DNA from: a virus | Reading direction: 5' to 3' (one strand) | DNA length: 48,408 nt | IMG/VR virus record: IMGVR_UViG_3300018080_000036 | Span: 1-48,408 of that record | Shown here: piece by piece, positions 1 to 48,408 of the stretch | Numbering within the stretch: position 1 is the stretch's first letter | Layout: every line of letters begins with the position of its first letter | Notes under the pieces: generated by a model | What the model saw: only the letters and a program-made list of their open reading frames with translations | The model's database searches: none | What the model was told of the DNA's origin: nothing | Position numbers and translations under genes: made by a program

Positions 1-123
1 AAAGTAGTATCAATCTCTACAGCACTAATGCTAACATTAACATCTCCAGCACTTCCGCTAGGAGTTACTCTAGGCACTGAATTACTATAATTAGAAATAA
101 GCAGTAAACCTAATACAATCAAT
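1..123. repeat. Terminal direct repeat, left copy
   Basis: These 123 bases are identical to the last 123 bases of the window. The overlap lies inside one reading frame that continues from one copy into the other, so the contig closes into a circle of about 48,285 bp. A repeat this short is equally compatible with an assembler overlap on a circular or circularly permuted genome and with a genuine short terminal redundancy. Confidence 0.97.
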
Positions 124-161
124 GTACTAACTAATACACAACTCCAAGATTTTCTATTCAT
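1..161 (-). CDS. 5' end of the 1,213-aa secreted beta-helix protein (continues at 48408)
   Basis: This is the N-terminal part of the gene annotated at 44805-48408; the frame runs through the circular junction. The proposed start is the ATG at 161, giving a protein that begins MNRKSWSC followed by a hydrophobic stretch of about 15 residues and a polar NYSNS region, which is a textbook export signal. A second in-frame ATG at 173 overlaps the stop of the upstream 821-aa gene and would add four residues (MSDS). Neither has a strong ribosome site, so translation is probably coupled to termination of the upstream gene (stop at 166-168). Confidence 0.85.
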   Translation of the reverse strand, partial: MNRKSWSCVLVSTLIVLGLLLISNYSNSVPRVTPSGSAGDVNVSISAVEIDTT

Positions 162-165
162 ACTA

Positions 166-2631
166 TCACTCATAGTAAAATGTAACAGTTACACTTCCAG
201 AATCTGGTGTGAAGGTGTTAGTAGTATATAATCTAGCACCTACTAGATCACCCACCCTGAAAGCACTATTAGGGTGAATTATATGCTTTAGCTGTCTATC
301 CTCACCAACGTCTAGCCAACCATAGTATCTATAAGCTCCAGTAATGGTTGTAGATAGATAGTCATTATACAATGGAAATATCTTTAACTTACCTGAAGTA
401 ACTGTCTCAGAATAATATACGGCCATAGATAATAGTTTGCCATTACATGGAGAGTAGAATTTAGTACCCAGGGAACCTTCAAAGTACATATCTATGGCCG
501 TAGTTTGACTGTCGGGGACAATAGGATAGGTGAATGTTAAAGTCTTAGCTTCAACAAAAGAAATACCGTCTGTTAAGGGTAGATCACTACTATCAGCATC
601 AAAGTAATAATCAACATGACTTGTACCAGTAGCAAAAACCTGATTATTGTAGTGGTTACCTAGAGAAAAGGAACTGTAGCAAATATCCCCTAATAGATTA
701 AAGCCGGTATTATACTGATTTCTAGAGTTATTGTTTAATATACTTCCACCTATAACAACCCCACCACTTGGAATATTAATCCCCATATCCTGGAATAGAT
801 CACTACTATCATTGAGGGTATTATAGAATTCATTGTCACTTATCCTGCCACTAGCTAATCCCAATAAATGTAAACCGGCATTAGTTTCTCCATAATTTCT
901 AGTATCCGAATCTATATCATAGTTGTTATCGTGTATAGCATTATCAACAATGTCTAGGTTTAATGGCAAAGATCTTTCTACAACAGTAACACTATCTACA
1001 TAAAATATCATAGCGGCCATATTAGCTGATACCTTTAAAGTATCATAACCATTCTTTTGTCTACCTATATATCTAAGTTTAGTCCATTGCTTATCAACAA
1101 CAGCTATAGTCTTTCCATAGACAAATTCTTCCTCACCTAGAGTTAGCTCAACTTCCCCACCACTAGGCATTACATTTATATACACATAGGCAGTAATATC
1201 ATAGACTGATTCATAATCATCATCATCTAGATTAATTAACCTCTGACCAACTCCCTCATTAGCATCATTAGTTACTACTTTTCTAGAATAGCTACCAGCA
1301 AACGAAAAATCTCCAGACCTCTCATTTGTTGTTGGAGAGCCTATATCTATCCAAGAGCTGCTATTATCTTCAAAAGAGTAATCAGTTATACTAACACTAG
1401 ACTCTATACCATTAACATAAATTCCGCTTTTCTGGCAGTAGCCTATATCATTGTCCTTAATAGTAACCCCAACAGTATTTGGTTGTACAACTATCCCATG
1501 ACCAGCAATATGATTTATATTACAGCCTTCAATACTACAATACTTAGTCCCACCCCTTACCTGAACTCCTATATTACTATCATTCTGGCCCCCGACTATC
1601 ATACAATCCTTTATTGATATATCAGTGAGTTGTCTATTGCTACCTATAAGATAATAACCATTAACTGCATAATTAGCTGTTCTAGATAGATTCGTATAAT
1701 TACCTTCTATAATAACATTCTTGACCTCCCCATTTCCACTACTTATATACATTCCATTGGTACTAGGGTAAAAGTAATTCCCTATGGCTATAAAGCCATC
1801 AACTATATAACTACTCTGACCTGGCTCTAAGTCAATACAACCTGGTCCAGCTCCTCCATAGAAGTAATTCCCAGTAACCCTTATATCTTTACCATTAACA
1901 CAGGATATACCATTTCTAGAGGCCGGAGGATCATAAGCCTCAGTTGAATCCGCCATTATAATACAGCCGGTTATGTAAATATGCTCAGGTGCAGGTGAAC
2001 CGCCTATATAAATAGCATCCCCCATATAGTTAAAGATACAATCCTTTATCCAAACATATTTAGCTCCATTACTAATATAGATACAACATTCATGCTCTGT
2101 AGCATAAGAAGCATAATCGGCAGTAGTCTGCACAAAATTAACTCCATCAATAACTACAAAGGAATCCGAATCTACCGTTATAACCTCTCTATGAGTGGTA
2201 GATACTTTAACCTGCTTTAATGTACTTTTAGCTCCTAGACCTTTTATATATTGATAAGACTTACACTGTAGTTCGGTTGTGGCTAGGTTAATAGTATCAT
2301 TAGGTATTGTTATAATCACCCCACTAGAGTCAAATGGTAATTGATAATTGGATGAATATTCGTCTAGGTTATGGTTCTCTTGTAACTTATCCAATCTAGT
2401 CTTTAGACTAGTCGCCATTTTATTGGTGCTAATAGACCCATCCTTAACACCCAAAAAGCTAGGAGACGTTTCCTCGATAGTTTCATTATCAGGGTAGTTA
2501 GTATAAATATAAGCATTCCCACCCTTTCTAGACGCGGTTATCGAAACCTGGGATTCTACTAAAGGAGCTATTAACAATATTCCTAGAGTTAATAATAACC
2601 CAATCTGTAATATAACTTTAAAAACCTTCAT
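166..2631 (-). CDS. Secreted-type beta-helix protein with inserted carbohydrate-binding-like domain (tailspike/depolymerase candidate)
   Basis: The 821-aa protein opens with a signal-peptide-like segment: MKVFK, a hydrophobic core to about residue 24, then a VES-Q cleavage-like site. Residues 105-412 and 556-690 carry the short repeats typical of right-handed parallel beta-helices (NGIxV, GIYV, I-x-G-N-x-I), the fold of pectate lyases and phage tailspikes. Residues 415-552 form a separate module (YSFED... ITAYVYINV... IFYVDSVTV) resembling CBM4/9-type jelly-roll carbohydrate binders. The last 130 residues are beta-rich and unassigned. An AGGAGG seven bases before the ATG fixes the start. It lies between the 129-aa secreted protein and the 1,213-aa beta-helix protein. 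A polysaccharide-binding or degrading role is inferred from fold; catalytic residues cannot be assigned by eye. Confidence 0.8.
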   Translation of the reverse strand: MKVFKVILQIGLLLTLGILLIAPLVESQVSITASRKGGNAYIYTNYPDNETIEETSPSFLGVKDGSISTNKMATSLKTRLDKLQENHNLDEYSSNYQLPFDSSGVIITIPNDTINLATTELQCKSYQYIKGLGAKSTLKQVKVSTTHREVITVDSDSFVVIDGVNFVQTTADYASYATEHECCIYISNGAKYVWIKDCIFNYMGDAIYIGGSPAPEHIYITGCIIMADSTEAYDPPASRNGISCVNGKDIRVTGNYFYGGAGPGCIDLEPGQSSYIVDGFIAIGNYFYPSTNGMYISSGNGEVKNVIIEGNYTNLSRTANYAVNGYYLIGSNRQLTDISIKDCMIVGGQNDSNIGVQVRGGTKYCSIEGCNINHIAGHGIVVQPNTVGVTIKDNDIGYCQKSGIYVNGIESSVSITDYSFEDNSSSWIDIGSPTTNERSGDFSFAGSYSRKVVTNDANEGVGQRLINLDDDDYESVYDITAYVYINVMPSGGEVELTLGEEEFVYGKTIAVVDKQWTKLRYIGRQKNGYDTLKVSANMAAMIFYVDSVTVVERSLPLNLDIVDNAIHDNNYDIDSDTRNYGETNAGLHLLGLASGRISDNEFYNTLNDSSDLFQDMGINIPSGGVVIGGSILNNNSRNQYNTGFNLLGDICYSSFSLGNHYNNQVFATGTSHVDYYFDADSSDLPLTDGISFVEAKTLTFTYPIVPDSQTTAIDMYFEGSLGTKFYSPCNGKLLSMAVYYSETVTSGKLKIFPLYNDYLSTTITGAYRYYGWLDVGEDRQLKHIIHPNSAFRVGDLVGARLYTTNTFTPDSGSVTVTFYYE

Positions 2632-2642
2632 CTATCAACCTC

Positions 2643-3032
2643 CTAGTTTCCAGGCAACCATCTAGTTCCCATCACCCAACATTTACCTGTACCTGAGACA
2701 GTATAAATCTCCATTCTCCTTAAAGGCGTATCCGATTCAAAGCCATAAGACATACCTATAAACAACGGCCCCCAGTCATCATCGTCCCAACTTGTAGTAT
2801 CTGGTGCACCAAACTTCACCCAACAATCAACAGTATCAACTACTATAGTAGCAGTAACCCAAGGAGTAGACCAAGTAGTATCTAAGTGTGTAGTACTAAT
2901 ATCAAATTCTTGTACTTGCCAATATAGCTGCCTAGGAGTCGCAGCTAAACCTCTAACTCCAACAGTCAACAACCAAACAATAGCTCCAACAATAAGGAAG
3001 CTATACATAATCCAAATAGTATATCTCTTCAT
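2643..3032 (-). CDS. Small secreted protein of unknown function
   Basis: The 129-aa product starts MKRYTIWIMY, followed by a hydrophobic segment to about residue 25 and GLAA-TP, a good signal-peptidase site. The mature part of about 98 residues is rich in Trp, Asp and Thr and looks all-beta; I do not recognise a family. The start is set by AGAGG seven bases upstream, located inside the end of the TerS-like gene, so the two are tightly coupled. It is the first of four consecutive genes with export signals in the late operon, which suggests a shared extracytoplasmic role. Confidence 0.8.
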   Translation of the reverse strand: MKRYTIWIMYSFLIVGAIVWLLTVGVRGLAATPRQLYWQVQEFDISTTHLDTTWSTPWVTATIVVDTVDCWVKFGAPDTTSWDDDDWGPLFIGMSYGFESDTPLRRMEIYTVSGTGKCWVMGTRWLPGN

Positions 3033-3035
3033 TCA

Positions 3036-3611
3036 TCAACCTCTCATAATTTGTGTAATGGTCTTAAAGCCTCTATTGTTATCCTCAATAATTTCCCCAG
3101 ATATTTCTATAGCCTCCCTTTTAGCCTGACTTCTTCTTTCCTCTCTAATCTTCTCAGCTCTACTATGAACTTCTCTAAGAAAATCAGCATCAACTTTAGT
3201 TTCCCTTTTATCAATTTCAAGTTTAGCCTTAGGCTTACCCAAAGCTCTATCAACCATAGTTTGAGCATGACCTAATTTAACTACCATAGGAACCTTATCA
3301 GTATCATCTTCCAATAAGGCCTTCTCAATCACATCCAAAGAAAGTTCACCAATAGCATTAATTCTTTCCTGCATCAGAGCCGCATCATCATCCCTTAAGG
3401 CTTGCAACCTTCCTAGCTCTTGTCTTCCTAACTCAGACCCCAGTACATTATATACAGTCTGTGGCTCTATCTCCAAGGCTACTGCTATTTCCTTAGGCTT
3501 ATAAGCTAAATTAGCTAGTCTTATAATTTCCTTATGTATAAAACTCAATCTAGCTAAACTATAACAGCTATTAACAACCCTATTACCTTCCATGTCCTCT
3601 ATATAAGGCAT
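3036..3611 (-). CDS. Probable small terminase subunit (HTH protein)
   Basis: This is the first gene of the leftward late operon, 50 bases below the predicted start point of a near-consensus promoter. The 191-aa protein has a helix-turn-helix at residues 38-60 (KPKEIAVALEIEPQTVYNVL). Long charged helices likely to form coiled coils follow, with a Lys/Arg/Glu-rich tail. This is the layout of phage small terminase subunits: a DNA-binding head, an oligomerisation helix and a tail that contacts TerL. The large subunit lies far downstream in the same transcription direction (38545-40140), with the secreted proteins and lysis genes between, which is unusual. A late transcription regulator is the main alternative. 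The start has GGAGTTTAGATA before ATG. Confidence 0.6.
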   Translation of the reverse strand: MPYIEDMEGNRVVNSCYSLARLSFIHKEIIRLANLAYKPKEIAVALEIEPQTVYNVLGSELGRQELGRLQALRDDDAALMQERINAIGELSLDVIEKALLEDDTDKVPMVVKLGHAQTMVDRALGKPKAKLEIDKRETKVDADFLREVHSRAEKIREERRSQAKREAIEISGEIIEDNNRGFKTITQIMRG

Positions 3612-3660
3612 TATCTAAACTCCAGTATCCAAATTCAACTTGTATATTCAAACTAAATCA

Positions 3661-3696
3661 TAATTGTAATATAACTATATACCCTCCCATTGTCAA
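3661..3696 (-). promoter_or_regulatory. Leftward late promoter (sigma-70 type)
   Basis: On the minus strand TTGACA (3696-3691) is followed by exactly 17 bases and TATATT (3673-3668): a perfect -35 and a five-of-six -10 with optimal spacing. Transcription would start near 3661 and give a leader of about 50 nt before the TerS-like gene, with a GGAG ribosome site. It is the strongest promoter I can find in the window and implies that host RNA polymerase reads the late arm. Confidence 0.8.
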
Positions 3697-3820
3697 GTGT
3701 TTTCTGCTCAAATTATCCCCTCCATAACCCAATAAAATCCAACAGCTTACCCCAACCAATCAACACAAAAATCCAACAGGCTCCAACAAAATCCCCTACC
3801 ACCAACCAATCCGAATTCAA

Positions 3821-3841
3821 CTTGTATAAAATATATACAAG
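3821..3841. repeat. Palindromic element copy 1 (divergent region)
   Basis: The core TTGTATAAAATATATACAA has 7-bp inverted arms (TTGTATA/TATACAA) around AAATA, flanked by C and G. It is one of seven near-identical intergenic copies. This copy sits between the late promoter and the iterons, about 210 bases upstream of the first leftward gene. Confidence 0.9.
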
Positions 3842-4040
3842 ATCCTCTACTATACTATTCCATAGGTTGTTGATAATATTGAAAATTTTACTCGCGGAAT
3901 GTGAAAACCTTTGTATCCTAGAGCTCAGCACACAAAATCCCCTATGGGACTCTTTATAGATTTGATGGGATTAGTAAAGTTTTTATTGTAATGGGTTAGT
4001 ATGGAATTGGTTGGTGGATTAGTGTTAGGTTAATAATGAC

Positions 4041-4096
4041 CTGTCGTATTTTGCGATAGTACTGTCGTATTTTGCTTGATGAGTGTAGTATTTTGC
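4041..4096. repeat. Three 14-bp iterons at exact 21-bp spacing
   Basis: CTGTCGTATTTTGC occurs at 4041-4054 and 4062-4075. A third copy with two changes, GTGTAGTATTTTGC, occurs at 4083-4096. The period of 21 bp equals two helical turns, so bound proteins would line up on one face of the helix. A -10-like TATAAG follows at 4110-4115, which places the third repeat over the -35 region of a possible rightward promoter. The array could be an operator for the early promoter or initiator-binding iterons of an origin. Confidence 0.8.
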
Positions 4097-4265
4097 GGCA
4101 GTTTATTAATATAAGCATATAGTTTGGGTTAATGGTAAGATGTTGTTTATTGTCAGGTTGGAGGGTTGGTCGATACTTTGGTATGATTGTTGCCTACTGT
4201 TATGGTGGATTTGGGTAAGTGACCCAATGCTCTTTGATAACTTTTATTAACTAATGGAGGACGTT

Positions 4266-4763
4266 ATGTCTGATGAAAAAACTTTGTCGATGGCTGACTT
4301 AACTATGATGTTTGGAGATGATGTTAAACTGGCTATCACTAGAACTTGTTTTGGGGCTGAGAGACAAGATGGAAAAGTGATTAAAACCATGTCAGAAGTT
4401 GAGAAGGAATGTAAAGCCTTGAAAGATACCAACAAGGCTTTATACCAAGAAGAGATAGCTAAAAGAACAAAGACCTTTAATTTCGATTTCGACGGTGTTA
4501 GTGTTAAAGAACTTCTTGAAAGACACGCCACTAGTACGACAATCTTTAAAAAGTTCTATAATGATAACCTTTTCAATGCTGATGATAATGAAATACTTAA
4601 GTTACCAAAGATGGTTAATGTTAAGGTTAAGGAATTATTGATCAGCCGCGCTGTAACGGCTGATCCAAACAAAGCACGGACAAAGGCTATTCAAGCAAAT
4701 CTGAAAGCTGGATTAACTCCAGAGCAGATTCTTGAGCATTTCAAGAAGGATTTAGGGTTGTAG
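4266..4763 (+). CDS. Unknown 165-aa protein, first rightward gene, monocistronic
   Basis: I do not recognise the family. The protein is mostly helical and mixed in charge. It has MFGDDVKLAI near the N-terminus, FNFDFDGVSVKELL in the middle and a C-terminal helix-rich segment (ANLKAGLTPEQILEHF) that could be an HTH-like or oligomerisation element. GGAGG lies five bases before the ATG at 4266; an in-frame ATG at 4254 overlaps that site and is unlikely. The gene stands alone between the iterons and a strong terminator, and its codons look more mixed than those of its neighbours, which suggests strong early expression. It is a candidate iteron-binding protein, but this is inferred from position only. 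Confidence 0.75.
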   Translation: MSDEKTLSMADLTMMFGDDVKLAITRTCFGAERQDGKVIKTMSEVEKECKALKDTNKALYQEEIAKRTKTFNFDFDGVSVKELLERHATSTTIFKKFYNDNLFNADDNEILKLPKMVNVKVKELLISRAVTADPNKARTKAIQANLKAGLTPEQILEHFKKDLGL

Positions 4764-4782
4764 TTCTATTGGTTGTTAATTG

Positions 4783-4814
4783 AAGCCTGATTATTAATTT
4801 AGTCAGGCTTTTTT
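4783..4814 (+). terminator. Intrinsic terminator after the first rightward gene
   Basis: AAGCCTGA (4783-4790) and TCAGGCTT (4803-4810) form a perfect 8-bp stem with a 12-nt loop, followed by six T. It isolates the 165-aa gene from the downstream operon. Confidence 0.9.
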
Positions 4815-4844
4815 ATTTATTTGTATTGACTTTTTGTACAACAA

Positions 4845-4874
4845 AAATGTATTTGTGGTAACACCCCACCTTTC
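4845..4874 (+). repeat. Inverted repeat, left arm (30 bp)
   Basis: Its reverse complement matches 5108-5137 at 26 of 30 positions, including an uninterrupted 13-base block (CACAAATACATTT) and an 8-base block (TGGGGTGT). The arms point at each other across about 230 bases of A/T sequence. Confidence 0.85.
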
Positions 4875-5107
4875 AAATTTTTCAATGATAAACACCTATA
4901 TAATAGTTAGCCTACTATAGTTATATCGTATAATAAAAAAAATATATATAAATAGAATATATATAATAATATAGGATGATGATAATAATAACCTTTATAA
5001 TATTAATGCCTTTTACATTAATGTCATAGGTTTTTGTGTTACTTTCTATTAAAAAAATATATTACTATAATATATATAATACACTATTGTATTTATGGCG
5101 ATTGGGG

Positions 5108-5137
5108 GGAAGATGGGGTGTGATCACAAATACATTT
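5108..5137 (-). repeat. Inverted repeat, right arm (30 bp)
   Basis: This is the partner of 4845-4874 (26 of 30 identities in inverted orientation). Its centre carries the perfect palindrome TGTGATCACA, whereas the left arm has TGGTAACA at the same place. Two diverged copies of one binding site or the feet of a long stem are both possible. Confidence 0.85.
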
Positions 5138-5169
5138 GATTGATACATTAATTGTATTAACATTGGGTA

Positions 5170-5198
5170 TTGACTTTTTGATATTATATTCATACATT
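5170..5198 (+). promoter_or_regulatory. Candidate rightward early promoter
   Basis: TTGACT (5170-5175), a 17-base spacer and TACATT (5193-5198) match a sigma-70 promoter at five and four positions. The same -10 (TACATT) and spacing recur at 8982-9010. It lies about 90 bases upstream of the gene at 5286, with an inverted repeat in the leader. Confidence 0.5.
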
Positions 5199-5285
5199 TA
5201 TTATCATCATTAATAATCACAATAATAATAATAATGATAATAACCCAGATTTTATTTAACAAGTCAAAAGGAGGTGAAATTAATT

Positions 5286-5510
5286 ATGACTAAGGATTTT
5301 AAGTATTCTAAAAACTTCCCGCTGGAGTGTTTTGAGTGTGGTGGGCCTCTAGTAACGTTTGCAGACCTGAAGGACTGCTGGGAATTGGTAAAGTGTAACC
5401 GCTGTAAAGCTGAGCATGCAGTACAATATAAGGAAAAAGATTTCTGCTATGTCTATTGTAATGGGATGGTAGAGACTTGGAAAGATGGTAAGGAAATAAC
5501 TAATAATTAA
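5286..5510 (+). CDS. Small zinc-ribbon protein
   Basis: The 74-aa protein carries two CxxC pairs (CFEC and CNRC) about 25 residues apart, the layout of a treble-clef or zinc-ribbon knuckle. Its C-terminal half is short and beta-rich. The upstream AAGGAGGTGA is a perfect anti-SD match and fits the ATG at 5286; the in-frame GTG at 5274 lies inside that ribosome site and was rejected. Function is unknown; such proteins in phages often bind nucleic acid or host proteins. It is the first of four small zinc-ribbon proteins in the rightward arm. Confidence 0.75.
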   Translation: MTKDFKYSKNFPLECFECGGPLVTFADLKDCWELVKCNRCKAEHAVQYKEKDFCYVYCNGMVETWKDGKEITNN

Positions 5511-5523
5511 ACTAGAGGTAACT

Positions 5524-6339
5524 ATGACAAAACCAAACGTAGAAAACGCTTATGGGTCAGTTACAGTCTCTGAGAAAATGAAGCTAGACCTTTTAGCTCT
5601 AACAACAGCATCAATCCCACATATTAAAGGTGACAAGAAAACTGGAAGTTTGGCTTTATTAAAGGGTCTATTTCCACAATCTGCTGGAGTTAATATAATA
5701 CTTGAGCCTAAGAGTTTCATTAAACAAACAGAAGATGTTGACAAGATTATAGTTGATCAAAGTAAAGCTAAGGGGTTAGTAGCTAAAAAACTAAAGACTT
5801 CTAATGGGTATATTAAGAAACTAATATCTGGAAAGCTATCAATCAAGTTACATAAGGATATTCTACTTAAGTATAAGTTAGATACTATAATGAGTCTAAA
5901 TACTCTAATATTGCACTTAGAGACAACAGACAAAGTTGAGCTAATTGATTCTTTATTGTTAACTCTCGGAGAGTTAACAAACTGTAAAACCATTGATGAA
6001 CTAGCTTTGAGCTTCACCAAGTTAAAGACTTGGTTTAAAGAAGCTAAAGTACCTATTGAGAAGCCTTTTGATAAGCTAACAACCAACCAAAAGAATACCT
6101 TAACAAACGCTATTGTTTATAGTCTACTCAATGACTCATATAGAGTAAAAAAGAATATAGAGAGCCTGGTGAGGTTATCTAAAGTAGAGGTTTTTGGAGA
6201 ATCAATGACTTATTTTGGAGATCCTAGACAGTTTCTAATTTGCTTGGCTATTTATCTATCTCCCTATATAATGGCTAGGTTACAGGCGACCACTAAAACA
6301 ACCTTTAACAAAGAGGTCAAAGATGACAAAAAAGAATGA
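5524..6339 (+). CDS. Unknown 271-aa protein
   Basis: No family recognised. The protein is Lys/Leu/Thr-rich and predicted mostly helical, with a hydrophobic stretch near the C-terminus (FLICLAIYLSPYIM) and a charged tail. A TAGAGG ribosome site precedes the ATG. It is the second gene of the early operon that starts at 5286, and its end overlaps the next small membrane-protein gene by 17 bases. It has no cysteine cluster and no recognisable nucleotide-binding motif. Confidence 0.75.
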   Translation: MTKPNVENAYGSVTVSEKMKLDLLALTTASIPHIKGDKKTGSLALLKGLFPQSAGVNIILEPKSFIKQTEDVDKIIVDQSKAKGLVAKKLKTSNGYIKKLISGKLSIKLHKDILLKYKLDTIMSLNTLILHLETTDKVELIDSLLLTLGELTNCKTIDELALSFTKLKTWFKEAKVPIEKPFDKLTTNQKNTLTNAIVYSLLNDSYRVKKNIESLVRLSKVEVFGESMTYFGDPRQFLICLAIYLSPYIMARLQATTKTTFNKEVKDDKKE

Positions 6340-6460
6340 AATTAATACTAATCTTAAGTTCTGGTATAGGTTATTTATTATCCTTGAGGTTTTATTAATA
6401 ATCAATATTGGTTTTCTAATATGGTTCCTGGTTATGTTATATAAAGAGGGAGTTATATAA
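6323..6460 (+). CDS. Single-pass membrane microprotein (45 aa)
   Basis: This small frame starts at an ATG inside the end of the 271-aa gene, with AGAGG about seven bases upstream. It encodes a charged N-terminus (MTKKNEINTNLK), a hydrophobic segment of roughly 24 residues (FIILEVLLIINIGFLIWFLV) and a short charged end. The length, overlap and hydrophobic segment make a real membrane protein plausible. A role such as superinfection exclusion or membrane anchoring cannot be decided. A hairpin terminator follows at once. Confidence 0.6.
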   Translation: MTKKNEINTNLKFWYRLFIILEVLLIINIGFLIWFLVMLYKEGVI

Positions 6461-6462
6461 CC

Positions 6463-6501
6463 AAAAAGTGGCTTGTATAAAATATATACAAGTCGCTTTT
6501 T
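6463..6501. terminator. Hairpin terminator built around palindromic element copy 2
   Basis: The conserved element (6472-6492) is extended here on both sides into a 17-pair RNA stem with two G-U pairs (6463-6479 with 6485-6501). It ends in a T-run on the + strand and begins with an A-run, so it could terminate transcription from either side. It closes the operon ending at 6460 and lies 33 bases before the next start (element end to ATG 6526). Confidence 0.75.
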
Positions 6502-6525
6502 TAATAAAAGAAGAGGTGATTAAAT

Positions 6526-7221
6526 ATGATAGACACTAACTTTAATAAGGACTTTCTAAGAGAGTCAAAGCAAACGGCGATAGAAAATGGAGTCTTGGTT
6601 AATCCAACTAAGCTAAGAACAATGCCAATTAATGCTAGGGTAAAGATAGAGGATTTTGCTGTAGTAATATCAGCAATACTTAAATACGATCCTGATACCA
6701 TACCCACCAAGTCATCAGTTGTACATAATGCTTTACACTTCTTGGCTGAATACTTAATTAACAATAGAATAGTTGAACCTTTTCAAGAGGTTGGTAGAGC
6801 TTTGTCTTATCTGGACTCTTTAGGAATTAAGCTAAACCAGCGATCCCTTCCGTCTGGTAATAAAGCTGGGTCTAAGAGTTTATTCAATAGATTAGCTATT
6901 GAAGATAAACAAAAGGAGGCCTTAGTAAATCAGCTAGACCAAGAGGATAAAAAGAATATCTTCGAGTTTATTAGCTATATAGAGAGAATATCTATAGAAG
7001 CATATAATTTACTTAGTAAATTATCAGACAACTCTTTTAATTATCTGCTAGCATCTTGGACAAATAAAGCTAAACTACCAAAAGGAGTAGATAACAAGTG
7101 GTGGTTAAAGCAGATAAAGACTTTCTATGAAATGGAGATTGACAAAACTAGTTTATCTAATCAAGGTAACGCTATAAGAGCTTATGAAGTTTATAAAAAT
7201 AGAAAGGAGTTGGACAAATGA
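6526..7221 (+). CDS. Unknown 231-aa protein
   Basis: No family recognised. The sequence is helical, with a central hydrophobic region (HNALHFLAEYLI) and a Lys/Asn-rich C-terminus containing two adjacent Trp. AGAGGTG lies about eight bases before the ATG. The gene opens a new cistron group just after the hairpin at 6463-6501 and overlaps the next gene by four bases (ATGA), so the two are translationally coupled and may form a complex. Confidence 0.75.
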   Translation: MIDTNFNKDFLRESKQTAIENGVLVNPTKLRTMPINARVKIEDFAVVISAILKYDPDTIPTKSSVVHNALHFLAEYLINNRIVEPFQEVGRALSYLDSLGIKLNQRSLPSGNKAGSKSLFNRLAIEDKQKEALVNQLDQEDKKNIFEFISYIERISIEAYNLLSKLSDNSFNYLLASWTNKAKLPKGVDNKWWLKQIKTFYEMEIDKTSLSNQGNAIRAYEVYKNRKELDK

Positions 7222-7862
7222 AAACTATGATGGACATTTATAAGCTAACTCAGGATGAATTCTTAGATTGTTTATTAGATTGCTCATTAAATGGTAAAGG
7301 TCTCGTAGACTTTTATCTATGCTCATTCATAGAAGCAGCTAGCTTATATAGAAAATCAGACCAAGAATTACCTACAGCTATTACATTAACAGATAGTATT
7401 AAGTTTATAGTCCTCAAAGAGTTATTGTCTGATACTAATAGCCAGCGTTTTCATTTAAAAGATACTATGGAAAATAACCTCATCAAACAAGCCTTAAATT
7501 CTCATAACTTGCTCAACTTTATACAGCCCATAGCTAAGAGCGTCGTGGAAGCTAAGACAAAACCATTTAAGTCCTTAATATCTAAACTTACTAAGAATAC
7601 TTGGCTAGGTATGAACTTTCTAAAGTTAGATGTTGCTAGACTATTGTCTGAGGATAGTTCAGGTCTTCGTGAACGTTTCGAGTATCTAATGGATACTAGA
7701 CTAAGTACAGATCTAACCTATGATGATGTAGTTTTGCCTATAGAAACAGCATCCGACTTTGGTAAGGCGGTTTGTGTAACCTCGCCATATTTATTAGACC
7801 ACTCTGCTTTATCAATTTACCTAGAACAGCAAATAACAACCAACCTGGAGGTTAATAAATGA
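7218..7862 (+). CDS. Unknown 214-aa protein coupled to the gene at 6526
   Basis: No family recognised. It is a mostly helical protein, Leu/Ser/Asp-rich, starting at an ATG that overlaps the previous stop (ATGA) with AAAGGAG upstream. It has no obvious catalytic motif or membrane segment. Its position between another unknown and the methyltransferase suggests an early host-takeover gene. Confidence 0.72.
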   Translation: MKTMMDIYKLTQDEFLDCLLDCSLNGKGLVDFYLCSFIEAASLYRKSDQELPTAITLTDSIKFIVLKELLSDTNSQRFHLKDTMENNLIKQALNSHNLLNFIQPIAKSVVEAKTKPFKSLISKLTKNTWLGMNFLKLDVARLLSEDSSGLRERFEYLMDTRLSTDLTYDDVVLPIETASDFGKAVCVTSPYLLDHSALSIYLEQQITTNLEVNK

Positions 7863-8032
7863 AAGTAATTTACAAAGATAATAAAGGCTGGGATAAAGAA
7901 GTCCCAGAAGTTCAAGACACCTATGAATATCAAATCATGGAGGAAAGATGTTTATTAGTAGAAAATCCTATAAACCAAAGACAAAACACCTCAAACAGGA
8001 GGTTGTTAGTGACCTGTGGCATACTGGTCTAG
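7859..8032 (+). CDS. Possible 57-aa protein overlapping the methyltransferase start
   Basis: An ATG overlapping the previous stop, with a GGAGG site seven bases upstream, opens a frame encoding MKVIYKDNKGWDKEVPEVQ and onward to TAG at 8030-8032. Its last 85 bases overlap the methyltransferase gene in another frame. The good ribosome site and absence of another gene in 7863-7947 support it; the long overlap and unremarkable C-terminus argue for caution. Confidence 0.45.
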   Translation: MKVIYKDNKGWDKEVPEVQDTYEYQIMEERCLLVENPINQRQNTSNRRLLVTCGILV

Positions 8033-8592
8033 CTAACTTTAACCATAATAACTATGTCACTGGCTTAGGAAAGTCATTATATTTGCTTAAATTGATCTCA
8101 GGTCATATTGAGACCAACTCCATTATCTTAGAACTAGGCTGTAGTGTTGGTAGAAACTTGAACATCTTAAGAGCCTACGGTTATAGACCCTTTGGAGTTG
8201 AGTATTCAAGAAAGGCTATTACTAAGAAAACTACCACCTGCCCAATTAACGTATGTTCTATTGAGAACTACTATGAGAACTATCACAAAGCTGGTATTAT
8301 GGAGATTCTAGGTAATAAAATCGATCTAACCTTCTCAATGATAAGTCTTGGTTTTCTAATGCCAGAATCAGAATGGGTATTTAAGGAAATGGTTGAGACT
8401 AGTAGATATATAGCTACCATAGAGAATGAGGTTGATGGTGAACCTGAGTATGTAGCTAGAGACTATAGAGAGATTTTTACTAACTTAGGCTGTAAGCAGG
8501 TAAAACATCTAGGAACCAACTTCAATCCATTCTTTGATGGTTTTTGGGAAAAACCTGGCAGAGTTCATGGAAGATTGTTTAAGGTTAAATAG
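7948..8592 (+). CDS. Class I SAM-dependent methyltransferase
   Basis: The 214-aa protein contains the glycine-rich SAM-binding motif ILELGCSVGRN (residues 60-70), then GYRPFGVEYS, where an acidic residue should hold the SAM ribose. The middle segment (DLTFSMISLGFLM) corresponds to motif IV. This matches small Methyltransf_11/23-type enzymes rather than DNA base methylases: no DPPY or NPPY motif is present. The substrate is unknown. GGAGGAAAG precedes the ATG. The gene ends just before palindromic copy 3. Confidence 0.75.
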   Translation: MFISRKSYKPKTKHLKQEVVSDLWHTGLANFNHNNYVTGLGKSLYLLKLISGHIETNSIILELGCSVGRNLNILRAYGYRPFGVEYSRKAITKKTTTCPINVCSIENYYENYHKAGIMEILGNKIDLTFSMISLGFLMPESEWVFKEMVETSRYIATIENEVDGEPEYVARDYREIFTNLGCKQVKHLGTNFNPFFDGFWEKPGRVHGRLFKVK

Positions 8593-8621
8593 CATCTTGT
8601 ATAAAATATATACAAGATGCT
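8591..8621. repeat. Palindromic element copy 3 with extended 13-bp arms
   Basis: The conserved element (8596-8616) is extended to a perfect inverted repeat with 13-bp arms (AGCATCTTGTATA and its complement) around AAATA. It begins two bases before the methyltransferase stop codon is completed at 8592 and lies 31 bases before the next ATG (8648). A 26-bp block from 8598 is identical to copy 6 at 32328. No T-run follows, so it is not a standard terminator. Confidence 0.9.
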
Positions 8622-8647
8622 GGTTAAATTGATAGAAAGGAAGTCTA

Positions 8648-8974
8648 ATGCTATCAGCTAAAAGACTAATAAAACAAGGTCTATCTAAATGGATAGAGGA
8701 TAATAAAAGCATAATTCCTGAAGATAGGATAAAGATGATTTTAGCTCAGGAAGATGTTATCGTAAAAGACCCAAAGAAATTTAACAGTGATGTAACCTAT
8801 GAAGGCTATTTAGTATTCCAGGTCGATTTGGTAAATAAAAGAATAATCCAATTAACGACCTTTATGTCCTATGATAATCAGGTTAGCCTAGAAAGTCCGT
8901 ATGATCTAATAGCTCCAGAAGATATTAATTGGGAGAAGGTTGTACCATTGGATAAACTATTCAATCTTGATTAA
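8648..8974 (+). CDS. Unknown 108-aa protein
   Basis: No family recognised. It starts with a basic helix (MLSAKRLIKQGLSKWIED), followed by a beta-rich acidic half. GAAAGGAAG lies before the ATG. It sits alone between palindromic copy 3 and a candidate promoter at 8982, so it may be a separately regulated early gene. Confidence 0.7.
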   Translation: MLSAKRLIKQGLSKWIEDNKSIIPEDRIKMILAQEDVIVKDPKKFNSDVTYEGYLVFQVDLVNKRIIQLTTFMSYDNQVSLESPYDLIAPEDINWEKVVPLDKLFNLD

Positions 8975-8981
8975 AAAACAC

Positions 8982-9010
8982 TTGCATATAATGGTTGGTT
9001 TTTGTACATT
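8982..9010 (+). promoter_or_regulatory. Candidate rightward promoter with operator-like inverted repeat
   Basis: TTGCAT (8982-8987), 17 bases and TACATT (9005-9010) resemble a sigma-70 promoter and repeat the -10 and spacing seen at 5170-5198. An inverted repeat AATGGTTGGTT/AACCGACCATT (8990-9000 and 9015-9025) brackets the -10, as expected of an operator or a hairpin at the transcript 5' end. Confidence 0.5.
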
Positions 9011-9078
9011 ATATAACCGACCATTACATTATTATTACATTATTAAACGTTATTAAATTAGACTATTAGGAGATTATA

Positions 9079-9372
9079 ATGCAAAAGAGATATGTTGTCT
9101 TTAGAAAATCTATCAAGGGTAAAACTCACTATACTACCAAACGCTGGTCTGATACAACTCAATTTGAAGAGCTAAAAATAGAAAAGGGGAAAGATTATGA
9201 TGTTCTATATGGAACATCCGCTGATGATGTTAAAAGAAAAGCTAGATATATGGATGTGCTTTTGTTTATTTTAGAGACTCTACCAGAGCTATCTAATAAT
9301 AATGAATTAACTACTAAACAAAAAGAGGCTTTAGTGGTTAAATTCTTAGAAAACCATAAAGAATTATTATAA
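9079..9372 (+). CDS. Unknown 97-aa protein
   Basis: No family recognised. It is a basic, Lys-rich N-terminal half (RYVVFRKSIKGKTHY) followed by helical segments. TAGGAG about eight bases upstream supports the ATG. It is the first gene after the candidate promoter at 8982 and probably heads the small operon that includes the next genes. Confidence 0.7.
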   Translation: MQKRYVVFRKSIKGKTHYTTKRWSDTTQFEELKIEKGKDYDVLYGTSADDVKRKARYMDVLLFILETLPELSNNNELTTKQKEALVVKFLENHKELL

Positions 9373-9391
9373 AGCAAAAGAAGATTAGACT

Positions 9392-9991
9392 ATGACTACA
9401 ACAGAAGACATTTACACAAAGTATGATAAGCCAAGAAAGCTTATTACGTTTAGGGGAACGAGGCAATATCCAGAGAAAGTGTTATTTTCCTTAGAAAAAA
9501 CTATTGAAGCCTACGAGCGACTTATAATTATCCTTAGTTTTGAAGAGTCTATGCAAGTTAAACTAAATATGGTTTACGCTTGGAGCGAGTATGGGAACTT
9601 TGACTCCTGTAGATTGTGTAGAACTGTCCTTGGGTCAGATGATCGCGGGTTCTTATACTCTAACAGGGCTTTATATAAGAACTGTCCATTGACTTTACCC
9701 TACCTCCTATCTTCTAAATTCCCTTACACTAAAGCCTTCTGTATGGTAAATGACAGAAGAACTGGTCTAAGTTTATATGAGGCAATAAATGAGACTATTT
9801 CAACAACTAAAAACATTCCTCCGATTTTTACAGATAGTTATCTAAAAGACCTACGAAAAGCTCTAATCAAAAGACTAAAGTTTATAATAGGTAGAGCCAA
9901 AAGAAATAGAGCAACTTTTATATATCCAACCCTATCCTGTGTTTTCGCATCTAATGCTAGAGAACTCAGAGGTATTAAATTTCCTAGTTAA
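9392..9991 (+). CDS. Unknown 199-aa protein with a Cys pair
   Basis: No family recognised. The central segment has CRLCRTVLGS followed some 25 residues later by CPLTLPY. This could bind a metal, but only one full CxxC is present. The C-terminal third is rich in Arg/Lys (LRKALIKRLKFIIGRAKRNR) and could bind nucleic acid. It follows the 97-aa gene by 19 bases, with only a weak ribosome site. Confidence 0.68.
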   Translation: MTTTEDIYTKYDKPRKLITFRGTRQYPEKVLFSLEKTIEAYERLIIILSFEESMQVKLNMVYAWSEYGNFDSCRLCRTVLGSDDRGFLYSNRALYKNCPLTLPYLLSSKFPYTKAFCMVNDRRTGLSLYEAINETISTTKNIPPIFTDSYLKDLRKALIKRLKFIIGRAKRNRATFIYPTLSCVFASNARELRGIKFPS

Positions 9992-10018
9992 TAATTAACA
10001 AAAGGACTAGTCAACTAA

Positions 10019-10213
10019 ATGGATTCATTTAACATAACTAACAAAAAGCAATTAGCACAGACTAAGTTCTGTACTAATATAGGACAGCCTAAGTTTGTAT
10101 TAACTAGATGTCCTAGTTGTAATGGAGATCCATTAGAAAGATATAGCATAGAACAATGTACTAAACAATTAATAACCAGTTGTTCAATGTGCAATCACTC
10201 ATTTGTTAGCTGA
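10019..10213 (+). CDS. Small zinc-ribbon protein (64 aa)
   Basis: It has two CxxC knuckles, CPSC and CSMC, about 24 residues apart, with short beta segments between them: a minimal zinc ribbon. The N-terminal 25 residues are polar. The best ribosome site (AAAGGAC) lies rather far (about 12 bases) from the ATG, so expression may be weak. It probably binds nucleic acid or a protein partner. Confidence 0.65.
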   Translation: MDSFNITNKKQLAQTKFCTNIGQPKFVLTRCPSCNGDPLERYSIEQCTKQLITSCSMCNHSFVS

Positions 10214-10290
10214 TTTAAAGAAAGGAGGATTTTTAATTAAAAAAACCTATAAATAATAAAAAACTAATAATCAATAAGGAGAAACAAAAA

Positions 10291-10788
10291 ATGGTAAAAG
10301 TAGAATATTCCTTAACTCCCTCTAGAATAAACAATATCTTAGAAGGGGTTGCTAAATCCGGCGATCAAGATAAGATTGAAGCAGTAGAATGGCTAGAGCC
10401 TTATAGAGAAACCGGTATCCCATTTAGTGGTGAATACGACTTTGGTGAAACAGCAGACCTTGACGGACTCAGAGCCAGGTTTGGAGACGAGTTAGTCTAC
10501 AGTTATGGTAAGCAGTCCATTGGTCTTTGGCTAGGTACTAGAGTAAGAAACATGCTCGAAGCTGGACTATCTACAGAAGACATCCAAGCAAAACTGTTGG
10601 ATCCTGAGTTTAAGCCGTCATTAGGTGGTTTTCGCAAACCTAGAAAGGATGTAAGAGATCAGTATCTTGACTCTATGGCAGACAAATCTCTCGAAGATAA
10701 ACTGGCTGAAATAGAGAAGATGAAAGAAGCTTTATTAGCTATGTCCGAAGAGTCTAACGACTCCTTGACTGAATCAGCTAGTCTATAG
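10291..10788 (+). CDS. Unknown 165-aa acidic protein, probably abundant
   Basis: No family recognised. It has a compact N-terminal region (residues 1-70) containing EWLEPYRETGIPF and RFGDELVYSYGKQS, a helix LEAGLSTEDIQAKL, and an acidic coiled-coil tail (EDKLAEIEKMKEALLAM). It carries a clear AAGGAG site, is framed by a gene-free leader and a strong long-loop terminator, and has the same length as the gene at 4266. Both share an FGD[DE] motif and an AGL[ST]xExI helix. They may be distant paralogues, though this is weak by eye. Confidence 0.75.
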   Translation: MVKVEYSLTPSRINNILEGVAKSGDQDKIEAVEWLEPYRETGIPFSGEYDFGETADLDGLRARFGDELVYSYGKQSIGLWLGTRVRNMLEAGLSTEDIQAKLLDPEFKPSLGGFRKPRKDVRDQYLDSMADKSLEDKLAEIEKMKEALLAMSEESNDSLTESASL

Positions 10789-10808
10789 TTAGTCATTTCA
10801 CAATAACA

Positions 10809-10879
10809 CTCCCTCTTCTAATTCCATAAGGCATGTCGCTTTCACGTCTGAGGAAAGAAGTAAGAAGAGGGAGCTTTTT
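10809..10879 (+). terminator. Long-loop hairpin terminator
   Basis: CTCCCTCTTCT (10809-10819) and AGAAGAGGGAG (10863-10873) form a perfect 11-bp stem followed by C and five T. The 43-nt loop is unusually long for an intrinsic terminator and contains further pairing possibilities (CATGTCG/ACG and GGAAAGAAG). A small RNA processed from the 3' end of the upstream mRNA, or an attenuator, is possible. Confidence 0.75.
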
Positions 10880-10900
10880 AATAACTAACCTGGAGGTTGT

Positions 10901-11248
10901 ATGAAACCAGAAAGAAAGAAAAAAGTATTTATAATAAATAAATCAGGGCACAACTATCAACCGGCTGAAGAATTTGGGGAGCTTATCTATCTCTCAGAGG
11001 GCAACATTAACCCTTTTAGAATATCTAGAATAGCTGAAGAGTTTAAGGGAATATTATCAACACAAGCCCAAGATGGAGATTATATAGTACCAACATCAGT
11101 TGGAGCCTTTAATGCCTTAGCTGGTTGGATAATGGGACAGTTAAATCTAAGCCTTAACCTTTTGTTATTTGATAGAAAAGGCTTCTATGTACCTAGAAAT
11201 ATAGTATGGACTATAACATCACCTATAACATCAAGGGGGGATACATGA
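10901..11248 (+). CDS. Unknown 115-aa protein upstream of the nuclease
   Basis: No family named. It begins basic (MKPERKKKVFII). Its centre, DYIVPTSVGAFNALAGWIMGQ, has the small-residue pattern of a Rossmann-like beta-alpha unit, followed by LLLFDRKGFYVPR. TGGAGG lies before the ATG. The stop overlaps the nuclease start (ATGA), so it is translationally coupled to it and may be a partner or regulator of the nuclease. Confidence 0.72.
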   Translation: MKPERKKKVFIINKSGHNYQPAEEFGELIYLSEGNINPFRISRIAEEFKGILSTQAQDGDYIVPTSVGAFNALAGWIMGQLNLSLNLLLFDRKGFYVPRNIVWTITSPITSRGDT

Positions 11249-12360
11249 TTGTATTAAAGGAAGCTACAAACACTAGAAAAAGGTTTATTTGGAAGCCTGA
11301 TCAAGACGCAAGTGGGACTAGTAGAAAGATTATAGAATCCCCTGAAATAGTATCTACTACAAAAGTCTTTCCTATTAAAGAAAAAGAAACCTGGTTTGTA
11401 ATGGATTCTACTAAGATGAATTGCTATATGACTTGTCCTAGATTATTATTCTTCGAGCATATATTAGGACTTCGTCTTGAAGGAAATAATATAAACCTAA
11501 TATTTGGCTCAGCCTGGCATATAGCAAGGGAGATTATGTTATTAGGAGGCTATAACCAAGAAACAATAGAAAAGGCTAAACAAGCCTTAGCTGATTACTA
11601 TAGCAACTATTATCCAGAACTTATGTGGCTCGACAATAGTCCAAAGGATCCTAAGACAGCTAATAAGGCAATTGATCTATACGTAGATATGTACAGTAAA
11701 GTTGATACTTTTAAGTGTCTATACACAGAGATATTAGTACCAATACCTATTAGTGATACTAGAATTCTTTATACTAAAATGGATAGCATTAATATAAACT
11801 CAAGGAGCCAGTACTTTTCCCTAGAGCACAAAACTACAAAGCAAGAATCGTCTTATCTTCACGATCAATGGTTGCAGGCTTTTCAAATTGATGCTTATTA
11901 TCATACATTAGTAATGCAATACGGCTTTGAGAATGTTTATGGTATAGTGGTAGAGAATTCAATATTTAGAAAAGGTAGCAAGGGTATAGCACATATTAGA
12001 ACAGTTATACAAAAAGATAAACTACAATTACAGGATTGGTTAATAAGAGCCAACCAATATATGGACGAGTTTGAAAAAGACATGAGGGAGTTTAGAGAAA
12101 CCACCATAGATGATCCAATAATGACTTGCTTTAGAAAAAAGACTACTTCATGTATAAGGTATAATAAAATCTGTCCTATGTTTCATATATGTAATGCCTA
12201 TCCTAATCCAATACAGCTCGCTGGAAATATTCCAGTTAATTACATAGAAGAATTCTGGGATCCTAGAACAGCTGACGAACAGGGTAATAAGTTTACGAAT
12301 TTCTTAGACTTTTATAACAAGGCAGTAATAGTACGGGAGACTAACAATGAAAAAGGATAG
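11245..12360 (+). CDS. PD-(D/E)XK exonuclease with Cas4/AddB-type Fe-S cysteines
   Basis: The 371-aa protein has CYMTCPRLLFF (C60, C64), GSAWH (88-92), D180, E194-H-K196 and QAFQIDAYYH (211-220). These are the H, D, ExK and Q-rich helix motifs of RecB-family nucleases. Cysteines 295, 303, 310 and 316, together with an N-terminal one, form the iron-sulfur signature of Cas4 and AddB nucleases. Such enzymes resect DNA ends and in phages pair with annealing recombinases, here the Sak4-like gene at 13643. The start at 11245 follows AAGGGGGG and overlaps the previous stop; an in-frame ATG at 11206 has no ribosome site. Confidence 0.85.
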   Translation: MIVLKEATNTRKRFIWKPDQDASGTSRKIIESPEIVSTTKVFPIKEKETWFVMDSTKMNCYMTCPRLLFFEHILGLRLEGNNINLIFGSAWHIAREIMLLGGYNQETIEKAKQALADYYSNYYPELMWLDNSPKDPKTANKAIDLYVDMYSKVDTFKCLYTEILVPIPISDTRILYTKMDSININSRSQYFSLEHKTTKQESSYLHDQWLQAFQIDAYYHTLVMQYGFENVYGIVVENSIFRKGSKGIAHIRTVIQKDKLQLQDWLIRANQYMDEFEKDMREFRETTIDDPIMTCFRKKTTSCIRYNKICPMFHICNAYPNPIQLAGNIPVNYIEEFWDPRTADEQGNKFTNFLDFYNKAVIVRETNNEKG

Positions 12361-12393
12361 TAATCAAAAATAAATACAAAAGGAGATTAGCTA

Positions 12394-13605
12394 ATGTCTA
12401 ACAAAATAATTCTATCAGAGGATCAAGAAATTGTAGTGAGTAAAGTACTCGATTGGTATAATAATATATCAGAGTCAGATAACGTGGAAAAAGCCTATAT
12501 TACTTTAGGTGGTTATGCTGGCACAGGTAAAAGTACCATACAGAGGTTTATAAGAGACAGGCTTGGAGACGAAACTGTAGTAGGCTTTGTCTCATTAACT
12601 GGCAAAGCTGTAAATGTAATGGATAAAAAACTGAGAGGCTGTCTTAGACAAAAGGATTCACTGTCAACCTTACATAGTTTTATGTACCATCCTATTATAG
12701 ACGACTATGATAATGTTACAGGTTGGGAGCTTAAACTAATGGCGAAGGACTTTGATAATACCAATCCCGATCTCGCTCCTTATGTAGATGTCTTTATAAA
12801 CGATGAGGCTAGTATGACTGGTAGGGATCTATTTAAAGACCTATCCTCATATAATAAGCCAATGATTTTCATCGGAGATCATGCACAGCTGCCTCCAATT
12901 TCAGGGGAGTTAAATCTAATGGAAAATCCTGAGTTGAGGTTAGAGAAAGTTCATAGACACTCAGAGGAAAATCCAATACTCTATCTAGCTACTAAGGCTA
13001 GAGCTGGAAAGCTCATACCATTTGAGTCTTTTAGCTCAAAAGTAAAAAAACTCACCAGAGTAGAGGCTCAAAAGGATGATAGAATCAATGAGCTTCTAGA
13101 GGATAGGACTAATAACACCTGCGTACTTACGCCATACAATAATACTAGAGTCAATATAAATAGATTAGTCAGAAAAAGATATGACTTAAATAGAGACTCC
13201 CCAGCTGTTGGTGATAAAATAATCTGTCTACGAAATGATAGACGAAGTGGTATCTATAATGGTATGATTGGAGTTATCTTAGAGTTAAAGCCTTCAAAAA
13301 TGGCTCCAGATTTAAACTATACAATGAAGATAAAAGCTGATGATAGACTATATAATAATTTAGAGGTAGCTAAGTATCACTTCAACTTTAATCCAAAAAC
13401 AGACCCTAAACCAGCTTTTACTAACCTTGACTATAGAGACTTAGGTACTTTATGGGACTATGGTTATGCCATGACAACTCATAAGGCTCAAGGTAGCCAG
13501 TTTAAATCAGTTATAATATGGGGGGAGGCTTGGCCAGCAATTCGTAACCGCTGGTTATATACTGCTATAACTAGGGCACAAGAGGAGCTTTATATAATTA
13601 ATTAA
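12394..13605 (+). CDS. SF1 DNA helicase, RecD/Dda-like
   Basis: The 403-aa protein has a complete set of SF1B helicase motifs. These are Walker A GGYAGTGKST (39-48), Walker B INDEAS (135-140), motif III FIGDHAQLPPI (159-169), motif IV around EKVHRH (184-189), motif V MTTHKAQGSQF and motif VI WLYTAITRAQEEL near the C-terminus. It is close in size and layout to T4 Dda, a 5'-3' helicase for replication start and recombination. A good AAGGAGATTAG site precedes the ATG. Palindromic copy 4 starts five bases after its stop. Confidence 0.92.
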   Translation: MSNKIILSEDQEIVVSKVLDWYNNISESDNVEKAYITLGGYAGTGKSTIQRFIRDRLGDETVVGFVSLTGKAVNVMDKKLRGCLRQKDSLSTLHSFMYHPIIDDYDNVTGWELKLMAKDFDNTNPDLAPYVDVFINDEASMTGRDLFKDLSSYNKPMIFIGDHAQLPPISGELNLMENPELRLEKVHRHSEENPILYLATKARAGKLIPFESFSSKVKKLTRVEAQKDDRINELLEDRTNNTCVLTPYNNTRVNINRLVRKRYDLNRDSPAVGDKIICLRNDRRSGIYNGMIGVILELKPSKMAPDLNYTMKIKADDRLYNNLEVAKYHFNFNPKTDPKPAFTNLDYRDLGTLWDYGYAMTTHKAQGSQFKSVIIWGEAWPAIRNRWLYTAITRAQEELYIIN

Positions 13606-13609
13606 GGAA

Positions 13610-13630
13610 CTTGTATATATTTTATACATG
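13610..13630. repeat. Palindromic element copy 4, inverted, next to the recombinase start
   Basis: The element reads TTGTATATATTTTATACAT on the + strand, the reverse orientation of copies 1-3. It ends 12 bases before the ATG at 13643, directly against the AGAGGAG ribosome site. Copies 6 and 7 have the same orientation relative to their gene and nearly the same gap. Confidence 0.9.
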
Positions 13631-13642
13631 AGAGGAGCAATA

Positions 13643-14539
13643 ATGACAATACCTAATGGTTACTCTATACCTAATCCAACACAAGTACCAGTATCAAATC
13701 AATCTATAAAACCAATAGAAGCAATGGATTTAAAAACAGTTTATACACCAGAGTCTATAAACTCAACTCAGACTATATTGTTAATGGGTGAGCCTGGATA
13801 TGGTAAGACATCACTTATTGCTTCCGGACCTAAACCTATATTAAACTATTCCTTTGATCCTAAGGGTACAGCGGTGATTATGAATAAGTATCCTGAGCTA
13901 ATAAGCTCAAAGAAATATCAATTTATTCCATTCTGGAATGAGAGAGCAGATAATCCAACTGAATATAACAGATGGGAATCCATTTGGAAAGCTCATATAG
14001 CATCTGGTTATCTAGATCAATTTGCCATAGTAACTATTGATAGTTTAACTACTTGGCTAGAGGCGGCAGTTAATGAATGGATAAAGCAGAAAAATATACA
14101 AAGAAAAGGTAAGATATTAGATAACCTAGCACAGGGGGATTATCCAGGTTTATACAACTTAGTTAGAAGTATGATCAAACAAACTGCCGCCTGTGATTGT
14201 CACTTTGCCCTAACAGCTCACCTAGAGCCAGAACAAGATGAGCTGTTAGGTACAATTCGCTATGTATTGTCAACATACAAAAAGTTAAAAGTAATAATTC
14301 CAGCTCTATTTACGGAAAAGTGGGTTATAACAAAACAGCCAGGCTCTAATGGTATAACCTATTCTATATTAACAAATAACGAGGGGTTATATTCAGCATC
14401 TACTCAACTAAAACTACCAGCTAAACTACCTTTAGCAAATACTGATAGATTACCTGAAGGTACTACCCCAGAAAATCTAAGGGATATATTGAAAAAGGCT
14501 GGTGTACATTACGAAGATAAGCCCAACTTTTGGGAATAA
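13643..14539 (+). CDS. Sak4-like RecA-family ATPase (single-strand annealing recombinase)
   Basis: The 298-aa protein carries Walker A GEPGYGKTS (49-57) and a hydrophobic Walker B strand FAIVTIDSLTT (127-137), followed by a RecA-core-like segment. It belongs to the AAA_24/Sak4 group of short phage recombinases, which lack the N- and C-terminal domains of RecA and work with an ssDNA-binding protein. AGAGGAG five bases upstream fixes the ATG at 13643; the in-frame ATG at 13628 lies inside the palindromic element and ahead of that site. Its neighbours, an Fe-S nuclease, a helicase and an SSB-like gene, fit a recombination cassette. Confidence 0.85.
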   Translation: MTIPNGYSIPNPTQVPVSNQSIKPIEAMDLKTVYTPESINSTQTILLMGEPGYGKTSLIASGPKPILNYSFDPKGTAVIMNKYPELISSKKYQFIPFWNERADNPTEYNRWESIWKAHIASGYLDQFAIVTIDSLTTWLEAAVNEWIKQKNIQRKGKILDNLAQGDYPGLYNLVRSMIKQTAACDCHFALTAHLEPEQDELLGTIRYVLSTYKKLKVIIPALFTEKWVITKQPGSNGITYSILTNNEGLYSASTQLKLPAKLPLANTDRLPEGTTPENLRDILKKAGVHYEDKPNFWE

Positions 14540-14566
14540 TTAATAACTAATTTAAGGAGAACAAAA

Positions 14567-15046
14567 ATGTTTAAATTCAGTAGTACTTCAAATGATCAGA
14601 ACAAGGATGCAGTAGTAAGTCCACACACAGCTATGGAAGCTAATACTAATGCTGATCCTAATCCTAATGAAAAAGACGCTAAAACGGACAGCCCTCTGAC
14701 TGCTGATGATGAGAGTGTTAAAGCTTATATAGCTCAGTTTGAGGACAGAGCCGATGTAATAAAATCTGAACACAGTGGTAGTTTATACTTTCTACTTGAG
14801 CGCCTATGTAACAGAGCTTATTCATTGCTTGATGCTGTTGAGGCTATGTCTGATGATCTATCGCCAATACTTACAGATCTTACCGAAGATAACCTAAATG
14901 AGTTAGACTTACGTATCTATTCAACTAAGCTTAAGTCAAGGATACTGGATAATGTATCTGCTACAGCCACAATAATCTTTTTAGAAGATATGCTAATAAA
15001 ATTAAATAGGGCTTTAACCTTAATAACATCAGGAACTAAACTTTAA
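14567..15046 (+). CDS. Unknown 159-aa protein in the recombination cassette
   Basis: No family recognised. The first 50 residues are polar and Asn/Asp/Thr-rich and probably disordered. The rest is helical with heptad-like Leu/Ile spacing (YFLLERLCNRAYSLLDAVEAM; NELDLRIYSTKLKSRIL). AAGGAG before the ATG is clear. Its place between the Sak4-like and SSB-like genes suggests an accessory or regulatory subunit. Confidence 0.72.
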   Translation: MFKFSSTSNDQNKDAVVSPHTAMEANTNADPNPNEKDAKTDSPLTADDESVKAYIAQFEDRADVIKSEHSGSLYFLLERLCNRAYSLLDAVEAMSDDLSPILTDLTEDNLNELDLRIYSTKLKSRILDNVSATATIIFLEDMLIKLNRALTLITSGTKL

Positions 15047-15070
15047 TATTTAACAAGAGAAAGGAGAATC

Positions 15071-15277
15071 ATGTTAGAAGTAAGACCTAGAGTATATCGG
15101 GCTACTAACGAAGAAATTCAAGCTGGGTTACACTTAGTGTGTCCTGCCTGTAATGGGGGTATTACATTAGTAGGCCCAGCTGGTAGACAGGAAGCATACT
15201 GTCCAAGATGTCATATCAGTGTAGCCTTATTCGAGGTAGGTCAGACTCCAGTTAATCCAGTAGCACAGTTTCAATAA
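15071..15277 (+). CDS. Small zinc-ribbon protein (68 aa)
   Basis: Two CxxC knuckles (CPAC and CPRC, 18 residues apart) with Gly/Pro turns form a minimal zinc ribbon. The N-terminal 20 residues are charged. AAGGAG is well placed before the ATG. It lies between the 159-aa gene and the SSB-like gene, and may be a DNA-binding accessory of the recombination complex. Confidence 0.72.
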   Translation: MLEVRPRVYRATNEEIQAGLHLVCPACNGGITLVGPAGRQEAYCPRCHISVALFEVGQTPVNPVAQFQ

Positions 15278-15314
15278 ATAATAACCTATTAACATTTCAA
15301 AAAGGAGTAATATC

Positions 15315-15788
15315 ATGTCATTAATATCTTCGATCATTCAAAACACTCCAGACCCAGTTGTCTTACCAGCTGGAACGAGAGTAAGATTAATCTTACAAAA
15401 GGCTACATTTGGAGCTACAAAAGGAGGTACCAGAGAAGATGGTACGGATAAACCTATCAGGCCAATAATAAAGCTTTATTGTAAGGTAGAAGGTCAGCCA
15501 TTAGTAGGATTAATCTCTGACAATCTATGGTTTCCATTAGATTCTGATGCTGAAGACGTCCAGGTAAATCAGAATCAGAAGATAAAGGGTGTAATGGCGG
15601 CCTTGAAGATTAATCCAAAGGTTGATGGAGACATAGACCCTAATAGCTATAAACCAGACATGGAACCAGTGGTGTTAGCCAATTGGGTAGGTAAAACTGG
15701 TGAGGCTACCTTAGGGCAGGATGAAGACGCTCAAGGTCTTCCAAGAAATTTCATTACTAACTGGTTAAAACCACCAAAAGCAATGTAG
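15315..15788 (+). CDS. Probable ssDNA-binding protein (DUF669-like)
   Basis: The 157-aa protein is beta-rich in its first 110 residues (GTRVRLILQKATFG, PIIKLYCKVEGQPLVGLISDNLWFP). A Lys-containing segment (KIKGVMAALKINPK) and a short C-terminal part (NFITNWLKPP) follow. This resembles DUF669-type phage proteins that act as SSBs beside Sak-type recombinases. The assignment rests on that resemblance and on position three genes after the Sak4-like gene. There is no acidic SSB-type tail. AAAGGAG precedes the ATG and a strong terminator follows. Confidence 0.6.
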   Translation: MSLISSIIQNTPDPVVLPAGTRVRLILQKATFGATKGGTREDGTDKPIRPIIKLYCKVEGQPLVGLISDNLWFPLDSDAEDVQVNQNQKIKGVMAALKINPKVDGDIDPNSYKPDMEPVVLANWVGKTGEATLGQDEDAQGLPRNFITNWLKPPKAM

Positions 15789-15802
15789 TATAATCATTCT
15801 AT

Positions 15803-15832
15803 AAAGCAGGGCCTAAAAACCCCTGCTTTTTT
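15803..15832 (+). terminator. Intrinsic terminator after the SSB-like gene
   Basis: AAAGCAGGG (15803-15811) and CCCTGCTTT (15821-15829) form a perfect 9-bp stem with a 9-nt loop, ending in six T. It closes the recombination cassette. Confidence 0.92.
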
Positions 15833-15847
15833 AATTAGAGGTATGAT

Positions 15848-16120
15848 ATGAAATTAGAGAATTTAAATAAATCAATAACTCAACTAACTACTGAAGAACA
15901 ACTACAATTAGTACAAAAGATTAGGGAATCTAGACTTAGAGTAAAGGCAGTATATAAGGCTTCTAACAAGAAGAAGACTAAAAAGATAATCAAACCTAAG
16001 ACTACCACAAAGAGAAAACAAAAAAAAGTAAAAAGTAAAGAGGACTTAATGTATCTAATATCCAAGATGGAGGAAATGGTAAATGAGCAAAGAACAAATC
16101 AACCATCAGGCAGTAACTGA
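15848..16120 (+). CDS. Small highly basic protein (90 aa)
   Basis: The middle third is a Lys/Arg/Thr-rich tract (SNKKKTKKIIKPKTTTKRK) between two helical ends with Leu/Ile spacing. It probably binds nucleic acid electrostatically or is a linker-type accessory. It starts shortly after the terminator with AGAGGT before the ATG, and its end overlaps the ParB-methyltransferase gene by 38 bases, so the two are co-expressed. Confidence 0.68.
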   Translation: MKLENLNKSITQLTTEEQLQLVQKIRESRLRVKAVYKASNKKKTKKIIKPKTTTKRKQKKVKSKEDLMYLISKMEEMVNEQRTNQPSGSN

Positions 16121-17540
16121 GGTACCAGAATTTAATAAGATAGCAGTTCCTAGTAAGTTGGCTAGAATAGCTATAAAGGACATCAACCCTGGTAGACGTG
16201 TTAGAGGCTCTTACGCAGGTACTAAAAAGGACTGGGATGATTTTAAGCAATCTCTAAAGGAAGAGGGTCAGATACAACCAATAACTGTTATGGAATATGA
16301 TACTCCGTTTGAGGATTTTAGATATTTTTTACTATGTGGGGGTCGTAGGATTAAGGCTCTTAAAGAACTAGAGGAAACTCAAGTAGATGCAAAGATATAT
16401 CCTCATGGACTTAACGCCTATGAGCTTAAAGCTATTGAATTATCAGAGAACCTTCATCGTAAAGATCTTACAGTAGACGAGAAAGCAGAAGCCCATAAAG
16501 ATATGTATGATTATTACATTAGTCTATATGGTAAAAAGGAGAGTACCTCTCCAAACGCCCCAGGATTATCCATCAGAGATGTAGCAAAGAAGATGAAGCT
16601 GGATAAGATGACCTTAATAAACAGTTTGAAAATAGCTAAAATATTTGAGGATGTTCCTGAGGCTAAGGGAAAGATTAAAACAGATGCGGAAGCTTTATCT
16701 TTGCTCAAAAGGGCAGAGAAAACAGTAAGAATAGAAAAAGAATCAAAAGAAGCTCGTGAGAAGTTAACTAATTCTACTGAGGATAGAGCTAAAGAAACCA
16801 TTATGGGAAGTTATATAGTAAACGAAGGTGGGTTTTTAGCTTACGCTAAATCTCTAAAGGATGAGTCCTTTGACCTTTGTAACTTTGATCCAGATTACCC
16901 TAATGCTTCAAAAGACTTCGGTGGACAGCACACCTCCTCAGTTACCTCAATTACCTTAGGTCATTATAGCACTATAAATCCAGAGAACTTCGAGGGATTT
17001 TTTAAATCCTGTCTTAAGGAAATCTATAGAATACTAAGACCAAATTCCTGGTTAATAGTATGGTTTGGCTATGAATACTTTCAGAGAATCTTAGACTGGG
17101 CTAAAGAGACCAAGTTTGAGGTGCACTATAATCACGGTAAGTGGCTGAAGATTAGTAAAGCGGAGTTTGTTGTAAGTCATACTAGAAACCCACATAGATT
17201 TCTGGGACACTCCATAGAACCTTTCTTCTACTTTAAAAAAGGTTCTGCCACTATCCAGAAACCTCACCACGATACCTATATGCACCTACCAGATCCTCCA
17301 AATAAAAGGATAAACCAATACCAAAAGCCTATCCAACTCATGCAGGAAATATATGACACCTTCTTATTACCAGCACAGAGGATTATATCTCCATGCACTG
17401 GTAGTGGATGTGATATATTAGCTGCTATTAACACTGGTAGATTCGCTGTTGGATGTGATACATCTAAAACTCAAAAAGAAGCCTTCAAGCATAGAGTATT
17501 AACTCAACCGATAGCTCAGTATAAATCTTGGGAGCAATAA
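16083..17540 (+). CDS. ParB-like domain fused to a DNA methyltransferase
   Basis: The 485-aa protein has an N-terminal ParB/Srx module: CGGRRIKALKEL (85-96), ENLHRKDLT (122-130) and an HTH (162-183, SIRDVAKKMKLDKMTLINSL). Residues 240-470 are a DNA amino-methyltransferase with motif IV DPDY (269-272, a variant of DPPY), HSIEPFFYFKK (376-386), KPIQLM (415-420) and motif I SPCTGSG (436-442). The motif order IV to I is that of beta-class enzymes. The ParB part could bring the methylase to DNA sites; protection against host restriction is the likely role. Activity of the variant motifs is uncertain. TGGAGG is nine bases before the ATG. ParB-MTase fusions occur in other phages and plasmids. Confidence 0.85.
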   Translation: MSKEQINHQAVTEVPEFNKIAVPSKLARIAIKDINPGRRVRGSYAGTKKDWDDFKQSLKEEGQIQPITVMEYDTPFEDFRYFLLCGGRRIKALKELEETQVDAKIYPHGLNAYELKAIELSENLHRKDLTVDEKAEAHKDMYDYYISLYGKKESTSPNAPGLSIRDVAKKMKLDKMTLINSLKIAKIFEDVPEAKGKIKTDAEALSLLKRAEKTVRIEKESKEAREKLTNSTEDRAKETIMGSYIVNEGGFLAYAKSLKDESFDLCNFDPDYPNASKDFGGQHTSSVTSITLGHYSTINPENFEGFFKSCLKEIYRILRPNSWLIVWFGYEYFQRILDWAKETKFEVHYNHGKWLKISKAEFVVSHTRNPHRFLGHSIEPFFYFKKGSATIQKPHHDTYMHLPDPPNKRINQYQKPIQLMQEIYDTFLLPAQRIISPCTGSGCDILAAINTGRFAVGCDTSKTQKEAFKHRVLTQPIAQYKSWEQ

Positions 17541-17541
17541 T

Positions 17542-20025
17542 ATGAATAATAATATAGAAACCATAATGGCTAATAAGAGGCCAGTACCACCTGAAGGGCC
17601 ACTGGACGCTAGCCTTGTAATACTTGGAGAGGCTCCCGGTGGCGAAGAAGATAAACACGGTAAGCCGTTCTATGAATATGCAAGAACTGGGGGACTATTT
17701 AATAGACTTCTACCCCAGGCGGATATTAATAGATCACAATGCTATATCGATAATGCCTTTGATATAAACCCACCTGGAAATAAAATAGATAGATTTATAA
17801 AATATAATCCTAGAATTAAACAAGTAAACACAACTCAATTATATCAAGAGCGAGAAGCTCTTATGTATGAGCGGTTGACTAGATTAACAAACAAGAAAAC
17901 AATAATAGCGATGGGTAATGTAGCCCTATATGCAACAACTAGACTCTGGGGTATAGAAAAGTATAGAGGCTCTATACTCTGGAGTGATAAGTGTAACTGT
18001 AAAGTAGTAGCCTGTATTCATCCAGCTGCAGCTCTTAGAGCATTCTTAGATACCTATTTTATAATACACGACTTTAAGAGAGGACTAGACCAAAGTAAGT
18101 TTAAGGAATATATTCTAAGAAATAGAAGATATATATTACAGCCCACCTACGAGCAGGCTATGGAATATCTAAATAGAGTATTAACAAACAAAAAGTTCAT
18201 AGCCTATGACATCGAGTGTGGAAGAGAAGAGTTATCACATATATCCTTTGCACAAGAACCAGAAGAAGCTATCTCTATAGACTTCCTACGTAATGGTGCC
18301 AACACCTATACTATAGAGGAGGAAACTAATCTTATATTAAAGATAGCCAAAATCCTAGAAGACCCAACCATCAGGAAGTCCGGCCATAATCTAGCTTTTG
18401 ATAATTGGTTTCTATATGAGAAATATGGAATAGTAGTTAGAAACTTCGATGACTCTGGCATAGGGCATAAGGTACTATTCCCAGACTTTCGAGCTGGCTT
18501 AGATTTCGTCACATCTATATATACAGACATGCCTTATTATAAAGACGAGGGTAAAGCATATATGAATATAGGAGGTAGGGATATAGACTTCTGTAGATAT
18601 AGTGCTAAAGATGCCTCCGTTTCAGTAGAGATAATGCCGATTATAAAAACCGATCTAGAAAGTCAAAAAAATATGGACACCTATCTTTGGCAAAAGAGAT
18701 TAATCCCACCACTAACCTTCATGAGTACTAGAGGCATTAGGGTAGATACCAAAGGTTGGTTTAATAAAAAGATAGAATTGGAAAAAGAAGTCTCCCAGAT
18801 GCAAGATGAATTAAACACTATATGTGGTAGGGAGATAAACGTAAAGGGCGCTTCTCTAAAAAGCTATCTATATGGAGAAAAGAAAATAAGACCTAGTACA
18901 AAGATGGGAGTAGTTACTCTAGACGAAAAGGCTCTTGTAAGAATAAAAGCCAAAGGTTATAGAGAAGCTGAACTAGCTTTGGAGATTAGACGAAGGAGAA
19001 CTCTACTAGAAAAGTACCTTAACATTCGCTTTAAGGGTGGTCGTTTAGTGTGTGCCTATAACCCAATGGTAAGCGATGGTAGACTATCTAGTAGTACACA
19101 AATCATAGGCAAATATGGTACTAACAACCAGAACATTCCACATACCTTCGATCAGTACCTATTAGCAGACGATGGTTATCTGATTTGGAACTTTGATCTA
19201 TCTCAAGCCGATAATAGGACTGTGGCTTATATAGCCCCAGAGCCAAAGATGATTAAAGCCTTTGAAGATAAAATAGATGTACACTCTCTAACGGCTTCTC
19301 AGGTATTTGGAATACCTATAGATGAAATAATAGATATGAATAAGAAGGGTATATTAGCCACTGTAGGTTCAGGTGATAAAACCCATAGAGCTTGGGGTAA
19401 AGAGTTAAACCATGCCTTAAACTACGATATGGGTTATATCACCCTTGCTACTAACATAGAGGTTACAGCCTCTGAAGCTAGATTATTCTATAACTCTTAT
19501 CATAGAGTTTATCCTAACATTAAACAATCATACCATGTATGGGTTAGAGGTGATTTAGAATACAGGGGTAAAACACTAACAAATCCTTTTGGTAGAAAAG
19601 CCTTATTTGTTTTACCAAAAGGTGATAAACTATTCAAGCAAGCCTACGCTTGGGTACCTGCTTCAACTACAGCAGATACCCTAAACAGATATGGATTAAT
19701 AGCAATGTATGAAGATAGTCAAACATTCGGCCCTATGGAAATGCAGAGACAAGTACATGACTCTTTAACCTTTCAAACTAAAATATCTCACGGAGTTTTA
19801 AGGTTAGCTAAATTAGCTAGAGATATAAAAAAACAAATGGAGCAGCCAATTACCTATCGGGGTAGAAGCTGGACTATTCCTATTGATATAACAGTAGGAT
19901 ATAATCTTAAAGACCAGATTGAATTAGACTTTAGCAAACCTATAGAACCACAACTGCAAAAGATAATTGAAGATAAAAAGGGATATAAACCAATGCAAGG
20001 TATGATAAGTAGTATTATAGAATAA
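17542..20025 (+). CDS. Fused uracil-DNA glycosylase / 3'-5' exonuclease / family A DNA polymerase
   Basis: This is the replicative polymerase, 827 aa. Residues 20-185 match family-4 uracil-DNA glycosylases (GEAPG 29-33, IIAMGNVA 121-128, HPAAALR 160-166). Residues 218-375 are a DnaQ/Pol I-type proofreading exonuclease (D223-x-E225; N283 and D287; Y353 and D357). Residues 385-760 are a Pol I-type polymerase with motif A FDLSQADNR (551-559), motif B around K620-NHALNYDMGY and motif C VHDS (738-741). Motif A departs from the usual DYSQIELR. A UDG-like domain joined to a family A polymerase is known from SPO1-type phages. The domain may remove or sense uracil. The gene starts one base after the ParB-MTase stop and is followed by the ATPase gene. 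Confidence 0.93.
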   Translation: MNNNIETIMANKRPVPPEGPLDASLVILGEAPGGEEDKHGKPFYEYARTGGLFNRLLPQADINRSQCYIDNAFDINPPGNKIDRFIKYNPRIKQVNTTQLYQEREALMYERLTRLTNKKTIIAMGNVALYATTRLWGIEKYRGSILWSDKCNCKVVACIHPAAALRAFLDTYFIIHDFKRGLDQSKFKEYILRNRRYILQPTYEQAMEYLNRVLTNKKFIAYDIECGREELSHISFAQEPEEAISIDFLRNGANTYTIEEETNLILKIAKILEDPTIRKSGHNLAFDNWFLYEKYGIVVRNFDDSGIGHKVLFPDFRAGLDFVTSIYTDMPYYKDEGKAYMNIGGRDIDFCRYSAKDASVSVEIMPIIKTDLESQKNMDTYLWQKRLIPPLTFMSTRGIRVDTKGWFNKKIELEKEVSQMQDELNTICGREINVKGASLKSYLYGEKKIRPSTKMGVVTLDEKALVRIKAKGYREAELALEIRRRRTLLEKYLNIRFKGGRLVCAYNPMVSDGRLSSSTQIIGKYGTNNQNIPHTFDQYLLADDGYLIWNFDLSQADNRTVAYIAPEPKMIKAFEDKIDVHSLTASQVFGIPIDEIIDMNKKGILATVGSGDKTHRAWGKELNHALNYDMGYITLATNIEVTASEARLFYNSYHRVYPNIKQSYHVWVRGDLEYRGKTLTNPFGRKALFVLPKGDKLFKQAYAWVPASTTADTLNRYGLIAMYEDSQTFGPMEMQRQVHDSLTFQTKISHGVLRLAKLARDIKKQMEQPITYRGRSWTIPIDITVGYNLKDQIELDFSKPIEPQLQKIIEDKKGYKPMQGMISSIIE

Positions 20026-20034
20026 AAGGTAACT

Positions 20035-21240
20035 ATGAGCGATAGACTATTGTCAGACTGGATTGAGAGTTGGAAGGCTTTTAGAGAAGCTATAGGTGAA
20101 GCCCCATTTATCTATAATGAATGGGTAGCGGTTAGTATTATAGCAGCGGTAATGCAACGTAAGACCTGGTTGCCTTGGGAAAAGAGGATATATCCAAATT
20201 TCTACATAGCTCTAATAGGCCCAGCTGGTGTACGCAAAGGTGAAGCCATGGGGCCAGGTAATAGAATGTTAAGGCAGCTAGGGATAATAATAAGTGCTGA
20301 GGCTACAACAAGAGAGGCTTTGATAAGACACCTTAAATTAATAGGTAAGGATAAATCAGGCCCTGGTTTTATAGACGAGGATGGTATATATAAACAATAC
20401 TCCGCGCTAACTGTATATAGTGAGGAATTTACCACCTTCACTCGATATGATAATAGAGACCTAATGGCAGACTTAGCTAATTGGTGGGATTGTCCAGACG
20501 TCTGGACGTACGATACTAAAACTGGAGGTAAGGATGAAATATCAGGTGTATTTTTTAATCTGATAGGCGGTACAACTCCAGATCTATTTCGTAGATCTTT
20601 ACCTGAAGATTTAGTAGGTGGGGGTTTACTATCTAGAATAATCTGTGTATTTCAATCAGTACCTGGACAGATAGTTATCTTTCCTACTGAGGGTGATGTA
20701 AAGCTATGGGATGCCTTATATAGTGATTTATTAGAAATATCTAAGATAACTGGCCCATTTAGCTATAATGTAGATTTTCAAGCTTTATATCAAGAGTGGT
20801 ATCCTAAACAACACGAACAGGTTAGAGTAAACTCCGATAAACTAGCCGCTTATGTAGCTAGAAGGTCTACACACTTACGAAAGTTATGTATGATAATGAA
20901 TGCTTCTAGGTGTGGAGATAGGATCATAAATGGCGAGGACTTTACTAGAGCCTTAGACTTACTAGAACGTACAGAGAAAACAATGGATAAAACCTTTGAA
21001 GGTATGGGAGCTAATCCACTTGCTATAATAGCTCATAGGATCCTCAATGAGATAGCAATGCGAGGGTCTATACTTCAAAGTGCTATAATGAAAAAATACC
21101 AGGATGACTTAAACATAGAAGATTTAAACAAAATAATTTTAACTCTAATATCATCTAAACAAATAAAGAAGGAGGCTTTATATGATGAACACAAGAACAT
21201 ATTAACAACAGATTGTTTATTAACTTTTAGAAAGGAGTAG
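20035..21240 (+). CDS. DUF3987-like ATPase / probable replicative helicase
   Basis: The 401-aa protein resembles DUF3987-type primase-helicase C-terminal domains. It has a P-loop variant GPAGVRKGE (62-70), a central acidic strand (SALTVYSEEFTTF) that fits Walker B, and FFNLIGGTTPDLF followed by GGGLLSRIICVF, the sensor/arginine-finger region. It carries no recognisable N-terminal primase. The P-loop is atypical (RKGE for GKS/T). It follows the polymerase by nine bases with an AAGG ribosome site, consistent with a helicase at the fork. The C-terminal 90 residues are helical and could be a winged helix. Confidence 0.7.
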   Translation: MSDRLLSDWIESWKAFREAIGEAPFIYNEWVAVSIIAAVMQRKTWLPWEKRIYPNFYIALIGPAGVRKGEAMGPGNRMLRQLGIIISAEATTREALIRHLKLIGKDKSGPGFIDEDGIYKQYSALTVYSEEFTTFTRYDNRDLMADLANWWDCPDVWTYDTKTGGKDEISGVFFNLIGGTTPDLFRRSLPEDLVGGGLLSRIICVFQSVPGQIVIFPTEGDVKLWDALYSDLLEISKITGPFSYNVDFQALYQEWYPKQHEQVRVNSDKLAAYVARRSTHLRKLCMIMNASRCGDRIINGEDFTRALDLLERTEKTMDKTFEGMGANPLAIIAHRILNEIAMRGSILQSAIMKKYQDDLNIEDLNKIILTLISSKQIKKEALYDEHKNILTTDCLLTFRKE

Positions 21241-21244
21241 CATT

Positions 21245-21439
21245 ATGTCAATCATAGGAAAATGTATTGGATTTACTGGTTCATTAACTATTATCTCCAT
21301 AGTATTAAAATTAACTCACATAATTAATTGGAGTTGGTGGTGGGTATTAGCTCCATTGTGGACACCTACTATTATATCTATAATAATCCTTATAGGTCTT
21401 TTAACCCTAATCCACTTCTTATATAAAGATAATCATTAA
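21245..21439 (+). CDS. Small two-pass membrane protein
   Basis: The 64-aa protein has two hydrophobic segments (about residues 8-24 and 31-60) joined by INWSWWWVLAPLW. This short pattern (LKLTxxIxWSWWWVLAPxW) is seen in many phage proteins annotated as transmembrane fragile-X-F-like. Their function is unknown. AAAGGAG precedes the ATG four bases after the upstream stop. Confidence 0.75.
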   Translation: MSIIGKCIGFTGSLTIISIVLKLTHIINWSWWWVLAPLWTPTIISIIILIGLLTLIHFLYKDNH

Positions 21440-21459
21440 TATAATAAAAGGAGGCTATA

Positions 21460-21867
21460 ATGCTAGGCTATCAACCGACAATACAGGATCTACTAAAAAC
21501 ACGTTATGAAAGAGAAAAGGTACTCAACAAAAAGCGAAGCCATAAAATATGCTTCCAGTGTGGAAGGCACGTGTTCACCTTCGCCAAAAGATGTAGCTCT
21601 TGTGGTAGTGCCTTTGTACCAGATGAAAAGTTAAATAAAGAAAAAAGACGAAAGATTAGAGCAACATCTAATTTTACTCCGGAGGATATAATAGCTTATA
21701 TTCAAGATATTGTAGATGTAATAAAAGAGCAAAGAATAACTCTTAGTAATTTTGAATTAGAGTTCTTGGGCAGTCTTTTAGATAGAGACTCTAGATATAT
21801 CTCAAGAGCTACTGAGGAAAAGCTAGTTGAGATTCATGAGAAGTATATAACTACTAAAAGAATTTAG
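21460..21867 (+). CDS. Zinc-ribbon protein (135 aa)
   Basis: Residues 26-47 hold CFQC and CSSC, 17 residues apart, a zinc-ribbon pair. A basic patch (KEKRRKIRATS) and a helical C-terminal half follow. It starts after AAGGAGG. It is the last gene of the continuous replication operon before the structured region at 21937-22038. The function is unknown; a nucleic-acid-binding role is likely. Confidence 0.72.
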   Translation: MLGYQPTIQDLLKTRYEREKVLNKKRSHKICFQCGRHVFTFAKRCSSCGSAFVPDEKLNKEKRRKIRATSNFTPEDIIAYIQDIVDVIKEQRITLSNFELEFLGSLLDRDSRYISRATEEKLVEIHEKYITTKRI

Positions 21868-21876
21868 GAGAATAAA

Positions 21877-21936
21877 ATGGAATTTGTCTATGCGCCCAAT
21901 TTCGAACGATATTTCGAATTTTACATTAAAACGTGA
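21877..21936 (+). CDS. Possible 19-aa leader peptide or gene remnant
   Basis: A near-perfect ribosome site (AGGAG, six bases) precedes an ATG that opens a 19-codon frame, MEFVYAPNFERYFEFYIKT. Its stop lies inside the left arm of a 7-bp inverted repeat (ACGTGAT/ATCACGT, 21931-21950). A leader peptide coupled to attenuation of the next gene, or the stump of a decayed gene, are both possible. Confidence 0.4.
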   Translation: MEFVYAPNFERYFEFYIKT

Positions 21937-22038
21937 TATTCACATCACGTAAGTTGAACAAAGATAATAACTTACAAACCCCATTGTAGACTTTGTCATT
22001 TTCACGAAATTTTGTCAACTTTTTAATGGAGCCTGATT
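21931..22038 (+). promoter_or_regulatory. Structured leader before the deoxyribosyltransferase-like gene
   Basis: About 100 gene-free bases contain two successive inverted repeats (ACGTGAT/ATCACGT at 21931-21950 and TAAGTT/AACTTA at 21950-21974). TTTGTCA also occurs twice in direct repeat near 21995-22017, before the ribosome site of the gene at 22039. Just upstream, TTCGAA occurs twice within the small frame. No T-run marks a terminator. I read it as an attenuator or operator region. Confidence 0.45.
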
Positions 22039-22419
22039 ATGAAAAAAGTAGTAAAAGTATTTATTTGCTCTCCTTATGGAGACCATAATAGCCTAAGCAC
22101 AAGGAGAGCTAATGTAAATAGACAGATTGATATAGCCTTCACTCTTACACAAGCTGGATACTTACCATTAGTACCTTTATTTAATCATTACATGGCTCAG
22201 CGCCATCCAGGTTTATCCAGAGAGTTTTGGCTAGAGCAGTCAAGTAAGTTGTTAACCTTAGCTGATGCTGTATTTATACCATTGGCCTTTGAGAATAAGT
22301 ATACAGCTGGTATGGCTAGAGAAGTAATTCAAGCAGAAAAAGCTGGTATACCGATTGTATACACTATAAATAAACTTAGAAATCTATTCGATTATGTGGA
22401 TAAAGGAGATAAGTTTTGA
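22039..22419 (+). CDS. Nucleoside 2-deoxyribosyltransferase-like (DUF4406/SLOG-type) protein
   Basis: The 126-aa protein begins KVFICSPYGD, the first strand and loop of the NDT/SLOG fold, and continues with AGYLPLVPLFNHY. Its second half has LADAVFIPLAFENKYTAGMAREVIQAEKAGIPIVY, the D and E residues and G-x-E helix usual in nucleotide-sugar-processing members. Members cleave or sense nucleotides or nucleosides, so a role in nucleotide salvage or in blocking host signalling is plausible. GGAG lies before the ATG. The stop overlaps the next start (TTGA). Confidence 0.72.
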   Translation: MKKVVKVFICSPYGDHNSLSTRRANVNRQIDIAFTLTQAGYLPLVPLFNHYMAQRHPGLSREFWLEQSSKLLTLADAVFIPLAFENKYTAGMAREVIQAEKAGIPIVYTINKLRNLFDYVDKGDKF

Positions 22420-22646
22420 ATAAAACTAAAAAAATAACAGACGTAAAAATTGGGAAGGAAGTAATAAGTCCGCTTGATACGCTTGTTATGCGGCTGGATA
22501 CGATTTCACAAGATATGGAAAACGATGCAAAAGAGTTTGATAGAAAACCGTTTAATGGAAAAACAGTTGCAACTTATTTCGGTTATCAAGGTGCTGCAAT
22601 TGCAGCACTAGCGAAAATCATTAAAGAAACATTAGTAAATAAATGA
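22416..22646 (+). CDS. Unknown 76-aa protein with foreign codon use
   Basis: No family recognised. The protein is helical and amphipathic (SPLDTLVMRLDTISQDM; GAAIAALAKIIKETL). The start is the TTG at 22416, which overlaps the previous stop and has AAAGGAG eight bases upstream. Codons such as CCG, ACG, GCG and CGG, rare in the neighbours, are frequent here, and the usual CTA/ATA/AGA bias is weak, which suggests recent transfer. It ends the rightward arm, just before the convergent hairpin. Confidence 0.65.
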   Translation: MNKTKKITDVKIGKEVISPLDTLVMRLDTISQDMENDAKEFDRKPFNGKTVATYFGYQGAAIAALAKIIKETLVNK

Positions 22647-22663
22647 GTTCTCCTAGTAATAAA

Positions 22664-22689
22664 ATAGCGGGACATAATCATCCCGCTAT
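22664..22689 (-). terminator. Convergent-junction terminator
   Basis: ATAGCGGGA (22664-22672) and TCCCGCTAT (22681-22689) form a perfect 9-bp stem with an 8-nt loop. On the minus strand it is followed by TTTTATT, so it terminates the leftward late transcript. On the + strand palindromic copy 5 follows at once instead of a T-run. Confidence 0.8.
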
Positions 22690-22710
22690 CATGTATAAAA
22701 TATATACAAG
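22690..22710. repeat. Palindromic element copy 5 (between converging arms)
   Basis: The core TGTATAAAATATATACAAG abuts the terminator hairpin with no gap. It lies downstream of both transcription arms, so at this place it cannot be a promoter or translation operator for a nearby gene. That argues for a role at the DNA level or in RNA ends. Confidence 0.9.
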
Positions 22711-22721
22711 CCACTATATTA

Positions 22722-23105
22722 TTATAATATAGAAGCACCCTTCAAATGTGTAGCAGTAACCCCTACCAAAGTAGTACTCTTATCTGAATTTGTTCTATAA
22801 TATTCATAGACAAATCCACCAATAACTCTTCTAACTATTATAAGTGGGCTTTCTTCTACTATAAGAGTCTCACCATATTCCAACTGTTGAAATGTCCCAA
22901 GTGTCCAACGACTTTCAAAGGCTTTAGTTACTAGACTCAACTGTGTAGAACTAATCTTAGGTATCTCTTTTATAATAGCTTTTTCTAAAGTCTTAAGCCC
23001 TCTAGCTCCAAGCCCCACTAAGTTCTTCAAACCCTTATATACCTCCTCTGGAACTTTATTCTGTAAAGCATCTACTTTACTTATTGTTATTCTATAACTA
23101 ACCAT
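22722..23105 (-). CDS. Unknown 127-aa protein, last late gene
   Basis: No family recognised. The N-terminal part has heptad-like helices (KGLKNLVGLGARGLKTLEKAI). The C-terminal half is beta-rich (GETLIVEESPLIIVRRVIGGFVYEYY). It starts six bases after AGGAG and two bases after the stop of the 1,232-aa ejection-protein gene, so it is probably a virion or assembly protein. Confidence 0.68.
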   Translation of the reverse strand: MVSYRITISKVDALQNKVPEEVYKGLKNLVGLGARGLKTLEKAIIKEIPKISSTQLSLVTKAFESRWTLGTFQQLEYGETLIVEESPLIIVRRVIGGFVYEYYRTNSDKSTTLVGVTATHLKGASIL

Positions 23106-23107
23106 AA

Positions 23108-26100
23108 TTATTCTCCTGACTGATTAAAGTTAAAATGGTCAAGTGCCTCTGCCTTATCTAGTAGTCTAGCCTTAAGCACATTCCTTTGTTCTGGAGTCAT
23201 CTCAGCGTATTCCCATCTATTTGGTATACTACCAATATCTACTCCATACAGAATTAAATCATTCAAGTCCTCCTTTGTTATTTCCTGTTTATTGACTAAT
23301 TTCCTAATAACTTTATTAACAACATTCTTACGATTATTCCTGCGAATCCCCATGTTCCTATTCCAATTCTTCTCTAGTACTTGGTGATAGCTCATATCAA
23401 TTAACTTAGCTCCAGATAACATCATAACTCTATCCCAAGCCCCATTAACTAATGCCGCCTTATCTCCATTACTATCCCTAATCCAGATATCAGGTGACTG
23501 AAAATTCTCCTGCAACTTTCTAGCGGCCTCCCTTAGATCACCATCTTTAACGTCCTTCCAAGAATCCCAAATTAATACACTATCTAATACCTTATCCCAG
23601 TAATACATAATAGGAGCTAAGCCCTTAGCCCAATCTATTAAATTTTCATCAAGGTAGTTAGGAGCATTTTCTCCCTGACCAGTTAAACTAGCTCCAATTA
23701 TCTGAGCACCTGGTATTACTACCTCTTTAAATAACTTAAATAAATCGCTCAAGGCAGGCCCAAGCCAATCTTCCATAGCTCCAGGAAACTGGAATGTCGC
23801 TGGCCCAGATAAATCAACCCCAGCCAATCCACTTAATCCCATAGTAGTTTTATTTAAAGTAGTATCCTTCTTTAAGAGTAATTCCTCTAAATCATCTAGT
23901 ACTCCCATAGAGGCTAAAATAGGTAAACTCTTAAGAAAATATACAATACCCCTAGGCCCAGCTAATAGCATTTGTACTTCTAACATCCTAATAAATTCCT
24001 TTGGCCCTTTCAATGTAGTCCAGAACTGAGCTTGGTTAATCATTATAGCCTTAAACTGGCCTATCAATCTACCGGTTGGACTCCTGAGTAACTCTGGAAT
24101 AGCTGCTGTATTATATGTATTCTGTTGAAATCTAACACCCTGTAAAGCTTCCCATACAGCCTCTTGATGAGTCTTATTAAATAACTCTCTTTGCATTATA
24201 TAGTTAGCCGCAAATCCATGTCTTCGTACTGGGCCTTCAGGAGCTCTAAACAAACCTAAAGGTTTAAGGACACTAAGCTTACCCTGTCCCTTTCTAATGG
24301 TTCCATCCTCCTGAACTGCGAAATCCATACCTAATTGGGAATTTTCATCAAGGTCATGTATTAACTTTCTTAAATCTATAACCTCTCCGTCTGGGGCTTT
24401 ATAACTTCCCTTCGCTAAATGCGTCATGCCCTTTTGCCAAAACTTAGCTCCGACCTTAACATAGGTCATTCCAAAACCTGTCATACCATTAATATAAGCG
24501 GCTGTTGGTCTATACCCTAACTTAAGATTAGCCTCAGTCTTATTAACAGCAGAAACCATTCTTTTATACTTACCAGTCTTCCAACCTTTAGCTATTGAAT
24601 ATTCATCAACAACCTGCTCTATCCAAGAATAGTTATTCCCCATTACAGCATTTATCTGACCTTGTAGAATAGCATTAACATCTGGAGTAAAGTCTTCTGG
24701 ATTTTTCTTCTTTAGTTTATCAAACTTTCTAACTAAAGGATACATAGCTATTCTCTTCTCCATAGCGTGTACATAGGCAGGTAGTGACTTAAATATATCA
24801 AGCTCTCCCTTTAAGACATCTTTTCTCTGCTTAGATGGATCTATCCTACTTACCTCAGCCTTTACCCTCCATCTAGGTGGTCTCTGACCAGTTTCTTGAT
24901 ATACCTGCTGTCTTAACTCAGCCGACTTTTTCTGAGCTTCAGCAGCTGTAGGTGCCCAAGCTAAAGTATTGTCATTATCATCAACTACTTTATAGTTACC
25001 CATCTCTATTCTAGTTTGAAAATCTTTAACTCCCCACTTAGATATATCATAGTATTCTTTCAATTTACTACTAAGTTTCTTAGTCTCTCTCTTTCTAACT
25101 CTATCAATTTTACCTTGTCTAGCCTTATCTTTACTTAACCAATTGCTCTCAGCTATAGTGGCATAATTAGTTCCCTTTTTATTTTGATAATACTTAATAT
25201 ATTCATCATGAGCTAGTTGTTCTATATTATAAACCCTATCTATAGCCTCATCCAAATTCATACCACTATCAACAACTAAGGAGAATATACTATATTGATC
25301 AGAGTCTAATTCTTCAAAATATCTCTCTCTTAAGGACTCCTGAAACCGCATCTTAACATGCTCGAATAGCTCAATAATACCTCCTCTATGATCTACCCCC
25401 TCCATAACCTGTTGTATCTTTGGATCTTCTACATATAGTTCAGCTAGTCTAGTTTTAGCCTTTGCATTACCCATATAGGACATAGACTCATTCCTTAAAC
25501 CATAAACCAAGTCAATAGCCTCTCTAACCTTTGGTATTGATGTTTCCTTTAAACCATGTGATATAGACTTAAACCAAGCCTCCATATCTCTATCCTGTTT
25601 AAAGATAGTAAGCTGTTTGTTAGAAAGCTCAACGGATAGCTCCATTGGAAGTCTTGATTTTTTTCCTTTTTCATATTGTTTATATAATATATATTCTGGA
25701 TATAATACCTTCTGTATCCATTTCTTTATTGTTCTAGGTGGTTCGTAGGTAGTCTCTACACCATCACCACTAACATCAACTCCATTTTTCCTTAACACAC
25801 TACCAAAAGACTCATGTTTTAAATCTTCTGCAAATGGGGCTTTGTCAGGCATCTCATTAGTATTCTCTATCCAGTCTATCCACTCTGATTCGTCCACCTG
25901 TGTCTTAGCCCATTGTCTTAATAACTTCTCAGTCTCAGGGTCTACTTTAGTATTCTGCTCTCTACTATTAACTATCCTACTTTTAACAGCGCTACCCATT
26001 CCATTCAAGGCCATACCAATGATAAACCCTGATAAACCACCTTCAGCAACTCCATCCATCAATCCTCTTTCGGCATCATATAACTCTTTAGCAGTAGCAT

Positions 26101-26806
26101 TACTAGCAAAACCCTGTACGGCTTCTTGAACACCCTCTTCCAATCCACCCTTAGCTCCATTTATAAGCCAGGTAGTCATCTTACCCCCAGTAACTTTATT
26201 AATCCTATTAAAGGCTCTCTCTAAAGGTACAGCCTCAAGAGCTCCAATAGGTAGATTAGCTGACCAAGCCTTGAGGGCAACATCATTACTCTGACCTTTC
26301 TCCTTAGCTACATTAAACTCTTCAGCTCCCTGACTACCAGCCCCTAGTAAAGCACTAGCCATCCAACTAGACATACCTAGACCTTTAGTAAGTAGATGAT
26401 TAGTAATAAACCCTAAGGCACTACCAGCCCCTTTAGCTAGGGTAGTAGTAATAAACTCATCTCTATACGCTGGATTAGTAGGAAACAAATCCTCAGCAGC
26501 TTTTCTAATACTTTGGCCTAGTTGATAAAATTCATACTCACTAACATCTTTACCAGCTTGTCCCTCCCAATCGGTATTATCAGCTAACTGTTTAGCTGCT
26601 ATACCAATACTTTCTGGCATTCCAGCAAAAGTTGTAAGGTATCCTTTAGCTACATTTGAGACACCAGCAGCAAACCTATTTTGCATAGTTAGATTATCTT
26701 CTTTAGGCTTTTCCTCTGGTATATACTTGGATAAAGGCTTAATGCTACCCCTAGCCCCAACCTCTAAACTATCTTCAGGTATATATTTAGATAAAGGATT
26801 AGGCAT
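23108..26806 (-). CDS. Large internal virion / ejection protein (1,232 aa)
   Basis: It is the largest protein wholly inside the linear window and the last of three consecutive proteins in the position of T7 gp14-gp16. The N-terminus repeats PLSKYIPE at residues 4-11 and 24-31. Residues 90-280 contain several Ala/Gly-rich hydrophobic helices able to insert in membranes (SSWMASALLGAGSQ; GGLSGFIIGMALNGMG). The centre and C-terminus are long, charged and helical. I see no lytic transglycosylase motif or nuclease. It probably enters the host envelope at DNA ejection. TerL-type headful packaging and a short tail fit such a protein. The start overlaps the upstream stop (TAATG). Confidence 0.72.
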   Translation of the reverse strand: MPNPLSKYIPEDSLEVGARGSIKPLSKYIPEEKPKEDNLTMQNRFAAGVSNVAKGYLTTFAGMPESIGIAAKQLADNTDWEGQAGKDVSEYEFYQLGQSIRKAAEDLFPTNPAYRDEFITTTLAKGAGSALGFITNHLLTKGLGMSSWMASALLGAGSQGAEEFNVAKEKGQSNDVALKAWSANLPIGALEAVPLERAFNRINKVTGGKMTTWLINGAKGGLEEGVQEAVQGFASNATAKELYDAERGLMDGVAEGGLSGFIIGMALNGMGSAVKSRIVNSREQNTKVDPETEKLLRQWAKTQVDESEWIDWIENTNEMPDKAPFAEDLKHESFGSVLRKNGVDVSGDGVETTYEPPRTIKKWIQKVLYPEYILYKQYEKGKKSRLPMELSVELSNKQLTIFKQDRDMEAWFKSISHGLKETSIPKVREAIDLVYGLRNESMSYMGNAKAKTRLAELYVEDPKIQQVMEGVDHRGGIIELFEHVKMRFQESLRERYFEELDSDQYSIFSLVVDSGMNLDEAIDRVYNIEQLAHDEYIKYYQNKKGTNYATIAESNWLSKDKARQGKIDRVRKRETKKLSSKLKEYYDISKWGVKDFQTRIEMGNYKVVDDNDNTLAWAPTAAEAQKKSAELRQQVYQETGQRPPRWRVKAEVSRIDPSKQRKDVLKGELDIFKSLPAYVHAMEKRIAMYPLVRKFDKLKKKNPEDFTPDVNAILQGQINAVMGNNYSWIEQVVDEYSIAKGWKTGKYKRMVSAVNKTEANLKLGYRPTAAYINGMTGFGMTYVKVGAKFWQKGMTHLAKGSYKAPDGEVIDLRKLIHDLDENSQLGMDFAVQEDGTIRKGQGKLSVLKPLGLFRAPEGPVRRHGFAANYIMQRELFNKTHQEAVWEALQGVRFQQNTYNTAAIPELLRSPTGRLIGQFKAIMINQAQFWTTLKGPKEFIRMLEVQMLLAGPRGIVYFLKSLPILASMGVLDDLEELLLKKDTTLNKTTMGLSGLAGVDLSGPATFQFPGAMEDWLGPALSDLFKLFKEVVIPGAQIIGASLTGQGENAPNYLDENLIDWAKGLAPIMYYWDKVLDSVLIWDSWKDVKDGDLREAARKLQENFQSPDIWIRDSNGDKAALVNGAWDRVMMLSGAKLIDMSYHQVLEKNWNRNMGIRRNNRKNVVNKVIRKLVNKQEITKEDLNDLILYGVDIGSIPNRWEYAEMTPEQRNVLKARLLDKAEALDHFNFNQSGE

Positions 26807-28275
26807 TATTTTTTACCTTTCTTATTAAAATAGTCTACAAGCTTTCTTCTATCAGCTAGGTCATAGCTATCCCAGTCGGCTTGTTCTACCTCTTTAGGCT
26901 TAACTAAATCCTGTCGAGCGGCTTTAGCTTGATCACTCATAACCTCCGCAAAGGTAACAGTATAATCCTTACCTCTATAATGATTCATAGTATATTGAGC
27001 CAATCTATCTCCAAACATAGCCCTTTCTTCTGGGGTAAGGTCAGGGAATAGGATAGTGTAGTCCACCTCCCCTTTATCATTAGTCAAAGCCTTTTTCATC
27101 TGTACTATATCTAACCAACCTTTAGCTTTAAACTCCTCTTCATGCTTCTTATATACCTTGGGCAGAAATTCAGCTACAACAGCTTTAGTCATATTATTAT
27201 ACAAACTAGAATTTATATTACCTAAACTATGAGTACCCCCTAGACCTATTTCCTTAACTTCTCCAGTCTCCCAGTTAAATATCATACCATCAGCCTTCAT
27301 CCATTTATTCCTCATCTCGCCCAACTTTAACTTAGCTGCTATGTCTTGATCAGCTAAATCCCTTTGTAGCTGTCTATCCTTCTCAGCCTCTTCTAACTTC
27401 TCCCCCTTAGTAAGTGTACCAGCTGTTAAGGCTTTAGTATAATCCGCCTGTATACCCATCTCAGTTTCCTTCAAACTCAACAGTCTCTCAGCCTGTACCC
27501 TATCCTGAGCCATATCCTTGCTTTCGGCTGAGAGTAGTTTAGCGTAAGATCCAGGATGCTTTCCAGTTCTAAGATCGTCTAGATACAAACCATAAGCCTC
27601 ATTCTCACTCAAACCAGCTACCAATCCACCTACCTCTTCAGCAAAGGGACTTCCTCCAGCCTTACCTAAGCCCTGACCTAACTTAGCCAAGACCCAAGAC
27701 AATGTGTCTAGACTATTCCAGTTATTATTTCCAACCTCTGGAGCCTCTACATAAGGTTGACTTTCTGTTTCTAATTCTGGAGCCTCTTCTTTATCTCCTC
27801 TAGGTATACTCTTGTCCAAAGCAGTTCCTACATCACTTTCCAAGGATAATCCAGAAGGAAAGGTTACCTTCTTAATATTAGACCTCCCAGAATCTACAGC
27901 CTTGACAAGCTCCTTGACAGGATTATTATCCAAACCCTGTACATCGGGTTCTCCAAAGGCCCCATCTAATGGAATAGGTGGACCAAATGGTTCAGTTGAC
28001 CCCATGTTACTCTTCAAGCCTTTAAACATACTTACATAATCATTAGATAATTTATCCATAGTGGTTGGCTGTGCTACAGCTGTGTCATCCGCCTTTGTAC
28101 TTATTACACCAGCTTTAGCTAACTCATTATCTAGTGAATATGGAGACATACTAGGGCCGTAAGGATTAAGCTTACCTATATTATCATTAGCCTTTACAGC
28201 ATCTTCAAAAAGGCTATCATCTAACAACCTAGGCCCTAGGGTAAATAGTGAACTACTCTTTCCTAACAATGGCAT
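26806..28275 (-). CDS. Internal virion protein (489 aa)
   Basis: Residues 1-190 are low-complexity, Pro/Ser/Asp-rich and probably disordered. Residues 195-340 are helical, with heptad-like repeats (ERLLSLKETEMGIQADY; EKLEEAEKDRQLQRDLADQDI). The C-terminus is Lys-rich. No enzyme motif is visible. It lies between two other ejection-protein candidates with single-base spacing, and AAAGGAG precedes the ATG. The assignment rests on order and on the disordered-helical composition. Confidence 0.62.
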   Translation of the reverse strand: MPLLGKSSSLFTLGPRLLDDSLFEDAVKANDNIGKLNPYGPSMSPYSLDNELAKAGVISTKADDTAVAQPTTMDKLSNDYVSMFKGLKSNMGSTEPFGPPIPLDGAFGEPDVQGLDNNPVKELVKAVDSGRSNIKKVTFPSGLSLESDVGTALDKSIPRGDKEEAPELETESQPYVEAPEVGNNNWNSLDTLSWVLAKLGQGLGKAGGSPFAEEVGGLVAGLSENEAYGLYLDDLRTGKHPGSYAKLLSAESKDMAQDRVQAERLLSLKETEMGIQADYTKALTAGTLTKGEKLEEAEKDRQLQRDLADQDIAAKLKLGEMRNKWMKADGMIFNWETGEVKEIGLGGTHSLGNINSSLYNNMTKAVVAEFLPKVYKKHEEEFKAKGWLDIVQMKKALTNDKGEVDYTILFPDLTPEERAMFGDRLAQYTMNHYRGKDYTVTFAEVMSDQAKAARQDLVKPKEVEQADWDSYDLADRRKLVDYFNKKGKK

Positions 28276-28289
28276 AACTATCTCCTTTA

Positions 28290-29300
28290 TTATAAAGCAG
28301 CTATCTTAGCAACTGTAGCGGCAGTAACAGCTATATCTCCCATAGCTCCCATAGTTTTACTAAACATAGATTCCCTAGCACTACTACCAACGCCTCCAGG
28401 CGCTGCGGCTAATAGATTACCCATGTGTTGGTATAGGTCTATATCATAAGTAGCTTCTCTAACATCCACCTCCAGATTATAAGCCTGTTGATACTGTTTG
28501 CTAGTTATAACTAATTGTTTTAAGGCACTCAGTAATCCAGATGCACTGGTTAGAGAACTTACTTTAAGCTTTAGTAAATCCATAAGAGCACTAACACCAG
28601 CTGTAACAAAGGTATCCCTATAACCGGCTCTATTTAACTCCGCTTGTACATGCGCCTGTATCGTTGGTATTAACAAATTTCTAAAAGTTTCAACCTTCAA
28701 ATTACTGGCAAACCTAGCTACATCAGCGTTATAGTCTGACTCTAATATAGCCAATCCCATAGCAAATGATGAGCTTTGCACAGCATTTATATCAGCCATG
28801 CCAGACGTAAATCTAGATACTGACTTCAAAAACTGACTTTCCTGTGAACTACTATAAGCATCTACAGCATCGTCTATAGGTTCTTGTATAAGAGCATCTA
28901 AACAAGCAGTAACAGCGCTATCCATGGCCGTAGTTATATTAGACAAAAAGTCTATAGCCGGAAAGGTACTACCATCATCTGCTTTAGCTAACACACTGCT
29001 AAGATAGGTACTCCATACATCAGATCCCACACTATCAGCTGCTGCTTGTAATTTAGCATATTGTACATCTAGTTCATCTATATCAACATCTGGATCGTAA
29101 GCTATAGCACCAGAGGGTCTATCCCCATCAGTATAAGGAGACTCCGTCGCTATAGCCGCATTTATTAAGTCGGTCATAGAGTAAACAAAACCGTCTTGAT
29201 CATCGGAAGCCAGATAGTGTGCTAACATACCACCATGTATTATCCTAATATACTCTGGATACTCTATGGTTCCTGCTGCTGAACCACCGCTACCAAACAT
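28290..29300 (-). CDS. Internal virion protein (336 aa)
   Basis: It starts MFGSGGSAAG and is Ala/Ser/Asp-rich. It is largely helical, and the C-terminal Ala/Gly-rich segment (GAMGDIAVTAATVAKIAAL) could associate with membrane. It resembles in composition the short ejection proteins (gp14-like) of podoviruses. AAAAGGAG lies upstream. It directly follows the 161-aa gene and precedes the 489-aa internal protein. Confidence 0.62.
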   Translation of the reverse strand: MFGSGGSAAGTIEYPEYIRIIHGGMLAHYLASDDQDGFVYSMTDLINAAIATESPYTDGDRPSGAIAYDPDVDIDELDVQYAKLQAAADSVGSDVWSTYLSSVLAKADDGSTFPAIDFLSNITTAMDSAVTACLDALIQEPIDDAVDAYSSSQESQFLKSVSRFTSGMADINAVQSSSFAMGLAILESDYNADVARFASNLKVETFRNLLIPTIQAHVQAELNRAGYRDTFVTAGVSALMDLLKLKVSSLTSASGLLSALKQLVITSKQYQQAYNLEVDVREATYDIDLYQHMGNLLAAAPGGVGSSARESMFSKTMGAMGDIAVTAATVAKIAAL

Positions 29301-29302
29301 AA

Positions 29303-29788
29303 TTAATCTCCTTTTATTAATGGAAGTTGTATAAAAGTATTAGTCACATCCCCACCTAGTAGCCTAGCCATTCTTATAATTCTATCAATCTTACTAAAGG
29401 CTACTATTTGTCTACAGTTATTAGCCTTAGCTATCTTACTAAGCTTATCATATAGCATCCTCCAAGACTCTTCATCTAGATAGTCAACACCAAATAGATG
29501 ATAAATTAACAAACTTCTATCTCCATTAAAATCTATATGTAGGCCTGTAATAATTAATGCTTTAAGTATCTCAGCTTTCTTAAACACCCAGCAGTTTAAA
29601 TTACCTAAACCTAGTTGTTGTTTTATATTAGCTATTTGACTATCCTTAAGCTCTTCTTCTGTACTAGGGATAATTTTACTAATAACCTCCCATTGATATA
29701 ACACCTGTTCAGGAGAAAGCCTGATTAACATCCAGGGATCTCTTGAACCTTCTATCATTGTATTGGAAGTGGATAATGAGTCTACCAA
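29303..29788 (-). CDS. Unknown 161-aa protein, possibly GNAT-like
   Basis: The start is a TTG at 29788, seven bases after a perfect AGGAGG; no internal ATG has a comparable site. The first 80 bases therefore overlap the 3' end of the nozzle gene in another frame. The sequence NCWVFKKAEILKALIITGLHID, then an ARLLGGDV ending, loosely recalls the strand-helix layout of GNAT acetyltransferases sometimes found beside podovirus tail genes, but the acetyl-CoA loop (R/QxxGxG/A) is not seen. Confidence 0.55.
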   Translation of the reverse strand: MVDSLSTSNTMIEGSRDPWMLIRLSPEQVLYQWEVISKIIPSTEEELKDSQIANIKQQLGLGNLNCWVFKKAEILKALIITGLHIDFNGDRSLLIYHLFGVDYLDEESWRMLYDKLSKIAKANNCRQIVAFSKIDRIIRMARLLGGDVTNTFIQLPLIKGD

Positions 29789-31343
29789 TGCTAAACCTCC
29801 TATAATCTGAAACCTTTATTTTTATTTTAAAATCAACAGCCTGTACAGGGAAATTAACAGAGCCCTCATTATTACACAGATACCAATCTGTAACTTTATA
29901 AGCTTCACCTTGAGTATATCTATAATAAATACAGACCTTTATAGTACCAGACTTTACCACAGTATCCTCATTACAAATTACATCGATAGAGTTAATTGTC
30001 TTTATACCAGTTCTATTTAGATCTAAAATATCTGTAGTAAAATAACCTATTTCCTCTCTATCAAAATCCTCACAAATACCTATACTATTCCCTTGCATAT
30101 AGGTAGCTGAGCTAATACTTTGAGTTACTTTTAATAAACCATTCTTTACTAATTTATAAGTAACAAAACCATCTGTTATATAGAAAGCTCCAAAAGTATC
30201 TACATTAAAAGGTAATTGGGTATATGTAACTTTAGGCCCTGTACGTAACATATCAAAGAAATATTCTTTATATCCTAATACCTTAGCCATCAAATCGGAC
30301 GTCAGCTCCCATAGAGTTCCAGAGCTATCTAAGAATACATGATGATATAGATCTCCGTCCGCGGCACCAGAGTTTAATAATCCAACAGTATCTAATAGAG
30401 GAATATTAATTGGAGCTAGAGTAGAGCCTAGTCCAATATCTTTATGCTTATACGCTTTAATACTATAATCACCATATACTATAATATATTCACCTAAAGC
30501 CTTTATACAAAGTATACTTCCTGGTTTATCTAAACAGGCAAAGCCTTGCTCATTGCGTTTTAGTATAGCCCTATATAGTGGATTGCTACTATCATAATCG
30601 GATGTTAGGTTACCACTAACCATACCCTCCCCCTTGATCAACATACTAACATCACCTCCCCCAATAGTACTCCACCATAGCCAGTTCTTTTCCACAGGCA
30701 TTAAGGTATTAATACCATTAATCATCTTATTAAAATCTAATCCAGTATCTTTTTTCTTAGTTATCCAGGTATTCCAAAAGTTTTGCCAAGTACCACTCCA
30801 GAAAGTATCCGGCTTTAACCCTCCCAATACTATCCTACCTTTATAATAAGTTCCACAGCCAACACCATAATTCTTCCTAACATATACCTTATCTTCCACT
30901 CCAATCATACCCTCAGTATTAAAATAATAAACTAAATCAACTCCATTCAATAATATCCAACTCTTTCCCATATCAATAAGATTCCAAGGTATTCCAGTGT
31001 TTAAGTCTGTTTCTACTGTCGGATTGTCGTGGTCATATATGGTTAGTCTAGAGATAGTCTTAAAGTTATTCAGGGAAAATGTATATATAGAATCAGTAGT
31101 ACATATAAAACCATACTGAGACCCAATAAAAACCTGTGGAAATGGATGCTCTATCTCCACACCACTAGCAGTTAGAGCTGTTAAATCAAAAGCTGGAACT
31201 ACTGAGTTAAATGGAACTAGACCAGAATCAGTAGGCTCAAGATTACATAGCTCTAAAAACTTCAAAGCCTGTCTATCATCCACCTCTCTATTTCTAAGAC
31301 CAGTCTTAAGTATATCACCTAAATCAGCACTAAACTCTCTCAT
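29709..31343 (-). CDS. Tail nozzle / tail tubular protein B-like
   Basis: The 544-aa protein is beta-rich throughout, with repeated strands that suggest a propeller (YGFICTTDSIYTF; SWILLNGVDLVYYF; ECIIVYGDYSIKAY-like segments). Its N-terminus (CNLEPTDSGLVPF) resembles short-tailed-phage nozzle or DNA-stabilisation proteins (gp12 of T7, gp10 of P22). Position after the tail-tube A candidate and the coiled-coil gene fits. The start overlaps the previous stop (ATGA) with GAGGAG eight bases upstream. Confidence 0.66.
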   Translation of the reverse strand: MREFSADLGDILKTGLRNREVDDRQALKFLELCNLEPTDSGLVPFNSVVPAFDLTALTASGVEIEHPFPQVFIGSQYGFICTTDSIYTFSLNNFKTISRLTIYDHDNPTVETDLNTGIPWNLIDMGKSWILLNGVDLVYYFNTEGMIGVEDKVYVRKNYGVGCGTYYKGRIVLGGLKPDTFWSGTWQNFWNTWITKKKDTGLDFNKMINGINTLMPVEKNWLWWSTIGGGDVSMLIKGEGMVSGNLTSDYDSSNPLYRAILKRNEQGFACLDKPGSILCIKALGEYIIVYGDYSIKAYKHKDIGLGSTLAPINIPLLDTVGLLNSGAADGDLYHHVFLDSSGTLWELTSDLMAKVLGYKEYFFDMLRTGPKVTYTQLPFNVDTFGAFYITDGFVTYKLVKNGLLKVTQSISSATYMQGNSIGICEDFDREEIGYFTTDILDLNRTGIKTINSIDVICNEDTVVKSGTIKVCIYYRYTQGEAYKVTDWYLCNNEGSVNFPVQAVDFKIKIKVSDYRRFSIGRLIIHFQYNDRRFKRSLDVNQAFS

Positions 31344-31525
31344 TGTATAGACTCCTCAGGTAGAAGTATTCTACAACTAGAGTCTTCACGTTCTTCTAGA
31401 CTAATAGTTAAAGCCTCTACGGTCTTTTCCAATTTTCTAACCCTAGCCAATAACAAGGTATATCTCCACTTATAGCTATCAATAGCTTTTTTATCATAAT
31501 CTTTAATTCTTTTAGGTTTACTCAT
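31340..31525 (-). CDS. Small coiled-coil protein (61 aa)
   Basis: A Lys/Arg-rich start (MSKPKRIKDYDKKAI) is followed by a heptad-patterned helix (LLLARVRKLEKTVEALTISLEE) that should dimerise or trimerise. AGAGG lies before the ATG. It is packed between the tail-tube and nozzle genes with overlaps of a few bases, so it is probably a tail-assembly or chaperone protein. No family named. Confidence 0.62.
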   Translation of the reverse strand: MSKPKRIKDYDKKAIDSYKWRYTLLLARVRKLEKTVEALTISLEEREDSSCRILLPEESIQ

Positions 31526-31527
31526 AA

Positions 31528-32313
31528 CTAACCTCTTATAGTATTACCTGCATAAGACATTTCTCTAAAGACCTCATCTTTATCAATTCCATTTAAAAAA
31601 GGTCTCATAGCCGCAATCCAATCATTCATACCTGTAGTATTTCTATAAAAAGCTTCCAACATGAACAATCCAGCAAATAGAGATAACTCAGGATAGTTCT
31701 TAGTCCAATAAGTATATTCAGTTTCCTCAGTTAATTTAGAGAAAAATCTACCCTCAACTGTTAGAGTATACACTCCATCAGCTGGGGACATTATTAGAAT
31801 TCCTCTATTAGAAAAAGTATTGTCTGCCAATAGACCATCGAAGTCATAAGTAAAGTCAGTCTCTTCTCCAGCAACTGCTGCTTGTATCTCAGACATAGCT
31901 GTATACAAATTTTGATCAGGGCCTAGATTAAATACCTCATCAGAAAAATACTCAGGTACACTGGGTGTAACGTCAGCGAACTGCTCAGGATACTCCTCCT
32001 TTAACCAACTAATACTCTTAGGGGTTAGCCTAGTTCTACTTTGACTAGACACACTATAAAGCCATACAGCTGTAACCGATCTTAGATAAGGAACTAGAGC
32101 ATAGTAATCTCCACTAACTAGATCAACTTTATGTTCAGCTTGACTATATGGATTATCTTGAGTTAGATCAAGAAATCTTTGTCCTGCTTGTAGATATAGA
32201 TTAGCTCCATTGTCTGCAAAGTTAGCGGCGCTATAATCGGAAACTAGATTAAACCTACCAGACTTTTTAACAAACTGTTCCCTTAACCACAATAAAGTAC
32301 CCTTAGTTGCCAT
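31528..32313 (-). CDS. Tail tubular protein A / head-tail adaptor-like
   Basis: The 261-aa protein has an N-terminal helical part (LWLREQFVKKSGR; ANLYLQAGQRFLDL) and a beta-rich middle (DYYALVPYLRSVTAVWLYS). Its C-terminal region is helical (LSLFAGLFMLEAFYRNTTGMNDW). The layout matches T7 gp11-like adaptor proteins, and it lies directly after the capsid gene and before the nozzle gene. The TTAGGAG site is flanked by palindromic copy 6, which ends 12 bases before the ATG. Confidence 0.66.
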   Translation of the reverse strand: MATKGTLLWLREQFVKKSGRFNLVSDYSAANFADNGANLYLQAGQRFLDLTQDNPYSQAEHKVDLVSGDYYALVPYLRSVTAVWLYSVSSQSRTRLTPKSISWLKEEYPEQFADVTPSVPEYFSDEVFNLGPDQNLYTAMSEIQAAVAGEETDFTYDFDGLLADNTFSNRGILIMSPADGVYTLTVEGRFFSKLTEETEYTYWTKNYPELSLFAGLFMLEAFYRNTTGMNDWIAAMRPFLNGIDKDEVFREMSYAGNTIRG

Positions 32314-32325
32314 TATATCTCCTAA

Positions 32326-32346
32326 CCTGTATAAAATATATACAAG
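32326..32346. repeat. Palindromic element copy 6 (capsid/tail boundary)
   Basis: This is the conserved 21-mer with one change (CCTG for CTTG at the left). It lies 12 bases upstream of the tail-tube gene start in the leftward direction and three bases after the capsid hairpin. It shares a 26-bp identical block with copy 3, which includes the flank GATGCTGG. Confidence 0.9.
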
Positions 32347-32349
32347 ATG

Positions 32350-32369
32350 CTGGGGGATTGCTCCCCCAG
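32350..32369 (-). terminator. GC-rich hairpin after the capsid gene
   Basis: CTGGGGG (32350-32356) and CCCCCAG (32363-32369) form a perfect 7-bp stem with a 6-nt loop just after the capsid stop codon. There is no T-run next to it; palindromic copy 6 follows. It may reduce read-through or protect the capsid mRNA 3' end rather than terminate fully. Confidence 0.6.
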
Positions 32370-32373
32370 ATTA

Positions 32374-33699
32374 TTAGTTAATATTGTCTTTACCAACGCC
32401 GTGTAAGACTCTCCACTGATTAGGAAAGTGCCACTTCCAGCCACCCTCTGTCATATAACCATCTAATACACCATCCTGACCAGGTACCTGCATATTGGTC
32501 TGGAATTTAGTATCTCTATTAACACCATTACCAGACTTGGGACAGAACTTAGCATTTTTTGGATGTCCTATGACAAGCATATTAGTCCAGGTAGATTCAC
32601 GAGAAAACAATGGACAGGTTTTTAAGAATAGACTACCCTGAGGTAGGATCCACTCTACTACTCTAAGTCCATAAGACTTCTCACCAACCTTTAACTGAAT
32701 ACTTCCATAAATCTCAGCCAAATCCTGTATACCCTGCAAAGCACCATCACCACACCAACCTACAGCTTCACCTGACAGATAACGAAAGACTGCCGCAAGT
32801 TCGGTGTTTAAAAAGGTCTTACCAGCCTGCAACCAAGTTTGTCCTGAATAAGCTGTAGCAGTGGTAGTCTCATAATTGAGAACCGCACTAGGATTATTCT
32901 CCCTCATAAATGGAAGCAAACCTTGAGTAATATATTTAGGCTTGTTGTTCAATCCAGTGGTAACTCGTTTTTCATGGAACCAGCCACTCAGTTCAATATC
33001 CATACTATGTCTCTCAACACATCTACGCTTGTCCTGTTTATAAGGATCTCCTGTTCTTAGTATTTCAGCTTGAGCTGAACCAGAAAGGGCGAATGTATTA
33101 CGGAATATCTCTGGATGATTACTATAAGCAGTAGGTTTATAACCCATAGGTATTGGAGCATCACTGAACTCTGGATAGGCCGAACCTAGTTTAATGATAT
33201 AATCAACTGTAGCAAGATTGTAATCTTCTACATCATCACCAGCATTATCATCATCTTCATTAAGCTCAACAGCTAAACAAGAGCTAGCTCCATTTATAAT
33301 AACGTCAGTTACAGAACCAGTCACATCGACTGCTAACCAAGAGGCATCCCTTAATAAGACTATATCACCAGGGACAAATTCTTTAGCTAAAGCAGCAGAT
33401 ACCTTTACGTAAACTACTTTACCAGTTATACCAACAGTGCTCTGATGTGTAGCATATACATAAGCGGTGGTTAGGGCGGAGTCTATATACACACTAGCTG
33501 CACCAGCTCTAGTAGGTAAAGATTCCGTCCACCAATTGTAAGTATGACTAGAAACAGTATCTTTACCGAACATACTCTGCATAGCATATAGTGGAGCCAT
33601 ACCATTAGGGTATTCATAGAGTACATATTCAGCCCAATCTTGTGGAGCCTCGTTAGTAGCCCAATCTCCAGTACCACGCATATTTAAAAACGCTGACAT
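32374..33699 (-). CDS. Major capsid protein (SU10/DUF5309-like)
   Basis: The 441-aa protein shows HK97-type features: an N-terminal helical arm, a central insertion rich in beta strands (residues 80-150) and a long conserved-looking C-terminal domain. The C-terminal domain has GYKPTAYSNHPEIFRNTFAL followed by SAQAEILRTGDPY, as in DUF5309/SU10-type capsids (N-x-T/F-x-I then an S/T-rich segment). Position downstream of scaffold and the clear AGGAG support it. The gene has its own 3' hairpin, as abundant capsid mRNAs often do. Confidence 0.8.
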   Translation of the reverse strand: MSAFLNMRGTGDWATNEAPQDWAEYVLYEYPNGMAPLYAMQSMFGKDTVSSHTYNWWTESLPTRAGAASVYIDSALTTAYVYATHQSTVGITGKVVYVKVSAALAKEFVPGDIVLLRDASWLAVDVTGSVTDVIINGASSCLAVELNEDDDNAGDDVEDYNLATVDYIIKLGSAYPEFSDAPIPMGYKPTAYSNHPEIFRNTFALSGSAQAEILRTGDPYKQDKRRCVERHSMDIELSGWFHEKRVTTGLNNKPKYITQGLLPFMRENNPSAVLNYETTTATAYSGQTWLQAGKTFLNTELAAVFRYLSGEAVGWCGDGALQGIQDLAEIYGSIQLKVGEKSYGLRVVEWILPQGSLFLKTCPLFSRESTWTNMLVIGHPKNAKFCPKSGNGVNRDTKFQTNMQVPGQDGVLDGYMTEGGWKWHFPNQWRVLHGVGKDNIN

Positions 33700-33715
33700 T
33701 TAAAGATCTCCTATA

Positions 33716-34699
33716 TTAAGTGGTAGGTGTTGTGGCTATACCACTAGCAGCAGCTGTAGCAGGGCCAATAACATGAACACCAGTTACATCACCAGCATCA
33801 AGCTCAGCTATACCAACTAAACTTGGCTCGATGAAGATATTATCGTGGGTAGCACCAACCTGGGTATCAAATAACTCAGTCAAAGTATTACCATGATTAG
33901 TCCAAAAATTATAAAATAGACATTTATTCCAGATATTAAAATCAGCCATAGCATCAGCCGCTAGTTCCTTGAGTAGAACGTGAGCTTGAGTCTCTGACCA
34001 ATTAATAACTCTACACTCATTAAACTCGTTTCTATGGGCACTATTATCAAAAAGTATTTGAGCTTGATTAGTGCCAGCTCCAGTACGTTTAATGGTAGTT
34101 AATCCAATAGTACATTTATCAAAGAGGCATTCCTCAGCAGCATCTAACTTCAAGGAATAAGACGATACTCCAGCGGAGGCTGTTGCATGTCCCATGCCAG
34201 CTATATGAACGTTACGGAATACATTACGTCCACCAGTTACTTCAACACAACCACAAGCTGCTGTAGCACTTCCTTGAAATAGTAATAGATTCTGAAATAA
34301 ACAACCACTAGCTGTCACCTTTAGCAAAGAATAAGTGCTAGTAGAGTTTCCACTATTAAATATTCTAGCTCTATTGGCAACAGGGTTTCCAGCGCTAATA
34401 CCTATACAATGTGTATAACTCTTAGCCCAGACTAACTGATCTACGATAACAGCACCTGAGTTATCTCCAACTATAACAAGGCACTCGTTTTTGTTTGCTG
34501 TCAGTCTACCATAACCCTCTGCTGGAGTAGCTACAGCCTCGGCTAGACTTAAGCCAGTATTACTATCAGAACCATTAGCTGGATCAACCCAAATAAGTTT
34601 GCTAAATCCAAAAGGGGCGGCATCAATACCAAAAGTAAATTCGACAGGCCTGCCTGGTACAGCATTTATACCTAGTTTCATTAGGTCACCTATAATCAC
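33716..34699 (-). CDS. Capsid-adjacent beta-helix protein (decoration or head-fibre candidate)
   Basis: The 327-aa protein contains WVDPANGSDSNTGLS, the typical opening of pectate-lyase-like right-handed beta-helices, then Asn/Ser/Ala-rich repeats (residues 90-300). It has no signal sequence, unlike the three large late beta-helix proteins. The start is the GTG at 34699, five bases after AAAGGAGGT. It lies between a small structural protein and the major capsid gene, so it may decorate the head. Beta-helix proteins in this position are unusual. Confidence 0.66.
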   Translation of the reverse strand: MIIGDLMKLGINAVPGRPVEFTFGIDAAPFGFSKLIWVDPANGSDSNTGLSLAEAVATPAEGYGRLTANKNECLVIVGDNSGAVIVDQLVWAKSYTHCIGISAGNPVANRARIFNSGNSTSTYSLLKVTASGCLFQNLLLFQGSATAACGCVEVTGGRNVFRNVHIAGMGHATASAGVSSYSLKLDAAEECLFDKCTIGLTTIKRTGAGTNQAQILFDNSAHRNEFNECRVINWSETQAHVLLKELAADAMADFNIWNKCLFYNFWTNHGNTLTELFDTQVGATHDNIFIEPSLVGIAELDAGDVTGVHVIGPATAAASGIATTPTT

Positions 34700-34713
34700 A
34701 ACAGACCTCCTTT

Positions 34714-35091
34714 CTAGGTATATCTATCTTCAACTTCAACTATACGCTCACCAGAGCGCATAAATACCGCCATATCATTATCAGCATTTATAGCTTTATC
34801 TGTCCAATCAGGACTATCATCAAAGCTAGCGCCAAGCGATGTCCTTACAGTAATACCACCGGCAACATCCTTACCAATGATGGTATAAGCTTTGCCTTTA
34901 AGCATCTTCGATATTGGAGGTAAATTGACTAAAGCAGTGGCTGTATCAGTACCATCAGATAAGGTAATAACCACAGTAGTTTGATGAGGAGAAACATCGA
35001 TCTCCTGATCAGTGTCTGTGCTAGTATCGGTGTAAAAGTACAGATTATTGGGCCACGCTTTATCTTCCTCAGTTAAAAAAGGATGGGGCAT
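34714..35091 (-). CDS. Small structural protein (125 aa), head decoration candidate
   Basis: It is Thr/Asp-rich and beta-predicted (TTVVITLSDGTDTATALVNLPP; YTIIGKDVAGGITVRT), a composition like small capsid decoration or stabiliser proteins. It begins MPHPFLTEEDKAWP after AAAGGAG and lies between the scaffold and the beta-helix gene. I see no family match. Confidence 0.58.
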   Translation of the reverse strand: MPHPFLTEEDKAWPNNLYFYTDTSTDTDQEIDVSPHQTTVVITLSDGTDTATALVNLPPISKMLKGKAYTIIGKDVAGGITVRTSLGASFDDSPDWTDKAINADNDMAVFMRSGERIVEVEDRYT

Positions 35092-35105
35092 TTTATACTC
35101 CTTTA

Positions 35106-35954
35106 TTATTCCATTAAGTCCAATATTTCCTTCTGAGTATTACTCAGATCATTTTTGTTAACTGTTTTAGTTTCACCAGCCCTTCCTCTCGGAGAGGGTG
35201 CAAAGTTGCTATTTTTTTCTATCTTCTTTCCAGTAAGAGCTTCTACAGCCCTTCGAACCTCCTTTCCAGTCTCAGCTAAAACTTGATCTGGAGTCCAATC
35301 CGGATGAACTCCTTGTACTTTAGTCGCTTGAATCTTTACTACATTTGAAATAGGAATTAAATCCTTATTATCTTTCCAAAAGTCTCTAGCAGCTGTATAA
35401 GTTGACACAGTTCTATTTACGTTCTTAGACACTCCCTGTAATAAGCCATCCATCTGAGACTTTACATCAGCCTGTATATCAGCTCTAGCTCTATCATAAA
35501 CTTCCTTAGCTACACCCTTAAGAACATTAACAAAAGCCTCTCTACTTTGATTAGCCTCCACGAAATCTTCCTCAGTTATAGAAAAGTTAAACTCTGTGAC
35601 CTTATCCTTAGGCTCTTCTTTTTTAGGTTCTTCTTTCTTAGACTCTTCTTTTTCAATCTCCTCTTTCACAGGCTCTACTGGAGCACCACCAAAAAGATTA
35701 TTAAGTTCCTTGAAGATGTCAGGCTCTTCTTTATCTTTAGGTTCTTCCCTTTTACCCTCTACCTCTTTAGGCTTTTCCTCTTTAGGTTTTTCTTCTTTTA
35801 TTGCTTCTTTGTCTTTAGGTTCTGGTTCTTTAACCTTATCATCTTTAACCTCCTTCAAGCCATCATCAAGCATTGATGCTACATCCTCAGCTATTGAAGT
35901 ACCACTATTAGAACCATCTTCAGGTGCATAAAAAATTTGTTCAGTCTTAAACAT
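35106..35954 (-). CDS. Scaffolding protein
   Basis: The 282-aa protein has a Lys/Glu/Pro-rich low-complexity segment from about residue 25 to 115 (EEKPKEEKPKEVEGK type) and a helical second half with coiled-coil spacing. It ends in a Lys/Arg-rich C-terminus (GRAGETKTVNKNDL), the part that would contact the capsid. Size, charge and position between the portal and capsid genes fit an assembly scaffold. GAGGAG lies seven bases before the ATG at 35954; the in-frame ATG at 35969 overlaps that site and is not used. Confidence 0.75.
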   Translation of the reverse strand: MFKTEQIFYAPEDGSNSGTSIAEDVASMLDDGLKEVKDDKVKEPEPKDKEAIKEEKPKEEKPKEVEGKREEPKDKEEPDIFKELNNLFGGAPVEPVKEEIEKEESKKEEPKKEEPKDKVTEFNFSITEEDFVEANQSREAFVNVLKGVAKEVYDRARADIQADVKSQMDGLLQGVSKNVNRTVSTYTAARDFWKDNKDLIPISNVVKIQATKVQGVHPDWTPDQVLAETGKEVRRAVEALTGKKIEKNSNFAPSPRGRAGETKTVNKNDLSNTQKEILDLME

Positions 35955-36246
35955 TTTTGTTCTCCTCATTTTGTGCTATTAATATTTCTCTTCTTACTTT
36001 AATTAAATTAAGTAACCACCTCATATTACTCAGTTCCCCCCTTATAAACATAGTCTGTTCATTCGACATTGGCTCTAAAGAACCTTTACTATCTTCATAA
36101 AAACCAGACTCTAGCTCCATTCTCTGGGTAGCTTGTCTAATTAATAATTCATTAACTATAGCCTTCCATACAGGCTCCTCTTCAAAACTATTTAAACTTT
36201 CTAGTTCAACCGCATCCAACCTTAAAGTATCATCCTGCACTAACAT
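35947..36246 (-). CDS. Small helical protein between portal and scaffold (99 aa)
   Basis: It is an acidic, helical protein (VWKAIVNELLIRQATQRMELE; WLLNLIKVRREILIAQ). AGGAGG five bases before the ATG lies within the end of the portal gene (17-base overlap), and its stop overlaps the scaffold start by eight bases. It is probably a head-assembly accessory. No family named. Confidence 0.65.
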   Translation of the reverse strand: MLVQDDTLRLDAVELESLNSFEEEPVWKAIVNELLIRQATQRMELESGFYEDSKGSLEPMSNEQTMFIRGELSNMRWLLNLIKVRREILIAQNEENKNV

Positions 36247-38197
36247 CCTGTCCTCCTAACTCAGCTAAAGATACCAAATTGCCTTTACTTACCTGGTTAT
36301 TAATTTCCTGATCACCAGCTACTCTAGATGTTATATTATTACTTACCTTCCTAAAATCAGAAGCATTATGTGCACCCATCAATCTAGCTATATGTAACCA
36401 TATTCTTGTAAAGTTTAACTCTTTAAACACCTCCGGAGACTTACTCGCAATAGTAAGTAAACTTGTCCAAGTATCCGCATATTCACCAGATGGTATAGTT
36501 CCATCCTGAATAACTACATCATAATCTACATCTAAGTTATCCAAGGAAACATAAGCACTGGTATTGCCTAATCTATCAACAGATATTTCTCTAGCTACAT
36601 CAGAATATTCGGCAGACAACTCAGCTGCATAATCACCAAGTATCTTTACCCTTTGCTCTCCCTCCATAAACTGTAAGGTATTAGAGGCCATTTGATAGGC
36701 TATACTATAATTAGCCTGCATAGCGGCTATCTTAGCATCCTTCTCATGCCTTCCTAATAGGGCAGACATAGTACCTCTAGCCTCGGCTGAGGAAACTCTC
36801 TCACCCCGTCTATTTTGTATACCTCTAGCTTGATCACTAGTACCCATAGAGCTATCCGCCATACCTCTAAGAAAGCCAATATCAGATATATTATTTTGTG
36901 TAATGTCCTTAATATCCAATTGTTTAACTGCCTGATCCATCATAGACCTACCCCAAGCCTGTGGTCTAAGCCTAGCTAACAACCCAGCTCTAGAGTCCAT
37001 AAAGTCATTTATATTAATTAAACTAGGATCAATTAATAGCATATTATTAACAGTCTTCCTAATTGCTGATACATGAGTACCCCACAACCAGTCCATACCG
37101 TGTTGAATAGGATACTCAATTTCAAGAATAGACGGATTTATCAGAGAATGTCCATCATTTCTTATAGAACATACAGCTATAGGAATACCTCCATGATCAA
37201 GCTCCACTGGATTAGCCGCTATAATCAAACTGTCAGCAGCTAAAGCAAATCTCCATAACTCTGGGGTAGTAGACCTACCTAAGCCAAGATCCTTCGGAAT
37301 TATTGTACAGTAGCACCAGATAACATCTATAGGCTTACTAGCCATAAAGGAGGCTGGTCTATTATCAGGATTAACATTAGTCTTAGCATATCTACCAGAT
37401 TCCACATTTGAATTATAGTATTGAGATTTCCCATTAGATATTTTTTCTAAATATCTTATATTAAAGAAGCTAGAATCCAAAGACTCTAGATTAAATAACC
37501 TACTATAATTCCTTCTATCAACCCAGGCAAAATATTCCATATCCTCCGTATTCCAGATAGGTACATGAATATCTGGATAACTATTATATGGATCAAGATT
37601 CCTTAATCTATTACCCTGATATTTAACAACTTCTTTTCTAATACCATTTCTAGTCTTAGTACCTAATGTCTTCTCAAAGTTTACAGCTACCGCTCCAAAT
37701 GAATAGGTAATATCATCACTCCACATAGTATGTAGATTAAGGCCCATTCTAGCTTTAACAACCTGCTGCTGTATTAAAGACTCCAGTAGTATAACCCCTA
37801 ACGTATCATTTGGGTCTCCACTAGGCTCATATCTAAATATAGGCTGTCTTAAAAAGGCGGAGGCATTATAGGTCAATAAAACCTCCTTAGTAGCATAACT
37901 TTGAGGAATTACTATAGTCAAAGGTTTCTCAGGATTACTTTCCTTTAACTGTTGTTCATAAGTAGATAAATCTATAAATCCATTAACCTTCTTATCTAAC
38001 TCAGCCCAATTACCATATCTTCTCTGCATTACATTGTGAGATTCTCTAACACACTCTAAGATATGCTTAACAATTGCTCTATGGGCGTCCTTATTAGGGT
38101 TTAAGCTTAAACCCTTTGGATATTTATTAGCATAATAATAATCAAAATTCTTACCTACAAATCTATCCTGCTGCTTATATTCTCCAAGTATAGACAC
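36230..38197 (-). CDS. Portal protein
   Basis: The 655-aa protein has the size and order of podovirus portals. It has an N-terminal helical wing (residues 20-110), a beta-rich core that includes YSFGAVAVNFEKTLG and NRLRNLDPYNSYPD, a helix around PIQHGMDWLWGTHVSAIRKTVNNML (the stem/crown region), and a C-terminal segment with KAIAAMQANYSIAYQMAS-like helices. It follows a fibre-repeat protein gene and precedes the scaffold. The GTG start is preceded by AAGGAG. Two nearby residues of low-complexity composition (Ser-rich) are unremarkable. Confidence 0.85.
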   Translation of the reverse strand: MSILGEYKQQDRFVGKNFDYYYANKYPKGLSLNPNKDAHRAIVKHILECVRESHNVMQRRYGNWAELDKKVNGFIDLSTYEQQLKESNPEKPLTIVIPQSYATKEVLLTYNASAFLRQPIFRYEPSGDPNDTLGVILLESLIQQQVVKARMGLNLHTMWSDDITYSFGAVAVNFEKTLGTKTRNGIRKEVVKYQGNRLRNLDPYNSYPDIHVPIWNTEDMEYFAWVDRRNYSRLFNLESLDSSFFNIRYLEKISNGKSQYYNSNVESGRYAKTNVNPDNRPASFMASKPIDVIWCYCTIIPKDLGLGRSTTPELWRFALAADSLIIAANPVELDHGGIPIAVCSIRNDGHSLINPSILEIEYPIQHGMDWLWGTHVSAIRKTVNNMLLIDPSLININDFMDSRAGLLARLRPQAWGRSMMDQAVKQLDIKDITQNNISDIGFLRGMADSSMGTSDQARGIQNRRGERVSSAEARGTMSALLGRHEKDAKIAAMQANYSIAYQMASNTLQFMEGEQRVKILGDYAAELSAEYSDVAREISVDRLGNTSAYVSLDNLDVDYDVVIQDGTIPSGEYADTWTSLLTIASKSPEVFKELNFTRIWLHIARLMGAHNASDFRKVSNNITSRVAGDQEINNQVSKGNLVSLAELGGQDVSAG

Positions 38198-38212
38198 TAC
38201 TATCTCCTTATC

Positions 38213-38545
38213 TTAAGGGGTTACCCAGATTACATCATAATCACTATCTGATTGTTTAGTCAAAACCTGTCCAGTAAGCCCTCCAGAAGGAAGCTCATGT
38301 ATAGTCCTCCACTCTAAATCATAATCATCGTCAGAGGCTTTAACCAAAACCTGTCCAGTAGTACCACCAGCTGGAATATTATGAGCACCTCCCTCTAAAT
38401 CAACCAGTCTCACCAAATGATTATCACTACTAGGAGCTTTAGTAAATTCAGTATCTCCATCAAAACTCAAAGTGGGTGTTGGCGTAACCTCATCATCAAA
38501 AGTAAAGGCACCAAACCCAGGAAGTATTAAAGTCCTTATTGCCAT
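38213..38545 (-). CDS. Small fibre-repeat protein (GQVL repeat)
   Basis: The 110-aa protein contains two tandem repeats, PAGGTTGQVLVKASDDDYD and PSGGLTGQVLTKQSDSDYD, ending in a Trp. These are the typical repeat of phage fibre and head-fibre proteins. The ATG at 38545 overlaps the TerL stop (TAATG) after GGAGG; a TTG at 38560 in the same frame lies within that site. It may trimerise as a fibre base or connector. Confidence 0.72.
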   Translation of the reverse strand: MAIRTLILPGFGAFTFDDEVTPTPTLSFDGDTEFTKAPSSDNHLVRLVDLEGGAHNIPAGGTTGQVLVKASDDDYDLEWRTIHELPSGGLTGQVLTKQSDSDYDVIWVTP

Positions 38546-40140
38546 TATACAGACCTCCAAGACATATTAAGTATCGGCTCATTATCCAAATCAGCAAACT
38601 CTTCCTCTATCATTTCAGCTGTCTCTTCATCAAGAGAGCTACTAGAATTCATATACCTCAAACCTAATTCAAGCATCTGAGGAACATAACCCGCACAGTC
38701 AAGCACATCCCATCTTTTAGGTCTTGGGAAGGATAGCTCTTGAGCTTCCAACTCAGCACAGGCATTATAATTGTGATATATAAGTCCTTGCTGATACAAC
38801 GGAATAATCCCTCTCGCACGTCCGACTTTAGCATTATCTCCACTAAACTCTCCTTTACCTGATCTAGCTTCTAATTCTATAAAGTTTAAATAGGTCAGGT
38901 TATTCATAACCATATAGTTTCTAATTGGATAAGTTATATGTTCCTCTAATCCAGTAACCTCTACACCAAAGGATGTAGCTCCATACTGTTTACATAGATT
39001 AAACAACGTACTATATAATTCGTTCGGAGTTACCCTTTTACCAATAGCTAATCTAAAATATATAGACCTTCTTTCTACATCAACTGATACCACCAAAAAC
39101 CCAGATTCAGCTGATGACAGTTTCTTAGTCTTAGCTGGATCACATATTACGAAGGTTTCTAAATATCTAAGCCTACTCACAAAACCTAGATCATCTTCAT
39201 GATAGTATCTAAAGTTTCCTAGAAACTCATTATCCTCTCTAGAGGTAGCCTGACAACCAAGCTCTCTAGCCAACAAATCCATTTGCCCTCTTCGTCTATG
39301 AGCTTCTACCTCTTTATCTAATTCCTCTTGTGTTAAGAAGCCTTCATCTACAGTAACATACTTACCTTTATCATCAGTAGTATAAGCTGGTATACTTATA
39401 TTCTCCCAATCAGGATCATCCTTTAGATGTGTTATTAGAGCATCTTCATGTTTAACTGTGTCAATATATATTATCTTATAGTTACCAGTATATCTATTAA
39501 CAGTCTTCAACAATGCCCCAAAGAACCAATTCATTAACTTTTCTCTTTGACGTTCATTCTCTACCTCTTCATCATTTTCAAGGTCATCAATGATCCAAAG
39601 GTCTGGCCTATATCTTATCCACTTCAAACCTCTAACCTGCTGTCCAGCACCTCTAGGCAATACCAACGTTCTACCATTTGCGACCCAGGACTTTTTGGAA
39701 AAGGAGAACCTCTTCATTAACTCTTCACTTAACCCTTCCTGCCCAGCTGTTATAGACTTAAAACCTAAAGCATGTATACGCTCATTAGATAATAAATCTA
39801 ATTTAATATTCTCAGTATATAACTCAGCAGAAGAACTAGAGTTACTAAGATAACCTATAAATCTATTAGTTCCTAATATCACAGAATTCTTTACCTTAGC
39901 CTCACAGATAGTACTCTTACCAAAACCTCTAGCACCATCTATTACTATCTTCTTAGCTTCACAGTGATCTAGAGCATCAAATACTTTAAAGTGAAGTTTA
40001 GTAAAGGAAGCATAGAAGTCTTCTGGATATAGAAATTTACAGGCGTATGCTGTATCAACAGCACATCGTGCTAACACTTCCAGTCTATCATCATCGGTTA
40101 GTGTCTGCACATCATATTTATAAGGATCAAAGGTTAACAT
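38545..40140 (-). CDS. Large terminase subunit
   Basis: The 531-aa protein has Walker A GARGFGKST (69-77) and Walker B LWIIDDLE (181-188) in the ATPase half. The nuclease half has D334 (FVICDPAKT), E394 (FGVEVTGLEEH) and a C-terminal VLDCAGYVPQ, the three acidic positions of terminase nucleases. It packages DNA into the head together with the TerS-like protein at 3036. The size is usual for phage TerL. Its leader carries a very GC-rich hairpin (40161-40194). Its stop overlaps the start of the fibre-repeat gene. Confidence 0.92.
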   Translation of the reverse strand: MLTFDPYKYDVQTLTDDDRLEVLARCAVDTAYACKFLYPEDFYASFTKLHFKVFDALDHCEAKKIVIDGARGFGKSTICEAKVKNSVILGTNRFIGYLSNSSSSAELYTENIKLDLLSNERIHALGFKSITAGQEGLSEELMKRFSFSKKSWVANGRTLVLPRGAGQQVRGLKWIRYRPDLWIIDDLENDEEVENERQREKLMNWFFGALLKTVNRYTGNYKIIYIDTVKHEDALITHLKDDPDWENISIPAYTTDDKGKYVTVDEGFLTQEELDKEVEAHRRRGQMDLLARELGCQATSREDNEFLGNFRYYHEDDLGFVSRLRYLETFVICDPAKTKKLSSAESGFLVVSVDVERRSIYFRLAIGKRVTPNELYSTLFNLCKQYGATSFGVEVTGLEEHITYPIRNYMVMNNLTYLNFIELEARSGKGEFSGDNAKVGRARGIIPLYQQGLIYHNYNACAELEAQELSFPRPKRWDVLDCAGYVPQMLELGLRYMNSSSSLDEETAEMIEEEFADLDNEPILNMSWRSV

Positions 40141-40160
40141 AAACTTTCCTATTTAACCAA

Positions 40161-40194
40161 GGGTGGGCGACGACAATTAGAATACCGCCCACCC
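40161..40194 (-). other. GC-rich hairpin in the terL leader
   Basis: GGGTGGGCG (40161-40169) and CGCCCACCC (40186-40194) form a perfect, GC-rich 9-bp stem with a 16-nt loop, 20 bases upstream of the terL start. No T-run follows. In an AT-rich genome this is exceptional. An attenuator, an mRNA processing site or a packaging (pac/cos) site are all possible. Confidence 0.7.
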
Positions 40195-40213
40195 ATTGAG
40201 GAGGACTAGACTT

Positions 40214-40489
40214 TTAAGCTAATATCGAATCCATAGCCTCCAAAACCTCTTTAAGTAGCTTATCATCATAGGGTGTATCGGTCTTAGTTACCAAAGTACC
40301 AAGTTCTTCCTGATATTCTCTAATGACTAACCCAACCACTCTAACTATCTTCTTTAAATCGGCATCTTGCGAATTGTAGGCAGCTAGTATCAAATCAGAT
40401 ACATAGCCAAACAATAGAGAAATTATAGGACTCGAAATAGCGGAAGCTACTACTACAAGTTTGTTAGTTAATGATTTAACATCTGCCAT
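40214..40489 (-). CDS. Unknown 91-aa protein with N-terminal hydrophobic segment
   Basis: Residues 9-36 are hydrophobic (KLVVVASAISSPIISLLFGYVSDLILAAY) and could span the membrane once or twice. The rest is charged and helical. GAGGAG precedes the ATG. It lies between the lysis genes and terL, so a second holin or lysis accessory is possible. Confidence 0.6.
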   Translation of the reverse strand: MADVKSLTNKLVVVASAISSPIISLLFGYVSDLILAAYNSQDADLKKIVRVVGLVIREYQEELGTLVTKTDTPYDDKLLKEVLEAMDSILA

Positions 40490-40492
40490 AGC

Positions 40493-40597
40493 TTACTCCT
40501 CTTTTTTATTCTTAGATTTCAGTTTACTATAAAGTGTCTTAACACCTTTTGTTGCTAACTTAACTAAGTCATCCAAGTAATTAGTTATTAGATACAT
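40493..40597 (-). CDS. Possible 34-aa basic peptide
   Basis: An ATG inside the end of the 113-aa lysis gene opens a 35-codon frame (MYLITNYLDDLVKLATKGVK, then a Lys-rich end) that stops just before the next ribosome site. The only ribosome site is weak (AGGGAAAAG). The amphipathic helix and its place in the lysis cluster are the reasons to keep it. Confidence 0.35.
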   Translation of the reverse strand: MYLITNYLDDLVKLATKGVKTLYSKLKSKNKKEE

Positions 40598-40922
40598 TAC
40601 TACTTTTCCCTGTAGACTCATCATACTCTCCATTTCTCTTACGTGTTGCTTTTTCTATATAGGCTATAGAGGTTTTTATCTCAGTTAAAGTCACCTTTAT
40701 CTCTGATATTTCTTTATCTCTATTTCTAGTGTGTTCAGCTTCCTCTTTAACATGATCATCCCTCCAAGTAAACAGCTTACCTATATCGCACTCGACCTGA
40801 GTCATTCTATAACCTACACTAATTGGAGATGGCTTGAATACACCAGTTTCTTTAATTATATAATATAGAACAATGACAATCAATACTACTGTATTCCAAT
40901 TTACTCCCTTAAACCATTCCAC
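40581..40922 (-). CDS. Membrane-anchored coiled-coil lysis protein (holin/spanin-type)
   Basis: The 113-aa protein starts with a membrane segment (residues 10-25, TVVLIVIVLYYII) and continues as a charged coiled coil (EISEIKVTLTEIKTSIAYIEKATRK) with a polar tail. This is the layout of hemolysin XhlA-type and inner-membrane spanin proteins. The start is the GTG at 40922, eight bases after AAAGGAG and 14 bases inside the lysin gene. Position next to the lysin supports a lysis role. Confidence 0.66.
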   Translation of the reverse strand: MEWFKGVNWNTVVLIVIVLYYIIKETGVFKPSPISVGYRMTQVECDIGKLFTWRDDHVKEEAEHTRNRDKEISEIKVTLTEIKTSIAYIEKATRKRNGEYDESTGKSSNVSNN

Positions 40923-41436
40923 AGCCTACTCCTTTCGGACCATTAGGTAAAAAGTTTTTCATATCTCCAATTGCTATAAAATTAGACTCTATATGTTTTG
41001 GTCCTGGCCACCTATAACCAAGTACTGAAGCTCTATCATAGTCCTTAACACATACCTCATTTCCCTGATTACCTCCTAGTGTATATACTACCTCATCCTC
41101 TAACTTAACTAAAAACCCAACATGACCCTGCCAAGCTAACTTACCTCTCTTTAATACCACAATAGATCCTATAGCCGGCTTGGAGTCTACTCCCCACTTT
41201 AGCCAACTTCTAGCATTGGGCTTATCTGTGCCCCTAAAGCCAGCCTCCTCCATTACATAGTTTACAAAGGCAGAGCACCAAGGTATTTCATCAGTAAGAC
41301 TAAGGCTACCAAATATCTTTCTAGGAACACTTTTAAGGAATTCTATAACCTTACTATTATGTCTTCTTCCAGGTATCTCCTTAACCCCAATATACTTTTT
41401 AGCAATACTTAACCAAGTTGGCTCATAGTCTAACAC
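40909..41436 (-). CDS. CHAP/NlpC-type endolysin (TIGR02594-like)
   Basis: The 175-aa protein matches the TIGR02594/CHAP group. Key features are PWCSAFVNYVMEEAG with catalytic C54, GHVGFLV with H105 and GGNQGNEV with N123. These cysteine-histidine hydrolases cut peptidoglycan peptide bonds. It has no signal sequence, so it depends on a holin. The start is a GTG six bases after AGGAG; palindromic copy 7 ends 13 bases upstream. A binding domain is absent; the C-terminal 30 residues are unassigned. Confidence 0.85.
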   Translation of the reverse strand: MLDYEPTWLSIAKKYIGVKEIPGRRHNSKVIEFLKSVPRKIFGSLSLTDEIPWCSAFVNYVMEEAGFRGTDKPNARSWLKWGVDSKPAIGSIVVLKRGKLAWQGHVGFLVKLEDEVVYTLGGNQGNEVCVKDYDRASVLGYRWPGPKHIESNFIAIGDMKNFLPNGPKGVGCGMV

Positions 41437-41449
41437 AACAATCTCCTAT

Positions 41450-41470
41450 CATGTATAAAATATATACAAG
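41450..41470. repeat. Palindromic element copy 7 (before the lysin gene)
   Basis: The core TGTATAAAATATATACAAG lies between the 1,106-aa beta-helix gene and the lysin gene, 13 bases before the lysin GTG. In the direction of transcription its orientation and distance match copies 4 and 6. A TTGAAT 17 bases before its TATATA on the minus strand could make a weak promoter. Confidence 0.9.
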
Positions 41471-41475
41471 ACCCT

Positions 41476-44400
41476 TTACTGTAATTCAAACAGAAATAAG
41501 TCTCTAGCCTGCTGACCCATAGTAGTACATATTATACCTTTGGTACCCTGCCTATTAACATTAAAATCAGGTTGTGCACCCTTCTCCGATAAGTAATTAA
41601 CACCATCATATAAAGTCCTCCTACTACGATTATGGAATAGTCTCTTAGCAGTCTTAGCACTCCAAGCACTTCCACTTGTAGGAATCTTTATAAACTCACC
41701 TTGACAAGTCCACCACCTATAAGAACCTCCTTGAGGAGGGTATGACCATCCAAGAGTTCCATACTTAGCAGTACTAAGATAAAAGTAGTTTGGATTAACA
41801 TCACAAGAAGTAGTACCATACTGTACCCTGAGGTAATAATCATCACTACCTCCCCTAAGCTTAAACAATGGAACCACTCTAGCATTCACAAGCGAATCAC
41901 TATTCCATGTCATGGTAGTATCGCTATCAACCAACCACTTAACAATATCACCTAACTCCAACGTTTCATCATGTCTAGCCCATATTTGGGTATTATGCTG
42001 TGGCTTTGTACAAGCAGTAATAATCCATTCATCATCATTAGCATCCATGAATACTTCATTATGCACAACTCCAACAGCGCCCATTCTTACTAAAGAAAAA
42101 TCACTTCTATTGTATATCTCTATACCATGCTCTATAGACGTGTCATCATTATCAGCATAAGAAGTACCCCAGACTACTATAATATAATCTCCACTAGGGG
42201 ACATTCTAGCATAATCCATATCATCTTCTAACTCATGACTAAAGTTACTATCAGTTCCTTTAGTACCATTAATCACATCAACAGCAAAACATACCCTATC
42301 TCCATCACCAGTTCTAGTAGCATCCACCATAAGGTATTGTCCGGCATAATCTAGATCACCCTCTTTACCAGCGTTTCCATAATCGGTGTATCCAGCCCAA
42401 CTCCAAGTTTTAAGGGTATCCAAACCATCTGCACTATTATCTAATTTAATTATCTGAACTCCAGATGTATCAATAAAATAAAAGGTAGAATCATTTTCAA
42501 AATTCTGCGTCCCACCATCAACATAGTAGCCTGCTTTAGCCCACCTGAAAGACTCCTCTAGAAAGTTATAATTCTTCAATGGATCTGTTAGATGTAACTT
42601 CCTTAATCTCTTACCATTAGAGTCAAACAACCACCTAGAATTCTTATTACTAAAAGAGGCATCACTATCCCAGTCATGCGCTACAAACATGGAACCACTA
42701 TAATTCCAATAGCAAACCTCTGGATTAAACGTCCAAGCACCTTTATATTCAGGATAGTCATAACCAGACCTAGTTATTCTAGTTATCTTCCAATTAAAAC
42801 TAACCCCATCTGGATTACTATATAAAGTAGGATTAGCCGGATCATAGTCTCCACCTGTAGCTACTTGTGGGTAGGGTAGATCATAATAACAATCTACTGG
42901 AGTATTACCAGGTACTAAATCACAATCAGGTATAAAACTATCTAGGTTAGGTGGAAACACAGGACTATGACCAGTAATACCTCCACAAGCCCAACCTATA
43001 TTATCCTCAATAACATCAGATACAGAATCTTCTTCACTAGAAGATAAAGTAACCTCTATCCTTCTACTACGTAGCACAAAATTAGTGGCTATAGCTACAC
43101 GAGGTATATCGGTTGAAGGTATAGGTGGCCAATAGGCTTCATAACATCCCATATCTACGGTAGTAGAGTTTACAGATGTACCCTCTATATCAGTCTCTGT
43201 AATACCTTCTATATAAACTCCAGTGTCTATACATGGAGATTCAGCCGATAATCTATAATTATAACTACTAGTATCTCTAAATGCTGCATAATCATTAATA
43301 CTAGTATTATCACCAGAAGCCGTCTGATAATCACCAAACTCAGACATTAGATAACCAGTACTATTATAGTAGACAACTGGATAATAAGATTTATTAGTAA
43401 AAAAGCAATTATTAGATATATCTACCTCAGGAATTGACAATGGATCAACCCTCATAGTCCAAGCAGAATGATCACAATGAACTATATTATTCTTTATCAC
43501 AGCAGCTCTATTACTGTCTATAACAGATATACCATTTCCAATAGAATCAGGCATAAAGATAGTATTGTTACATATACTATTACCTATATTCTCAGCCCAG
43601 TCTCCATGTGTCTGTATAGCTGGCCCCTCTAAATCATATAATAGGTTATGATGCACACTATTATAATTACAGGAGTTCAAGGGCTGTGCAGCTCTTATCT
43701 GAATACCAGTAGCTCCAACATCAGAGTTAGCATGTCTTACAACATTATAGGCTATCTCATTATAATCAGCTCCCCATTGCATATAGATACCATTTCCAAA
43801 AGGCCCTAGAAAGTCGCAATATTTAACTGTATTACTATCACTTTTATAAATAAACAAACCATCAGGATGGTCTCCATCACAGGCCTCACTAAGATCACAC
43901 TCATATAAAGTATTATGATTAGCTTCCTCAAACTTCACCAAACTTCCCCAATAGTCAACCTGTCTCCTATTACCAGTAATTACACATCTATTAAATTCTA
44001 TATATCTAGTACTTCCAGCTGATCCATACACCTTCACTAATTCAGCCGAGGTGCCCTCTCTCATAAGACAATCATAGAAGGTGATATGGTGGCCACCAGT
44101 AAATACCATAACATTAGCTCCCCAGCTAGCGTCTCCAAACAGTCTAAACTCGAGGTCATAAAGTTCTATATAACCTCCACCAATCCTACACCCAATTGCC
44201 TCGTCCTCTATATCAATAACTACTCCAGAGGTATCAGGATCACCACTATCTAACTTTAAATAAACAGTACTAAAACCAAGACCATCTTTATCACAATAAT
44301 CAAAGTCATTAACATCCATATCACCTAAAAGGGTATCAGAAACACAAGCTGTAGTATCAACCCATACCTGACCTGGGTCATCTATAGATGGATCCCCACC

Positions 44401-44796
44401 TCCAGTTAACTGTATATAATAAACTGTAGTACCACTATCACTTAATATCCACTCATAGGTAGTAGATGGGTTACCTAATATAGCACCACTTAATACCGGC
44501 TTACCATCTGAGCTATCTCCATAGGCATTAACAGTAATCAAACTATCAGCTGAACCCTCATCAGTCCAAAACTGCAGTTCATCCTGTCTCCACTCCTCCC
44601 CATATTTAAAGGATATAGTATCAGCCTTACCGAAACTGCTATTTGTTACCTTACTAACTGTTTTCCAAGCCTTCACCTCAGACAGTCCAGTGCTATCATC
44701 ACTACCTCCTGTATAATCTACATAGTAGTGCAACCCTGTAGCTAAACCAGTTTGTAAGCCAACTAAAGTAAATAAAACAACTAAAAGCTTCTTCAT
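41476..44796 (-). CDS. Secreted beta-helix protein with C-terminal propeller-like domain (1,106 aa)
   Basis: The protein opens MKKLLVVLFTLVGLQTGLATG, a clear export signal. HYYVDYTGGSDDSTGLSEVKAW follows, the typical start of right-handed beta-helix polysaccharide enzymes. Helix repeats (NxIxxN, GNGIYMQWG) extend to about residue 555. From about residue 630 to the end there are repeated Trp/Asp/Gly strands (LDYAGQYLMVDATRTG; YARMSPSGDYIIVVWG; HNTQIWARHDE), like a six- or seven-bladed propeller. This recalls oligogalacturonate-lyase or WD40-type folds. A dual polysaccharide depolymerase is inferred; active-site residues are not assigned. AGGAGG precedes the ATG. Confidence 0.78.
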   Translation of the reverse strand: MKKLLVVLFTLVGLQTGLATGLHYYVDYTGGSDDSTGLSEVKAWKTVSKVTNSSFGKADTISFKYGEEWRQDELQFWTDEGSADSLITVNAYGDSSDGKPVLSGAILGNPSTTYEWILSDSGTTVYYIQLTGGGDPSIDDPGQVWVDTTACVSDTLLGDMDVNDFDYCDKDGLGFSTVYLKLDSGDPDTSGVVIDIEDEAIGCRIGGGYIELYDLEFRLFGDASWGANVMVFTGGHHITFYDCLMREGTSAELVKVYGSAGSTRYIEFNRCVITGNRRQVDYWGSLVKFEEANHNTLYECDLSEACDGDHPDGLFIYKSDSNTVKYCDFLGPFGNGIYMQWGADYNEIAYNVVRHANSDVGATGIQIRAAQPLNSCNYNSVHHNLLYDLEGPAIQTHGDWAENIGNSICNNTIFMPDSIGNGISVIDSNRAAVIKNNIVHCDHSAWTMRVDPLSIPEVDISNNCFFTNKSYYPVVYYNSTGYLMSEFGDYQTASGDNTSINDYAAFRDTSSYNYRLSAESPCIDTGVYIEGITETDIEGTSVNSTTVDMGCYEAYWPPIPSTDIPRVAIATNFVLRSRRIEVTLSSSEEDSVSDVIEDNIGWACGGITGHSPVFPPNLDSFIPDCDLVPGNTPVDCYYDLPYPQVATGGDYDPANPTLYSNPDGVSFNWKITRITRSGYDYPEYKGAWTFNPEVCYWNYSGSMFVAHDWDSDASFSNKNSRWLFDSNGKRLRKLHLTDPLKNYNFLEESFRWAKAGYYVDGGTQNFENDSTFYFIDTSGVQIIKLDNSADGLDTLKTWSWAGYTDYGNAGKEGDLDYAGQYLMVDATRTGDGDRVCFAVDVINGTKGTDSNFSHELEDDMDYARMSPSGDYIIVVWGTSYADNDDTSIEHGIEIYNRSDFSLVRMGAVGVVHNEVFMDANDDEWIITACTKPQHNTQIWARHDETLELGDIVKWLVDSDTTMTWNSDSLVNARVVPLFKLRGGSDDYYLRVQYGTTSCDVNPNYFYLSTAKYGTLGWSYPPQGGSYRWWTCQGEFIKIPTSGSAWSAKTAKRLFHNRSRRTLYDGVNYLSEKGAQPDFNVNRQGTKGIICTTMGQQARDLFLFELQ

Positions 44797-44804
44797 TATT
44801 CCTC

Positions 44805-47800
44805 CTACAATACTTTATCAACTTTTATATAACTCCCAGCTAACACAGTTGAAGTCCCATTGTCAACACTTTGACCATAGTAAAACACTAATGTACCTGG
44901 AGTATTAATAGTAATAGTTCCATTTATCCTACAGTGTCCATCCTCTGTACCAACTTCCTCGTCTCTAGTTCCTAGAGCAGTGTGCCTAGCGCTTATCGCT
45001 AGAGTATCTCCAGCTGTATCTTCAAAGGATAATTGATATACCAAGCTAGTCTTAGTACAAGTGCCTCCTAAAGTAAATTTACTTCCGCCAGTTGCATCAG
45101 CATCTACAAACAACTGAGCATCAAATATATAAGTACCTCCACTCTCAGCATTAACAAACAAATTACCAATGGAAGTTACTGAGGTATCAGTGGAGTTATG
45201 TGCCGTTAAAAGTCTCTTATAACCACCTAGATTTAAGGTTAATACTTTACTAGTGTCTACTAAAATTTGATCTATAACAATATCTAAAGAATCCAAAGCT
45301 TCATCTAAAGCCTCAAAGGCCAATTGTATAGTGCTATCACTAACACTAAGTATATCGTCAAAATTGCTAGTATCTACGGATATATCCTCAGCTGTAACAT
45401 CCTCCCAATCTATAGCATCATCATCTATAGTATCATCCGCTATCTGCTCACCATCAATTTGATTAGATCCATTATCCCATCGATTAGAGCCTGCATACCA
45501 TGGTTTGCCTGTATTTAGTACTAAGCCATTATCGAGATTAACATACCCTTCACTTGTGGTTGTTAATACAAACCCAGCCCCGACATTATTCTTAAAAGCC
45601 ATTTGAGGATTTACACTACTAATGTCAAGCTTGACCGCGCAAGTATCTGTCGCTTGTGCCAAACTAGACCTACTGATATTAACGTCCGAATCCGTCCAAT
45701 AAGCGATAGGAGTTGTGCCGACTTGAGAGTATTGTGCGTATGGTTTGATAGTGCCTACTCCCACATTTCCGTCAGTATCAATTCTTATCCTTTCTTCTAA
45801 ATTAGCATAACTTGAACTAGTATTTTGAGTATAAAATCCTAAAGCGCCATTGTATGAATTTGGCCCAGCTCGTATACCTCTCACCGCTGCGTGATAAATT
45901 TCAGCCGTAGAAACACCAAATAATATTTCTGAATAATGTCCAGTTGTTGTTGAGCCACGATGTAAATACAAAGAACCATCTGATGTATCATAAATTTCAA
46001 CCTTTTTTAAAGGTACCGTCGTCCCAAACCCGACACTACCAATGAAGTAATTATTATTACTACCAGTTACACTTATTTGACTGATTGAGATTGAGTCTGG
46101 AAGTGATATTGTCGGATTTCCAGAAACTCCATCTCCATAGGTAACCTCTACTCTATAAGTAGTACCTGTTATAGTTCTTAGTACATAAGTATCAGAAGCT
46201 GTACGCGCGACTATTCCAGTAGAACTTAAATCTTCTAGTGCAGTTAGATCTCCTCCTATATAATTAGCCACAGAATCATCAAAGGCGTCCTTGTCTAACT
46301 TAGATAGAGCTTCATAATCTGTGAAAAATGTTCCAGCTGTATCAGAAAATGACGGCAACAAACTTGCTTCATAATCCGTAAACAATGATGTTCCACCTGA
46401 ACCGGTTGTATCAGATTGGGTGAAGCCCTGAGCGGCCAACATAATTGAAAATTCTGTTTCACCAACCAGGGAGTCAGGGATAGCACTATAATCTTGAGAT
46501 AAAACCCAATACCTTGTTGCATCCCACGAATTTGTATCAGAATCATCTTGTTTATAATAAATATCGTATTGAGTCGCTACCACTACAGTGTCTAACGCTC
46601 CAGCTTCTACAGCAGCTAGTTCAGCGTCAGTAGCATAATAACTACTATCATGCCCACATAAGTAATTGGCATTAAGATTAGGGCATAGAGTATTACTAGC
46701 TGGAGTAAATGGAGCAGTTCCTGGACCAACAGTAGATGCAAAGGAAGCTCCTAGTATATCAGCATAATATCCACCAGCATAGTTCCAGACACTTAGAGTA
46801 TCCTTGTTAATCGAAATATTAACTCTAGGTGTACCAGAATGGTTATTGGTTATCTTTATAACATCCGCATTAACTCCCGCTGTAGTATCAGTTACTATTT
46901 CAAAAAGATTCCCATCCTTTAAAAAGACATCTAGATCTCTAGTCCTTCTATTTCCAATTCCCTCTACATTAGCTCCAACAAAACTATTAGTTACAGAAGA
47001 CAGATTTATCTGATCAGAGGTACTATTCCATCTATTAACAGTGTTACTAATAACAACTGAATCACACTCTGATAAAGTAATACCATAAGTAGCATTAGAA
47101 TCACAAATGGTATTAGTAATAGAGACATTATCAGATAGTGTAAAAGCCAAACCACTAGCACTATTTTTATAATATCTTCCACCATTAATACCTAATATAT
47201 TTACCTCAGACCCCCCAGTACCATAGGCCCAAAGACCATTTCTATTGTTATACCCTATGCAGTTATTAACCAACACGCCTCTAGAATCAGCTAATATAGA
47301 ATAACCATCATAAGTACAATTAGATGCTATACAATCTGATAAAATAACATCATCACAGCTAGTTAAATAAAACCCTGTATTACAACTATCCACAGTTACA
47401 TGCGATAACTCAAAGTTCTCGAATTTTATATCCCCAGTTCTATTAATATAAAAGCCTATATTAGCATTCTTTATTCTAGTATTACTTATTTTGACATTAT
47501 GGATATTATTGCCATATACGTTTATGGCAGTCTTACTACTAACATTCTCCAAAAAGCAGTTATCCACAAAAACGCCATTTACATCATAAGTATCAGAAGA
47601 GGTTTCTATATCTAGAGTAGAATGAGATCCACCCTTTAGAACAGTATTAGTCAATACTATATTCTCAGTTCTTCTAGCTCCATAAGGGCCGCCAGAGCTA
47701 ATGGTAACACATGTATATCCTTTGGAGGTTAGATCACTAGCTACCTCCATTCTGCAGTTATCTATGGTCAAATCCTTACACCCATTAACATAGATACAAG

Positions 47801-48408
47801 CATTACCTGCAGTATGGTGTAAGTACATATCCCTTACTGTTACCCTCTCACAGGTACGGAACATAAACATATCATCTGATTCATGCCCATAGGTGTCTTC
47901 ACCATTCTGGTCTACTTCTCCTCCACCACATATAACTACATCGGTAAGACCATTAGCATAAACAAACTTAACTCCGTGCGTGGTATCTACCTTACTCCAG
48001 TTTATCTTACTACCTGGTGGAACTATAAGGACTGTTCCAGAGCTAAGGCCGTGCTCTACTTGACTTATATCTATAGTATCCGTGGATACCACTATTATAC
48101 CTGGGACATAGTCTACACCATCGTTCTTTAGAGTAGACATAAGATCATCATAAGCATCAGTAAAGCGGATGTCTGAATTACTAAGATACGCCTGTAATAA
48201 AACCCAGTATCTAGTAGCTATATCAGTAGTATCACCCCAAGTAATTCCTAAAGAATCAAACATATCTGATACTATAGTATTTAATAAAGTAGTATCAATC
48301 TCTACAGCACTAATGCTAACATTAACATCTCCAGCACTTCCGCTAGGAGTTACTCTAGGCACTGAATTACTATAATTAGAAATAAGCAGTAAACCTAATA
48401 CAATCAAT
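44805..48408 (-). CDS. Secreted beta-helix fibre protein (1,213 aa over the circular junction)
   Basis: The gene runs to the end of the window and continues at position 161 through the terminal repeat. After its signal peptide the protein has a beta-helix from about residue 95 to 520 (NACIYVNGCKDLTIDNC; VVISNTVNRW). It then has fibre-like repeats with DTS/AFEALDEALDSL, a module at about 772-962 with GNVGVGT-type phage-fibre signatures, and a C-terminal jelly-roll-like part (INTPGTLVFYYGQSV). The module at 772-962 differs in base composition. Tailspike or depolymerase is the likely role, but a signal peptide on a virion fibre is unusual. It follows the 821-aa gene and precedes the 1,106-aa gene by eight bases. 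Confidence 0.8.
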   Translation of the reverse strand, partial: LIVLGLLLISNYSNSVPRVTPSGSAGDVNVSISAVEIDTTLLNTIVSDMFDSLGITWGDTTDIATRYWVLLQAYLSNSDIRFTDAYDDLMSTLKNDGVDYVPGIIVVSTDTIDISQVEHGLSSGTVLIVPPGSKINWSKVDTTHGVKFVYANGLTDVVICGGGEVDQNGEDTYGHESDDMFMFRTCERVTVRDMYLHHTAGNACIYVNGCKDLTIDNCRMEVASDLTSKGYTCVTISSGGPYGARRTENIVLTNTVLKGGSHSTLDIETSSDTYDVNGVFVDNCFLENVSSKTAINVYGNNIHNVKISNTRIKNANIGFYINRTGDIKFENFELSHVTVDSCNTGFYLTSCDDVILSDCIASNCTYDGYSILADSRGVLVNNCIGYNNRNGLWAYGTGGSEVNILGINGGRYYKNSASGLAFTLSDNVSITNTICDSNATYGITLSECDSVVISNTVNRWNSTSDQINLSSVTNSFVGANVEGIGNRRTRDLDVFLKDGNLFEIVTDTTAGVNADVIKITNNHSGTPRVNISINKDTLSVWNYAGGYYADILGASFASTVGPGTAPFTPASNTLCPNLNANYLCGHDSSYYATDAELAAVEAGALDTVVVATQYDIYYKQDDSDTNSWDATRYWVLSQDYSAIPDSLVGETEFSIMLAAQGFTQSDTTGSGGTSLFTDYEASLLPSFSDTAGTFFTDYEALSKLDKDAFDDSVANYIGGDLTALEDLSSTGIVARTASDTYVLRTITGTTYRVEVTYGDGVSGNPTISLPDSISISQISVTGSNNNYFIGSVGFGTTVPLKKVEIYDTSDGSLYLHRGSTTTGHYSEILFGVSTAEIYHAAVRGIRAGPNSYNGALGFYTQNTSSSYANLEERIRIDTDGNVGVGTIKPYAQYSQVGTTPIAYWTDSDVNISRSSLAQATDTCAVKLDISSVNPQMAFKNNVGAGFVLTTTSEGYVNLDNGLVLNTGKPWYAGSNRWDNGSNQIDGEQIADDTIDDDAIDWEDVTAEDISVDTSNFDDILSVSDSTIQLAFEALDEALDSLDIVIDQILVDTSKVLTLNLGGYKRLLTAHNSTDTSVTSIGNLFVNAESGGTYIFDAQLFVDADATGGSKFTLGGTCTKTSLVYQLSFEDTAGDTLAISARHTALGTRDEEVGTEDGHCRINGTITINTPGTLVFYYGQSVDNGTSTVLAGSYIKVDKVL
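48286..48408. repeat. Terminal direct repeat, right copy
   Basis: This stretch is identical to bases 1-123 of the window and lies in the 5' part of the 1,213-aa gene. Joining the two copies restores one uninterrupted frame with a proper start codon and signal peptide. Confidence 0.97.

Follow-up and report, generated by a model that had tools for sequence, protein, structure and literature searches.

Why would a tailed phage mark a run of late spike-like proteins for export from the cytoplasm? The spikes and fibres of tailed phages are taken as cytoplasmic, virion-bound proteins. The question is raised by four consecutive late genes of a viral contig (IMG/VR record IMGVR_UViG_3300018080_000036, 48,408 nt), which was analysed over its whole length and is referred to here as the window.

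Predicted export signals in a late gene cassette

The contig carries an exact direct terminal repeat of 123 bp (48286-48408 = 1-123), giving a unique length of 48,285 bp. With the repeat collapsed, the frame of a 1213-aa protein runs uninterrupted through the junction from an ATG at 161; initiation at another in-frame ATG, at 173, would lengthen the protein to 1217 aa. The late genes lie on the minus strand in the order TerS, the genes for proteins of 129, 821, 1213 (across the junction) and 1106 aa, CHAP, two small genes, TerL, a 110-aa stub, portal and further virion genes, including the MCP gene (Table 1). The CHAP protein matches both a baseplate hub/tail lysozyme family (phrog_1259, 4.1e-33) and an endolysin family (phrog_9589, 2.5e-8). 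Elsewhere in the window, a 327-aa gene without a signal, located in the portal-MCP interval (33716-34699, minus strand), contains a WVDPANGSDSNTG motif resembling the mature start of the 1106-aa protein (YYVDYTGGSDDSTG), and ParB-like partition-protein and DNA methyltransferase matches are joined in one protein (16083-17540, plus strand).

Table 1. Late-region features of the window (TerS, terminase small subunit; TerL, terminase large subunit)
Feature	Position	Strand	Evidence and remarks
TerS	3036..3611	-	phrog_2538 5.2e-5; homologue in L001; upstream border of cassette
129-aa protein, long signal-like N-terminus	2643..3032	-	first cassette gene after TerS; orphan
821-aa beta-helix protein, signal-like N-terminus, long core	166..2631	-	Pfam Beta_helix 2.6e-10
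1213-aa beta-helix and fibre-type protein with signal, main part	44805..48408	-	Beta_helix 1.2e-14; continues at 1-161
5' end of the 1213-aa gene, containing the signal	1..161	-	start ATG 161, alternative 173
1106-aa beta-helix protein, most typical signal of the four	41476..44796	-	Beta_helix 1.1e-6
CHAP-domain protein, candidate endolysin	40909..41436	-	CHAP 3.9e-9; directly after cassette
TerL	38545..40140	-	phrog_38 2.1e-48
Stub of the non-exported fibre family, 110 aa	38213..38545	-	MA..GPF-type N-domain and linker repeats, no tip
Portal protein	36230..38197	-	portal profile A3 vs PDB 8zkk portal gp5 3.6e-101; lineage finder

Signals were scored with a home-made test combining the charge of the n-region, the hydropathy of the h-region and a von Heijne cleavage matrix; among E. 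coli proteins, the scorer passed six of six secreted ones and rejected both cytosolic ones. Exactly four of the 52 ORFs of the window passed, and these are the adjacent 129-, 821-, 1213- and 1106-aa genes, an adjacency with a chance probability of 1.9e-4. The preliminary description had reported four consecutive genes with export signals and three giant beta-helix proteins; the signals, their order and strand, and a Pfam Beta_helix match in each of the three large proteins bear this out, and signal-peptide prediction, proposed there as a check, accepted all four when done with this scorer. Each N-terminus combines a basic n-region with an uncharged hydrophobic core. None of 191 internal Met starts used as a control passed, and shuffled N-termini of the four proteins did so in 0.5-4.7% of cases each. 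A good Shine-Dalgarno sequence precedes the 129-, 821- and 1106-aa genes, while the 1213-aa gene, which starts at the stop codon of the 821-aa gene, has only a weak one.

The likeliest cleavage sites are MKRYTIWIMYSFLIVGAIVWLLTVGVRGLA/ATP in the 129-aa protein, MKVFKVILQIGLLLTLGILLIAPLVES/QVS in the 821-aa protein, MNRKSWSCVLVSTLIVLGLLLISNYSNS/VPR in the 1213-aa protein and MKKLLVVLFTLVGLQTGLA/TGLHYYVD in the 1106-aa protein, those of the 821- and 1106-aa proteins being our own reading where the matrix put a neighbouring site first. A signal-peptidase-like site had been claimed for all four; it is clear in the 1213-aa protein (matrix score 8.0) and weak in the 129-, 821- and 1106-aa proteins (4.3-4.6). 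No lipobox cysteine was found at the signal end of any of the four N-termini, and cysteine enrichment, considered as a sign of periplasmic folding, showed no difference. We regard export of the cassette proteins as highly probable from these sequence features.

Signal-bearing spikes in a podovirus-type lineage

The resemblances of the four proteins are uneven. The 1213-aa protein resembles structural proteins of cyanophage virions over residues 719-896 (best match 4e-8). It also has its helix (6e-23) and a GTAPFT..NLNA motif in common with a signal-bearing 1439-aa protein of the related contig L089, which itself matches tail spike PHROG 2234 at 2.5e-14. Directly past its signal, the 1106-aa protein resembles the secreted beta-helix glycosidase lacto-N-biosidase LnbX (9e-12 to PDB 5gqc), although only over the ~90 residues 16-104, the rest being unmatched. 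The 821-aa protein shows generic beta-helix similarity only, and searches of the PDB with the 821-, 1213- and 129-aa proteins gave no matches. For the 129-aa protein, no relatives were returned by Pfam, PHROG, viral-contig or PDB searches, nor anything significant by BLAST against the small proteins of relatives. In the relative L009, its slot holds a signal-bearing 140-aa gene. The next protein, of 1988 aa, also bears a signal and weakly matches Peptidase_S74 in its C-terminal part (7e-4, the 20.3 bits falling short of the 22-bit cut-off); TerL comes after it. The AlphaFold models of the C-terminus of the 1106-aa protein and of the mature 129-aa protein had too low a confidence to be of use (mean pLDDT of 33 and 53, respectively).

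Two contigs labelled 'Bacteriophage sp.' were dropped as phage evidence given that their other genes look bacterial: MT837212.1 (L002), the only phage-collection match to the 1106-aa protein, and MT838292.1 (L003), one match to the 1213-aa protein. Both are likely mislabelled.

Direct viral-contig searches with any of the four proteins, or with the TerL of the window alone, returned no relatives, whereas TerL and portal profiles succeeded in IMG/VR and gathered ~100 related contigs of a podovirus-type lineage. ORFs of these relatives are mechanical calls, with start sites picked partly by Shine-Dalgarno score. Portal homology and the order TerL-portal-scaffold-MCP make them podovirus-type relatives of Desulfofustis phage LS06-2018-MD01 (OP947158), the nearest named relative of the window (TerL 40%, portal 32%, MCP 36%), which has the same head-module gene order. 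We infer the podovirus tail type from portal homology and gene order because the tail-tube candidates, g261 and g544, had no PDB match. Unlike the window, the Desulfofustis phage has adjacent TerS and TerL genes, fibre-like proteins of 656 and 760 aa without signals, and one lipoprotein. A host scan yielded two MAG contigs only, neither giving a usable host; the lineage members L164 and L165 were binned into MAGs, one of them a Candidatus Micrarchaeum bin, which probably reflects binning and is not host evidence.

Among non-redundant ORFs of at least 600 aa, 15 of 115 in the portal-defined relatives bear signals, compared with none of 62 in the control set formed by the remaining TerL-defined phages (p = 0.0014). 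The signal-bearing large spike and fibre proteins of the relatives sit in the slot beside TerL, and two or three signal genes lie side by side in L090, L100 and L138. Members of tail fibre PHROG 24210 with a signal were found in L132 and L172 (PHROG 24210 match 7.9e-15). In L182, a 372-aa protein with a Peptidase_S74 domain (4.9e-9) has a hydrophobic N-terminus that the scorer rejected, and its mature start is homologous to signal-bearing proteins of L090 and L178. A tblastn search of the phage collection with four signal-bearing proteins of relatives, mature or whole, returned nothing.

Cultured phages differ in this respect. The cyanophage 'YadA-domain structural protein' and the PHROG 24210 tail fibres of HMO-2011 and pCB2047-A have C-terminal or internal fibre domains in common with the exported proteins of the lineage, yet the fibres with related domains in S-CAM22, HMO-2011, pCB2047-A and GB2A lack signals. 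No signal was found on the large fibre-like proteins of the cultured phages with related portals, i.e. Caulobacter Kuura, Microcystis Mel-JY34, Vibrio VS-ABTNL-3, Roseobacter CRP-810, Pseudomonas PaP2 and Polaromonas Tiera, nor on those of EBPR podovirus 3. The cultured homologues and the controls thus agree with the earlier statements that phage spikes normally have no export signal and that signals on them would be unusual.

The clearest recurrence is in a spike family typified by L145. When IMG/VR was searched with a profile of the first 305 residues of the mature protein, the full domain came up in 20 loci; adding the members already collected gives 21 distinct sequences, mostly of 700-1000 aa. 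All 21 have a predicted signal, that of L168 only after start correction. According to the gene maps, the first gene of at least 90 aa after the spike is TerL wherever the contig is long enough to include it. Signals are less alike between members (34% identity on average over pairs) than the 39 residues that follow them (56%), a pattern that cleavage of the signal would be expected to leave, and the conserved mature start is immediately preceded by small-x-small sites such as ASA/EFF and ANA/EFF. Most of the C-terminal parts show no relationship to one another, with a median alignment reach of 43% of length and a reach above 80% in only 25 of 420 ordered pairs. Two distant relatives lack a signal: in L186 the spike body is preceded by an N-terminal region of ~100 further residues, in the place where the exported versions have nothing but the signal, and in L187 it forms the very start of the protein. 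These predictions indicate that signals on spikes are not a one-off and recur across the podovirus-type lineage, and that some of the signal-bearing proteins belong to families of tail fibres and tail spikes that have no signal in cultured relatives.

Several further features were observed around these genes. Large GT2-like glycosyltransferase-like and B12/radical-SAM-like genes were seen by eye directly upstream of the exported spike, after TerS, in L164, L167, L168, L169, L170, L172, L175, L176, L182 and L183; their products might modify the spike or the host surface. Lipoprotein-type signals with a lipobox Cys recur on small late genes near TerL (L001 36101-36688, L004 6067-6654, L005 2363-2662, L009 2262-2783 and L010 62-268), possibly encoding spanins or exclusion proteins. 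In a small family of ~100-130 aa, the member at L110:402-800 has a signal and those of at least nine other loci have none (compared loci include L181:15189, L159:4080, L140:15266, L178:7020 and L182:8457), pointing to signal gain or loss. L060, a TerL-related IMG/VR contig outside the lineage, has three consecutive signal-like genes after its MCP-region genes (18022-21232), one of them for a YYVD-type beta-helix protein. In vir555 (BK063671.1, L198:1126-3432; listed host Methanomicrobiales), a 768-aa protein with a clear signal, encoded near a tail gene, matches a signal-bearing L090 protein in its C-terminal part only.

A non-exported fibre family in the same genomes

Many relatives encode, between TerL and portal, a fibre family that starts with MA..K..IGS.GPF.YDD. 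Its members have a conserved N-domain of ~60 residues and C-termini ranging from almost nothing up to 1400 aa, and several have hits to PHROGs for tail proteins or tail fibres. Considering this N-conserved, C-variable build and the PHROG matches, the family is probably the conventional virion fibre. None of its 37 members (the 110-aa stub of the window and 36 others) carries a signal, and a search with the conserved N-domain returned no signal-bearing protein, although the exported proteins may have a docking domain of another kind. Both this fibre and an exported protein of at least 250 aa were present in 21 loci, a few of which are the same contig counted twice. Some C-terminal domains are common to the exported and non-exported fibres of the lineage.

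Possible fates of the exported proteins

Given that ordinary phage spikes have no export signal, the cassette proteins probably do their work beyond the cell interior as infection ends. Once made, they would be exported by the host Sec translocon, signal peptidase would remove most of the signals, and the proteins would fold and be stored in the periplasm or be secreted. There, or at the cell exterior, they may attach to host surface polysaccharide or cleave it, at lysis or earlier, and so keep progeny from being trapped on cell debris or extracellular glycans, while the virion's own fibre would be the separate non-exported family. The CHAP gene and the two small hydrophobic proteins that follow the cassette fit such late timing. 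A polysaccharide-degrading function is putative, the Pfam matches being at the level of the fold. Taken as a whole, the reading that these late genes encode spike- and fibre-like proteins exported by Sec and acting mainly apart from the virion is one that we consider evenly poised.

Comparison with known systems sets the cassette apart. Podoviral beta-helix tailspikes and capsule depolymerases are likewise giant right-handed beta-helices encoded with late virion genes, but the cassette proteins have an N-terminal export signal and no recognised N-terminal virion-binding domain. Export of phage late proteins by host Sec is described for endolysins, such as fOg44 Lys44 and the SAR endolysins, in PMC6116005; there the cargo is cell-wall lytic enzymes, whereas here it would be spike and fibre proteins. 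PMC13097943 uses the absence of a signal peptide as an argument for tail-component identity, and a search of open-access literature turned up no tail fibre described as having a signal peptide.

The preliminary description had offered two fates, secreted enzymes or fibres added to the virion outside the cytoplasm. This pair still stands, and sequence alone cannot separate its members. In the second, the proteins would be exported, fold in the periplasm and attach to the tail at lysis, perhaps onto the 110-aa stub, which lacks a tip and could be a docking site for them. The L145-type family, with its conserved N-half and variable C-half, has the pattern of a virion-bound receptor-binding protein, fibre-type and S74 domains are present, and C-terminal domains are held in common with the non-exported fibres; these points count against a non-virion role. 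Set against attachment from outside are the conventional fibre family in many of the same genomes, the want of an identified docking domain on the exported proteins and of a tailed-phage precedent in the literature found. The exported proteins also lack the MA..GPF N-domain, which, together with the extra N-terminal region of L186, favours the non-virion role, and the evidence leans towards proteins without conventional virion anchoring. We therefore consider attachment from outside a doubtful but serious alternative, and its extension to the lineage, in which part of the receptor-binding apparatus would be built extracytoplasmically from Sec-exported spikes that mature in the periplasm and join the virion only at lysis, unlikely.

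The N-termini might instead stay uncleaved, either as outward-facing signal anchors in the inner membrane or as hydrophobic plugs docking the proteins in the virion. The cores of the 129-aa (~23 residues) and 821-aa (~20) proteins are of membrane-helix length, so a signal anchor is possible for these two, and their cleavage scores are low (4.3 and 4.5). However, the cores of the 1213- and 1106-aa proteins are shorter, the cleavage site of the former is the clear one, and relatives have drifted signals with classic small-x-small sites before a conserved mature start, which makes general retention of the N-termini quite improbable. Chance hydrophobic N-termini or wrong start codons on ordinary cytoplasmic tailspikes are very improbable, since, although the test is home-made and the evidence is that of sequence, internal Met starts never passed, shuffled N-termini seldom did, three of the four starts have a good Shine-Dalgarno sequence, and signals recur in every L145-type spike as well as in many of the lineage's other fibres.

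For annotators, signal-bearing beta-helix genes in phage contigs should not be filed as host contamination. If this lineage does routinely export its spikes, the proteins would have either a new assembly route or a second, free-acting use, which would be to strip away the host glycans that surround dying cells or to limit re-adsorption.

Follow-up and report, generated by a model that had tools for sequence, protein, structure and literature searches.

Closest described counterparts

The closest described counterparts of the array considered here are activator sites, replication iterons and packaging sites. The sites of AraC/XylS-type regulators (araI1-I2, and XylS at Pm) are direct rather than inverted repeats lying about two helical turns apart, and their proximal repeat falls at -35 in a promoter with no good -35 element of its own; for XylS, the distance from repeat to repeat is 21 bp. 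XylS binds a pair of 15-bp direct repeats that overlap the RNA polymerase site (PMC5481539). Iterons or direct repeats lie beside the rep gene in P1-type and mycobacterial prophage origins (PMC7157519). Such iterons, as in P1 RepA and the mycobacterial RepA prophages, are direct units of 14-21 bp that line up along a single face of the helix, with an AT-rich tract close by. In phage lambda, the cosB sites R3, R2 and R1 lie near the terS gene at irregular intervals about a bend made by IHF. Each of these three cosB sites is bound by the small terminase TerS (PMC4856287).

Genome setting

The window, by which we mean the whole analysed stretch of 48,408 nt, is a metagenomic contig (IMG/VR virus record; 36% G+C) from a tailed phage whose two divergent arms separate at 3612-4265. 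Structural and terminase genes make up the left arm, while the right arm holds replication genes for an exonuclease, a Dda-like helicase, a Sak4-like protein, a ParB_N-methyltransferase, a DNA polymerase and a primase. In the methyltransferase gene (16083-17540), a ParB N-terminal domain is fused to an N6/N4 DNA methyltransferase, an arrangement conserved in the Desulfofustis phage OP947158.

The first left-arm gene (3036-3611, leftward) encodes a small terminase subunit (phrog_2538, E 5e-5) with an N-terminal NarL/LuxR-type HTH. A profile of 24 relatives matches 7joq, a small terminase of solved structure (E 4e-10); the N-terminal part of the same profile matches a NarL-type HTH (E 4e-7). A strong leftward sigma-70 promoter-like sequence, TTGACA-17-TATATT (11/12), was located at this gene by promoter scan (3668-3696, minus strand). 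The right arm opens with an isolated rightward gene (4266-4763), preceded on direct reading by a GGAGG ribosome-binding site (4256-4260, plus strand), whose 165-aa product belongs to no known family. No DNA-binding fold was recognised in this product, for which the AlphaFold model is uninformative (mean pLDDT 53), and single-protein viral scans with it, with the 166-2631 protein and with the small terminase found no relatives. To the right of this orphan gene lies an AT-rich intergenic stretch (4764-5285; 23% G+C overall and 15% at 4901-5000), a candidate unwinding or promoter region. It is flanked by a 28-nt inverted repeat (89%; 4845-4872 and 5110-5137), itself a candidate origin element.

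A phased repeat array in the divergent region

Three direct repeats lie on the plus strand between the small-terminase gene and the orphan gene. Sites 1 and 2 both read CTGTCGTATTTTGC (4041-4054 and 4062-4075), and site 3 reads GTGTAGTATTTTGC, with two mismatches (4083-4096). Direct reading of the sequence thus bears out the exact pair and diverged third copy described in the first-pass annotation, together with its strict period, the two intervals being 21 and 21 bp. No fourth copy was found on either side, where the best-placed positions match at 6/14 upstream and 4/14 downstream. The core GTATTTTGC occurs exactly in all three sites and nowhere else in the 48-kb window, and this confinement to one locus speaks against a promoter or operator word used throughout the genome.

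The three copies could also be due to chance, or be a neutral, functionless remnant of a small tandem duplication, which would fit both their low number and the lack of conservation in relatives described below. However, a comparable triple was found in 0/500 dinucleotide shuffles of the divergent region (3612-4265, 654 bp), as was any exact 14-mer pair (0/500), and a three-copy array of this quality at any period from 12 to 60 arose in 0/30 dinucleotide shuffles of the whole window. Over the same range of periods, the unshuffled window yields the 21-bp array and one 15-bp array near 35608. The constraint is also unevenly distributed, since the 14-bp cores agree at 38/42 pairwise positions and the 7-bp spacers, at 7/21, have diverged to background identity (Fisher p=5e-6). 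A recent tandem duplication would retain its spacers, whereas between discrete sites kept at constant spacing they would be lost; discrete phased sites are therefore favoured, and we regard a chance or neutral origin as distinctly improbable.

Several other identities for the repeats were rejected. A repeat encoding a heptapeptide is ruled out because all frames across the array are stopped or have no usable start. For an RNA element, Rfam gave no match above noise, and the single-strand DNA fold has a z of -0.7. A PhoB box (CTGTCAT) is ruled out by the unit spacing, which is 21 rather than 11 or 22, and by the absence of the second half-site.

The cores are conserved and the spacers are not, the period is strict, and the array occupies one locus in a divergent control region; taken together, these features make the interpretation of the three repeats as an array of phased protein-binding sites well supported. 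Judged on its sequence, the array is a genuine and well-formed example of a familiar type of control element. The first-pass annotation had proposed a cooperative operator or an initiator-binding array; the phased binding-site array stands, and operator and initiator array are both candidate readings of it.

A separate 21-bp dyad, CTTGTATAAAATATATACAAG, occurs seven times in the window with 0-1 mismatch in its arms (3821-3841, 6472-6492, 8596-8616, 13610-13630, 22690-22710, 32326-32346 and 41450-41470). All seven copies are intergenic, being spread over both genome arms and the convergent junction, and no shuffle reached seven copies at up to 3 mismatches. Their orientation does not track the direction of the genes, and this favours a symmetric operator or a stoperator-like element over a promoter. 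A half copy lies by the leftward promoter (3639-3646).

A possible rightward promoter and a putative activator

Downstream of the array lies TATAAG (4110-4115, plus strand). Its position is as first annotated; as a -10 box it does not exceed chance, a 5/6 match to TATAAT being expected in such AT-rich DNA (about 0.25 over 17 positions by our estimate), and no -35 consensus is found 15-19 bp away. The -35 element for this box would sit at 4087-4092, inside site 3. No right-facing sigma-70 promoter above chance was found in 3612-4265, where the best candidate scores 8.1 of 10.5 (p 0.51). By comparison, nine of the 18 relatives with a bounded region (L101, L117, L131, L132, L135, L145, L151, L153 and L154) carry a right-facing sigma-70 promoter scoring at least 9.2 of 10.5.

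Our best explanation, to which we give an even chance, is that the array is a phased operator, presumably an activating one, which serves a rightward promoter ahead of the orphan gene. A phage or host DNA-binding protein would occupy the three sites on one helix face, probably cooperatively, and site 3 would coincide with -35 in a promoter offering nothing beyond the -10-like TATAAG. The bound protein may then hold RNA polymerase there, in the manner of direct-repeat activators of the AraC/XylS type, or it may occlude the polymerase. We infer the protein binding, its cooperativity, activation over repression and the use of TATAAG as a -10 box.

The locus resembles AraC/XylS targets in its direct repeats, which are set a whole number of helical turns apart, with the proximal site at the -35 position. 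It differs from them in having three sites and another sequence, and no AraC-family regulator was matched among the ~28 of ~50 phage proteins scanned (ten nearest by Pfam). With no gene for such a regulator among them, the likeness is one of working and not of membership. Further points count against this explanation: no regulator gene was identified, the -10-like box is not significant alone, motif and period are not conserved, and the association between an array and a missing promoter comes from two genomes.

Possible origin iterons or terminase sites

The same anatomy would suit a replication origin, in which a phage or host initiator would bind the repeats and open the AT-rich tract at 4764-5285. 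Three 14-bp direct repeats at 21-bp spacing, accompanied by an AT-rich element, are what iterons look like, and here the arms diverge and the GC skew flips, from -0.42 to +0.25, in the region of the array. This flip also tracks gene direction, however, and is therefore confounded as evidence for an origin. The AT-rich tract lies 670 bp off, past the orphan gene, and the copies are few compared with known iterons. No Rep/O/RepA initiator family was recognised for 4266-4763, its neighbours or the right arm; no exact DnaA box (TTWTNCACA) occurs in 3612-5285, and boxes with one mismatch are no more numerous in the window than chance predicts. Conserved iterons are also absent in relatives that have a homologous polymerase and primase. 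An origin thus appears unlikely.

A possibility not considered in the first-pass annotation is that the repeats are packaging-initiation sites, bound by the small terminase as lambda TerS binds R3, R2 and R1 of cosB. It gains from the adjacent gene, which starts 430 bp to the left of the array and encodes the HTH-bearing small terminase, and the small terminase borders the region in 25 relatives as well. One would expect such a target sequence to change along with its terminase, which would explain the absent conservation. Yet the array sits on the far side of the gap, closer to the right arm, its strict 21-bp period differs from cosB, and most of the 25 relatives with the same terminase have no array. 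No cosN-like site was found; the contig ends lie elsewhere and are uninformative on this point. We consider packaging sites a rather doubtful reading.

Comparison with relatives

No DNA-level relatives were found in the phage collection, and relatives were gathered by polymerase alignment, which gave 80 viral loci at 34-42% identity, with OP947158 at 35%. The small terminase could be placed in 25 fetched stretches and adjoins the divergent gap in all 25. Homologues of the orphan gene hold the same position in G004 (30%, E 2.5e-10) and in contig L160 (37% over 61-157, E 2e-14), and a match in G003 is weak (E 7e-5).

The first-pass annotation had proposed searching relatives for the same period, and a search of ~26 divergent regions showed neither period nor motif to be conserved, which is one half of what it had named as refuting its reading. 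The motif is absent in the 12 relatives checked, except that PP438425 has a single core well away from its gap, and the 21-bp period is absent from relatives' gaps, except for simple repeats (L145, L160) and a borderline case (L127). At the matching place, OP947158 has three copies of ATTRTTACCAGGATAAG at a 17-bp period, the third diverged at its end, and these too are confined to a single locus. A different three-copy array in the same place indicates that the type of element recurs, and not the period. The gap of G033 contains 42-bp repeats and that of G042 34-bp repeats, the latter largely simple sequence.

A search of all viral contigs for the paired core GTATTTTGC-N12-GTATTTTGC gave 8 matches, which are unrelated and were not taken as homology. 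Two of them, L010 and L011, are real 21-bp arrays in unrelated phages; such a collection must contain many arrays of this period, and finding two is expected by selection. In L010, a likely replication gene just before a DnaB-like helicase gene contains four 21-bp repeats with GTATTTTGC (6768-6839), which resemble lambda O iterons.

The gap of OP947158, like that of the window, has no strong right-facing sigma-70 promoter (8.0, p 0.5), and the array stops 140 bp short of the gene there and 169 bp short of it here. G033 and G042 have a repeat array plus a strong promoter; L160 and G004 have neither a strong rightward promoter nor a regular array. The pattern fits a putative regulatory array in which protein-assisted recruitment would replace a consensus promoter, in a small sample with two such genomes.

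Elements in the corresponding gaps

Other relatives carry a different element in this position. Upstream of the first right-arm gene, L160 (4806-4821), G004 (L099:2018-2033) and G047 (L153:4439-4454) each have a perfect parS (TGTTTCACGTGAAACA or TGTTCCACGTGAAACA); in G035 (L136:6749-6764) it falls within the small first ORF. The sites in all four are of host type (TGTTNCACGTGAAACA), and L160 has a second, imperfect one at ~4767. Two of the four parS-bearing relatives carry a homologue of the orphan gene. Among 37 records searched whole, three have parS once per genome, with 0.0008 expected in 0.6 Mb; none was found in the window itself. These sites suggest that the parS-bearing relatives may recruit host ParB, for which phi29 with Spo0J is a precedent. 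The gap of G003 (L162:640-1338) has six CACGTG palindromes in 698 bp. One of these lies inside the spacer of a TTGACT-17-TATATT promoter.

A tentative idea, and one we think unlikely as it stands, is that the control region before the first right-arm gene serves as a swap-in docking bay across the phage group. The order of small terminase, gap and isolated small gene would be kept while the cis-element is exchanged, being the 21-bp array here, the 17-bp array in the Desulfofustis phage, CACGTG in G003 and parS in four others. Each phage might thereby place its early control, its replication or its segregation under a DNA-binding protein of its own choice, host ParB being one of them.

Implications

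If the array does act as operator for the gene that opens the right arm, it would mark where this uncultured phage group starts its replication programme. The orphan gene and its homologues would then form an uncharacterised family, likely of early control or host-takeover genes. Across the relatives compared, the position is conserved and the docking sequence changes, and the sequences found there include the host partition site parS.

Follow-up and report, generated by a model that had tools for sequence, protein, structure and literature searches.

Between positions 4845 and 5137 of a 48,408-base virus record (the window, by which the whole stretch analysed is meant), an inverted repeat encloses an AT-rich segment, and the question raised by this locus is what such an element does for the phage that carries it. 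The original prediction placed three answers side by side: an origin that includes an unwinding region, a site of recombination, or an RNA structure of large size. The origin is favoured by a layout and a place that are kept among relatives. The recombination site finds no support, with one copy of the element in the genome, and the large RNA is the less likely alternative.

The element and its setting in the window

The two ends of the record share an exact 123-nt direct repeat (1-123 is identical to 48286-48408), so the record represents a complete circular map, although it is classed as linear in the collection. The phage is tailed and its genome has a GC content of 36.4%. The late genes lie on the minus strand, and the plus strand from 4254 to 22419 carries the early and replication genes. 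These include a fusion of a ParB-N domain to a DNA methyltransferase (16083-17540, plus strand), which is found in 54/61 genomes of the group described below, a protein that joins a uracil-DNA glycosylase domain to a family A DNA polymerase (17542-20025, plus strand), and a DUF3987 protein that matches a primase family (20035-21240, plus strand), along with an exonuclease, a Dda-like helicase and a Sak4-like ATPase. A helicase function has been predicted for DUF3987 domains (PMC5862659). The likely gene for the terminase small subunit is located 1.2 kb from the element. Elsewhere in the window, 166-2631 encodes a right-handed beta-helix protein, likely the tail spike, and 23108-26806 encodes a 1232-aa late protein that weakly matches a family of virion RNA polymerases (E=5e-6, about 110 residues). 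Where late and early genes diverge, at about 4040-4100, GTATTTTGC occurs three times, two of the copies inside TGTCGTATTTTGC. A tRNA scan of the window is empty.

The inverted repeat is real: the left arm (4845-4874, plus strand) is complementary to the right arm (5108-5137, minus strand) at 26/30 positions, and the ungapped arms, 4845-4872 and 5110-5137, match at 89% over 28 nt. This is the sole pair in the window with at least 23/28 matches at a spacer of at most 400 nt, the runner-up reaching 22. The inner part of the left arm (4862-4874) is a C/pyrimidine tract, and the inner side of the right arm is purine-rich, with a G6 run at its inner edge (5104-5109) and GGGG at 5115-5118. Between the ungapped arms, the spacer (4873-5109) is 237 nt long, has a GC content of 19.8%, and contains nested complementary segments. 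The surrounding stretch, 4764-5285, has 22.6% GC and holds no ORF of at least 90 aa; a minus-strand ORF of 65 aa touches the right arm. The palindrome TGTGATCACA reported for the right arm is present at 5119-5128 and looks incidental, because its counterpart in the left arm matches at only 8/10 positions and the arm sequences of relatives are unrelated.

Pairing is predicted for the element as a whole and is not limited to the arms. As RNA, the plus strand from 4838 to 5145 is predicted to fold into a single long imperfect hairpin of 308 nt (-77.5 kcal/mol, z -6.2), and the minus strand folds nearly as well (z -5.5). An A8 run on the plus strand (4935-4942), which ties with another A8 at 16020-16027 as the longest A/T run of the genome, sits off-centre and away from the hairpin apex, facing an A7 run (5051-5057, plus strand) in the predicted fold. 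Outside the arms, a 14-nt exact direct repeat on the plus strand (4823-4836 and 5167-5180) includes a -35-like hexamer in both copies. Upstream of the element, a hairpin resembling an intrinsic terminator (4782-4811, plus strand) closes ORF 4254-4763. To the right, a candidate sigma70-like early promoter (5178-5207, plus strand; TTGATA-18-TATCAT, 10/12) is directed away from the element, and the first ORF past it (5286-5510, plus strand, 74 aa) is preceded by an RBS-like stretch at about 5269-5276 and has no family match. Apart from its match to itself, no further copy of the element is found in the genome.

A kept place and a kept layout with unrelated letters

No close relative of the window is found by DNA search, by single queries with ORF 4254-4763 or the small or large terminase subunit, or by a search with the arm pattern. 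Bacterial genomes scanned with a terminase alignment contain 23 loci whose terminases are remote (23-36% identity), and no host emerges. When the polymerases of the window and of Desulfofustis phage LS06-2018-MD01 are aligned as a pair and used as the query, 516 distant relatives are confirmed, of which 80 were kept, the best with 42% identity. The polymerase-defined group surveyed here comprises 61 genomes: a first set of 27 (the window, LS06-2018-MD01 and 25 contigs), five named phages, and 29 unseen genomes used from 32 named (without G053, G056 and G062), with the near-duplicates G049 and G050 counted separately. All inverted repeats with spacers of 15 to about 530 nt were scored, with a threshold score of 17; the window repeat scores 19.1.

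In the first set, 19/27 genomes pass the threshold, all 19 with the repeat 10-16.2 kb upstream of the polymerase start, and eight have none. For the unseen genomes the rule was fixed in advance: the best repeat, with a score of at least 17, lies 9-17 kb upstream. Here 24/29 genomes have such a repeat and five have none; 22 of the 24 repeats fall inside the interval, the exceptions being G058 at 8.2 kb and G029 at 17.4 kb. The binomial probability for 22/24 is 6e-15 with kinship between the genomes ignored and, like all probabilities given here, is inflated by their relatedness. The repeat is in place in two of the five named phages, Microcystis phage Mel-JY34 (element at 44129-44291) and MW202489; in Caulobacter phage Kuura the best repeat is elsewhere, and 119X (Fredfastierviridae) and Tiera have none above threshold. 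Over all 61 genomes, 46 have a repeat above threshold, of which 43 are in place (9-17 kb upstream of the polymerase gene) and three elsewhere, leaving 15 with none. Among Markov-shuffled genomes, one shuffle per genome, 0/61 reach the threshold (highest score 16.6), and neither do any of five unrelated control phages (T7, LUZ24, T1, phiKMV and P22).

Between distant relatives the arm sequences differ and the inverted repeat is kept. The early leader region of G022 (original coordinates 40281-42998) and that of G031 hold two or more strong inverted repeats. In the genomes below threshold, inverted short repeats flank the longest runs of G002 and Kuura (A23 and T12, respectively), and shorter inverted repeats surround the longest run in G048 and G055; the group plan around the longest run is absent from G017 and G038. 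The Pseudomonas phages 119X and PaP2 of the Fredfastierviridae have homologues of the primase-like protein and the large terminase of the window's phage, at about 22-27% identity; unlike the window, 119X and Tiera, which groups with 119X on the polymerase tree, are without a repeat above threshold. This tree was built without six genomes that have short polymerase frames.

The anatomy of the element was compared in a set of 46, consisting of the top-scoring repeat of each genome except in G036 (rank 3) and G015 (rank 2), where it was picked by eye. The set includes G050 and G061, which score below 17, and G029 and G058, which lie outside the interval; G025 is excluded, since its sister G026 shows by comparison that the element lies at the end of the G025 contig. 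The shared plan consists of short direct repeats on the outside, a C or pyrimidine tract, an AT-rich spacer with the longest A/T run of the genome, and the mirrored arm, joined in half of the elements by a sigma70-like promoter directed outwards. Arm length ranges from 19 to 104 nt. The arms of different genomes are unrelated, with a median local score of 6, against a median complementarity of 25 within genomes. Arms and flanks hold 526 repeated 7-mers where 91.7 are expected, and this excess of short repeats is significant (p<=0.05) in 28/46 genomes. A motif common to all arms is found only in part, TTTGTA occurring in 8/20 and TGTAGG in 6/20 left arms (1.3 and 0.75 expected). When the longest runs of C and of G in the left half are compared, C is the longer in 27 elements and G in 14, with a tie in five.

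Spacer GC is below genome GC in 44/46 elements, and 34/46 are without an ORF of at least 100 aa. The unique longest A/T run of the genome (7-30 nt) lies inside the element in 37/46 (35/44 without the two elements picked by eye), and 33 of these 37 runs sit at 0.39-0.58 of the element length. Among the 41 elements with a run of at least 7 nt, 24, the window's not among them, have the run in the terminal hairpin loop of the DNA fold. Among tree genomes with such a run, the window's clade has A on the early strand in 24/25 cases and T in the remaining one; in the Mel-JY34 clade, the early strand has T 15 times and A twice. Seven of these strand labels were assigned by hand. The window itself is a weak example of this plan: its A-runs lie away from the centre, and the number of its short repeats does not significantly exceed expectation (three against two expected, p=0.35).

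As the original prediction stated, the element is not explained by anything in the gene content, in that no protein family is conserved beside it across the group; conservation among the early genes is limited to those for replication, recombination and methyltransferases.

Strand bias, promoters and contig ends

A rightward promoter-like site leaving the element is present in 24/46 genomes, against 2.75 expected. The other three promoter placements are near expectation, sites that read into the element numbering 2/46 against 1.7 expected (sigma70-type only). These counts bear on the possibility that transcription of the early strand passes through the element and that the long hairpin acts as RNA, which we regard as improbable. 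The stability of the window fold speaks for such an RNA, and so does a bias among the arm mismatches of the 46 elements, in which wobble pairs number 130 for the early strand and 76 for the late strand (p=2e-4 per mismatch). By genome, 24 favour the early strand and 11 the late. The bias is seen in both clades and is not explained by GC skew, and base composition alone predicts an early-to-late ratio of about 1.13 to 1. The G-U counts of the first 18 elements alone favour neither strand, with 30 against 27 for the arms and 41 against 46 for the interior; they are not taken as evidence for DNA, the 46-element set being biased to the early strand.

The wobble excess points to the early strand as the folding one, be it in the form of RNA or of single-stranded DNA, and a DNA hairpin of the early strand is expected to produce it equally. 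The promoter evidence counts against RNA: sites reading in are not in excess, and the leaving site begins beyond the right arm, within 10 nt in several genomes, which leaves no room for a terminator. In the window, moreover, the terminator-like hairpin lies directly upstream of the element, and an Rfam scan gives 0 matches at gathering thresholds. An RNA is thus the less likely form of the folded strand.

The same promoter-like site, directly to the right of the element in those 24/46 genomes, is accounted for equally well by a regulatory loop. A phage regulator would bind the inverted short repeats on both sides, bend or loop the AT-rich spacer and switch the abutting early promoter, for example to choose between lytic growth and an episomal carrier state such as a relative is reported to have. 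This control of the early promoter by looping is the main rival of the origin, and we consider it unlikely on balance. The short repeats carried by the arms agree with it, as does the episomal persistence of Shea (Fredfastierviridae) reported in PMC13348215, an episome that would also need an origin active without the lytic cycle. However, the complementarity, which continues unbroken along arms as long as 104 nt and along C/G tracts, exceeds what a pair of operators needs, the central place of the longest A/T run is left unexplained, and 119X, of the same family as Shea, is without a clear element.

Contig ends bring in another alternative, a packaging, genome-end or partition site, to which we assign a low probability. 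Five of 35 linear contigs end in or at the element, and two further contigs, G010 and G016, terminate at its place in an A26 run; the terminase small subunit gene is close by in the window, and the conserved ParB-N/methyltransferase fusion would fit partition. Against packaging, circular assemblies span the element, including the window, whose 123-nt end overlap lies elsewhere, and assemblies break at hairpins and homopolymers regardless. To our knowledge, none of the known pac and cos sites is a long hairpin, which also counts against packaging. Relatives with contigs that end in or at the element are G010, G016, G005, G011, G014, G061, G063 and G025, the last by way of G026.

The frequent contig breaks might equally be taken as a sign of an assembly artefact, and an AT-rich core bounded by terminal inverted repeats recalls a MITE-like mobile element; together these readings are highly improbable. 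A transposable element is rejected on the single genome copy and on the arms, where no target-site duplication is seen, and unrelated arm sequences at the same place in deeply diverged phages argue further against mobility. A plain artefact is rejected since the element occurs in dozens of independent contigs and in named complete records. A protelomerase telomere, for which an almost perfect palindrome lacking a long spacer is expected, is likewise rejected, given the 237-nt spacer and no protelomerase among the window proteins scanned.

A candidate origin and its known counterparts

The element is probably a cis-acting DNA site, and its most likely role, with a probability of about 0.5 as judged from comparison of the genomes, is that of a replication origin of this phage group. 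An origin is the best reading because the place, at the start of the early genes, and the complementarity are kept, the centre is AT-rich, short repeats are present in many members, about half of the elements have a promoter-like site leaving them, and those early genes that are conserved serve replication, recombination and methylation. In the proposed sequence of events, an initiator would bind the repeats located in both arms, and transcription leaving from the right-hand promoter would underwind the element, a principle of transcription-driven underwinding described in PMC5043065. The underwound element would then melt or extrude, with a hairpin formed by the early strand. The exposed A/T region may serve as the loading place of a helicase, perhaps the DUF3987 protein, or of a primer. 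The DUF3987, Sak4-like and ParB-N/methyltransferase proteins are the foremost candidates for the initiator, and a Dda-like protein is encoded as well; in the family comparison of the 61 genomes, no initiator gene conserved beside the element is found. Early-strand ORFs have the same GC skew on either side of the element (38 genomes, p=0.57), so this test is negative as evidence for an origin.

The lambda origin combines inverted iterons with an adjoining A+T-rich region, and transcription assists it (PMC5043065). Many elements of the group resemble it in having repeated and inverted short sites next to an A+T-rich region, where transcription nearby would likewise assist. In the group element, by contrast, whole flanks of 19-104 nt are complementary and enclose the AT-rich part with its homopolymer, the location is mostly intergenic, and an O-like initiator is not found.

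At the mitochondrial OriL, the polymerase starts a primer at a T-stretch in the loop of a single-stranded hairpin (PMC4256270). The phage elements recall OriL in so far as their A/T run falls in a terminal loop of the predicted hairpin, as in the 24/41 folds given above. By this analogy, a hairpin of several hundred bases with the longest A/T tract of the genome at its tip could be a new kind of phage origin, with the folded single strand as the start of priming; we offer this as a tentative and rather doubtful extension of the origin reading. On the early strand, genomes of the window's clade carry the run as A, those of the Mel-JY34 clade mostly as T, so the T-loop mechanism of OriL would not be common to both clades without a change of direction. 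OriL is also far smaller than the phage element. If the extension holds, an OriL-like origin would be kept across the group by complementarity and layout alone, while its letters turn over completely.

Other origins resemble the element in layout. The oriV of RSF1010 combines iterons with inverted copies of single-strand initiation sites; the likeness is without a sequence link, and RSF1010 is a plasmid with a dedicated primase and known sites. In herpesvirus oriL and oriS, inverted initiator boxes surround an AT-rich centre, and here too the resemblance is one of layout only, to a eukaryotic virus with unrelated proteins. A literature search, with most subscription papers outside its coverage, returns no description of the element or of an origin for the group.

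In conclusion, the element would make it possible to locate the likely origin independently of sequence in podovirus-like phages of a large group that is almost uncultured, and it may explain why assemblies of these genomes break recurrently at one place. It would also allow a direct test of whether shape, and not sequence, can define an origin.
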